Source of the DNA: Lachnospiraceae bacterium
GTDB lineage: Bacteria > Bacillota > Clostridia > Lachnospirales > Lachnospiraceae
Length of the DNA: 37,283 nt
NCBI GenBank assembly: GCA_017938485.1
Contig: JAGBBM010000075.1
Coordinates: forward strand, 1-37,283
Direction: 5' to 3'
Under the pieces are notes generated by a model that was given only the letters and a program-made list of their open reading frames with translations, did not search any database and was not told the origin of the DNA. A program made the translations under genes and the position numbers. This document shows, in pieces, positions 1 through 37,283 of the stretch; positions within the stretch are counted from its first letter, which is position 1; each line of letters begins with the position of its first letter.

Positions 1-64
1 ACGCACAGGACTTAAAATCCTGCGGGACTAATCTCCCGTACCGGTTCGATTCCGGTCGCCGGCA
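1..64 (+). tRNA. tRNA-Leu (anticodon TAA), 5' end cut by window
   Basis: The 3' part of a class II tRNA. The anticodon arm is CAGGA-CTTAAAA-TCCTG, giving anticodon TAA. A long variable arm (CGGGA/TCCCG) follows, then the T arm ACCGG-TTCGATT-CCGGT, the acceptor strand CGCCGGC and discriminator A at 64. The long variable arm plus TAA identifies leucine. The 3' 20 nt double as the attachment site of the element to the right, so this 3' end may have been supplied by the element on integration. CCA is not encoded. Confidence 0.95.
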
Positions 65-65
65 T
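45..65 (+). repeat. attL core, tRNA-Leu 3' end
   Basis: This 21-bp stretch, starting TTCGATTCCGG within the T loop and ending one base after the discriminator, recurs without mismatch at 6471-6491. Direct repeats formed by a tRNA 3' end, with an integrase gene just inside one copy, are the classic sign of site-specific integration. Confidence 0.9.
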
Positions 66-78
66 CACTTTTTAGAAG

Positions 79-119
79 GCTCAAACCCTTGATTTACTTG
101 GGTTTGAGCTTTTCTTTTG
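79..119 (+). terminator. Terminator after tRNA-Leu, element-borne
   Basis: A 10-bp stem GCTCAAACCC / GGGTTTGAGC (79-88 with 100-109) is followed by TTTTCTTTT. It lies inside the element, so integration replaced the tRNA's own terminator, which is probably the one now at 6499-6523. Confidence 0.8.
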
Positions 120-131
120 TTGCGTCAGATA

Positions 132-152
132 GGGGTTAACTGGGGGTTAACC
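132..152. promoter_or_regulatory. Left pair of GGGTTAAC repeats, possible arm sites
   Basis: Two copies of GGGGTTAAC (132-140 and 143-151) lie between attL and the integrase stop codon. A matching pair lies just inside attR at 6393-6412. Paired short repeats at both ends suggest arm-type sites bound by the integrase N-terminal domain or by a directionality factor. This is inferred from position. Confidence 0.45.
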
Positions 153-153
153 T

Positions 154-1395
154 TTAAATTGCTATATTAAAGAATGTATCTTCCAACTCATCCTCGTCAT
201 AGATGTTGTAGCTATAATGTCGTAGTGTTGTTGTTTCATCACTATGACGTAATTGCATTTGCACCGCTTTTGTAGATAATTTCTTCTCTTGCAGAAGTAT
301 GGAGGCATACGTTCTTCTGATTTTTTGCATTGAACGAACTGGAATGTCCAGTTCTCTGCAAACTCTTCTGATAGCCTTATCAATATTATAAGAACGATTC
401 CAAGTATTTGCATCCTTCTTACTTGGGAACAAGAATTCGCTATCAGAAATAGTCATAATATGTTCTAATAATCTAATTGCTTCTGCAGAAAGCTTCACAT
501 TAGCAATCTTGTCCTTTTTAGGAAGACCGATGTAGTAAACGTATCCGTTATCAGTTTTACCCTTGTGCTCGGAATGACAAATTTTAAGGTGATTTTTGTA
601 TACATCACTTCTTTGTAATGCTACAAGTTCTCCTAAACGTAAGCCAGTTTCAATATCAAGCAAAATTGCAAGTTCTTCTAAATCTGTACTATTTGCTAGA
701 TGATTCTTAATTTTCTGTATCTCAGATAATTTGAATACTTCCAGTTCATCATCACGTGTAACCTTTACAAAATATGTAGAAGGAAATTTTAATTCATCTA
801 TGATATTTTTTACAGTGATGCAATTAAGATGTAACTCTGCTTTTGCATGTAAAAATATCCTTTTTATGACTGTTTTTACATTGCTGTATCGTTTCTGTGT
901 TAATTTGATTTTCTCAACAATTGTTTTTAAGCTTTCGATAAGTAAAAGCTCATCAACTTTGCAAATAGAAATCCCTGCTAGTGATAGAGGTGCAATGTAT
1001 TTTTTAAATTCATTTTCATATTCTGTTATCGTTTTAGCAGTAACAGTGTTATGATTTCTACAATAATTGCAAAAGTCATTAAATACTTCTTCAACCGTCA
1101 TTGCATTGGCTTGAGGCGATAGATAGAACTCTATAATTGCGTTTTCTAAATCACTCCTTTCTTTGCGTGCAATAAGTCGTTTTTCTTCGCCCAATTTGGT
1201 ACACCACTTACCAGTGGTTTTATTCTGCCAAATGCTACGATGCTCTAGATGTTCATTTATAATTTTTTCTCGCTTAGTCATAATGTTTTCGGCGATCGTT
1301 TCAACAGAACACATAGTACCAGCATTAACTAAACTTTGCAATATGAGGTTATTAACTTCCTCAGTATTCATTTTAAGAGGTGGAAAATTAGCCAT
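154..1395 (-). CDS. Tyrosine site-specific integrase, full length
   Basis: A 413-residue tyrosine recombinase with an N-terminal arm/core-binding region (about 1-200) and a C-terminal catalytic domain. Visible catalytic positions are Arg in TGLRLGEL (near 252), Lys in the PKKDK beta-turn (near 295), Arg in QKIRRTY (near 359), His in QLRHSDETTT and Tyr in RHYSY near 394. The usual His of the HxxR box is Gln here (QKIR). The stop codon faces attL across about 90 bp, the usual place for an integrase. The start ATG is 2 bp after the methylase stop, and its ribosome site AAAGGAGGTGG lies inside the end of that gene, so the two are co-translated. It probably recombines the tRNA-Leu attachment sites. 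Confidence 0.92.
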   Translation of the reverse strand: MANFPPLKMNTEEVNNLILQSLVNAGTMCSVETIAENIMTKREKIINEHLEHRSIWQNKTTGKWCTKLGEEKRLIARKERSDLENAIIEFYLSPQANAMTVEEVFNDFCNYCRNHNTVTAKTITEYENEFKKYIAPLSLAGISICKVDELLLIESLKTIVEKIKLTQKRYSNVKTVIKRIFLHAKAELHLNCITVKNIIDELKFPSTYFVKVTRDDELEVFKLSEIQKIKNHLANSTDLEELAILLDIETGLRLGELVALQRSDVYKNHLKICHSEHKGKTDNGYVYYIGLPKKDKIANVKLSAEAIRLLEHIMTISDSEFLFPSKKDANTWNRSYNIDKAIRRVCRELDIPVRSMQKIRRTYASILLQEKKLSTKAVQMQLRHSDETTTLRHYSYNIYDEDELEDTFFNIAI

Positions 1396-1397
1396 TC

Positions 1398-2651
1398 TTA
1401 AGCCACCTCCTTTGAAATAAGGGAGGTCTCATAAGCTATAAAACCAGATAATGGGTGTGTGCTTATCAATATTTCCACTTGCCCTTTTTTTAGTTTTTTT
1501 AGGGCGTAGAAGTAGCCCCTACCAAGGTATAGTTCGTCTAGAGTGTTTCTAATAACATTTTCTGCATTCTTGTTCTTTTCGAGTGCGGAAGCTGACGCTG
1601 TAGTTCTGTAAGAAAGCAAGCACACATTGTTTGCACGGAGTTTTTCCACAGTATTTCTAAGTGTTGTATGACTCGAAAACACCTCTTTATTCTTGTTTTC
1701 AAGATTTACCTTGTAGTATTGTTCTGTGTTTATGTAAGGTGCATCAATGTAAATTAGGGAGTTAGAACTGTCTATATAGGTTTTTAGTCGGTAAATTGCA
1801 TCTCCCTTTTTGATATGTACGTTATTTAACCTTTTGGAAAATAGGTAGATGTAATCAAGGTTTGACAAATATTGTTCAGTACTTTTTTCATTGAAATACG
1901 TTTCATCTCCATAATGGGAAAAATAGCGACAGAAGAAAAAAGCTACGGCACGTTTAAGTTCAAGTTTCTTAGTTTTTCTTTTTGGTATAGTCATTTCATC
2001 CAACTGTTTTCTAAAATTCGTAAAGCTTCCTTTGATATCCGAAATTATAGATGGCTGAGACAGACTAAGCTTTAAGTTTGCAGGATAATTCTTTATAACT
2101 CGGTGTAGATTTATTAGGTCATAAGAAAAATCATTAATTGTTTCAGTTTCACTTTTTTCAGAATGTAGTAAAACGTTTGCAGTACCTGCGAAAGGCTCAA
2201 GGTAGCTGGTGAGTGCATAGGTGCTAGTAGCCTCATCAAAGATATGGTTAAGCCACTGAACCATATCAGCATTTTTCTGCCCAAGCATAAAAAAAATTTT
2301 GTTATGAGGCTTTATACAGAGCTCCTTACCAGTGTTGTTAAGCACGTCGTAGATGGCACATCTTATGGCTTCAGAAATGCAATTTGTGCCATAATAATCT
2401 TTTAGATGGGTAGTGATATCAGCATCTATATACACAGAATATGGTATAGGGCTAGTATGTTTTTCCTTTTTCACTATATCGAGTGTTTGCGATGGGGTAA
2501 GTTGGCGACGTTTTTTGCCACCTGCTAATAACTGTGTGTTAATGGCATCATCAAGACAACTTCTAATTGCAGTAGTTATGCTATTAGTGTTGTATCTCTC
2601 CAATAAAGTTTTTAAAGTTACCTCTGATAATCTGATAGAAATTTTCTTCAT
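1398..2651 (-). CDS. D12-class N6-adenine DNA methylase with RHH-like N-terminus
   Basis: A 417-residue protein. Residues 1-45 and about 70-110 each resemble a ribbon-helix-helix unit: a short strand (KISIRLSE, IPYSVYID) followed by two helices (NSITTAIRSCLDD, NCISEAIRCAIYD). From about 120 the protein looks like a Dam/D12 methylase, with the AdoMet motif EPFAGTANVLLH near 150, NDFSYDLINLHR after it, and a catalytic motif IV variant DAPY near 302 (usually DPPY). Two RHH-like units on a methylase suggest sequence-specific regulation or targeting by the N-terminus; this is inferred. It is first in an operon with the integrase. The ribosome site is AAAGGAG. No restriction partner is present, so it is probably solitary. 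Confidence 0.8.
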   Translation of the reverse strand: MKKISIRLSEVTLKTLLERYNTNSITTAIRSCLDDAINTQLLAGGKKRRQLTPSQTLDIVKKEKHTSPIPYSVYIDADITTHLKDYYGTNCISEAIRCAIYDVLNNTGKELCIKPHNKIFFMLGQKNADMVQWLNHIFDEATSTYALTSYLEPFAGTANVLLHSEKSETETINDFSYDLINLHRVIKNYPANLKLSLSQPSIISDIKGSFTNFRKQLDEMTIPKRKTKKLELKRAVAFFFCRYFSHYGDETYFNEKSTEQYLSNLDYIYLFSKRLNNVHIKKGDAIYRLKTYIDSSNSLIYIDAPYINTEQYYKVNLENKNKEVFSSHTTLRNTVEKLRANNVCLLSYRTTASASALEKNKNAENVIRNTLDELYLGRGYFYALKKLKKGQVEILISTHPLSGFIAYETSLISKEVA

Positions 2652-2698
2652 AAAGTATGACTCCTTTCAAAAAAAGTTCTGATACTAAGCCATACTTC

Positions 2699-2763
2699 AA
2701 CTGGCGTGCTAACTCATCGTTACATGTAATTCATATTGTGTGCAGATACACATAACTGGCGTG
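2699..2763 (-). promoter_or_regulatory. Direct repeats upstream of methylase-integrase operon
   Basis: CACGCCAGTT (minus-strand reading) occurs at 2699-2708 and again at 2754-2763, 55 bp apart, 48 bp and 103 bp upstream of the methylase start. The second lies beside TGTG-TGCAGATA-CACA. These are good candidates for operator sites, possibly of the methylase's own RHH-like region. No clear -35/-10 pair was found. Confidence 0.4.
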
Positions 2764-2836
2764 TTTTTACACTTCTTGCTTTTTTTAGTTCAACTGAGCT
2801 ATATAAAAAGTGATTCTTAGAAAAAAGTTGTATTAT

Positions 2837-3035
2837 TTATCCATGATAGGTGTTGTTAATAAACTCAAAAAAATGTTAACCAATGTCCTACAAAATAGGT
2901 TGTGGATAAGTGGGTGACAGCAGCTGATAATATCAATAAAAACCTAGAGAAAACAAAAAAATAACCCATTACGCTGTCGCGTATGGGTAGAAAAATTCAA
3001 CTATATAGATAATATTGACAATATTGACAATATTG
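2837..3035. other. Origin-like region: DnaA boxes and iterons
   Basis: Most of the 614-bp gap 2652-3265 has no gene. It contains a perfect DnaA box in reverse (TGTGGATAA, 2901-2909), a near match TTATCCATG (2837-2845), and three head-to-tail 9-bp repeats of AATATTGAC at 3011-3035, the last one partial. The surroundings are very AT-rich. This layout is typical of replication origins of plasmids and some integrative elements. A companion initiator gene is not evident, so autonomous replication is only inferred. Confidence 0.4.
2955..2988 (-). terminator. Minus-strand hairpin terminator
   Basis: The stem ACCCATtACGC / GCGTATGGGT with a 4-nt loop is followed on the minus strand by TTATTTTTTT. 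It would stop transcription coming from the small HTH gene before it reaches the methylase operon. Confidence 0.6.
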
Positions 3036-3225
3036 TTAGTTAGACAATAATTGCCTTTTTAGTGGAATACTAAGGTGGATTATATATTAAGAGAGAGAAT
3101 AGGGATATGCTTTTAGGTTTTGGGGTAGGAATAAGTAAAATTAATAGGTTAGCTTTACAGATTGAGTATGGGGTTTGAATAGCAATATAGATATAGGTTG
3201 TAGAAGAATATTCTTAGTTTGGGGT

Positions 3226-3257
3226 ATAAAATAAGCTTCTTCGATAACGAAGAAGCT
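3226..3257 (-). terminator. Terminator of the small HTH gene
   Basis: A perfect 10-bp stem AGCTTCTTCG / CGAAGAAGCT with loop ATAA (3234-3257) lies 8 bp past the HTH stop codon. It is followed on the minus strand by TTATTTTA. Confidence 0.7.
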
Positions 3258-3265
3258 GGTAATAG

Positions 3266-3484
3266 TTAGAGTTTTTGGTCGTCGGAAGACGGAATGTATT
3301 CGACTACGTTTTCAATCTTGCAATTGAGAATACGGCAGAGGTCGTTTATAGTAGTTGTGTTCATTGGTTTATCTTTGCGTAGTTTATCTATGGTCGCACT
3401 GGATATATGATGTTTATTTATAAGTGAATATGTTGTTTCTTCTGAGGCTTCAAGTGTTTGCCAGAAAGGATTATATCTAATCAT
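3266..3484 (-). CDS. Small Cro/XRE-type HTH regulator
   Basis: A 72-residue protein with a compact helix-turn-helix of the Cro/CI type. The SATIDKLRKDKPMNTTTINDLC stretch spans the recognition helix and the next helix, and the tail NCKIENVVEY is usual for this family. The start is set at the ATG at 3484 because AAAGGAGG sits 6 bp upstream; an in-frame ATG further out has no such site. The gene is divergent from the lipoprotein at 3610. The palindrome TGACTATAGTCA in the shared gap is its likely operator, so it probably represses both directions. It is probably the regulator of the element. Confidence 0.8.
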   Translation of the reverse strand: MIRYNPFWQTLEASEETTYSLINKHHISSATIDKLRKDKPMNTTTINDLCRILNCKIENVVEYIPSSDDQKL

Positions 3485-3525
3485 AATGCACCTCCTTTGT
3501 ATAAGGTTACATTGTGGTTTCATAC

Positions 3526-3554
3526 TTGACTATAGTCAGTAAGATGACTATAAT
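3526..3554 (+). promoter_or_regulatory. Promoter with palindromic operator
   Basis: TTGACT (3526-3531), a 17-bp spacer and TATAAT (3549-3554) form a near-consensus sigma-A promoter reading toward the lipoprotein gene. A perfect palindrome TGACTATAGTCA (3527-3538) covers the -35, and a half copy TGACTATA (3545-3552) covers the -10. Binding by the divergent HTH protein would block this promoter. Confidence 0.75.
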
Positions 3555-3590
3555 TGTATGAGATAATAACAAAAAAGGAGGGAGTAATAA

Positions 3591-3600
3591 TTGTATGTAA
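3591..3600 (+). promoter_or_regulatory. Start-stop mini-ORF ahead of lipoprotein gene
   Basis: The only good ribosome site here (AAGGAGGG, 3575-3582) points at TTG 3591 (4 codons, then TAG) or at ATG 3595, which is followed at once by TAA in the same frame as the downstream gene. GTATGTA is repeated 15 bp later across a GGGGTA motif, where the next ATG (3610) lies. Expression of the lipoprotein therefore seems to need re-initiation or a leader-dependent step. Confidence 0.4.
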
Positions 3601-3609
3601 CCTAGGGGT

Positions 3610-4515
3610 ATGTACATTTTTACGAGAATGATGAGAAAGAAAATTATAAGCTTATTATTAGGTTGTGTTATGGCTATGAGCCTTGTTGCTTGTGGTGATT
3701 CAGATGGTGGTAATTCAAAAGATTCATCAAATGATAATCAAGCAGAGTCAACTGAAAGTGATGAGATCGATGAAAGTCAGGAAGATGATAAACCTATTAA
3801 GGTTCTTGATATGAAAACTAGTTATTCGTATTTTGAGGGGGAAACTGATGATGGCTCTAGAACAGTGACAACTTATGTATATAATGAGTATTTTGATGTA
3901 GTTGAAGAAAGCGAAGGTACATCGAAAATAATTTATGAATATAACGATAATCGTGATATGATTTCCGTTTCAGACGATACTACTGGATGGTCATATGAAT
4001 ATCAGTATGATAACAATGGTAATTGTATAAATGAGAAAGAATACAATAGTGATAATGAATTAATTTATGAGTATAATAATAAGTATGATGCTTCGGGTAA
4101 TATTATATCCAAAGAAGAAATTGAATATTATGATATTGAAAATAGTTCATCGACATATTGTGCATATTATGAATACGAATATGATAACAATGATAATCTA
4201 ATAAAAATGACACGAACTCAGCCAAGCTTGGCATGGGTAGAATACGAGTATGATAGCAATGATAATTTGATTATCGAAAAAAACTATGGTTATAACGAAG
4301 AAGGCTCGATTCAAATGGGCAGTTATTGTGAGTACGAATATGTAGATAATAATTTGGTTAAAAAAGTAGATTATTGTGGTGGTGAGGATGGAAATTATTC
4401 TGTAGATTCATATACAGAGTATGAATATGATTCAGAGGGGTATTTAATAAAAGAAACGCATTATGCAGATACTCGATATCATGTGACTGAGTATAAATAT
4501 ATAAGTGTTGAATAA
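3610..4515 (+). CDS. Lipoprotein with YD-type repeats
   Basis: A protein of 301 residues from ATG 3610, or 294 from the more natural MRKK start. The N-terminus is a lipoprotein signal: MRKKIISLLLG, a hydrophobic core and the lipobox LVAC, with the Cys as the probable lipid anchor. An acidic Ser/Asp/Glu-rich linker follows. From about 100 on there are imperfect repeats of the form YEYDNNGNxxxE, similar to the YD repeats of RHS-type and other surface proteins. It is probably displayed on the cell surface. It is cargo of the tRNA-Leu element under the HTH-controlled promoter. Its role is unknown: adhesion, surface exclusion or binding are all possible. The translation start is uncertain because of the start-stop leader. 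Confidence 0.8.
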   Translation: MYIFTRMMRKKIISLLLGCVMAMSLVACGDSDGGNSKDSSNDNQAESTESDEIDESQEDDKPIKVLDMKTSYSYFEGETDDGSRTVTTYVYNEYFDVVEESEGTSKIIYEYNDNRDMISVSDDTTGWSYEYQYDNNGNCINEKEYNSDNELIYEYNNKYDASGNIISKEEIEYYDIENSSSTYCAYYEYEYDNNDNLIKMTRTQPSLAWVEYEYDSNDNLIIEKNYGYNEEGSIQMGSYCEYEYVDNNLVKKVDYCGGEDGNYSVDSYTEYEYDSEGYLIKETHYADTRYHVTEYKYISVE

Positions 4516-4546
4516 GAAACATATCTCATGATGTCTGGGGTATTTT

Positions 4547-4578
4547 AAGCTGGTGAGCTTTGGCTTGCCAGCTTTTTT
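4547..4578 (+). terminator. Terminator of lipoprotein gene
   Basis: A 12-bp stem AAGCTGGTGAGC / GCTTGCCAGCTT with loop TTTG and two G-T pairs ends in TTTTTT. Confidence 0.85.
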
Positions 4579-5099
4579 GTGTCCGTAGATGTAAACTGGT
4601 CTCGTTCTGGATTAAAACTGCTGTCGTTCTGTTTAGTGCTGATTATGTCAAGAGTAACACTGAATTTGTTTCTACTCAAAACTTTAATTGTTCAGATGCA
4701 CACTGAAACCGTTGTGATTCACTCGTTGTAGTTATAGTTTGATTTCTTATTATGTAAGTCTGGGGTAGATTAATTGAGAGAAAATACTGTCAGATGAATA
4801 TATCCATCCCTTTAGATTAAGTGAACATTTTTTGATTTCCTATAATCAATTAACAATAATTTAAGTGAAAAAATCGTTCATATTCACGTAAATTTTTGAG
4901 GTTGATTTAAAAAGCTGGATGTACCTTTGGTTTTCTCTAGGGGTATGAATTTTAATAAGACAAATCTTTTAGTGGAATTATCTACCTTGTAGTTGCAAAC
5001 TTCCTATTTTATAAGATTAAATACCTACCCACTAAGATGAAGTTAACTTCTATGAAGGATTTAAACAATATTTTTTCAAGAAGAAGGAGGAGTTAGAAT
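4579..5099. other. Long gap without a gene; GGGGTA motifs and hairpins
   Basis: I see no convincing gene in these 521 bp. They hold GGGGTA at 4762 and 4940, and a hairpin TTTAAGTGAA / TTCACGTAAA (near 4861-4892). A wider stem TTAGTGG / CCACTAA (near 4969 and 5027) encloses AAACTTCCTA, a half-site shared with the 13-6-13 repeat at 5683. There is also a perfect palindrome GAAGTTAACTTC (5039-5050). The sequence looks regulatory or structural rather than coding. Confidence 0.4.
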
Positions 5100-5558
5100 A
5101 TGTTATTTGGAGTTTATGCTTATGGAAATGTTGAGATGAAGAGAGAGGTGCTTAGGGGTAGAAAGATAAAGGAGACAGAATTGATTCATCTGTCTGAGGT
5201 ACACAAGCTGTTTCAGAGATTAAGTGCCAATGACACAGTTATCGTGTACAGTGTTAAAGATTTTGCCAGTGTGACTATGTTCAGTAGATTTGTTGCAGAA
5301 GTGACTAAGCGAGGGGTATCCGTTAAGTTCATTCACGAGCATTACTTGGATGTAGGTAATGGCAAGGTATGGAAAGATAGCGTGCAAGCTCATATTAATG
5401 CATTGATTGGGGTAGAGCAGTATTGCTACGAAAGACTATCACGTGGTTTAAAACTGAATAAGGCTGCATCGGAGTTCTTGGCAGATGTGGTTGGGGGATG
5501 TTCGGTGAGTGCCTTGTCGGTTGCGTTTTGTAATGATGGTATCCTGCACCGTGGATAG
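5100..5558 (+). CDS. Resolvase-like protein lacking catalytic residues
   Basis: A 152-residue protein with the pattern of a serine-recombinase N-terminal domain. Residues 30-110 follow resolvase order: L..L...L..NDTVIVYSVKDF, then FVAEVTKRGVSVKFIHEHYLDV, then VQAHINALIGVEQ (compare DTLVVWKLDRLGRS, RGV and GALAEFER). The nucleophile segment YARVSTxxQ is replaced by YAYGNVEMKRE with no Ser at that place, and the DRLGRS arginines are replaced by KDFAS. The C-terminus ends soon after a short HTH-like piece (SVSALSVAF). It has probably lost catalysis and may act as a DNA-binding or architectural protein. The ribosome site is AAGGAGGAG. It lies upstream of the minimal tyrosine recombinase on the same strand. 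The fold assignment is from my alignment by eye. Confidence 0.55.
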   Translation: MLFGVYAYGNVEMKREVLRGRKIKETELIHLSEVHKLFQRLSANDTVIVYSVKDFASVTMFSRFVAEVTKRGVSVKFIHEHYLDVGNGKVWKDSVQAHINALIGVEQYCYERLSRGLKLNKAASEFLADVVGGCSVSALSVAFCNDGILHRG

Positions 5559-5654
5559 GGTGTCGGTGTACGGTTGGCTCTGTGGCTTTGTACGTGGCTT
5601 CACGTTGGCTTTTTAGCTCTTGGGGGTATGGAACTGCCACGATTGGATATTCTT

Positions 5655-5735
5655 TGAACACGGCTTGAATTACGGCGTTAAAAAACTTCGTAATTCTAGC
5701 AAATTAGGAAGTTTCCTTGATTTAAGCCATGTTCA
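5655..5735. repeat. Nested cruciform upstream of minimal recombinase
   Basis: The outer arms are 5655-5672 and 5718-5735 (TGAACACGGCTTGAATTA against TGATTTAAGCCATGTTCA), an 18-bp pairing with one mismatch and two G-T pairs as RNA. They enclose the 13-6-13 inverted repeat at 5683-5714. GGGGTA copies lie on both sides (5623, 5738). Confidence 0.7.
5683..5714. promoter_or_regulatory. Candidate tyrosine-recombinase core site (13-6-13)
   Basis: The arms AAACTTCGTAATT and AATTAGGAAGTTT are inverted repeats with one mismatch, separated by the 6-bp spacer CTAGCA. This is the geometry of dif and lox-like core sites. It lies 95 bp upstream of a catalytic-domain-only tyrosine recombinase. Related half-sites are AAACTTCCTATT near 5000 and AATTAGGAAATTT near 5775. 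The function is inferred from shape and position. Confidence 0.45.
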
Positions 5736-5808
5736 TAGGGGTAGCTTTATATTTTTGGAAGTTTTGAGAGTGAAATTAGGAAATTTAGATTAAGAAGGTG
5801 GGGATAAT

Positions 5809-6384
5809 ATGAATAAAACAACTAGACCGATTGAGGATAGCGAGTATGATGAACTTATTGAGGCTATACGAAACGGCTTTAAGTATCGTGGGGTAAGTCA
5901 CAAGCCGAACCCAAGAATAGCTTTGGCATTACAGCTTGAGAGAAATCTTGGGTTGAGAATTTCTGATGTGTTGAGACTTACTATGGAGTCCTTTGTCAGA
6001 GTTGGTGATAAATATAGAATTAATATCTATGAAAAAAAGACAGGAAAGTATAGAGATTTTCTTGTTCCAGTTGAGGTGTATACCATAATTGTTGAGTATG
6101 CCTGCAAGTATGGGGTAGGTTCACAAGCTAGGTTGTTTGGTATTTCAGAGAGAATGGTTTCAGAGCAGTTAAAACTGGCTTGTCTGTACTTGGGGTATAA
6201 AGGAATTGGTACACATTCTTTTAGGAAAGCATTTGCGACGCATGCATATGCTAATTCAGATTATAACGCTGAAGTTGTAAGAAGATTGCTTCAACATTCG
6301 TCGGTGGTTACTACTCAGAGATATATTGGGGTAGGGGATAAAGAGATAGAAGATGCGTTGTTGAAAACGGTTAAGCTTTGTTAG
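5809..6384 (+). CDS. Minimal tyrosine recombinase, catalytic domain only
   Basis: This 191-residue protein is a bare tyrosine-recombinase catalytic domain. Visible are Arg in LGLRISDVLRL (near 50), Lys in EKKTGKYRDF (near 76), HSFRKAFATHAY (His and Arg of HxxR, near 137), His in LLQHSSVVTTQRYI (near 163) and the Tyr nucleophile in RYIG near 172. All catalytic residues are present. The core-binding N-domain of about 100 residues found in XerC/D and integrases is absent, so DNA recognition may need a partner, perhaps the resolvase-like protein upstream. The ribosome site is AAGGTGGGG. The gene lies beside attR, opposite the full-length integrase at attL. Four GGGGTA motifs fall inside it. Confidence 0.85.
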   Translation: MNKTTRPIEDSEYDELIEAIRNGFKYRGVSHKPNPRIALALQLERNLGLRISDVLRLTMESFVRVGDKYRINIYEKKTGKYRDFLVPVEVYTIIVEYACKYGVGSQARLFGISERMVSEQLKLACLYLGYKGIGTHSFRKAFATHAYANSDYNAEVVRRLLQHSSVVTTQRYIGVGDKEIEDALLKTVKLC

Positions 6385-6392
6385 GTTATTAA

Positions 6393-6412
6393 GGGGGTTA
6401 ACCTAGGGTTAA
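6393..6412. promoter_or_regulatory. Right pair of GGGTTAAC repeats, possible arm sites
   Basis: GGGGGTTAACC (6393-6403) is followed directly by TAGGGTTAAC (6404-6412), mirroring the pair at 132-152 beside attL. GTTAAC also forms the centre of the palindrome at 5039-5050. Confidence 0.45.
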
Positions 6413-6470
6413 CTTTTGTTGAAACGCTCGCAACCTCCTTATTTTACTTAGTTTTTATAGTAGACGACTC

Positions 6471-6491
6471 TTCGATTCCGGTCGCCGGCAT
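6471..6491 (+). repeat. attR core, copy of tRNA-Leu 3' end
   Basis: This is a perfect 21-bp copy of 45-65 with no tRNA body in front of it. It marks the right end of the element. Confidence 0.9.
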
Positions 6492-6498
6492 TAAAAGA

Positions 6499-6523
6499 GC
6501 ACATCAGTATGATGTGCTTTTTT
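6499..6523 (+). terminator. Displaced original terminator of tRNA-Leu
   Basis: GCACATC-AGTAT-GATGTGC followed by TTTTTT starts 8 bp after the attR core. In the empty chromosome the tRNA would run straight into it, so it is most likely the host tRNA terminator. Confidence 0.8.
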
Positions 6524-6544
6524 AATGCCCATATAACGGAATTG

Positions 6545-6564
6545 CTCGATGACCGTCGCCGGCA
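6545..6564 (+). repeat. Degraded third att-like copy
   Basis: CTCGATGACCGTCGCCGGCA matches the tRNA-Leu 3' end at 16 of 20 positions, with the last 10 identical. It lies 74 bp past attR in the same direction. It may be the far end of an older element that has since been lost. Confidence 0.4.
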
Positions 6565-6712
6565 CCATCGGGTAACCTTATTTGTTATGTTGTTATTTTT
6601 TGAAACCCTAATTGGAACCCATACCCTTACACAACTGTAAGGGTACTACCCTTTTTTGTAAGGTAAATCAATGGTTACTAGTTTTTACTAGGAGTAGTTT
6701 TAGTAGCAGTTG
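6565..6712. other. Gap with competing hairpins
   Basis: No gene is visible. TACCCTTACA / TGTAAGGGTA is a perfect 10-bp hairpin (6622-6645), and its 3' arm can instead pair as AAGGG-TACTA-CCCTT followed by a T run (6639-6656). Such exclusive pairing resembles an attenuator or may be two simple terminators. It could be the remains of an older insertion. Confidence 0.35.
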
Positions 6713-6741
6713 TTGCGGTAGTTTTATATATGTGCTATAGT
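6713..6741 (+). promoter_or_regulatory. Promoter of the alpha/beta hydrolase gene
   Basis: TTGCGG, a 17-bp spacer and TATAGT, 41 bp upstream of the ATG at 6782, with ribosome site GAGGGAGG. Confidence 0.6.
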
Positions 6742-6781
6742 CACAATATGATTCATTTAAACCTATGAGGGAGGTTATAGT

Positions 6782-7699
6782 ATGAAGTTACCTAAATTTT
6801 CAAAGGAAACAAAGAACAATCACCCAATTCCACCTTGGATGGAATATATGGATGAGGGAGATTTTATAAGTTGTGATACAGTATTTAAGATGGGTGGATA
6901 TTGGAACACATTTGACAAGTGTATTTATCCATCTGATGATAAGGGTGATATTAGATACTATGTTTATAATCCAGTTAAACATGGTGGTGCACCTAGGGAT
7001 AGAAAGTATCCTGTACTTATGTGGATTCATGGACTTAATTGCTCTATAGATGGTATAAGATGTGTAGGCTACTCTGGGGCTGAGCAATTTGCTTCAAAGG
7101 AATACCAGGAAGCTATGGGTGGTGGTGCATTTGTTATAGTGCCCCTTGCCAATGAAAAAAGGCTTGAAGATGATACCATTGTAGGCTCTTGGGATGAGGA
7201 GTATTTGCCACATCTAAAGAGTATTTACGACAAGGTCTGTGAGGAAAACGCAGATAACATAGGCCATAAGTTTATTATGGGAGCTTCTTCAGGTGGATAT
7301 GTCACATGGAGAATGTTAGAACTCTATGGAGATTATTTTAAGGGTGCAATCCCTTGTGCATCAGGTTATGTTCCTGAGTTAGAAAGTATTAAGAAGATTG
7401 ATGAGGCGGGCATACATCTAATTGTTGCCCACGCACGACATGATGAGATGGCACTTTTTGAGGAATGTATAGCGCCTATAGAGAAAGAACTACAAGCTAT
7501 GAATAATTGCTTGTGTTTCTTCCCAGAGTGGATTAGAAATGAGGATAAGGGTGTTGCATCTATAAATTATGGTATAGAGATGGGACAGCACTGTATCATA
7601 AATCCTATTCAGGGAAATCTTATATATACAGATGGTACTTGCTACGATGAACGTTTACCTAAGGGTATTACGGGATGGATTAAGGAAGTATGTAACTAA
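6782..7699 (+). CDS. Alpha/beta hydrolase (esterase-like)
   Basis: A 305-residue alpha/beta hydrolase. It shows an oxyanion-region HG (LMWIHGLNC, near 83), the nucleophile elbow GASSGG (Ser near 171), a probable acid Asp in AHARHDEM (near 222) and a late His in GQHCI (near 266). There is no signal peptide, so it is cytoplasmic. The layout, with a long N-terminal stretch before the core, resembles the esterase/PHB-depolymerase-like group of peptidase or carbohydrate esterases. The substrate cannot be told. It is a single-gene unit with its own promoter and terminator. Confidence 0.8.
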   Translation: MKLPKFSKETKNNHPIPPWMEYMDEGDFISCDTVFKMGGYWNTFDKCIYPSDDKGDIRYYVYNPVKHGGAPRDRKYPVLMWIHGLNCSIDGIRCVGYSGAEQFASKEYQEAMGGGAFVIVPLANEKRLEDDTIVGSWDEEYLPHLKSIYDKVCEENADNIGHKFIMGASSGGYVTWRMLELYGDYFKGAIPCASGYVPELESIKKIDEAGIHLIVAHARHDEMALFEECIAPIEKELQAMNNCLCFFPEWIRNEDKGVASINYGIEMGQHCIINPIQGNLIYTDGTCYDERLPKGITGWIKEVCN

Positions 7700-7703
7700 A
7701 AAT

Positions 7704-7765
7704 AAAAGCAGTTACGAATATACTGGTGATATAACCTACCATGTTTATTTGTAACTGCTTTTTTA
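7704..7765. terminator. Bidirectional terminator
   Basis: AAAAGCAGTTAC and GTAACTGCTTTT pair across a 35-nt loop, with T runs on both strands, between the convergent hydrolase and DUF3892 genes. Confidence 0.7.
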
Positions 7766-8062
7766 TTATTCACTTACTGAAGGTAAGTTCCCAAGATTGT
7801 TATCCTCTGTTCCATCAGGTAATGATTTTAGATATTCAGAATCTTTTCTATGAGCCACACCAACTCCTTGTATATCTCCGGCTTTAGCCATGGCAACACC
7901 TTCTTCTTTGGATACCTTTTCCCCGCCTGAGAGCTGATAACCTGTGACTCTACCACCAGATTTAACTAAACCAACAATTTCTTTTGCGTTAGATTTGGGA
8001 GTGGGTACTTCATCTAAGGCTGCGTAGGCAAGTTTTGAACCTATTTCATTATCATTGTTCAT
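7766..8062 (-). CDS. DUF3892 family protein
   Basis: A 98-residue soluble protein. It has the family pattern IVGLVKSGGRVTGYQLSGG..VSKEEGVAMAKAGDIQGVGVA and the highly conserved tail SLPDGTEDNNLGNLPSVS. The family is widespread in Firmicutes and has no known function. The ribosome site is AGAGGAG. The gene is divergent from the cluster at 8251 and ends at the shared terminator with the hydrolase. Confidence 0.85.
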   Translation of the reverse strand: MNNDNEIGSKLAYAALDEVPTPKSNAKEIVGLVKSGGRVTGYQLSGGEKVSKEEGVAMAKAGDIQGVGVAHRKDSEYLKSLPDGTEDNNLGNLPSVSE

Positions 8063-8194
8063 AAAACATTCTCCTCTAATTATCTTTTATAGGTAGTATG
8101 GCAGAGAAAATAAAAAATATGTTATATATTTTCCTACTGTAAAACCTTACCACTTATGTTATAATTCATATTATATTGGGTTACTGTACCTATT

Positions 8195-8222
8195 TTGATT
8201 TTTGAATTATATCAGATATAAA
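8195..8222 (+). promoter_or_regulatory. Likely promoter of the TelA/AAA+ cluster
   Basis: TTGATT (8195-8200), a 16-bp spacer and TATAAA (8217-8222). An alternative -10 is TAAAAT, two bases on with an 18-bp spacer. A second TATAAT stands at 8159-8164. The ribosome site GAGGAGG precedes the ATG at 8251. Confidence 0.5.
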
Positions 8223-8250
8223 ATATGTAATGATTTGAGGAGGAAAAATT

Positions 8251-10434
8251 ATGAAACAATGTAATAATTGTGGTAGTACATTTGATGATAGTGCAATGAT
8301 ATGTGGTTATTGTGGAAATAAGTTGGATGGAGCACAGCAGATACCACAGAGTATGCCATACCAACCAGTTCCACAGATGCAGTTAAATATGTCGATTCCT
8401 CAGCAACCTGTGAAGGAAAAGAAGCCAGTAAATAAGACGGCAATAATAATTGGAGTGTCTGTATTTTTACTTCTTGCCATTGCAGGAGTGGTTGTATATT
8501 TGCTTCTGACAAGGGCTCCAAAGAGTGATTATTATGTGGAGAATTTCCCTAAAGAATTACTTGAGTACAGTATAAATGGTGAAGAATACACATCAGAAAT
8601 AACAGATTTAAAGATAGTTAAAGAAAAGAAGGATGGAGATGAAGTTGAGGCTTATTGTGAGATTGTCTTGGAAGATGAGTGGATGACAAGAACCTTATAC
8701 TATACTTTCGAAGTTGAGCGAGATAAAGAGTGGAAGATAGAGGAGTATACTCAGGAAAAAGAGGATGAGTTAGTTCCTACCCAGCAGTATGCATATAGTC
8801 TTGTAGCTGTGCGACCAGATACTAAGTACCAGATGGAAAATATATCAAACTATCAGGTCATTGAAGATAACGAACCTAGTATATTTACTTTTTCTTATGA
8901 TGTGGACGATGAGTATGAGTTGGTTACCTTGGAAGGTACAGCTATATTTGAGGCATACTTTGATGAAAATACATTCCGTTATGATGATATTGACAGAAGA
9001 AAGAGTTACACTTTAAGTTTTGGAATTTCCGATGATTCCTCCCTTAAAGCCACTTGGGATTTGGATGGTTCCTATGCCTGTATAGATGATGACGGAAAAA
9101 CTTCTCTTGGTATGATTATAGACAGTGCAGGGAGCGACACTGCCAGCATAGAGATATATTCAAAGGCACTTGGTGAGGATTACAGTGAAGTGACTATATC
9201 TGATAAACCGCTTTTTGATTCTACTGGTGCTCTCATTTATGAGCTTAATTGTGAATCTATGAACAGTGAAATTGATGCGTCTAATTTAAAGTATATTCTG
9301 TGGTTTTATGCAGATGAGGTTTACTATGCTGAGATTGACCATGACGATGGTTTTGGCGTATTTGAAATGATGGAGACAGAATTTACCGTAGAAGAACCTG
9401 AGGTGGAAGAGCCTGTTGTTGAGAATACAGAGACTGTTCCTTTGCCAAGTATGGAGGGTGATGTGATTCACGTGTACTCTTTTAATCACGAATTTGGCAG
9501 TAGATTAGATGTATATTTCAGAGCAAATTATCCTGAGTATGCTGATAAGGTTATATATCACAATTTGAATATGTTAGGACTTTCAGAAGAATATTTCCAA
9601 GCTATTGAGGAGGCTATGAATTCTGATGAAGTGCCATCTATAGTTGTCTACGACATAGATGCTATAGATAATCTTTCTAACAGGGATATATTTGTGCCTG
9701 TTAGCTCTATAGGTATTACAGACACCATGTATGCCAATGCTTATGACTATACAAAGAAGGTTGCTACCTTTGATGGAGAACTTATGGGTCTTACATATCA
9801 GGCATTTCCTGGATGCTTTGTCTATGACCCAGCTATAGCTAAGGAAATTTTTGGACACTCAGACCCTGAGTCTGTGAACAACTTGGTGGTTGATTGGGAT
9901 ACCTTCCTTGAAACAGCAGCGATTTTAAAGGAGCATGGATATTATATGGTTGCAGATGTTGAGGATATAACAACTGGTGCTGGTGGTGAAGTCCCTCAGT
10001 ATGTTATAGATGAGGTTCTTGCCAATGGATATTCTGCGGAACTTGGACAGTGGTCATCGGAATGGTATTCTTATCCAGATAATGTTTTTGGATACTTTGG
10101 TTGTCCATGGTTTGTTCAGTGGAGTATTGGAAGTATGGGTTTAGAAAAAACTATCTCAGTGTGCGAGGGACCAAGAGACTTTTATTGGGGTGGCTCTTAT
10201 GTGGGAGTGACTAATGCATGTACTAATTCTGAACTTGCTGCATTTGTTATGTACACTCTTTGCTGTGATAACCAAGTGATGTATGATATGCATGTGTATG
10301 ATTATGAATATCCGAATAATACCGTAGCGGTGCAGCAGTTGATTTATGATGGATATGGAGCTCTTGACGTTCTTGGTGGTCAAAATCCTTTGCCAGTGTA
10401 TGACGCAGTTGGTCAATCCATCGTGTTAGAATAA
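8251..10434 (+). CDS. Zinc ribbon, membrane helix and solute-binding-like fusion
   Basis: A 727-residue protein in at least four parts. The N-terminus is a zinc ribbon with Cys 4, 7, 18 and 21 (CNNC and CGYC). A Pro/Gln-rich linker leads to a single membrane helix at about 63-86, with no cleavable signal. Residues about 90-395 are an acidic region I do not recognise. From about 400 (DVIHVYSFNHEFG) it resembles a family 1 extracellular solute-binding protein: PSIVVYDID, GELMGLTYQAFPGCFVYDP, WDTFLETAAILKEHGY, and a late segment WGGSYVGVTNACTN. The cytoplasmic ribbon and outside binding domain suggest a sensor. It heads a co-directional cluster with an AAA+ ATPase and TelA protein, and no ABC transporter genes are nearby. 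Confidence 0.75.
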   Translation: MKQCNNCGSTFDDSAMICGYCGNKLDGAQQIPQSMPYQPVPQMQLNMSIPQQPVKEKKPVNKTAIIIGVSVFLLLAIAGVVVYLLLTRAPKSDYYVENFPKELLEYSINGEEYTSEITDLKIVKEKKDGDEVEAYCEIVLEDEWMTRTLYYTFEVERDKEWKIEEYTQEKEDELVPTQQYAYSLVAVRPDTKYQMENISNYQVIEDNEPSIFTFSYDVDDEYELVTLEGTAIFEAYFDENTFRYDDIDRRKSYTLSFGISDDSSLKATWDLDGSYACIDDDGKTSLGMIIDSAGSDTASIEIYSKALGEDYSEVTISDKPLFDSTGALIYELNCESMNSEIDASNLKYILWFYADEVYYAEIDHDDGFGVFEMMETEFTVEEPEVEEPVVENTETVPLPSMEGDVIHVYSFNHEFGSRLDVYFRANYPEYADKVIYHNLNMLGLSEEYFQAIEEAMNSDEVPSIVVYDIDAIDNLSNRDIFVPVSSIGITDTMYANAYDYTKKVATFDGELMGLTYQAFPGCFVYDPAIAKEIFGHSDPESVNNLVVDWDTFLETAAILKEHGYYMVADVEDITTGAGGEVPQYVIDEVLANGYSAELGQWSSEWYSYPDNVFGYFGCPWFVQWSIGSMGLEKTISVCEGPRDFYWGGSYVGVTNACTNSELAAFVMYTLCCDNQVMYDMHVYDYEYPNNTVAVQQLIYDGYGALDVLGGQNPLPVYDAVGQSIVLE

Positions 10435-10458
10435 TTTATTCCATGTTGGGGGAAGTAT

Positions 10459-11628
10459 ATGTACAGAATTATGGATGCAGAAGAAATTGAAATAAATAAG
10501 ATAGACAATCTAAAGATGATACATATCTATGATTTGTCTGGTTCGGCTATAGGTAGTGAAAATGTTACTTCCCTAGCAGTTTATTATGGTGACAACAAGC
10601 AGAAGAATTTGTGTGCCATGGACAAGCATTACAATTTGCTTGTAGAAAGAGTTTTATATCTTTATTCTCGCCTTGAGGATAAGTCTTCCATTATGATGGA
10701 TGAGGCCACAAAGAATATGATAGATGTGGCAATGGGAAGTGAGGATGACTGTATTCTTGCAGTTTCAAAGTTAGGGAAGAGATATTTGTCGTGGGATGGA
10801 GAAGAGGTACCTAGGGTAAATAACCAGACCTATATTAGACTAACCACTATGCCTATGATAAGGTATTATCTGACAGAGATTTATTCTATGCTGGAAGTGC
10901 CTATTGAATTTAAAGAAGATAAACTTGGTTGGCATGGAAATGTTATTCTTGAGGCATCGTCAGGTGATAAAGATATTATTTTTCCTATAAGATTTGACTA
11001 TGATTCAGTTAATTCTTACTCAGTACATATAGGGAATTTCTTAAAAGAAAAGAGTGTTATAGTCTTCGACATAAGCTATGGAGAGAGACAGCTTACAGTT
11101 AATTTCACCAGCGAGGATGCGGGATTACTTGGTCAGAGTAGCTTTATCTTTGATAAGACTGGTGGATTATCAAAGACTAGCATAAGTATAAATGATACCT
11201 TGGTATATTATCAGGATACAGCTATTGCCGAGGCAAAGGTGGAGGATGTTTCTTCCTTTGTCCATATGGGTGTATTAGAGCTTTTGTCACAAAATGTAAG
11301 GATATCAAGGCTTCCATGGAATTCATATTATATGTTTGGATATACGGAAAATGTAACTAAGGATATATGTAGAACAGATTATGATACAGGGTATATAGAT
11401 TGTAATGAAGATGCAGTGCTTGTGAGACAGTATGGAGTAAGTCATATAGAAAATAAATCAACTGGTCTTAACATTAAAACCAATGGCTCCATGATGGAAC
11501 GATTGATGCCTGATAAAAAAAATGCAGGTATACAAACCTGTTTTTATCCAGTGGGTTACTATTCGAGTTGGGATTACAAGAACAATCTTGAGAATAAATA
11601 TTTCTATGAGGAGCTAAAGGAGAAGTAA
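10459..11628 (+). CDS. Unknown protein, cluster member
   Basis: A 389-residue protein that I do not recognise. It has no signal peptide or membrane helix and is rich in beta-type segments with many Tyr and Asp (for example IRLTTMPMIRYYLTEIY, DIIFPIRFDYDSVNSYSVHIGNF). The ribosome site GGGGGAAG is good. It lies 24 bp after the fusion protein and 1 bp before the ATPase gene, so it is translated as part of the same operon. By position it may be an adaptor or substrate of the ATPase; this is only a guess. Confidence 0.7.
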   Translation: MYRIMDAEEIEINKIDNLKMIHIYDLSGSAIGSENVTSLAVYYGDNKQKNLCAMDKHYNLLVERVLYLYSRLEDKSSIMMDEATKNMIDVAMGSEDDCILAVSKLGKRYLSWDGEEVPRVNNQTYIRLTTMPMIRYYLTEIYSMLEVPIEFKEDKLGWHGNVILEASSGDKDIIFPIRFDYDSVNSYSVHIGNFLKEKSVIVFDISYGERQLTVNFTSEDAGLLGQSSFIFDKTGGLSKTSISINDTLVYYQDTAIAEAKVEDVSSFVHMGVLELLSQNVRISRLPWNSYYMFGYTENVTKDICRTDYDTGYIDCNEDAVLVRQYGVSHIENKSTGLNIKTNGSMMERLMPDKKNAGIQTCFYPVGYYSSWDYKNNLENKYFYEELKEK

Positions 11629-11629
11629 G

Positions 11630-13852
11630 ATGGGATTATTTAATAGATTTACAGAAAAACCAAAGGATTATGATTGCATGAAGCGCTTTGATGAGCTTTT
11701 AAGTGAGGTTCAGGGGCTTTATGTTTATCACACCAATAAGAACTTTATGGAGTATTTACAAAAGCTCAAGAATGAGCCGGATAATATACCTATCAAGCCT
11801 ATGGAGCTTTTTGTGGATACCTTGGAAGTGATTTTGGCTAATAAAACCAACTTTAATTCAGATAATTATCTCAATATTATGAGAAGAGCTGAGTCTATAT
11901 ATAAGGACATATTTGTCTACGATGAAAAGACTCCTGACTTTGATTTACTTAGAATAATTTTTATTGAGATTTTCGATGAAAATGGTATTGCAGCAAGAAA
12001 CCTCTTTAATGAGGAGCTTTTTGATACCTTCAAGAATAAGTATAATTATATTACCTTTATGAAGACCCTTCTTTTGGATATGAAGTCTTCAGAGATTATG
12101 TATGATTTGGTTCAGTATGCCTTAAGAGTTCGCTCTACATTTATTGATGATGATTTGTATACCGCGAACCTTAAGTTTGTTGCAAATAGAATGCTTACCT
12201 CTGCGGACCGTCAGTTGGTATTTGAATATGAGTCAAAGAAAGTGGAGCGTATGGCTGGTTTTTACAGCATCAGTGAAAATGATGTGGCACAGACTGAAAA
12301 GCAGCTTGTTGAAGCTAATACCTTACTCAAGCAAAGCGTGGATGTCCTTGAGCAGGTGGACAAGAAGGCTGCACAGCTTACTCGTATTATGAATGATACA
12401 ATAGGTGCCATTACAGATATAAGCAAGAGAGAAACAGATATTATCTCAGCAAAGGCTAATTCTGCAAGAGAAGATATAAATGCGGCTTATAACAGTTTCC
12501 TTGAGGAACAAAGACAGGAGGTAATTCTTCAAAAGGAAGTGCTTCTTGACCAGATATTTAAGGAATCTGAGACAAAGCTTTCAGAACTTAGACATATGTC
12601 TAGAGCCATAGCAGCCACAGCTACTTCTGAGCTTTCCCGCATCAACGCAGAGACTTCAAATGCCATCGATAAGATTAGTACATATATGAACAATGAGGAT
12701 ATGGAAAAGGCTCTTTCCATGGCTGAGCAAAATGAAGCTCTCTTAAGTAAGATAAATAAGCTTGAGATACTAAATGACAAGAACATAGCTATACTAGAGA
12801 AGAATCTAGACGAGGAAAGAGAAAAGGCTGAGGCAGTTTCTGCACCACAGAACAGTATGGGTGTAACTACTGTATCCTACGCTACACCAACAGTTGCTCT
12901 TCCTGAGACAAATCCTCTTCCTATTCCGGAGGTAAATCCTCTTCTTGATCAGAGCATACCATTTGAGCAAAGATTCAAGATAGTTATGGAGGAGAAAAAG
13001 AGGAGAGAGGAAGCTGGAGAGCATTTCCACAAGATGTTTGATGATGTGGTTATCGCCCTTATGGAGGATGCAAATCCTTACATGATAGGTCCTTCTGGAT
13101 GTGGTAAGACCTATATGGTTAAGCAGATAGCTTCCATTCTCAATATGGATTTTATAGATATAGGATATATAAATGAGGAGTACGATATCTTAGGCTTCCA
13201 AACAGCCACAGGTGGATACAGTACCCCTAACTTCTACAGATGTTACAAGTACGGTATTATTGCGTTTTGTGATGAGCTGGATAATGGTAACAGTAGGGCA
13301 ACGGTTAAGCTTAACTCCTTCCTATCCAACAACAAGGATGCCAGCTACAACTTCCCTAACGGTGAAAATGTAAAGCGACACAATAACTTTAGAATAATTG
13401 CAGCAGGTAATACTGCTGGAAATGGCGCAGATGCAAATTACAACACAAGAGAGAAGATTGAAGAGTCTGTACAGCAGAGATTTATGCCAGTTTATGTGGG
13501 CTACGACAATTACGTAGAGGGTAAGATACTTAAGGATTATCCGGATTGGTACGAATTTATTGTTATGTTCCGTGATGGAACAGATGCTTGGGGTAGTATG
13601 AATGATACCTCTGCGGCAGGAATTATCACAACTAGAGATACAGCTAAGATTAAAAGATATTTGGATAACAAGAGCTTTGATATGGGCAAGATTCTTGACT
13701 ATGAATTTATTCAGACAAAGGACATGGAGTATCTTGCCTTCCTTGCTAGCCATATGAAGGGCAAGCTTGCAGAGCATCCAAAGGCAACTGAGATTTTTGC
13801 AATGTTTGAGGAGAAGGTAAATGAGCTTAGACAAACAGGTGGAAGAAGATAG
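11630..13852 (+). CDS. Coiled-coil MoxR/CbbQ-like AAA+ ATPase
   Basis: A 740-residue protein. Residues 1-210 are helical; about 215-405 is a long coiled coil rich in Glu, Lys and Ala; a Pro-rich hinge follows. The C-terminal AAA+ domain has Walker A GPSGCGKT near 487, a Walker B-like FCDELDN near 546, sensor 1 RIIAAGNTAG near 588 and a probable arginine finger in SVQQRFMPVY. Order and spacing fit the MoxR/CbbQ (AAA_5) group, which typically works as a chaperone-like remodeller with a vWA partner. The next gene overlaps it by 32 bp and may be that partner. The long coiled coil is unusual for CbbQ proteins and suggests tethering to the other coiled-coil proteins here. Confidence 0.85.
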   Translation: MGLFNRFTEKPKDYDCMKRFDELLSEVQGLYVYHTNKNFMEYLQKLKNEPDNIPIKPMELFVDTLEVILANKTNFNSDNYLNIMRRAESIYKDIFVYDEKTPDFDLLRIIFIEIFDENGIAARNLFNEELFDTFKNKYNYITFMKTLLLDMKSSEIMYDLVQYALRVRSTFIDDDLYTANLKFVANRMLTSADRQLVFEYESKKVERMAGFYSISENDVAQTEKQLVEANTLLKQSVDVLEQVDKKAAQLTRIMNDTIGAITDISKRETDIISAKANSAREDINAAYNSFLEEQRQEVILQKEVLLDQIFKESETKLSELRHMSRAIAATATSELSRINAETSNAIDKISTYMNNEDMEKALSMAEQNEALLSKINKLEILNDKNIAILEKNLDEEREKAEAVSAPQNSMGVTTVSYATPTVALPETNPLPIPEVNPLLDQSIPFEQRFKIVMEEKKRREEAGEHFHKMFDDVVIALMEDANPYMIGPSGCGKTYMVKQIASILNMDFIDIGYINEEYDILGFQTATGGYSTPNFYRCYKYGIIAFCDELDNGNSRATVKLNSFLSNNKDASYNFPNGENVKRHNNFRIIAAGNTAGNGADANYNTREKIEESVQQRFMPVYVGYDNYVEGKILKDYPDWYEFIVMFRDGTDAWGSMNDTSAAGIITTRDTAKIKRYLDNKSFDMGKILDYEFIQTKDMEYLAFLASHMKGKLAEHPKATEIFAMFEEKVNELRQTGGRR

Positions 13853-14780
13853 TGCTGAGATTACATATGGAGTCAGTGAGGATACCTGTCCTTACTTTAA
13901 GACTGTAACAAGGGGTAATCTCACTATCTACAAAATGAATTTCAAATCCTTGAGTGGCCTTCACTTATTTCTGACAGGGAACCCAGTGGTAAATAATAAT
14001 GTATTCTATACTCAAAGAAGTATTAAGGGAAGTGAGAAGTTTGCCGGGGCACCCCTTGAGGAAGCTATAGGTTATCTCATAGGTGGGTACTTGAAGGATT
14101 TCAGTATGTTTGTAAAACTAAAAAAAGAAATCGACAGTGTAAATGTAAAGTATGAGGCAAAAAGAAAGGTGAGAACTGCGGTGGTAGGTTCAAGACCTAA
14201 TGTACCTGCATTTATCGCGGGAGCACCTAAGACTATGTACCGCATGGATAGAGCCAAGGAAAAGAAGTTCATCGATATATATATCAACCTTGCCTATGAC
14301 AACAACACAACGGAAGTTCAGGTTAGAAACCGTGGTATACTTATACTCAATCTAGTAAAGCTTCTTGAAAACAATGATTACGGAGTAAACCTTAAGGTCT
14401 TCGAGGCTTGTATGGTGGAAAATGAAGCATTTTGTGCTACAGTAGGACTTAAACAACCAGGGGAGCTTTTAAACGAAAAGAAATGCTATTTCCCTATGTG
14501 TGGCAAGGAATTCTTGAGAAGAATACTGGCGAGAGTAAAGGAGTCAGTTCCGTTTAAGGAAAATTGGCATATGAGCTATGGACAGGTTTTGAGTGAAGGT
14601 CAAACCAGACTTATTATGGATATACCAGAGGATGCCATACTTATAGATGCTCCTGACAAAATGGGTATAAAGGGTGAGGATATATATGAGGACGCGGATG
14701 CATTTTTAGAGAAGATAAATCTGGACAAGGAAATTGCCGTTCCACATTACGCAAAGATGAATGAGGAGGAAGAATTTTGA
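13821..14780 (+). CDS. Possible vWA-like partner of the ATPase
   Basis: A 319-residue soluble protein. The middle part (KKFIDIYINLAYDNNTTEVQ, then RGILILNLVKLLENNDYGVNLKVFEAC) has the strand-helix-strand rhythm of a vWA domain, but the DxSxS metal motif is not intact (INLAYDN). Late conserved-looking segments are MCGKEFLRRILARVKE and LIMDIPEDAILIDAPDKMGIKG. The start codon at 13821 follows GAGGAGAAGG closely and overlaps the ATPase gene by 32 bp, so the two are tightly coupled. MoxR-type ATPases usually pair with vWA proteins, which supports the assignment. The domain call is by eye and could be wrong. Confidence 0.6.
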   Translation: MSLDKQVEEDSAEITYGVSEDTCPYFKTVTRGNLTIYKMNFKSLSGLHLFLTGNPVVNNNVFYTQRSIKGSEKFAGAPLEEAIGYLIGGYLKDFSMFVKLKKEIDSVNVKYEAKRKVRTAVVGSRPNVPAFIAGAPKTMYRMDRAKEKKFIDIYINLAYDNNTTEVQVRNRGILILNLVKLLENNDYGVNLKVFEACMVENEAFCATVGLKQPGELLNEKKCYFPMCGKEFLRRILARVKESVPFKENWHMSYGQVLSEGQTRLIMDIPEDAILIDAPDKMGIKGEDIYEDADAFLEKINLDKEIAVPHYAKMNEEEEF

Positions 14781-15835
14781 GTGATACATTAATGACATAC
14801 GATATGCTACAAACCATTGCAGATAATCCGGAGATTAATTTGACTGCGGAAGATATTGTTTTGGTAGATAAATATGCCAGCGAGATTGATCTTAAAAATG
14901 CTACGGCAGTTATTACATATGGTGCAGATATTCAAACAAAATTATCTGAACTTTCTGGTAGTATGCTTACAAGCATGAATACTCAGGATATAGATGATAT
15001 AGGTGACACATTAGATGAGACAATAGGATATCTTAGGAGTATTGAGGAGGAAGAGGGAAAGTTTACCCTATTTAAGAAAAAGAAAGAGCTTTCTATGCGT
15101 ACTAGATATAGAGAAGCTGAGAAAAATATAGACAAGGTTACTAATTCTCTTAGAGAACATCAGGTACGTCTTATGAAGGACTGTGCTATGCTAGACCAGA
15201 TGTATCAGATGAATATAACCTATTTTAAAGAGCTTAATATAATGATTGCTGCAGGTAAGAAAAAACTTGAAGACTGTAAGCTGGTGGAGCTTCCTGCTTT
15301 GGAGCAAAAGGCAATTTCTTCAGGTCTTGCTCAGGATGCTCAGGCTTGCAATGATTTTAAGACTCAGATGGATAGACTTGAAAAGAAGATATACGAGCTT
15401 GAGCTTACAAGAAGTATATCCCTTCAGTCAGCACCACAGATTAGACTTATTCAGTCCAATCAGGCAACTATGGCGGAGAAGGTTCAATCAACCTTGCTTA
15501 ATACTATTCCTCTTTGGAAGAATCAGGTGGTTCTTGCTCTTGGTATGGAGCATACAAAGCAGGCGGCTAAGGCAGATGCAGAGATTAGTGCTATGACTAA
15601 CAAATTACTTCTTAAGAATGCGGAGACTCTTAAGCTTTCATCTGCCCAGACAGCTCAGGCTGCAAATAGAGGATTTGTAGATGTTTCTACCCTTGATGCT
15701 ACCAATAAGCTCCTTATAGAAAGCTTGGATGAGGTGGCTCGTATCAAAGCGGAAGGTCAGGCAAAGAGAAGTGTGGCAGAGCTTGAACTGGTTCGTATTG
15801 ATGAGGAGATGAAGAAGAGATTGCAGGGGATGTAG
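14777..15835 (+). CDS. TelA family (toxic anion resistance) protein
   Basis: A 352-residue, mostly helical protein. It follows the TelA family: an early L.ELSGSMLTSMNTQDIDDIGDTLDETIGYLRSI region, KFTLFKKKKELSMRTRYREAEKNIDKV, a central LDQMYQMNITYFKELN, and the distinctive NTIPLWKNQVVLALGMEHTKQA before a helical tail. TelA proteins were named from tellurite resistance in some bacteria and belong to the Ter/stress gene network; their chemistry is unknown. Translation starts at a TTG whose last two bases open the TGA of the previous gene, after AGGAGGAAG, so it is coupled to the vWA-like gene. It has no membrane segment. Confidence 0.88.
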   Translation: MSDTLMTYDMLQTIADNPEINLTAEDIVLVDKYASEIDLKNATAVITYGADIQTKLSELSGSMLTSMNTQDIDDIGDTLDETIGYLRSIEEEEGKFTLFKKKKELSMRTRYREAEKNIDKVTNSLREHQVRLMKDCAMLDQMYQMNITYFKELNIMIAAGKKKLEDCKLVELPALEQKAISSGLAQDAQACNDFKTQMDRLEKKIYELELTRSISLQSAPQIRLIQSNQATMAEKVQSTLLNTIPLWKNQVVLALGMEHTKQAAKADAEISAMTNKLLLKNAETLKLSSAQTAQAANRGFVDVSTLDATNKLLIESLDEVARIKAEGQAKRSVAELELVRIDEEMKKRLQGM

Positions 15836-15949
15836 TCGTTTTGTGCAATACATATAAACATCAGTATTTTTTGTGACGATATATTACTTAGTATGAGAAA
15901 GCAGGGAAGCGTTATTAGTTAGGTTTGTATAATCAAGGAGGATTATAAT

Positions 15950-17011
15950 ATGGGTAAGATATCAGGTATAAATGATAACAGTGGCATGGTGACCGTAAAT
16001 GCGGGTAAGATGTTCGGTCAAAACAATATACTTGCTGGAGATAATAACAAAGATAAAAAGACTGTTTTTGGAGGTGGGCTAAATCCAAATCATGACAGTA
16101 TTTTTGCAAAAAAAGAAAGGGCAAAAAAGGAAGCGTTGAAGATTCTTACTAATGTTATGGAATCGGATTTAAAAACTGATGAACAGCAGGCAAGGCGCTT
16201 GAAGAATATCAGTGATATGGAGCGAGAGAATGAAGCAGGGAAGTTAGGCCTTTTGGATTTGGATGCAAGAGAAAAGGATTTGATGGAGGAGTACGGAATA
16301 ACTTATGACAGCGAAGAGTACAAGGACTTAGAGTTAATTCGTCGAGCTACCAATAAGAAAGATCCTTTAGCAAGATTTAATTTTAATGAAGATGAAAAGT
16401 CCAGATATGAGGCAATAAAGGAAAAAGGCTACACGGATTTTCAGACCAGAGCTCTTGAAATTGATGTTGAAAGAGACAGTATAAAGCAGGATATGCAGGA
16501 TAATGCCATGGACATCAAGAAGGAAGAGGCAGAATATGAGTTTACCGAGGAGTCTCTTCTTAGAAACACACCTATGACAGAGGCAAGAGCCCAGTCAGAA
16601 GCTATACTCGAGGCTGCAAGTCAGGATGTAATCGCTGCTCTTTATAACGAGGCAAAGGAAAATATCGATAAGAAAGCTGAAGAAGAGCAGGAAAAGCAAA
16701 AGAAGGTATCTGAGGAGAAAAAAGCCCAGGAAAAAGAAGATGCAGAGAGAGAACTTAAAGAACTGGAAAGAGAACTTATGCTTCAGGAGGCACAGGATAA
16801 GGGTAAGGCAAAATTAGCCCAGCAGGAAGCAAGGGCAAAATCTAGCGAGCAAGTGTCTTTGGATGGAGTTTTAAGCGAGGATATGTATTCTGCCATTGGT
16901 GCAGATAATTATGGAAATGTTGTGGCGGAGCAACAGATTAGCAAACTCCTTGATAAGATGAACCTTTTAAAAGAAGACATAAAAGGTATAACAGTGGATG
17001 ACACAGTTTAA
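15950..17011 (+). CDS. Charged coiled-coil protein, unknown
   Basis: A 353-residue protein. A Gly/Asn-rich start (about 1-45) is followed by long charged helices, strongest at about 240-300 where Glu, Lys, Ala and Gln dominate (EEEQEKQKKVSEEKKAQEKE). There is no signal peptide or membrane helix. I do not recognise the family. It follows the TelA gene by 114 bp with its own strong site AAGGAGG, so it may have its own promoter. Both it and the ATPase carry coiled coils, so direct contact is plausible. It could be a scaffold of the cluster. Confidence 0.7.
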   Translation: MGKISGINDNSGMVTVNAGKMFGQNNILAGDNNKDKKTVFGGGLNPNHDSIFAKKERAKKEALKILTNVMESDLKTDEQQARRLKNISDMERENEAGKLGLLDLDAREKDLMEEYGITYDSEEYKDLELIRRATNKKDPLARFNFNEDEKSRYEAIKEKGYTDFQTRALEIDVERDSIKQDMQDNAMDIKKEEAEYEFTEESLLRNTPMTEARAQSEAILEAASQDVIAALYNEAKENIDKKAEEEQEKQKKVSEEKKAQEKEDAERELKELERELMLQEAQDKGKAKLAQQEARAKSSEQVSLDGVLSEDMYSAIGADNYGNVVAEQQISKLLDKMNLLKEDIKGITVDDTV

Positions 17012-17065
17012 AATATAATTGTGAAAAAATGTGAAATATAATAAAAAACTAAAAGAATATATTAG

Positions 17066-17154
17066 AACCCTCTTTTGTATATGGCAAAAAATGCCGATAT
17101 ATATTCTAGCGTGAAGTGCACGTGAAAATATATTATACCAAGGAGGGTTTTTTT
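17066..17154 (+). promoter_or_regulatory. Structured leader with buried ribosome site
   Basis: The sequence folds as a three-way junction. P1 pairs AACCCTCTTTTGTATA (17066-17081) with TATACCAAGGAGGGTT (17134-17149), 16 bp with one mismatch and one G-T. Inside are GGCA-AAAAA-TGCC and a longer hairpin ATATATT..CGTG-AAGTG-CACG..AATATAT. The 3' side of P1 holds the whole ribosome site AAGGAGGG and is followed by seven T, so P1 looks like a terminator and a translation block at once. This is the design of a riboswitch, thermosensor or attenuator. It does not match a riboswitch class I know. Confidence 0.6.
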
Positions 17155-17158
17155 ACTA

Positions 17159-18358
17159 ATGGATGCACTTGAAAAATTTTTAGACTCAATTCTTGAGCAG
17201 GTTCCAAACTTTATTTATGCAATTGTTTTACTTATAATTGCGTTTATTGCAGCTAAGATTGTGAAATCTTTAGTTACAAAGCTTCTTAAAGCTGTTAAGG
17301 CAGAGGCTTTCTTAAGCAAGCTTGGTGTTAAAGACACAGCTACAAACAGTTCTATCGAATTTGTTGCTAAGCTGGCTTACTTTGTAACTTTCTTATTGTT
17401 CTTACCAGGCGTATTAGACAAGATTGGTATGCAAAGCGTTTCATCACCTATCACTAATATGGTAGATTCATTCTTAGGATTTATTCCAAAACTTGTTTCA
17501 GCTGGTATCATTGTAGCAGTTGGTATTTTTGTTGCTAACATCGTTAAGGAGCTTCTCGTTCCTGTACTTAAGGCACTTAAGGTTGATTCTCTTCAGGAGA
17601 AGGCTGGTATTGCAGCAGCTGAGACTACAACATTCTCAAGTGTTATTGCAAATGCAGTATATGGCTTAATTATCTTAGTAGTAGTTACTTCAGCTCTTGA
17701 TAAACTTGAAATCGCAGCTATTTCAGGTCCAGCAAATGACATTGTTGCTACTATCTTTAGTGTAATTCCTGACTTACTTTTAGCAATCATTATCATTGCA
17801 TTAGGTATCTTTATTGCAAAGCTTGTTGCTACATTATTACAGAGCCTTCTTGCAAGTGTTGGTGCAGATTCTCTCATCGAGAAGGTTACTGGAAATGCAT
17901 CAAACAAGGTATCTCTTTCAAAGTTAATCAGCTCAGTAGTACAGTATGTATTAGTTATTATGTTCCTTGTACAGGGTATAAATGTACTTAAGCTTCCAGT
18001 ATTAACTGGTGTTGGTTCTTCAATTATCGGTTATATGCCAGCAGTACTCAGCGTGGTACTTATCGTTGCAATTGGTGTATTTGCAGCAAATACTGCAGAG
18101 ACTGCAATTGCTAAGAAGTTCCCAGAAGCTAAGGCTGGTGCTCTTGCTACAAAGGTTGCAATTTATGTACTTGTAGGTTTCCTTTCATTAAGCCAGTTAG
18201 GTGTAGCTACAGCTATGGTTGAAACTACATTCATCTTAATCATCGCAGCTATCTGTGTTGCATTTGCAATTGCATTTGGTGTAGGTGGACGTACTTTCGC
18301 AGCAAATACACTTGACAAAGTTGAGAAGAAAATCGAGAATAAAGAGACTGAAAATTAA
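17159..18358 (+). CDS. CmpX-like TM-helix repeat membrane protein
   Basis: A 399-residue membrane protein of about nine or ten helices. It is built from repeats of the conserved TM-helix unit seen in mechanosensitive-channel relatives (CmpX type): for example SFLGFIPKLVSAGIIVAVGI then VDSLQEKAGI, TIFSVIPDLLLAIIIIALGI then ADSLIEKVTG, and a third copy SIIGYMPAVLSVVLIVAIGV. Each unit has a helix, VA(K/N)-type loop and a short amphipathic piece. No MscS beta-domain follows. It probably forms a channel or helps osmotic adaptation. It has its own structured leader and terminator and is not clearly part of the TelA cluster. Confidence 0.8.
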   Translation: MDALEKFLDSILEQVPNFIYAIVLLIIAFIAAKIVKSLVTKLLKAVKAEAFLSKLGVKDTATNSSIEFVAKLAYFVTFLLFLPGVLDKIGMQSVSSPITNMVDSFLGFIPKLVSAGIIVAVGIFVANIVKELLVPVLKALKVDSLQEKAGIAAAETTTFSSVIANAVYGLIILVVVTSALDKLEIAAISGPANDIVATIFSVIPDLLLAIIIIALGIFIAKLVATLLQSLLASVGADSLIEKVTGNASNKVSLSKLISSVVQYVLVIMFLVQGINVLKLPVLTGVGSSIIGYMPAVLSVVLIVAIGVFAANTAETAIAKKFPEAKAGALATKVAIYVLVGFLSLSQLGVATAMVETTFILIIAAICVAFAIAFGVGGRTFAANTLDKVEKKIENKETEN

Positions 18359-18378
18359 TCAGAGCTTGGATTCAAAAG

Positions 18379-18412
18379 ATAGGTCATTGCTTAGGCAGTG
18401 ACCTATTTTTTT
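18379..18412 (+). terminator. Terminator of CmpX-like gene
   Basis: A 12-bp stem ATAGGTCATTGC / GCAGTGACCTAT with loop TTAG is followed by a T run. Confidence 0.88.
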
Positions 18413-18509
18413 AAAAAGAAATCACCATTGAAACTAAAATCAACCTTGCTATGCTATGGGTTTTAATTTATAATATATGTATGTGTACTTTACTAAGGAG
18501 GAAACGAAT

Positions 18510-18698
18510 ATGTTTACAAAAGAAGAGTTAATTGCTATGCGTAAGAGAACTGGCATGAACAGAAGACAGTTTGCAGAGTATTTTGGTATTCCATACAGAA
18601 CTGTTCAGGACTGGGAGCTTGGCAACCGTAAGATGACAGATTATCTCTACCGCCTTATAGCTTACAAGCTTGAGATGGAGAAGATGTACAAAGAGTAG
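18510..18698 (+). CDS. Small HTH (XRE-like) protein
   Basis: A 62-residue protein that is little more than one helix-turn-helix: ELIAMRKRTGMNRRQFAEYFGIPYRTVQDWELGNRKMTDYLYRLI. The start is the ATG at 18510 after AAGGAGG; the longer in-frame reading from 18477 lacks a ribosome site. Such proteins are common in Lachnospiraceae as regulators or antitoxin-like parts, but no toxin gene is beside it. It is a monocistronic gene ending at the edge of the large palindrome. Confidence 0.75.
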   Translation: MFTKEELIAMRKRTGMNRRQFAEYFGIPYRTVQDWELGNRKMTDYLYRLIAYKLEMEKMYKE

Positions 18699-18720
18699 GC
18701 ACTCCGCCTACTCTTTTTTT
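18692..18720 (+). terminator. Terminator of small HTH gene
   Basis: AGAGTAGGC / GCCTACTCT with loop ACTCC and seven T, overlapping the stop codon. Part of it is also the outermost arm of the palindrome 18701-19118. Confidence 0.85.
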
Positions 18721-19118
18721 GCAAAAACTTCTCCTATATCCCCCGACAGCTTTCCTCTTACTAGGGATATAAATAGGGCATGTAAAAAACACGCTTTCGC
18801 TCGTCTCACTACGCAGGAGTACTAAGGTTCTTGGCTGGTATAATATATGGGGTATAAGAAAACCGTTTGAACACGCGGGCACTTAGCTAAAAAATATAGG
18901 ATGTAGATATAATCTACATCCTATATTTTTTGCTTAGTACCCTTGCGTGTGAGACGAACGAGAGTGAGTTTTCTACATACCCCATATATTATACCAGCCA
19001 AGAACCTAAGGACTCGCGTGTTCAAACGGTTTTTTTATGCCCTATTTATATCCCTAGTAAGAGGAAAGCTGTCGGGGGGATAGGGGGTGGCTATTCCTTT
19101 AAAAAGGGTAGGCGGAGT
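18701..19118. repeat. 418-bp nested palindrome between convergent genes
   Basis: There are four levels of inverted repeat. The outermost arms are 18701-18718 with 19101-19118 (one mismatch), then 18738-18781 with 19037-19081 (44-45 bp, one indel), then 18825-18855 with 18977-19007 (31 bp, perfect). The centre is a perfect 20-bp stem, 18889-18908 with 18912-18931, around a 3-nt loop. The blocks on either side of the 31-bp arm are also shared between the halves but in exchanged positions (18782-18824 matches 18932-18975; 18856-18886 matches 19008-19036). No gene lies inside. It may be a MITE-like or REP-like element that also ends transcription from both sides. Confidence 0.85.
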
Positions 19119-19120
19119 GA

Positions 19121-19798
19121 TTAGTCTTCTACAAGTCTTAAGCCAGCTGTATCTGTAACTGGGAGGGAGAAGACTATTGCCTTGGCCTTGCTACCAGGGC
19201 CTGCATCTTTCATAATGGCCTGCATAATATCATTCTTGCCGGAAGTTTTGGTTACAATGAAGATGATTTCCTTTTCTGCGGCAAGGGAAACACCCATAAA
19301 TTTTTCTGCAATTTCCATACCGGTTCCTTTGGCATGGATAACAGTACCTCCGTAAGCACCTGCACCTCTTGCAGCATCCATAATTAAGTTAGTATATCCT
19401 TGTTCTGCTATAACAATAATTAACTGATGGTTAGTGTCTTTCAATGTGGATTCCTCCCCTTTACTATAATCTTCTTTTTCTAAAAGGAACTGTAAAGCCT
19501 TTTTGCCACCTATACTGCTTAAAGGTATGGTGAAGGCAATTCCACCGCCAGGAGCGTCGATTTGAAGCTCTCTTTGGAGTTTCTTTTTTGTGTCTGTCCA
19601 GGTGTCTTCTTCTAAGACAGAAAAGGCAACTGCTTTTTCGTTTGATTCCAGTCCAAGATAATCTAGGATGTCATTGGCAACTGTGCCAAGCCCCAAGGTT
19701 ACAAACATAACATGTTGACCGTTGGCTTGGTATAGCTCCAAATACTGTGGAGCTTTCTTTCTATCTACAATTGTAGTCATTAAATATAAATTTCCCAT
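19121..19798 (-). CDS. Double P-II domain signalling protein
   Basis: A 225-residue protein with two P-II-like halves: one from MGNLYLMTTIVDRKKAPQYLEL to about 105, the second from HQLIIVIAEQGYTNLIMDAARGAGAYGGTVIHAKGTG on. The second half shows the P-II pattern best (GAGAYGGTVIHAKG, FIVTKTSGKNDIMQAI). P-II proteins sense 2-oxoglutarate, adenine nucleotides or other small molecules and control membrane transporters. It lies 21 bp after a DUF1538 membrane-protein gene, so it probably regulates that protein. A tandem fused P-II is less usual than the single-domain trimer. Confidence 0.85.
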   Translation of the reverse strand: MGNLYLMTTIVDRKKAPQYLELYQANGQHVMFVTLGLGTVANDILDYLGLESNEKAVAFSVLEEDTWTDTKKKLQRELQIDAPGGGIAFTIPLSSIGGKKALQFLLEKEDYSKGEESTLKDTNHQLIIVIAEQGYTNLIMDAARGAGAYGGTVIHAKGTGMEIAEKFMGVSLAAEKEIIFIVTKTSGKNDIMQAIMKDAGPGSKAKAIVFSLPVTDTAGLRLVED

Positions 19799-19819
19799 AT
19801 TGACCTCATTTCTAAGCTA

Positions 19820-21361
19820 TTAGAGCTCGATGATTTCCATATCGTCGTAAATATCTGGAACTGTAACCATTTGTGCTTCGTTTTCTCTGTGGAGCTTTGA
19901 CTCCTTGACTTTGAATATAACACCCATTATTTGAATTGTGATAAGAGGTGTCATAGCTACCATAGCTACAATGCCGAAGGCATCAGTGATTATATTGCCT
20001 CCTAGAGCCTCACAGGCACCCATGGCAAATGGGAGGAGGAAGGTTGCAGTCATAGGGCCTGATGCAACACCACCGGAGTCAAAGGCAATAGCTGTAAAAA
20101 TCTTTGGCACAAAGAAAGTAAGTATAAGGGCTATTGCATATCCAGGAATGAGGAACCAAAGGATAGATATGCCAGTAAGTACTCTTGTCATAGCAAGACC
20201 TACAGAGGCAGCAACACCTATGGATAAACTCATACCCATAGCCTTTGCGGATATAGCTCCAGAAGTGATTTCTTCAACCTGTTTTGTAAGTACAAATACA
20301 GCTGGCTCAGCACGAACTATGAAGTAACCGATAATCATACCTATAGGAACAATTATCCAGACATAGGAAAGACCTGCCATAGTCTGACCAAGGAAGTTAC
20401 CGGCAGGCATAAAGCCAACATTAACACCGGTTAAGAACAGTACTAAACCTATGTATGTGTATATTAAACCAATACCAATCTTAATTAGAGTACGCTTGTT
20501 TATATCCCTTGATATGATTTGGAATAATCCGAAAAAGACAAGGATAGGTAAAAGTGACATGGCGATTTCTTTTGTGTAAGTTGGAAATTCAACTGCAAAT
20601 AGGTGCCACAAATCAACAGTGTTATCAATTACAGGTATTGATTCGGAAACTTGTTCTGTAGACTCTGGTTTATAAATCATACCAAGGATAAGAACTGCAA
20701 GGATAGGGCCTATGGAACACATGGAAACCAGACCAAAACTATCGTCCTCTGCATGCTTATCGTTACGGATAGCAGCGATACCGATACCAAAAGCTATGAT
20801 AAATGGAACTGTCATGGGTCCTGTTGTAACACCACCGGAATCAAAGGAAACAGCAAGAAAGTCTGCTGGTACAAAGGCTGCTAGCACAAATATTATTATG
20901 TAGAAAAATACTAAAAGATGAGCTAGGGTAATGCTAAAAAGCATACGCAGAATTGCAATTACTAAAAAAACTGCCACACCTAAGGCTACAGCTAAAATTA
21001 GTGTAAGATTAGGGATGGATGGAACCTGTTCTGCTAAAACCTGAAGGTCAGGCTCTGAGATAGTAATGATAAATCCCATGATAAAGCTTATAGCAATGAT
21101 TAAGAATAGATTCTTGGATTTGGTTATGATGGTTCCTGTTCGCTCTCCCATAGGAGTCATAGAAAGTTCTACACCTACGTTAAAAAACAACATACCCACT
21201 ATAAGGAGGGCTGCTCCAATCAGGAATGTCATTAAAATACTAGGTGGAATAGGTGCTATGGTAAAGCACAGAAAAAGAACAATTAAAAGTATAGGAAAGA
21301 CTGCTTTGAGAGTCTCATTTAGTTTTTCTTTGAATTTAGATTTTATTTTAAATGTGTTCAA
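19820..21361 (-). CDS. DUF1538 membrane protein, two repeats
   Basis: A 513-residue protein with about a dozen membrane helices. It is an internal duplication: both halves carry the same signature, SFDSGGVTTGPMTVPFIIAFG (near 170) and AFDSGGVASGPMTATFLLPFA (near 425), each preceded by long hydrophobic helices. This is the DUF1538 family of unknown transport function; the SGGVxxGPM loops look like a substrate or ion site in an inverted or tandem repeat fold. The start is a TTG at 21361, with AAAGG about 12 bp upstream. The P-II protein follows in the same operon. Transport under P-II control is inferred. Confidence 0.85.
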   Translation of the reverse strand: MNTFKIKSKFKEKLNETLKAVFPILLIVLFLCFTIAPIPPSILMTFLIGAALLIVGMLFFNVGVELSMTPMGERTGTIITKSKNLFLIIAISFIMGFIITISEPDLQVLAEQVPSIPNLTLILAVALGVAVFLVIAILRMLFSITLAHLLVFFYIIIFVLAAFVPADFLAVSFDSGGVTTGPMTVPFIIAFGIGIAAIRNDKHAEDDSFGLVSMCSIGPILAVLILGMIYKPESTEQVSESIPVIDNTVDLWHLFAVEFPTYTKEIAMSLLPILVFFGLFQIISRDINKRTLIKIGIGLIYTYIGLVLFLTGVNVGFMPAGNFLGQTMAGLSYVWIIVPIGMIIGYFIVRAEPAVFVLTKQVEEITSGAISAKAMGMSLSIGVAASVGLAMTRVLTGISILWFLIPGYAIALILTFFVPKIFTAIAFDSGGVASGPMTATFLLPFAMGACEALGGNIITDAFGIVAMVAMTPLITIQIMGVIFKVKESKLHRENEAQMVTVPDIYDDMEIIEL

Positions 21362-21455
21362 TAATACAATGCGCCTTTCGTTTAAGTATATAATTCAGTA
21401 TAACATTATACATGTTAAATTTGTATGTTTTTTAAAAAAAATGATAAAAAATTTC

Positions 21456-21484
21456 TTGTTAATATAAGATGAGAATTATATAAT
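21456..21484 (+). promoter_or_regulatory. Promoter of phenylacetate-CoA ligase operon
   Basis: TTGTTA, a 17-bp spacer and TATAAT, 52 bp before the ATG at 21537, which has ribosome site AAAGGAG. Confidence 0.65.
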
Positions 21485-21536
21485 AATTATTAGGTTATTT
21501 TCGTGACTTAAAAATATTTCATAAAGGAGAATTAAA

Positions 21537-22844
21537 ATGGCAAAGAGATACTATCAGCCGGAGATTGAAACCATGCCGGTAGACCAGATTAAAGCACTCC
21601 AAAGCGAGCGACTTGTTAAGCAGGTAAAACATGTTTGGGACAATGTTCCATATTACCGTGCGAAGATGGAAGAAAAGGGTGTTACTCCAGATGACATCAA
21701 GGGTATTGAAGACTTACATAAGCTCCCATTCTTAACTAAGGATGATCTTAGAGAAGCATATCCATATGGACTTCTTGCGAAGCCACTTAAGGATTGTGTT
21801 CGTATACAGTCAACCAGTGGTACAACTGGAAAACGAGTTGTTGCATTCTATACTCAGCACGATATAGATTTATGGGAAGATTGCTGTGCTAGAGCACTTA
21901 CTGCAGTAGGAGCTACTGATGAGGATGTAGTACAGGTATCTTACGGTTATGGACTTTTCACTGGTGGTCCTGGACTTAACGGTGGTTCCCACAAGGTGGG
22001 ATGTCTTACAGTTCCTACATCATCAGGTAATACGGAAAGACAGATTCAATTTATGACAGACCTTGGCTCAACAGTTCTTTGCTGTACTCCTTCATATGCT
22101 GCATATCTTGCAGAGTCTATCGAAGAGAGAGGCGTTAAGGATGAGATTAAGCTTAAGGCTGGTATCTTTGGTGCAGAGGCATGGACAGAGGAGATGCGTC
22201 ATGACATCGAGGAAAAGCTTGGCATTAAGGCATATGATATCTATGGATTGACTGAGAGCTCAGGTCCTGGAGTATCCTTCGAGTGTGAGGAACAGACAGG
22301 TATGCACATTAACGAAGACCACTTCATCGCAGAGATTATCAATCCTGAGACTGGTGAGGTTCTTCCAGAGGGTGAGAAGGGTGAGCTTGTATTTACAAGT
22401 ATTACTAAGGAAGCATTCCCACTTCTTAGATACAGAACTAAAGACCTTTGTATCTTATCAAGAAAGCCTTGTTCATGTGGTAGAACACATATTAAGATGC
22501 GTAAGCCTATGGGACGTAGCGATGACATGCTCATCATCCGTGGTGTAAATGTATTCCCATCACAGATTGAGACAGTTCTCCTCAACGAGGGTATGACTCC
22601 AAACTATCAGATTATCGTAGATAGAAAGAATAATACTGATACATTTGATATTAATGTTGAGATGAGTCAGGAGATGTTCTCAGATAACTTGGCAGAGGTT
22701 ACTGCTAAGGAGAAGCAGCTTGTTGCATCTCTTAAGGCTATGCTCGGTATTCAGGCTAAGGTTCACCTTGTTGCACCTAAGTCTATTACTAGAAGTGAGG
22801 GTAAGGCAGTAAGAGTTATCGATAAGAGAAAGCTCTACGACTAA
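21537..22844 (+). CDS. paaK: Phenylacetate-CoA ligase
   Basis: A 435-residue adenylate-forming enzyme, full length for the PaaK family. It has the AMP-binding P-loop QSTSGTTGKRVV (near 96), YGYGLFTGG, the YGLTESSGPG motif (near 237) and YRTKDL with the hinge region. A CxCGRTHIK segment (CSCGRTH) is typical of the family. The reaction is ATP-dependent activation of phenylacetate or a related aryl acid to its CoA thioester. In gut Clostridia this gene pairs with an ACT protein, as here, and often with indolepyruvate oxidoreductase, so it may serve aromatic amino-acid breakdown. Confidence 0.93.
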   Translation: MAKRYYQPEIETMPVDQIKALQSERLVKQVKHVWDNVPYYRAKMEEKGVTPDDIKGIEDLHKLPFLTKDDLREAYPYGLLAKPLKDCVRIQSTSGTTGKRVVAFYTQHDIDLWEDCCARALTAVGATDEDVVQVSYGYGLFTGGPGLNGGSHKVGCLTVPTSSGNTERQIQFMTDLGSTVLCCTPSYAAYLAESIEERGVKDEIKLKAGIFGAEAWTEEMRHDIEEKLGIKAYDIYGLTESSGPGVSFECEEQTGMHINEDHFIAEIINPETGEVLPEGEKGELVFTSITKEAFPLLRYRTKDLCILSRKPCSCGRTHIKMRKPMGRSDDMLIIRGVNVFPSQIETVLLNEGMTPNYQIIVDRKNNTDTFDINVEMSQEMFSDNLAEVTAKEKQLVASLKAMLGIQAKVHLVAPKSITRSEGKAVRVIDKRKLYD

Positions 22845-22865
22845 TTATAAAGGGAGGTTATTAGT

Positions 22866-23297
22866 ATGGCAGTTAAGCAGATTTCCGTATTTGTTGAAAA
22901 TAAAAGTGGTGGACTTGCAGATATCACTAAAGCAATTTCAGATGCAAATGTAAATATCAGAGCACTTTCACTTTCAGAGGCTACAGATTTTGGTGTACTT
23001 AGACTTATAGTAGATGATGTATTTGCAGCCGGAAATGCACTCAAAGAGAGTGGACATATTTACAATATTACTGAGGTTCTTGCAGTTGCAGGAGAGGATA
23101 AGCCAGGAAGTATCACTAAGATATACACTGTTCTTGCTGAGGCTGGTATGAGCCTTGAGTATGCGTATGCATTCTTTGCTAAGAGTCAGGAAAAAGCTAT
23201 TATGATTATCAAGGTTGCGGATAGACTTGCAGCTAAGAAGGTTCTTAAGGAAGCTGGAATTTCTCTTGTTAAGGAAGAAGAGATAGCTAAGTTATAA
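22866..23297 (+). CDS. Tandem ACT-domain protein
   Basis: A 143-residue protein of two ACT domains: AVKQISVFVENKSGGLADITKAI and LAVAGEDKPGSITKIYTVLAEAGMSLEYAY. Both carry the G-L or G-S turn used for amino-acid binding. It lies 21 bp after paaK and shares its promoter. ACT proteins sense amino acids; this one probably tunes or follows aromatic amino-acid metabolism with PaaK, as inferred from the conserved pairing. Confidence 0.9.
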   Translation: MAVKQISVFVENKSGGLADITKAISDANVNIRALSLSEATDFGVLRLIVDDVFAAGNALKESGHIYNITEVLAVAGEDKPGSITKIYTVLAEAGMSLEYAYAFFAKSQEKAIMIIKVADRLAAKKVLKEAGISLVKEEEIAKL

Positions 23298-23315
23298 ATA
23301 TATATTGGTTAGATT

Positions 23316-23346
23316 ATACCGCTTGCTTGGGCAGGCGGTATTTTTT
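23316..23346 (+). terminator. Terminator of paaK-ACT operon
   Basis: An 11-bp stem ATACCGCTTGC / GCAGGCGGTAT with loop TTGG and a run of six T. Confidence 0.9.
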
Positions 23347-23348
23347 GC

Positions 23349-23378
23349 TTGACATCTATACTCCTACAGGAGTATAGT
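23349..23378 (+). promoter_or_regulatory. Promoter with 20-bp palindromic operator
   Basis: TTGACA (23349-23354), an 18-bp spacer and TATAGT (23373-23378). The perfect inverted repeat TATACTCCT-AC-AGGAGTATA (23357-23376) fills the spacer and overlaps the -10. This is a strong autoregulatory operator for the HTH protein of the following pair. Confidence 0.85.
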
Positions 23379-23401
23379 TTAATTAGAAGGATGTGATTAT
23401 T

Positions 23402-24076
23402 ATGATTAAACTATATCATGGCTCGGTGAATATTGTAGAACAACCTATATTTGGGCAGGGTAAGATATATAACGACTATGGCTTAGGTTTTTATTGTACA
23501 GAAGATATTGACATGGCCAAAGAATGGGCAGTTACAGACACACAGGATGGATATGCTAACTGTTATGAATTAGATTTAACTGATTTATCCATATTAGATT
23601 TGAACCATGAGGGTTATACTATATTACATTGGCTTTCTGTGTTGCTTGCTAATAGAAGATTCGATGCTCCATCAGCACTAGCTTTAGAAGCAAAAGAATA
23701 TTTATTTGAACATTTTTCTGTGAATTTTGATGATTACGACCTGATTAAGGGTTACAGAGCAGATGACAGTTATTTTTCCTTTGCACAGGACTTTGTGAAT
23801 GGCACCATATCCTATAGGCAACTTGGAAATGCTATGAAACTTGGAAAGTTGGGACAACAGATAGTTTTAAAGAGTGAGGCAGCCTTTTTAAGTATAAGAC
23901 ATATTGGATATGAGGTTGCAAGAAAAGAAGAATGGTATATTCGAAAAACCAATAGAGACAAAACTGCAAGGCGAGAATATTTTGACAATGAAAAAAATAG
24001 ACGTATGAAAGGTGACATATATATAACCCATATTTTGGATGAGGAGATGATGCCGGATGATCCACGCTTACGATGA
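23402..24076 (+). CDS. DUF3990 protein, probable ART-like toxin
   Basis: A 224-residue protein, counting from the ATG at 23402, which has AGAAGGA at proper distance; GTG 23393 is a poorer start. The N-terminus has the family pattern IKLYHGS..IVEQPIFGQGKIYNDYGLGFYCTEDIDMAKEWA. DUF3990 is considered related to ADP-ribosyltransferase-type folds, with the HGS and GFY segments around the NAD site. It overlaps the next gene, which carries an HTH, by 20 bp, and the pair sits under a palindromic operator. The set fits a type II toxin-antitoxin unit with this as the toxin. The target is unknown. Confidence 0.75.
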   Translation: MIKLYHGSVNIVEQPIFGQGKIYNDYGLGFYCTEDIDMAKEWAVTDTQDGYANCYELDLTDLSILDLNHEGYTILHWLSVLLANRRFDAPSALALEAKEYLFEHFSVNFDDYDLIKGYRADDSYFSFAQDFVNGTISYRQLGNAMKLGKLGQQIVLKSEAAFLSIRHIGYEVARKEEWYIRKTNRDKTARREYFDNEKNRRMKGDIYITHILDEEMMPDDPRLR

Positions 24077-24710
24077 AATGTATTTAGAAAAAGCAAGAAC
24101 AGCATTAGGCAGGATGCTTGATTTTGCCGTGTATGATGCAGGATATGATATATCTGTTTTTTTTGACTTGTTTATAAGTAGTGGTATGGCTAGGCGTTTT
24201 GAACGAGGAGATGTATCTACGGTTGTGGGAAGATCAGGAGTAGAGCTTGCCTATGATATAATGTACAAAGTAGGCGGAGAATATGTACTCATCGAACCTA
24301 ATTACACCTACAATCGCAGTCCGGAGTATTGGCTTGGCTGGGCTCTTGCCTATTACCAGTGGAATAGTGGACTAAAGTTTTCTGATATAGTACGAAGCAT
24401 CCCTATCAAAACTATTCTAGGCTTGTATGATGTATATCATGAGATGGACATTAGACAATTTGAAGACAAGATGAATCAGTTGTATAGACTGGCTAGTTTA
24501 GACACCAAACTAAAGCAACTTAGAAAAAATGCTGGACTGAGCCAAAGTAAGCTAGCTGAAGCTTCCGAAATTCCAGTTAGAACCATTCAACAGTATGAGC
24601 AACGACAAAAGAGTATTAACAAAGCAAGTGTAGAGTATCTTGTGAACCTGTCAAGGGTGCTACATTGCAGTATAGAAGATTTGTTAGAATACGAAGAGAC
24701 CACCAGTTAA
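24057..24710 (+). CDS. HTH antitoxin-like partner of DUF3990
   Basis: A 217-residue protein. Residues 1-145 form a helical domain seen beside DUF3990 genes (ARTALGRMLDFAVYDAGYDISVFFDLFISSGMA, later RSPEYWLGWALAYYQW). The C-terminus (about 150-210) is an XRE helix-turn-helix, LKQLRKNAGLSQSKLAEASEIPVRTIQQYEQ. The start ATG lies within the toxin gene after GAGGAG, so translation is coupled. It probably neutralises the toxin and represses the promoter through the 20-bp palindrome. Confidence 0.75.
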   Translation: MIHAYDEMYLEKARTALGRMLDFAVYDAGYDISVFFDLFISSGMARRFERGDVSTVVGRSGVELAYDIMYKVGGEYVLIEPNYTYNRSPEYWLGWALAYYQWNSGLKFSDIVRSIPIKTILGLYDVYHEMDIRQFEDKMNQLYRLASLDTKLKQLRKNAGLSQSKLAEASEIPVRTIQQYEQRQKSINKASVEYLVNLSRVLHCSIEDLLEYEETTS

Positions 24711-24724
24711 TACTGGTGGTTTTT
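24699..24724 (+). terminator. Terminator of DUF3990-HTH unit
   Basis: ACCACCAGT / ACTGGTGGT around a 4-nt loop with T run, overlapping the stop codon. Confidence 0.85.
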
Positions 24725-24812
24725 AAAAATAAAACATTTATTAGGTATAAAATCCCTTGATTTACAGATACTAGTTTTACTAAAAACTAGAATTTTAATG
24801 GAGGAAAGTGTT

Positions 24813-25361
24813 TTGAAGGCAACAGGAATAGTTAGAAGAATAGACGACTTAGGCAGAGTAGTGGTACCGAAAGAGATTAGAAGAGTTCTTCGCATTCGTG
24901 AGGGAGATCCTCTTGAGATTTTTACGGACAAGGATGGAGAGATAATTCTAAAAAAATATTCACCTATAGGAGAGTTAAGTAACTTTGCCCAGCAGTATGT
25001 AGAAGCTACTTCTCAGATACTTGGATGTGGAGTATGTGTAAGTGACAGAGACCAGATTATCGCTGTAGCAGGACTTCCTAAGAAGGATTTACTTGGCAAA
25101 AGTCTTCATAAGGAGTTAGAGGAAGCCATCAATGACAGAGAGGCTATTATGGCAAGAAAGGGCGAGAAAAAGTTTATAAAGATACTTGGCAATGGAGAAA
25201 ATGAATATTCAGGACAGATAGTGCAGACTATTATCTGTGAGGGTGATGCTATAGGGGCTGTTATACTTTTAAGTCGCGAGGGAGATAAAATTATCGGTGA
25301 AGCAGAGCAAAAAGCAGCTGTGATTGCTGCAAACTTCCTAGGCAAGCAAATGGAAGGGTAA
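24813..25361 (+). CDS. spoVT: Stage V sporulation regulator SpoVT
   Basis: A 182-residue transcription regulator. The N-terminus is an AbrB-type swapped-hairpin DNA-binding domain (KATGIVRRIDDLGRVVVPKEIRRVLRIREGDPLEIF) and the C-terminus from about 55 is a GAF-like domain. In spore formers it controls late forespore genes. The start is set at TTG 24813: GGAGGAAAG lies at the right distance and family members begin MKATGIVRRIDD. The in-frame ATG at 24798 overlaps that ribosome site and cannot be the main start. Confidence 0.93.
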   Translation: MKATGIVRRIDDLGRVVVPKEIRRVLRIREGDPLEIFTDKDGEIILKKYSPIGELSNFAQQYVEATSQILGCGVCVSDRDQIIAVAGLPKKDLLGKSLHKELEEAINDREAIMARKGEKKFIKILGNGENEYSGQIVQTIICEGDAIGAVILLSREGDKIIGEAEQKAAVIAANFLGKQMEG

Positions 25362-25419
25362 CAAAAGGTAAAAAATACAAAAAAAATTAAAAAGAATTGG
25401 ATTTTAATTGGTATTTCCC

Positions 25420-25448
25420 TTGACAAATAATGGCTAAAAGAGTATAAA
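25420..25448 (+). promoter_or_regulatory. Promoter of hup
   Basis: A perfect TTGACA, 17-bp spacer and TATAAA, about 105 bp ahead of the HU gene, giving a leader of about 95 nt. The gene's codon use suggests strong expression. Confidence 0.8.
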
Positions 25449-25552
25449 TAAGTGCAGGGCATTTATTTAAGATGTCACAAACATAAGGGGATTACTTATA
25501 ATTAGAGTATACGGTAATCGAAAAACTTTTGTATTTATAGGAGGAATATTCA

Positions 25553-25825
25553 ATGAATAAGAATGAATTAGTTACAAGCATGGCTGAGAAGACTGGTATG
25601 AAGAAGACTGAGGTAGAGAAGGTACTTAAGGCTTTCACTGATACAGTTGCAGCTGAGTTAAAGAAGGGCGAGAAGATTCAGTTAGTTGGTTTCGGTACTT
25701 TTGAAGTTGCTGAGAGACCTGCTAGAGAGGGTAGAAACCCAAGAACTGGTGAGACTATGAAGATCGCTGCTTCAAAGGCTCCTAAGTTCAAGGCTGGTAA
25801 GGCTTTAAAGGATATGGTTAACTAA
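25553..25825 (+). CDS. hup: Nucleoid protein HU
   Basis: A 90-residue HU-family DNA-bending protein, exact family length. It starts MNKNELVTSMAEKTGMKKTEVEKVL and has the signature GFGTFEVAERPAREGRNPRTGE with the DNA-inserting arm and Pro, ending APKFKAGKALKD. The ribosome site is AGGAGG. It compacts and bends DNA and assists integrase and repair reactions. It has its own promoter and terminator, and its position between spoVT and rqcP is typical of Clostridia. Confidence 0.97.
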   Translation: MNKNELVTSMAEKTGMKKTEVEKVLKAFTDTVAAELKKGEKIQLVGFGTFEVAERPAREGRNPRTGETMKIAASKAPKFKAGKALKDMVN

Positions 25826-25855
25826 TCTTTTATAGAACAATATATGTTACTAATT

Positions 25856-25888
25856 GGCTATCGCGCATTATGTGCGGTAGCCTTTATT
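25856..25888 (+). terminator. Terminator of hup
   Basis: GGCTATCGC / GCGGTAGCC, 9-bp stem, followed by TTTATT. Confidence 0.7.
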
Positions 25889-25953
25889 CATACTAAGATT
25901 TATTTACCCAATTTAAATTTATGAATATTCCCAGTGAAAAAAGGAGAGACACT

Positions 25954-26193
25954 ATGAGATTAGATAAATATTTAAAGGTATCAAGACTTATAAAGAGAAG
26001 AACCGTTGCTAACGAGGCTTGTGATGCCGGACGTGTTCAGGTAAATGGAAAGGTAGTCAAAGCATCCTATGATGTGAAAATAGGAGATGTGATTGAGATA
26101 GCATTTGGCAACAAATCAGTAAAGGCAGAGGTTACTATGATAGCTGATTCAACTAAAAAAGAAGATGCAAAAGAGATGTACAAATATCTTTAA
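25954..26193 (+). CDS. rqcP: S4-domain ribosome quality-control factor RqcP
   Basis: A 79-residue protein consisting of one S4 RNA-binding domain: MRLDKYLKVSRLIKRRTVANEACDAGRVQVNGKVVKASYDVKIGD. This is the YabO/Hsp15-like family, shown in Bacillus to help C-terminal tailing of stalled nascent chains on 50S subunits. The start is the ATG at 25954 after AAAAGGAGAG; an in-frame ATG at 25921 has no ribosome site. It begins the yab cluster. Confidence 0.92.
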   Translation: MRLDKYLKVSRLIKRRTVANEACDAGRVQVNGKVVKASYDVKIGDVIEIAFGNKSVKAEVTMIADSTKKEDAKEMYKYL

Positions 26194-26272
26194 TTTCAAT
26201 GGAATTTACTAAGTAATACTTTTGGTTACGATTTCATATAATTATATATATCTGGCCAAAGGAAGGTGTTAT

Positions 26273-26557
26273 ATGGACAATTCTGGTTACACAAAGAATC
26301 ATAGATTACATATAACAAACAGAAATAGAGGAAGCCTGGATGGAATAAAAGACGTAATTGCCTTTGCACCGGAGGAGGTAAAACTTTCCACAGAACAAGG
26401 CAGACTTACCATAGAGGGAGCGGAGCTTCATGTCATTAGTTTGGATATGGAAAAAGGTCAACTTGAATTTGAAGGACGCATAGACAGTATGGTGTACTCG
26501 GAAGAAAAGACACCAGGGAAAACCGCATCAAAAATATTGGGAAGAATGTTTAAGTAA
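26273..26557 (+). CDS. yabP: Spore protein YabP
   Basis: A 94-residue beta-rich protein with the YabP family pattern (HRLHITNRNRGSLDGIKDVIAFAPEEVKL, then GRLTIEGAELHVISLDMEKGQLEFEGRIDSMVY). It is needed for sporulation in Bacillus, probably in cortex or coat assembly at the forespore. The start is the ATG at 26273 after AAGGAAGG. It is followed after 1 bp by yabQ. Confidence 0.9.
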   Translation: MDNSGYTKNHRLHITNRNRGSLDGIKDVIAFAPEEVKLSTEQGRLTIEGAELHVISLDMEKGQLEFEGRIDSMVYSEEKTPGKTASKILGRMFK

Positions 26558-26558
26558 T

Positions 26559-26888
26559 ATGATAGATATCCAGTTTAATATGTTCTGTATGAGTATACTT
26601 TATGGTGCAGGTATGGGCATATCCTATGACGTGATACGAATATTTAGGCGAATAGTTAAGACTAATGGTTTCTTTGTTGGCTTAGAGGACCTGCTTTTTT
26701 GGATTGTATGGGCATTCGTAACTATAGATGGAATACACATATACAATAGCGGAGAGCTTAGAATTTATGTATTTTTAGGGATTTTAATAGGATTTCTTAT
26801 ATATAGATATACTATAGGTTGGGTTGCAAGAAAAATAATGCACTACATCTTGTGTGCACGAAAAAAACACCCACAAAAAGACAAATAA
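26559..26888 (+). CDS. yabQ: Spore cortex protein YabQ
   Basis: A 109-residue membrane protein with about three to four helices (MFCMSILYGAGMGISYDVIRIFRR, LLFWIVWAFVTIDGIHIYN, IYVFLGILIGFLIYRY) and a basic tail. It matches the YabQ family in pattern and place. In Bacillus it sits in the spore outer membrane and is needed for cortex formation. No strong ribosome site precedes it, so it is likely coupled to yabP. Confidence 0.88.
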   Translation: MIDIQFNMFCMSILYGAGMGISYDVIRIFRRIVKTNGFFVGLEDLLFWIVWAFVTIDGIHIYNSGELRIYVFLGILIGFLIYRYTIGWVARKIMHYILCARKKHPQKDK

Positions 26889-26978
26889 ATTGTTGAAAAA
26901 TGTAAAAAAAAGGGGTAAAATTGTACTATCTATAGTGGTGTTGTAGTGTATGGTATAGTTCACTACAGGAAATAAGGA

Positions 26979-27296
26979 ATGGATATGGGAAAGAATATTA
27001 AAAGAAGAAAATCAACAAAAAGACAATCTAAAATAGCCAGCATGTTAGTAATTGCAGCTGTTGTTTTTGTGTGTGCAGTTGTTGTTATTAGAGTTTCTGA
27101 CCTAAGAGAAAAGAGTAGAGATTTGGAGATAACTCAGCAGGCTTTAGAAAGACAGTTGGAAGAGGCTAATCTTGAGAGAGAGAATCTTATGGCCCAGGAA
27201 CAATATATGAAAACAGACGAATATATAGAAGATGTTGCAAAGGATAAACTTGGACTTGTCTATCCAGACGAGATAGTTATAAAACCGGCAGAGTAG
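26979..27296 (+). CDS. Septum formation protein DivIC/FtsB family
   Basis: A 105-residue single-pass membrane protein: a basic cytosolic tail, a helix at about 20-40 (IASMLVIAAVVFVCAVVVIRV), a coiled coil (EKSRDLEITQQALERQLEEANLERENL) and a conserved tail YIEDVAKDKLGLVYPDEIVIKP. This is the FtsB/DivIC pattern, part of the division complex with FtsL and DivIB. The start may be ATG 26979 or 26985; both have AAGGA or AGGAAA upstream. Confidence 0.9.
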   Translation: MDMGKNIKRRKSTKRQSKIASMLVIAAVVFVCAVVVIRVSDLREKSRDLEITQQALERQLEEANLERENLMAQEQYMKTDEYIEDVAKDKLGLVYPDEIVIKPAE

Positions 27297-27307
27297 TTAA
27301 TTAGATG

Positions 27308-27336
27308 GAGCGTATGAGTATACGCTCTATTTTTTT
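27308..27336 (+). terminator. Terminator of DivIC-like gene
   Basis: GAGCGTAT-GAGT-ATACGCTC followed by a T run. Confidence 0.85.
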
Positions 27337-27400
27337 GTCAAAGAATCTCTTTTGTATAAGCCATGATTAGACATACGGTGGAAATAAAAATGGTTATAAT
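27336..27400 (+). promoter_or_regulatory. spoIIE promoter, Spo0A-type
   Basis: TTAGAC (27367-27372) and a perfect TATAAT (27395-27400) are 22 bp apart, which is too far for plain sigma-A. Spo0A-dependent spoIIE and spoIIG promoters of Bacillus have such 21-22 bp spacers. TGTCAAA at 27336-27342 is one base off the 0A box TGTCGAA. The spoIIE ATG follows 43 bp later. Confidence 0.5.
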
Positions 27401-27443
27401 TCTAAGATGAATTTTAGAAATGGAGATGTGCGGGGGATAGACT

Positions 27444-29441
27444 ATGGATTTTTCGAAGGTATCACAAGGACTATGGTTGTTTTTTGCAGGTTGTTTTATA
27501 GGAAGCGTATCGGTGCTTGGAATAAACCCTGTAGGAATCGGATTTTTTAATGGAGTATGCTTGGTTGGGGGTAATTATGTACTTGCGGGGATAGGTGTAA
27601 TTCTTGGTCTGGGGCTTAAGTTTTCTTTAGTACATACAATCAGATATGGTTTAATGATATTGGCACTTATGATTATGCTCAATATGAAATCCGTGCTGTA
27701 CAGCAAAAATAAGGTTATAGTTATGTCCGCCTTTGCAGGTAGTCTGGTTGGATTGGTAAATCTTTCAGTTTATTATTTCTTGGACAACCTACTGACTGTG
27801 GAACAGGTTTTTTTAGAGGGAGTAATTGTGTTTTCTGCCACAGTGATTTTTCACTATGGCTTATACATAATAAAAACTGATTATGCAAGGATTGCGGTGG
27901 ATAGTCAGGCCGCCCTAGGGGTTATGGCACTGGCTACAACCATTCTTTTTGGTATGCCTATTGAAATTTTTGGAATATTTTCCCTTGGGGAAAGCTTTGC
28001 CATATTTAGTATTTTGTTTGCCACCCACAAATTTGGCTTTGGGATAGGCATTTCGTGGACGGTTATATCAGGCGGAATTATGGCGGCGAAAACCGGGGAT
28101 GTGTATTATTTGACAGGCTGGCTTGTAATAGCCTTATTTGCCTATGCCGCTTCTAACATCGTTATGGGGGGAAGAGGATTATATGCACTTTTGTTTTTCG
28201 TGATTTATCTTGTGGTAGGAAGTATTTTTTTTCAAACCCTTCTTACTGAAAATGATTTGAAGGCGCTCTTTTCAGCTCTGTTTATATTTATTTTTCTTCC
28301 TCCAAGATATATGCTCAGAGTGGATGATATAGTAAAAAAAGGTGAACTGGCAGAAAACTCACCTGAGTGGGGGCGGTTAGTAATTAACAGAGTGAATTCT
28401 CTCGCATCGGCTTTTAAAAGAATTGAATATACTTTGGCCAGTGACACTGGAGCGGGAATAGGATTTAATGATGTAGGAGAACTTATAGAGGGATTTGCAA
28501 GCCAATTGGAGGATAAGGTTCCTTTAAGAAAAACCATTGAGGCAAAAATTATAGAAAATCTTGCATTAAAACAAATTCAGGTAAAAAATCTCGTACTCAT
28601 AAAAAATAAAAGTGAAAGATATGAGGTATATATAACAGCTCGCGTAAGAAGGGGAAGACTGGTTCATGGAGAAGCCTTAAGAGAAGTCTTGGAAAAACAA
28701 ATGAATGTCAGACTGGTGATGAAGGAGGAATCTCGTCGTATAGTGAGTAGAAATTATGAAATGTTTTGCTACATGGAGAAACCTGCTTTTATATGTCAGA
28801 CTGCAGTAAAGAGATTTAGCAGATATGATGAAGAAATTTGTGGTGATAATTATTACATAGGAGATATAGTGGATGGACAAAAGCTAATTATAATATCTGA
28901 CGGAATGGGTAGCGGTGAGAAAGCATCCATACATAGCAAACGATTGATTGATGCTTTGGAGGAGCTTTTTGCGGCGGGCTTTGATAAGGAAATGTCCATA
29001 AAACTTGTGAATTCATATCTGGCGGACAGGAACAAGGGAGAGACATTTACCACATTGGACATGCTGGTTATGGATTTGCATACAGGCTACGGGAAAATAT
29101 ACAAACAAGGGGCAGCGACCACATATATTAGGCGAGGAGAATGGTTGGAAATGGTAAAATCAACTTCCTTGCCAGTGGGAGTTGTGGAAGGTGCTGTGTG
29201 TGAAAAATGTAGCAAGAAATTCTATAACAACGATGTAATTATTATGGTGAGTGATGGGGTGTTAGAAAGTATTGTGTTTGAAAATAAAGAAGATTATATG
29301 GGAGAACTGATTATGGATATAGATATGGGAGAACCGTTGGATATAGCAACAGATATTATGGATAGAATAAAGGCAGTAAGTGGAAGTAGACTTAAGGATG
29401 ACGCCACCATAATAGTGTGTAAAGTTGTTAAAACTTTGTGA
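27444..29441 (+). CDS. spoIIE: Stage II sporulation phosphatase SpoIIE
   Basis: A 665-residue protein. About ten membrane helices (residues 10-290) are followed by a linker and a PP2C-type phosphatase domain from about 460, with metal-site motifs ICGDNYYIGD, IISDGMGSGEKAS and MVSDGVLE, and a late DDATIIV. It dephosphorylates SpoIIAA to release sigma-F and links to septum formation. It is shorter than the Bacillus protein of about 820 residues, mostly in the middle region, which is common in Clostridia. Confidence 0.95.
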   Translation: MDFSKVSQGLWLFFAGCFIGSVSVLGINPVGIGFFNGVCLVGGNYVLAGIGVILGLGLKFSLVHTIRYGLMILALMIMLNMKSVLYSKNKVIVMSAFAGSLVGLVNLSVYYFLDNLLTVEQVFLEGVIVFSATVIFHYGLYIIKTDYARIAVDSQAALGVMALATTILFGMPIEIFGIFSLGESFAIFSILFATHKFGFGIGISWTVISGGIMAAKTGDVYYLTGWLVIALFAYAASNIVMGGRGLYALLFFVIYLVVGSIFFQTLLTENDLKALFSALFIFIFLPPRYMLRVDDIVKKGELAENSPEWGRLVINRVNSLASAFKRIEYTLASDTGAGIGFNDVGELIEGFASQLEDKVPLRKTIEAKIIENLALKQIQVKNLVLIKNKSERYEVYITARVRRGRLVHGEALREVLEKQMNVRLVMKEESRRIVSRNYEMFCYMEKPAFICQTAVKRFSRYDEEICGDNYYIGDIVDGQKLIIISDGMGSGEKASIHSKRLIDALEELFAAGFDKEMSIKLVNSYLADRNKGETFTTLDMLVMDLHTGYGKIYKQGAATTYIRRGEWLEMVKSTSLPVGVVEGAVCEKCSKKFYNNDVIIMVSDGVLESIVFENKEDYMGELIMDIDMGEPLDIATDIMDRIKAVSGSRLKDDATIIVCKVVKTL

Positions 29442-29516
29442 ATCTCTGTACATAAAAACTAAGTTATGATATTATTCTTAAAATGTATTTTTTTGGAATA
29501 ATATGGGAGAACATAT

Positions 29517-30908
29517 ATGGGAGCTTTTTTGAATAAGGTTTATAATTTCATAGAAGAAAATCATATGCTTTCTTCCTCTGACAAGATAATTGTAGGTCTT
29601 TCTGGGGGAGCTGATTCAGTGTGCCTTTTGTGTGCTCTTAATATGTTAAAAGATAGATTATCCTTAGGTGAGGATGGTATTATTGCGGTTCATATAAATC
29701 ACGGAATTCGCGGTGAGGAAGCAGATGGAGATGAGAACTTTGCAAGGGAACTTTGTGACAAATTAGGGATTGCATTTAAATCCTACAAAAAGGATATAAT
29801 TGCTTATGCTAAGGAACTTAAGTTATCTGTTGAAGAGGCAGGAAGAAAGTTCAGATATCAGTGTTTTAACGATACCTTAGCTGAAAACAACTTTACTAAG
29901 ATAGCGGTAGCTCACAACAAGAATGATTTGGCGGAAACAGTTATATTTAATATGCTAAGAGGCAGTGGCTTAAATGGTATGGCGGGTATACAGCCTACCC
30001 GTGACAACATAATTAGACCATTGCTAGATGTTACAAGAAAAGACATAGAGGAATTTTTGGAATCAATAGAGCAAGATTACAGAGAAGATTCTACCAATGC
30101 ATCTTTGGACTACGACAGGAATAAGATAAGACATAGCATACTTCCAACTATGTGTGACATTAACCAAAGGGCGGTGGAGCATATATGCCACATGGCAAAG
30201 GAGGCAAATGAAAGCTACAAATTTATACATGGAAAAGCCATGGAAGAATATGAGAGCAGCGTAGATACAGATAGCAACAATAAGACAGTTTCATTAGATG
30301 TAAATCAGCTTTACAAATATAATCCGGTTTTACAGGAACATCTTATCCATGAAGCCTTAGGTGAGGTTGCAGGAGCAAAAAAGGATATTAGCAGAAAGAA
30401 TGTTATGTCCGTTGTCAGTCTCCTCTATCAGGATACAGGTAAATTTGTGGAGCTGCCATATGGTATAAGAGCTAGAAAAAGTTATGACAATCTTATCATA
30501 TCCAACTATGTGGAGGAGGTAAGAGAATATTCTATCCCTATTGAGGAAGAGGGAGTATATAATATTCCTGGATGGGGTAATCTTAAAATATCTTTTATGG
30601 AAAATGAGACAGATTTGGAAGTTTCAAAAAAGATATATACTAAAATGGCAAATTATGATAAAATAAAGGGTGGTCTTTGTATAAGAACCCCCAAAGAAGG
30701 GGATTATATTATAATTGACAGTGCTGGTAATACCAAAAAGTTATCAAGAGTATTCATAGATAACAAGGTGGACAGGGAAAAACGAATTAGTTGGCCTGTT
30801 GTTGCAGTAGGCAATGAAGTTATATGGGTGTTAGGTCTTAGATATAGTGAAGCCTATAAGATTGATGACGATACCACAAAGATAATATATATGGATTACA
30901 AAGGATAA
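29517..30908 (+). CDS. tilS: tRNA-Ile lysidine synthase TilS
   Basis: A 463-residue enzyme. The PP-loop motif GLSGGADSVCLL (near 28-39) and HINHGIRGEEADGDE, AVAHNKNDLAETVIFNMLRGSGLNGMAGI and the substrate region REDSTNASLDYDRNKIRHSILP are all present, followed by the C-terminal domain (RTPKEGDYII). It puts lysine on C34 of the tRNA-Ile(CAU) so that it reads AUA. It is followed by hpt after 21 bp, as in many Firmicutes. Confidence 0.96.
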   Translation: MGAFLNKVYNFIEENHMLSSSDKIIVGLSGGADSVCLLCALNMLKDRLSLGEDGIIAVHINHGIRGEEADGDENFARELCDKLGIAFKSYKKDIIAYAKELKLSVEEAGRKFRYQCFNDTLAENNFTKIAVAHNKNDLAETVIFNMLRGSGLNGMAGIQPTRDNIIRPLLDVTRKDIEEFLESIEQDYREDSTNASLDYDRNKIRHSILPTMCDINQRAVEHICHMAKEANESYKFIHGKAMEEYESSVDTDSNNKTVSLDVNQLYKYNPVLQEHLIHEALGEVAGAKKDISRKNVMSVVSLLYQDTGKFVELPYGIRARKSYDNLIISNYVEEVREYSIPIEEEGVYNIPGWGNLKISFMENETDLEVSKKIYTKMANYDKIKGGLCIRTPKEGDYIIIDSAGNTKKLSRVFIDNKVDREKRISWPVVAVGNEVIWVLGLRYSEAYKIDDDTTKIIYMDYKG

Positions 30909-30929
30909 GAAAAGATAAGGAGAGAGAGT

Positions 30930-31445
30930 ATGGCGGTTGGAGTACTTATAAGCGAAGCAGACGTTGAAAAGAAGATATCTCAAATGGCTGAGGAAATTAG
31001 CAAGGAGTATGCTGGAAAGACAGTTCATATCATAGGAGTTCTTAAAGGTAGTGTATTTTTTATGTGTGAGCTTGCAAAAAGACTTACGATACCTGTAACT
31101 ATGGACTTTATGTCAGTTAGTAGCTATGGTGATGGTACAAAGTCATCAGGAGTTGTAAAGCTCGTTAAAGATTTAGATGAGAGTATAGAGGGAAGAGATG
31201 TAATTCTTGTAGAGGATATTATGGATTCAGGAAGAACCCTTTCTTATCTCGTGAGAATTCTTAAGGAGAGAAAGCCAGCCAGCTTCAAGGTGATTACACT
31301 TCTTGATAAGCCGGATAGAAGAGTAGTTGAGATTGAGCCTGATATGACTGGATTTGTTATACCAGACAGATTTGTAGTGGGATATGGACTGGACTGTGCA
31401 CAAAAATACAGAAATCTTCCATACATTGGAGTTATAGAAGAATAA
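30930..31445 (+). CDS. hpt: Hypoxanthine phosphoribosyltransferase
   Basis: A 171-residue purine salvage enzyme converting hypoxanthine or guanine with PRPP to IMP or GMP. It has GVLKGSVFFMCELAKRL, MDFMSVSSYGDGTKSSG and the PRPP loop VILVEDIMDSGRTL. The ribosome site is AAGGAG. The tilS-hpt-ftsH order is classical in Firmicutes. Confidence 0.96.
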   Translation: MAVGVLISEADVEKKISQMAEEISKEYAGKTVHIIGVLKGSVFFMCELAKRLTIPVTMDFMSVSSYGDGTKSSGVVKLVKDLDESIEGRDVILVEDIMDSGRTLSYLVRILKERKPASFKVITLLDKPDRRVVEIEPDMTGFVIPDRFVVGYGLDCAQKYRNLPYIGVIEE

Positions 31446-31483
31446 GACTTTAGATAAGAAAATAATATGAAGGGAGCACATAA

Positions 31484-33460
31484 ATGAAAAATAGAGCGAG
31501 AAGAGGTTTTGGTATATACCTTATGCTTCTTTTTCTAGGTATCTGCGTCGTTGTGTGGTTACAAAACAGAGATACTGTTACAGACGTAGATTATACAATT
31601 GATGATTTTTATGTTGACGTAAATGAAGGTCTTGTAGGAGATGTTCAGATATATCAGAGTGCTGATGTTCCAACAGGTACAGTGTACTTTACTTACAAAG
31701 ATACTAATCAAGCTGTAGAGTTTTATGTTTCAGATGTAAATTTAGTTCAGAATATAGTACTAGACTATAATCTCACATCTGATGAAGAACAAAGCACACC
31801 GAAGACACCGGTAAATATGCGATTGTATGATGTAACCGAGGAGACATCCTTCTTCACTTGGTTGCCACTTATATTAATCATACTTATGGTTGTATTCTTA
31901 TTCCTTTCCCTTATGGGAAGTGTTGCTGGTGGCGGTGGTGCCGGCGGTGGCGGCGGAAAGGTTATGAACTTTGGAAAGAGCCGTGCCAAGATGACCACAG
32001 AAGCAGACCAGAAATCAACATTTAAGGATGTAGCCGGTCTTGATGAAGAAAAGGAAGATATGGCTGAGATAGTTGACTTCCTTAAGAATCCGAAAAAGTA
32101 TAGTGAGTTAGGTGCCAGAATACCTAAGGGTGTACTTTTAGAGGGCCCTCCTGGAACAGGTAAGACCTTGCTTGCTAAGGCAGTAGCAGGAGAAGCGGGA
32201 GTACCATTTTTCTCAATCTCTGGTTCTGACTTCGTAGAGATGTTTGTCGGTGTAGGTGCATCCAGAGTTAGAGATTTGTTTGAAGATGCTAAGAAGAATT
32301 CACCATGTATAGTATTTATAGATGAGATTGATGCGGTTGCACGTAAGAGAGGTTCAGGTCTCGGTGGCGGTCACGACGAGAGAGAGCAAACATTGAACCA
32401 GCTCCTTGTTGAGATGGATGGTTTCGGAACCAACGAAGGAATCATCGTTCTTGCTGCTACAAACCGTGTAGATATTCTTGACCCGGCTATTCTTCGACCA
32501 GGACGTTTTGATAGAAAGGTTATGGTTGGAAGACCAGATGTTAAGGGTAGAGAAGCAATTCTTAAGGTACATGTTCGTAATAAACCACTTTCTGATGATG
32601 TAAATCTTCACGATATAGCTAGAACTACAGCAGGATTTGCGGGAGCTGATCTTGAGAACCTTATGAATGAGGCAGCTATATCAGCAGCTAAGAAGAATCA
32701 GAAGTTTATCAAAAAGGAAGATGTAGATAAGAGTTTTGTTAAGATTGGTATCGGTGGCGAGAAGAAGAGTCGTCTTGTTCCTGAGAAGGAGAGAAGAATC
32801 ACTGCATATCACGAGGCAGGACATGCGATACTTTTCCATTTGTTGAGCGAGGTAGGTCCTGTTCACCTTGTGTCTATTATTCCAAATGGACGAGGTGCAG
32901 GTGGATATACTATGCCACTTCCTGAAAATGATAATGTATTTAATACCAAGAAAAAGATGTTACAGGATATTCAGGTAAGCTTTGGCGGTAGAATTGCCGA
33001 GGAACTTATCTTTGGAGATATAACTACTGGAGCATCACAGGATATTAAGCAGGCTACTCAGGTGGCACAGTCCATGGTAGTGAAGTATGGTATGTCTGAT
33101 GCAGTAGGTCTTATCAATTACGAAGTTGATAGTGGCGAGGAAGTATTCCTGGGAAGAGACCTTGGACATTCAAGAAGCTATGGTGAGAAGATTGCCACAC
33201 TTATTGATGATGAAGTTAGAAAGATTATTGATGAGTGTTACTCAGAGGCAAAACGTATTATTATTGAGAACATAGAAGTATTACACAAGTGTGCTGAGCT
33301 TCTTCTTGAGAAAGAACGTATTGATAGACCTGAGTTTGAGGCGCTTTTCGAGGCAGAGCCAGTTATGCCGGATTATGAAGATACGTTAGGGGAGGAAGAA
33401 AAGGAAGAAAGTCCTTTGGGCAATGTATCAAATAAGGCGGATGACGTGCCAGAAGTGTAA
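31484..33460 (+). CDS. ftsH: Membrane AAA+ zinc protease FtsH
   Basis: A 658-residue protease. Two membrane helices (about 8-25 and 124-146) flank the outside domain; a Gly-rich linker (about 147-160) follows. The AAA domain has Walker A GPPGTGKT near 221, Walker [11 protein letters not shown] and the second region of homology [19 protein letters not shown]. The zinc motif is HEAGH near 442. It degrades damaged membrane proteins and regulators and acts in sporulation and stress. The C-terminus is acidic. Confidence 0.97.
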
Positions 33461-33487
33461 TGTCAATAGCAAATATATAAAAAATAT

Positions 33488-33533
33488 AAGAACTCTCGAA
33501 AAAAAATTAATGTTTTTTTCGGGGGTTCTTTTG
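33488..33533 (+). terminator. Terminator of ftsH
   Basis: A long stem AAGAACTCTCGAAAAAAA against TTTTTTTCGGGGGTTCTT, with mismatches only near the lower part, then TTTTGTT. Confidence 0.8.
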
Positions 33534-33661
33534 TTAATGATTACCATAATGACGGGTGTGCCTTGGCAAAAATGCATAAAAAACAACCCTCAAAATATGA
33601 CAAAAAAAGACCTATTTTGCATTTTGCACAAAAAAAGTGAAAAAACTTTGAAAAGTTTGGG

Positions 33662-33798
33662 TAGACTTTTTAAAATAATTTGCTATAATACTACTTGTAA
33701 CCCCCCCAATACATTACATTATATAGTTTTTTGCTACACCCCATAAGTAACAAAATACCTTCTCCGAAAAGGGCAGCTGTTCGTTGGCTGTCCTTTTC
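33662..33798 (+). promoter_or_regulatory. Promoter and hairpin, possible small RNA or leader
   Basis: TAGACT, a 16-bp spacer and an extended -10 TGCTATAAT (33684-33689) form a strong promoter in the 444-bp gap. About 75 bp further a 12-bp hairpin GAAAAGGGCAGC / GGCTGTCCTTTTC (33766-33798) is found. A transcript of about 100-110 nt ending there could be a small RNA, or this may be an upstream promoter of the amylase gene. The rest of 33534-33661 shows no gene. Confidence 0.45.
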
Positions 33799-33831
33799 TC
33801 CTGTTCAAAATCAATTTTTCCCATTTTATTA

Positions 33832-33860
33832 TTGTTAAAATTTGCATATTGTATTAAAAT
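33832..33860 (+). promoter_or_regulatory. Proximal promoter of GH13 gene
   Basis: TTGTTA, a 17-bp spacer and TAAAAT, 44 bp before the chosen ATG at 33905. Confidence 0.6.
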
Positions 33861-33904
33861 ATAAAGATAGTTTGAATTTTCATGACAAGCAGGAGGCTGC
33901 CATA

Positions 33905-36004
33905 ATGTCAGATATGAGAAATAAGACATTAAAAATATTTGAATATGTTTATAATACAAAACCTGCACTCAATTTTGGTGCCTTATTTGCGGACGGTACA
34001 GAGTACTACAGAAGCCCGGCAGAGGTAGTAAAGGGCGAATCAGTTACACTTAGATTTAGAACTGCTGTAGATAACGTTGATTCAGTTTATTTGGTATATA
34101 AGGGTGAGAGAGCTAAGATGCACATTGAAAGCTCAGATGAACTCTTTGATTATTTTGCATACACTATTCAGGAAGTAAATGATAGCATAGATTATTACTA
34201 TGAAGTTAAGGCGGGTAGTGTTACCTGTTACTATAACAAGCTTGGAACTCAGAGAAACTTAAATCCGGATTATAATTTTCAGATATTTCCAGACTTTAAG
34301 GTTCCAACTTGGGCTAGGGGAGCAGTCTTTTATCAGATATTTGTGGACAGATTCTGTAATGGTGACGAGTCAAATGATGTACTTGACAATGAATACTGTT
34401 ATATAGGTGAGGGTACAAGAAGAGTTACAGACTGGTTTAAGTATCCTGACAATATGGACGTGCGCTCTTTTTATGGTGGAGACCTTCAAGGAGTTATGAA
34501 CAAATTGGATTACTTAGAGGATTTAGGTGTGGACGTAATATACCTCAACCCTATATTTGTATCACCATCTAATCATAAGTATGACATACAGGACTATGAT
34601 TATATTGACCCACATTTTGGCGTTATTGTAAAGGATGAGGGTGAGTGCTTAAGGGAGGGCTCTAAGACTAATAAGGAGTCAACCAGATATATAACAAGAG
34701 TTACAGATAAGGCTAATCTTGAGGCTAGTAATGCCCTTTTTGCCAAGCTGGTAGAAGAAGTGCATAAGCGTGGCATGAAGATAATTCTCGACGGTGTATT
34801 TAATCACTGTGGCTCCTTTAATAAGTGGCTTGACAGAGAATGTATATATGAAAACCAGGAGGGATACGAGAAGGGAGCTTTTATAGACCATGAGAGTCCA
34901 TATAGAAGTTTCTTCAAGTTCCAAGACCACTGGAAATGGCCTTACAATACAACCTACAATGGCTGGTGGGGACATGATACCCTTCCAAAGCTTAACTATG
35001 AAGAATCAGAAAAATTATATGAATATATTATGCGCATAGGTGAAAAGTGGGTTTCTCCGCCATATAATTGTGATGGCTGGAGACTTGATGTAGCTGCTGA
35101 CCTGGGACATACAGAGGAATTTAACCACAAGTTTTGGAGAGACTTTAGAAAGAGAGTTAAGGCTGCCAATCCGGATGCTATTATATTGGCAGAGCATTAT
35201 GGAGATGCGAAGAATTGGCTCTTGGGTGACCAGTGGGATACAGTTATGAACTATGATGCATTTATGGAGCCTATCACTTGGTTCCTCACAGGTGTTGAAA
35301 AGCACAGTGATGAGTTCAGAGGAGATTTGCTTGGTAATCCAGATGCCTTTACCGGTTCTCTTAGACATCATATGTCAAGATTTAATCAGAACTCTTTAGA
35401 GATTGCTATGAATGAGCTCTCTAACCACGACCATTCAAGATTTTTAACTCGTACAAACAGACGAGTTGGTAGAATTCATACTATGGGACCTGAAGCTGCA
35501 AATGAAAACATCAACAAGGGTGTATTTAGGGCAGCAGTTATATTTCAGATGACCTGGCCGGGAGCGCCAACTATATATTATGGTGATGAGGCTGGACTTT
35601 GTGGATGGACAGACCCTGACAACAGAAGAACCTACCCATGGGGTAGAGAAGATATGGAGCTTATTGCGTTCCATAAGGATATAATCAAGATTCATAAGGC
35701 AAAAGAAGCGCTTATGAAGGGCTCAGTTATGTTTTTGTATGGTGGCTACAAGGTTGTAAGCTACGGAAGATTTACGGATAAGCAGGCAGTTGTTGTCATT
35801 ATGAACAATGACTATGAGGATCGTACTTTGGATATCCACGTAAGACGAATCGGAATCCCTGACAAGGCCTCTATGAAACGTATTATGTTTGCAAATGAAG
35901 AGGGATATGATTTGGGTATACGAGAGTATGATGTGGATAATAACGTTCTTCACATAACTGTACCAAAGATATCTGCAATTGTACTTAGTTACGATAAAGA
36001 ATAA
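33905..36004 (+). CDS. GH13 alpha-amylase/neopullulanase-like enzyme
   Basis: A 699-residue protein from ATG 33905, chosen because AGGAGG lies 8 bp upstream; the longer reading starts without a ribosome site. An N-terminal beta domain (about 1-115, CBM34-like) precedes a TIM barrel. It contains GVDVIYLNPIFVSPSNHKYDIQDY, GMKIILDGVFNHCG, the nucleophile region CDGWRLDVAADLGH, acid/base Glu in IILAEHYGD, and LSNHDHSRF with the transition-state His-Asp. No signal peptide is present, so it acts in the cytoplasm on imported maltodextrins or cyclodextrins. Long insertions around 260-290 are unusual. Exact specificity cannot be read. Confidence 0.9.
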   Translation: MSDMRNKTLKIFEYVYNTKPALNFGALFADGTEYYRSPAEVVKGESVTLRFRTAVDNVDSVYLVYKGERAKMHIESSDELFDYFAYTIQEVNDSIDYYYEVKAGSVTCYYNKLGTQRNLNPDYNFQIFPDFKVPTWARGAVFYQIFVDRFCNGDESNDVLDNEYCYIGEGTRRVTDWFKYPDNMDVRSFYGGDLQGVMNKLDYLEDLGVDVIYLNPIFVSPSNHKYDIQDYDYIDPHFGVIVKDEGECLREGSKTNKESTRYITRVTDKANLEASNALFAKLVEEVHKRGMKIILDGVFNHCGSFNKWLDRECIYENQEGYEKGAFIDHESPYRSFFKFQDHWKWPYNTTYNGWWGHDTLPKLNYEESEKLYEYIMRIGEKWVSPPYNCDGWRLDVAADLGHTEEFNHKFWRDFRKRVKAANPDAIILAEHYGDAKNWLLGDQWDTVMNYDAFMEPITWFLTGVEKHSDEFRGDLLGNPDAFTGSLRHHMSRFNQNSLEIAMNELSNHDHSRFLTRTNRRVGRIHTMGPEAANENINKGVFRAAVIFQMTWPGAPTIYYGDEAGLCGWTDPDNRRTYPWGREDMELIAFHKDIIKIHKAKEALMKGSVMFLYGGYKVVSYGRFTDKQAVVVIMNNDYEDRTLDIHVRRIGIPDKASMKRIMFANEEGYDLGIREYDVDNNVLHITVPKISAIVLSYDKE

Positions 36005-36026
36005 CTATTAGCAACGGGGGTAAGAT

Positions 36027-36977
36027 ATGAAAGTTTTAATTATAGGTGCCGGAGCACTTGGAGTTGGAATAGGTGCATCCCTTAAGGATTCTGGATTTGA
36101 GGTGGATTTCTTTGCAAAGGGAGCAACTAAAGAAGCCATAGATAGATACGGTATCAGTCGTAAAAATTTATTCAAAGATATATATATTCCTGCTGGACAA
36201 GTAGGCACATACGATGATTATGAAGAACTTCCTGAGGAAGCTTACGACTATATCATAATATCAACAAAGACAGTGGCAAACGATGATGTTGCAGAAAATC
36301 TTGACAATAACAGTATCTGTATGAAGGATGACTGCAAGATTGTATTTATGCAAAATGGTATGGGCTACGAAGAACCATTTATGAAATATTTTGAACAGCA
36401 CGAGGTATACCACAGTCGTGTTATCACAGGTTTCAGAAAAGAAGTGCCAAATGAGAGTATTCTTACAGCACATCAGAATCCTATACTTATCGGTTCTATA
36501 TATGGATATTCCAATGATGCGGTTGAACCTCTTGCTGAGGCGATTAACAAGTCAGGAATACCTGCAAAAACAGAGACAGACATAAGCAAAGCTCTTTGGG
36601 CAAAGCTTATCTACAATACTACTCTTAATCCACTGGGAGCAATTCTCGGCATGTCCTATGGTGAGCTTGCAGATTCTGACTATGCCCACTCTATTATGGA
36701 CATCCTTATCGAGGAGACCTTTGAGATTATGAACAGAGCTGGCGGAAAAACTTACTGGACAAATGCAGATGAGTACCGTGTTGCTCTCTTTGAAGAGATG
36801 ATTCCTGATACCTACGAGCATCGCTCATCAACCTTACAGGATATCGAAAGAAAACAAAAGACGGAGATTGATACTTTAACAGGAGCCCTTCTCAATGTGG
36901 CATCAAACTGCAACATGACAGTTCCTATGCACAGTATGATATATTCTCTCATAAAGGCCCTAGAAGAAAAATTCTAA
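36027..36977 (+). CDS. Ketopantoate reductase family protein
   Basis: A 316-residue NADP-dependent dehydrogenase. The N-terminal Rossmann motif is GAGALGVGIGASL (8-20), followed by FMQNGMGYEEPF in the middle. The C-terminal domain has KALWAKLIYNTTLNPLGAILGM with the catalytic Lys, and DIERKQKTEIDTLTGALL late. The pattern fits 2-dehydropantoate 2-reductase (PanE/ApbA), which makes pantoate for CoA. Several paralogues of this family act on other 2-keto acids, so I leave the symbol empty. The ribosome site is GGGGG. It follows the GH13 gene after 22 bp and may be co-transcribed. Confidence 0.85.
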   Translation: MKVLIIGAGALGVGIGASLKDSGFEVDFFAKGATKEAIDRYGISRKNLFKDIYIPAGQVGTYDDYEELPEEAYDYIIISTKTVANDDVAENLDNNSICMKDDCKIVFMQNGMGYEEPFMKYFEQHEVYHSRVITGFRKEVPNESILTAHQNPILIGSIYGYSNDAVEPLAEAINKSGIPAKTETDISKALWAKLIYNTTLNPLGAILGMSYGELADSDYAHSIMDILIEETFEIMNRAGGKTYWTNADEYRVALFEEMIPDTYEHRSSTLQDIERKQKTEIDTLTGALLNVASNCNMTVPMHSMIYSLIKALEEKF

Positions 36978-37283
36978 GCCGGGAGAAAATGAACATTTTT
37001 TTCGTAATCATTTCTACCCTCCTTCACGGGAGCGGTATGGATAAGTGTGTATTATTTTATCTGTTAAGGGATTTTGATAGTATCTATTACCTTGTGTAAA
37101 ATGTTCTTATTCGCACCCCACGGTATAAACTCATGTAAGGGCTGGAATATATATTATCTGCAGGGTATTTATTTTGCCTTTAAGAAATTTTTAGAAATAT
37201 CCATAAAGTTTGGCACGGGATGAATTCCCCGAGTTCCAACTGTTTGAGTAATGAGCAAAATAATAGAGCACGGAATTTAGTAA
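36978..37283 (+). promoter_or_regulatory. Right-edge gap with strong promoter, transcript leaves window
   Basis: No gene is visible in these 306 bp. TTGATA (37074-37079), a 17-bp spacer and TAAAAT (37097-37102) make a strong promoter. The following 180 bp, with a hairpin around CGGG-ATGAATT-CCCCG near 37216, reads into the next gene outside the window. It could be a leader with a regulatory structure or the start of an RNA gene; I see no known motif. Confidence 0.45.

Follow-up and report, generated by a model that had tools for sequence, protein, structure and literature searches.

GGGGTA is a strand-polar, nearly exact and conserved word in a group of mobile elements of gut Clostridia, where it has element-specific flanks and is linked to one clade of small Xer-like tyrosine recombinases, here called Yrec. 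Its one-orientation runs span 3 to about 31 kb of these elements, at a density of about 1 per 200–1000 bp. We tentatively propose that it is an element-encoded polar signal, KOPS- or ASPS-like, belonging to a mini-Xer/dif module and used for directional recombination.

The tRNA element and its GGGGTA copies

The window is the whole stretch of 37,283 nucleotides that was analysed. It contains a complete tRNA element of 6.4 kb, bounded by 21-bp att repeats at 45–65 and 6471–6491, with the following features.

45..65, plus strand: attL, 21-bp direct repeat at the 3' end of the tRNA gene, an exact repeat of 6471–6491
154..1395, minus strand: full-length tyrosine integrase, 413 aa (Pfam Phage_integrase 2e-13; PHROG integrase), probably the tRNA integrase
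1398..2651, minus strand: Dam-like DNA adenine methyltransferase, 417 aa (TIGR00571 9.5e-13, under the curated cut-off; phrog_56 1.6e-23)
3266..3523, minus strand: VanU-like HTH regulator, 85 aa (NF000090 1.5e-5, far under the curated cut-off)
3610..4515, plus strand: RHS/YD-repeat protein, 301 aa, cargo (Pfam RHS_repeat 2.6e-7)
5100..5558, plus strand: R152, 152-aa protein, weakly like a serine-resolvase N-terminal domain
5684..5713, no strand assigned: candidate dif/lox-like core with 12-bp imperfect inverted arms (11/12) and a 6 bp centre, found by eye
5753..5786, plus strand: two probable accessory half-sites (GGAAGTTTT, GGAAATTTA), 22 bp apart, found by eye
5809..6384, plus strand: Yrec, 191-aa Xer-like tyrosine recombinase (Pfam Phage_integrase 5.8e-13)
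6471..6491, plus strand: attR, 21-bp direct repeat forming the right end of the element

The Rfam tRNA match covers positions 1–64, its 5' end being cut by the contig start; the isotype tRNA-Leu is the name given by the preliminary description. With Rfam at gathering scores across nine sources, this partial tRNA was the sole RNA family within the element. The N-terminus of the RHS/YD-repeat protein looks lipoprotein-like by eye. R152 has relatives in 16 loci, the window included; one of them (L031) reaches only 0.036 against Pfam Resolvase, and against the PDB the best match of R152 is no better than E 0.33.

The preliminary description had placed 16 GGGGTA copies in half of the element, all on the plus strand. 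Every coordinate proved exact, and the copies lie in the right half.

3122..3127, plus strand: GGGGTA copy 1
3221..3226, plus strand: GGGGTA copy 2
3605..3610, plus strand: GGGGTA copy 3
4437..4442, plus strand: GGGGTA copy 4
4537..4542, plus strand: GGGGTA copy 5
4762..4767, plus strand: GGGGTA copy 6
4940..4945, plus strand: GGGGTA copy 7
5155..5160, plus strand: GGGGTA copy 8
5313..5318, plus strand: GGGGTA copy 9
5409..5414, plus strand: GGGGTA copy 10
5623..5628, plus strand: GGGGTA copy 11
5738..5743, plus strand: GGGGTA copy 12
5890..5895, plus strand: GGGGTA copy 13
6112..6117, plus strand: GGGGTA copy 14
6192..6197, plus strand: GGGGTA copy 15
6328..6333, plus strand: GGGGTA copy 16

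As had been claimed, there is no TACCCC between 3102 and 6340, and A or T precedes nearly every copy (15/16, the exception being 5623, preceded by G). The absence of TACCCC from this stretch is mostly a matter of composition because the stretch is C-poor (0.03 copies expected). GGGGTA is its commonest 6-mer, the runner-up having 11 copies. The composition-based expectation is 1.05, slightly above the "fewer than one" first given, and an order-2 Markov model predicts 2.0 copies for 2701–6500. In 2000 order-2 simulations GGGGTA never exceeded 9 copies, and in 0.35% of them some 6-mer or other attained 16. Outside the stretch, where roughly eight copies had been reported, we count 9 on the plus strand and 2 on the minus strand, so that the whole window holds 25 GGGGTA and 2 TACCCC. 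From 6601 to the end of the window there is a mild excess on the plus strand (8 copies, 4.0 expected). Across the 2.5 kb of the integrase and methylase genes there is a single copy and no reversed one, and in the integrase gene the word is absent in both orientations. The spacing of the copies is no more regular than chance.

A general rise of G-rich words had been named as one observation that would refute the signal; this check leaves it standing. All 18 one-mismatch words have at most three copies in 2701–6500 (O/E 0 to 2.0, on tiny counts), and G-rich words are therefore not generally raised. The copies do fall in different reading phases, in agreement with the earlier view that codon preference does not explain them: shuffling synonymous codons in the two ORFs contained completely in the slice (the recombinase ORF, cut by the slice, was left out) gives 0.37 expected copies with a maximum of 2, against 4 seen.

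Enrichment and conservation across related loci

We examined 82 loci around the small Yrec and its relatives, comprising the window, 79 genome loci and two plasmids. A locus was called positive at Poisson p<0.01 with a three-fold strand ratio; the groups g2 and g3 were formed from the counts and are descriptive only. Twenty-five small-element loci were chosen by gene content, L096 being left out since its IS110 hit was only 24.6% identical. In these 25, the Yrec strand carries 161 copies versus 26.5 expected and the opposite strand none (5.0 expected); 19 of them pass the threshold individually. Five larger elements with other genes (100.1 kb) contain 202 copies versus 27.9 expected, with 11 on the other strand, a density inflated because the ends of the stretches were placed by eye at the motif limits. 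L109/G111, outside this count, shows 27 versus 3 in 20 kb and 9 versus 3.4 in 8 kb. All these counts are non-independent events, related loci inheriting copies in common.

Neighbouring words are again not comparably raised: the 18 one-mismatch words have O/E of 0.47–1.31 in the five large elements, and in the 25 loci a few are mildly up (GCGGTA 2.7-fold, GTGGTA 1.8-fold). When the words of the first 12 regions were ranked, GGGGTA came first in just three (the window, G144 and G257), and it ranked 91 in G131. Small clusters are also seen elsewhere in the window's own genome, the best of four stretches, which were picked after their listing was known, having 4 copies versus 0.9 expected.

Besides being exact and polar, the word is conserved, and it is imposed on coding as well as non-coding DNA. 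Observed counts lie above all of 200 codon shuffles in 5/6 elements, with all three reading phases used. In aligned pairs at 65–75% identity, which are non-independent, GGGGTA is conserved in 33.7% of cases (n=796), compared to 11.8% when all 6-mers are taken and 7.0% for words that differ by one mismatch. The flanks are element-specific: A precedes the word 52/52 times in one element, and the flank dialect differs, in small numbers, between elements sharing one host. Since these dialects are element-specific even within one host, the reader of the word is probably carried by the element. A role of the motif as recombination breakpoint was also rejected. Of 712 homology ends, 7.3% fall no more than 20 bp from a copy, against a null mean of 5.5% (5–95% range 3.9–6.9%); this effect is weak, and conserved words may by themselves be where alignments stop.

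One recombinase clade and its candidate dif/lox-like site

By length and by match, Yrec consists of the catalytic domain only. The residues R50, K77, K80, H136, R139, H163 and Y172 are invariant across alignment A1, and we take them to have catalytic roles. Its best PDB relatives are XerC-like 4a8e, XerA and XerH, with XerD also matched; NCBIfam Xer models match with scores under their cut-offs. Relatives of Yrec are present on plasmids pCY360 and pCd1_2.

In a tree of the 82 Yrecs, all 30 positive loci fall within a single 38-row clade (96/84). The remaining eight rows of the clade hold 24 copies versus 10.3 expected. None of the 44 rows outside is positive (48 copies versus 33.3 expected); one of these, L099, passes the Poisson test with 5 versus 1.1 and fails the strand ratio, having 2 on the other strand. 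Related elements without the enrichment, which the preliminary description had regarded as evidence against a signal, thus do exist outside one recombinase clade, while inside it one locus (L095) has no copy and seven exceed expectation but stay under the threshold. Other Yrec clades show no comparable polar word, several showing mainly lox-like half-sites, and five Yrec relatives on viral contigs have 5 copies versus 4.7 expected.

Yrec is the single protein found in common between the window, the small elements and the large elements; among ORFs of 45 aa or more, no further protein cluster joins the three. Recognition of the word by Yrec itself, or by a Yrec-specific partner, would fit this distribution. 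The other proposed readers are not supported. A blastp search finds relatives of the window methylase in just 3/25 small-element loci and tblastn finds them in 2, with 0/14 in the loci of the other motif group, and R152 has no blastp relative in the large motif-bearing elements. A 346-aa gene of the large elements is uninformative as a marker, with 0 matches in 299 family genomes. A rolling-circle Rep was rejected as the cause of the enrichment: in five stretches that lack a Yrec hit but contain a relative of the small elements' Rep, the Rep strand has 6 copies versus 5.0 expected (singly 0/0.6, 3/1.8, 1/0.9, 0/0.7 and 2/1.0), a weak control because L155 is a decayed copy near the Yrec of G144, the Yrec of G257 (L153) lies on another contig, and the Rep piece of L154 begins at a contig end.

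Judged from its sequence, the palindrome at 5684–5713 may serve as the core recombination site, and 5753–5786 are probable accessory half-sites by their likeness to direct half-sites in relatives. Several relatives also have dif/lox-like palindromes at the corresponding place upstream of Yrec, those of L088 and L114 being similar to the 12-6-12 arrangement of the window and that of L085 having a 7-bp centre; an inverted-repeat scan of 23 loci did not return such palindromes for all. Neither the core nor the half-sites resemble GGGGTA. The orientation of the word does not invert at the core in the window (12 copies upstream and 5 downstream, all plus) or in the 25 loci (76 upstream and 85 downstream, all plus, with the core position taken as 150 bp before Yrec).

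Possible readers and meaning of the word

The reading that we tentatively prefer, that of a polar signal belonging to the element's own module, would work as follows. The module would consist of the small Xer-like Yrec, a dif/lox-like site just upstream of it and accessory half-sites. Copies of GGGGTA would be retained in one orientation throughout the motif-bearing part of the element, and the recombination machinery would sense DNA direction from them, so that only correctly oriented site copies are recombined, for example in resolving multimers of an excised or replicating circle. The analogy is with FtsK KOPS or archaeal ASPS around dif, yet the signal would be unipolar and written by the element; directional recombination is what we infer its purpose to be. 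Several observations stand against this. The orientation is constant through the core, unlike that of KOPS; the element genes that were scanned include no recognisable translocase; and the core and half-sites are unlike the word. The integrase and methylase genes are nearly empty of it, whereas a signal orienting the whole circle predicts otherwise, except if these genes are modules of recent arrival. Membership of the clade does not guarantee the enrichment, 8/38 rows being sub-threshold. Recognition of dispersed hexamers is, to our knowledge, without precedent among tyrosine recombinases. It is a doubtful further step, though a conceivable one, that a catalytic-domain-only Xer-like lineage brought a new genome mark for which the recombinase complex would itself be the reader, with no need of an FtsK-type motor.

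"Polarity signal, Chi- or KOPS-like" remains the best of the readings first offered, but the word does not look like a host-wide Chi or KOPS. In 19 stretches outside elements there are 64 copies versus 61.4 expected, and GGGGTA is rarer than the reversed word in 57/61 genomes, a count that is blind to leading-strand skew as the contigs are unordered. We consider it improbable that a host FtsK/SpoIIIE/SftA motor, or the translocase of a helper element, reads the word as KOPS or SRS: a polar, G-rich, asymmetric word adjoining an Xer-like recombinase and a dif-like site would suit such a motor, and phage P1 has KOPS bias alongside Cre/loxP (PMC11724359), but host DNA is not enriched, the orientation stays the same across the core, and dialects differ within one host, in small numbers. 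A start signal for second-strand synthesis, at which a primase or other ssDNA reader would act on the displaced plus strand, is unlikely. It would explain the strict strandedness and has a precedent in the T7 primase site (G/T)2GTC, a short G-rich ssDNA word to which the 3' flank contributes (PMC12839067); a rolling-circle Rep relative is found by blastp in 12/25 small-element loci, and G exceeds C with a skew of 0.20–0.26 in the seven elements measured. However, no Rep was seen in the element of the window, and the large-element genes that were scanned, which are part of the total, include neither a Rep nor a primase; the Rep stretches without Yrec, a weak control, show no excess; and element-specific flanks are not expected from a host primase.

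A signal in RNA or transcription, with GGGGUA in sense transcripts or GGGGTA in the non-template strand read by an elongation or RNA-binding factor, is quite unlikely. The copies are on the strand of the co-directional genes, the minus-strand genes of the window have one copy in 2.5 kb, and over seven elements called minus-strand ORFs are sparser (1.12/kb) than plus-strand ORFs (1.72/kb), but the density peaks between genes (2.77/kb) and no shared factor was found except Yrec. RNA folding also argued against a hairpin-loop signal, which we rejected: the motif is slightly more paired than controls, with a mean unpaired value of 0.354 versus 0.40–0.41 in two controls and 0.38 for the word permuted within the same flanks. 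Evasion of Type III or Type ISP restriction, where inverted sites are needed and single-orientation sites are safe, is highly improbable. Strict single orientation is what it predicts, and phage T7 has 36 EcoP15 sites in one orientation (PMC3874151); it accounts for absence from one strand but not for the other strand carrying six to eight times the expected number, the opposite-strand depletion is modest (0 versus 5.0, and 11 copies there in the large elements), and the link to one recombinase clade is left unexplained. Composition, codon use or chance is virtually excluded: the stretch is indeed G-rich and C-poor, but the Markov, codon-shuffle, neighbour-word and conservation tests refute it.

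KOPS, SRS, Chi and ASPS are chromosome-wide signals and, where the reader is known, are read by host machines. KOPS converge on dif. Chi, recognised by RecBCD/AddAB of the host, is enriched host-wide; GGGGTA is likewise short, asymmetric and polar, but has no such enrichment. As in Cre/loxP plasmid dimer resolution, a single tyrosine recombinase lies beside a palindromic site and has relatives on plasmids, but Cre, a longer protein than Yrec, is not known to have a dispersed sequence signal, whereas the Yrec elements carry GGGGTA. Like KOPS/SRS with XerCD/dif, the word is short, asymmetric, G-rich, strand-polar and tied to an Xer-type recombinase and a candidate dif-type site; unlike them, it is unipolar through the core, without host enrichment and with element-specific flanks, and it is very dense compared to the 1 per 13 kb quoted for KOPS (PMC5357621). 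A 2025 plasmid study reports that KOPS are biased on large replicons and not enriched on those with a Xer site (PMC11724359). ASPS (GTTG/GTTC, with XerA/dif) are likewise polar short words tied to a single Xer recombinase without a known FtsK (PMC2958812), but they are chromosome-wide 4-mers whose skew inverts near dif, whereas GGGGTA is a 6-mer on mobile elements that shows no inversion. It shares G-richness with T7 primase sites, but the word differs and no primase was seen among the scanned genes.

Among the matches listed from the open-access PMC literature there is no prior description of a polar GGGGTA. Its near-constant orientation and its link to one Yrec lineage suggest a directional signal, written into element DNA, that was hitherto unrecognised. 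If this is true, a polar word travelling with the element's own recombinase, and selected in coding as well as non-coding DNA, would be a compact natural system in which to study how the direction of DNA is sensed, and the flanks changing between elements would allow the co-evolution of reader and word to be studied. GGGGTA is in addition a sequence signature for tracing these elements of gut Clostridia, which have so far been poorly described.

The GGGGTA run and the element that carries it

The element is complete within the window, although the body of the tRNA gene at its left end is truncated by the contig start. Its features are:

45-65 and 6471-6491: att direct repeat, 21 bp, marking the tRNA gene 3' end
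leftmost gene, minus strand: integrase
next gene, minus strand: Dam-like methylase
after the methylase: small VanU-like regulator
after the regulator: RHS-repeat protein
5100-5558, plus strand: 152-aa protein (R152) with weak likeness to a serine-resolvase domain
5684-5713: candidate core site, 12-bp arms around 6 bp, upstream of Yrec
5809-6384, plus strand: 191-aa tyrosine recombinase (Yrec)

All 16 GGGGTA positions in the preliminary description proved exact, and all are on the plus strand (16/16). The entire window contains 25 GGGGTA and two TACCCC. Composition predicts 1.05 copies between 3102 and 6340; over 2000 order-2 simulations the count averaged 1.94 and peaked at nine. The motif is indeed confined to half of the element, the right half: positions 1-2700 hold one copy on the plus strand (0.45 expected) and none on the minus strand. 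Beyond the element (6601-37283) there is a mild plus-strand excess (8 vs 4.0 expected; other strand, 2 vs 1.8). An inverted repeat found by eye at 2960-2990 (ACCCATTACGC/GCGTATGGGT) lies in an origin-like stretch directly ahead of the run.

Occurrence among relatives of Yrec

Of 299 family genomes, 11 carry relatives of Yrec (E ≤ 1e-15), among them the window's own genome. Words were ranked by an order-1 model, initially in twelve regions, again including the window. GGGGTA was the top word in three (window, G144 and G257), third in G111, 12th in G047, 25th in G274 and 91st in G131; it was not raised in G202, G142 and G169, and was absent from G122 and G174. A scan of the genome collection kept 79 loci out of the best 80 of 212 matches; adding the window plus two plasmid records brings the Yrec rows to 82.

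From these, 25 loci were picked by gene content: within 6 kb, each has a relative of R152, of a rolling-circle Rep (Pfam REP_ORF2-G2P) or of an IS110 transposase; L096 was excluded. They carry 161 GGGGTA on the Yrec strand vs 26.5 expected, and none on the other strand vs 5.0 expected, so that the zero is only in part depletion and much of it is C-poverty. Nineteen of the 25 singly exceed the threshold for a motif-positive locus (Poisson p<0.01 plus a three-fold strand ratio). A few one-mismatch words are mildly raised (observed/expected: GCGGTA 2.7, GTGGTA 1.8, GGAGTA 1.5). Small elements L021 (G144, 8191-18951), L053 and L064 have the order Rep, R152, Yrec, IS110-family transposase, and in G144 two such units stand in tandem at a distance of about 6.1 kb; for a single unit to carry both a cryptic-plasmid-type Rep and an IS110 transposase looks unusual.

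A second motif-bearing group consists of larger elements, with gene content unlike that of the 25 small-element loci. In G358 the copies span contig positions 331,937 to 352,277, where they end, and in G359 they are densely packed from the contig start onwards for about 31 kb. Five large stretches (100.1 kb, ends placed by eye at the motif limits; about 10 genes common to three of the five) hold 202 copies vs 27.9 expected, with 11 on the other strand, and all 18 one-mismatch words have observed/expected ratios of 0.47-1.31. The large motif-bearing elements L130, L131, L132, L134 and L135 carry motif runs some 20 to 31 kb long and either a tyrosine integrase or a large serine recombinase; most of their genes scanned have no family match, and one element has a GmrSD-like gene.

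One 38-row clade (support 96/84) of the 82-Yrec tree contains every one of the 30 motif-positive loci, and 0 of the 44 rows outside it are positive. The remaining eight rows of the clade have 24 copies vs 10.3 expected, with none in L095; the 44 outside rows have 48 vs 33.3 (other strand, 28 vs 30.5). Five Yrec relatives on viral contigs, including two apparently near-identical pairs, have 5 vs 4.7. Where a stretch has a Rep relative but no Yrec hit (five cases), the total is 6 vs 5.0; this control is weak, since one case is a decayed copy near the Yrec of G144 (L155), one (G257, L153) has a Yrec on another contig, and in one (L154) the Rep piece starts at the contig end. Protein clustering (ORFs of at least 45 aa, blastp-range relatives) found no family besides Yrec common to the window, small and large elements.

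Selection on the word and its flanks

Codon preference had been dismissed as the cause, and synonymous-codon shuffling (200 per element, six elements) bears this out: observed counts surpass all 200 shuffles in five of six (G358, 31 vs a mean of 7.9; G359, 29 vs 7.3; G360, 19 vs 5.8; G361, 15 vs 3.0; window, 4 vs 0.4, its recombinase ORF lying outside the called ORFs). The exception, G362 (9 vs 4.4), is within the shuffled range (maximum 12). All three reading phases are occupied, and density outside called ORFs is at least that inside. Across 1200 mutually non-independent HSPs, GGGGTA survives better than all 6-mers and one-mismatch words, respectively: 33.7% vs 11.8% and 7.0% at 65-75% identity, 56.2% vs 31.9% and 33.8% at 75-82%, 68.4% vs 48.8% and 39.2% at 82-90%, and 76.1% vs 65.2% and 61.6% at 90-97%.

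The adjoining bases vary between elements. A precedes the word in 52/52 copies in G358, C or T follows in 57/61 in G359, A follows in 21/27 in L109/G111, T stands on both sides in 7/7 in L108, and C never follows in the window (0/16). Within one Acetivibrio ethanolgignens genome, GTT or CTT follows in 5/6 copies at L093 and 0/14 at L054 and L061. The numbers are small, and the flanking dialect seems to be set by the element and not the host.

Recombination site and possible role of the word

Several relatives have a lox/dif-like short-centred palindrome upstream of Yrec, followed by two direct half-sites; when 23 loci were scanned, not all yielded such a core palindrome. The closest solved structures to Yrec are XerC-like, XerA, XerH, IntI4 and XerD. 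Because of these sites and structural relatives, the module looks like a putative small, self-contained Xer/dif system. Loci L085 and L088 have loxP-like palindromes of 33-34 bp with perfect arms upstream of motif-less Yrec relatives. AGGAACT shows strong enrichment and strand bias across the 25 loci (94 copies vs 8.9 expected; other strand, 9), some of them being direct copies repeated about the core site (L053, 3290-3400; L073, 2222-2300). A conserved non-coding GGCACACnGGGC-like block precedes the core upstream of Yrec in the large-element loci L126, L108, L103, L104 and L114; by eye, it bears some likeness to the small-element loci, and it had no Rfam match in the loci scanned.

The suggestion of a KOPS-like signal stands in so far as a polar word lies beside a Xer-type recombinase. 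KOPS converge on dif, whereas GGGGTA shows no inversion at the core, and enrichment in the host is unsupported, the word being rarer than its reversed form in 57 of 61 genomes. Nor was a motor gene recognised among the element genes scanned, which, like the missing inversion, fits a KOPS-like role badly. Another poor fit is the sparseness of GGGGTA in oppositely oriented genes: one copy in 2.5 kb of minus-strand genes in the window and, in seven elements, 12 copies across called minus ORFs totalling 10.7 kb, many of these ORFs being probably spurious. Among rival readings of the motif, priming of second-strand or lagging-strand synthesis is unlikely, a signal at the level of transcription slightly more so, and evasion of restriction through a single orientation highly improbable.

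Open-access searches on the word, on strand-biased motifs of mobile elements and on such recombinase elements gave no match among the papers listed. Two known parallels exist for a polar word scattered alongside a Xer-type recombinase: KOPS/SRS and the archaeal ASPS, the latter accompanying XerA with no known FtsK (PMC5357621, PMC2958812). By analogy, our preferred though tentative reading is that GGGGTA might work like KOPS/SRS or ASPS, with Yrec or a Yrec complex as its possible reader.
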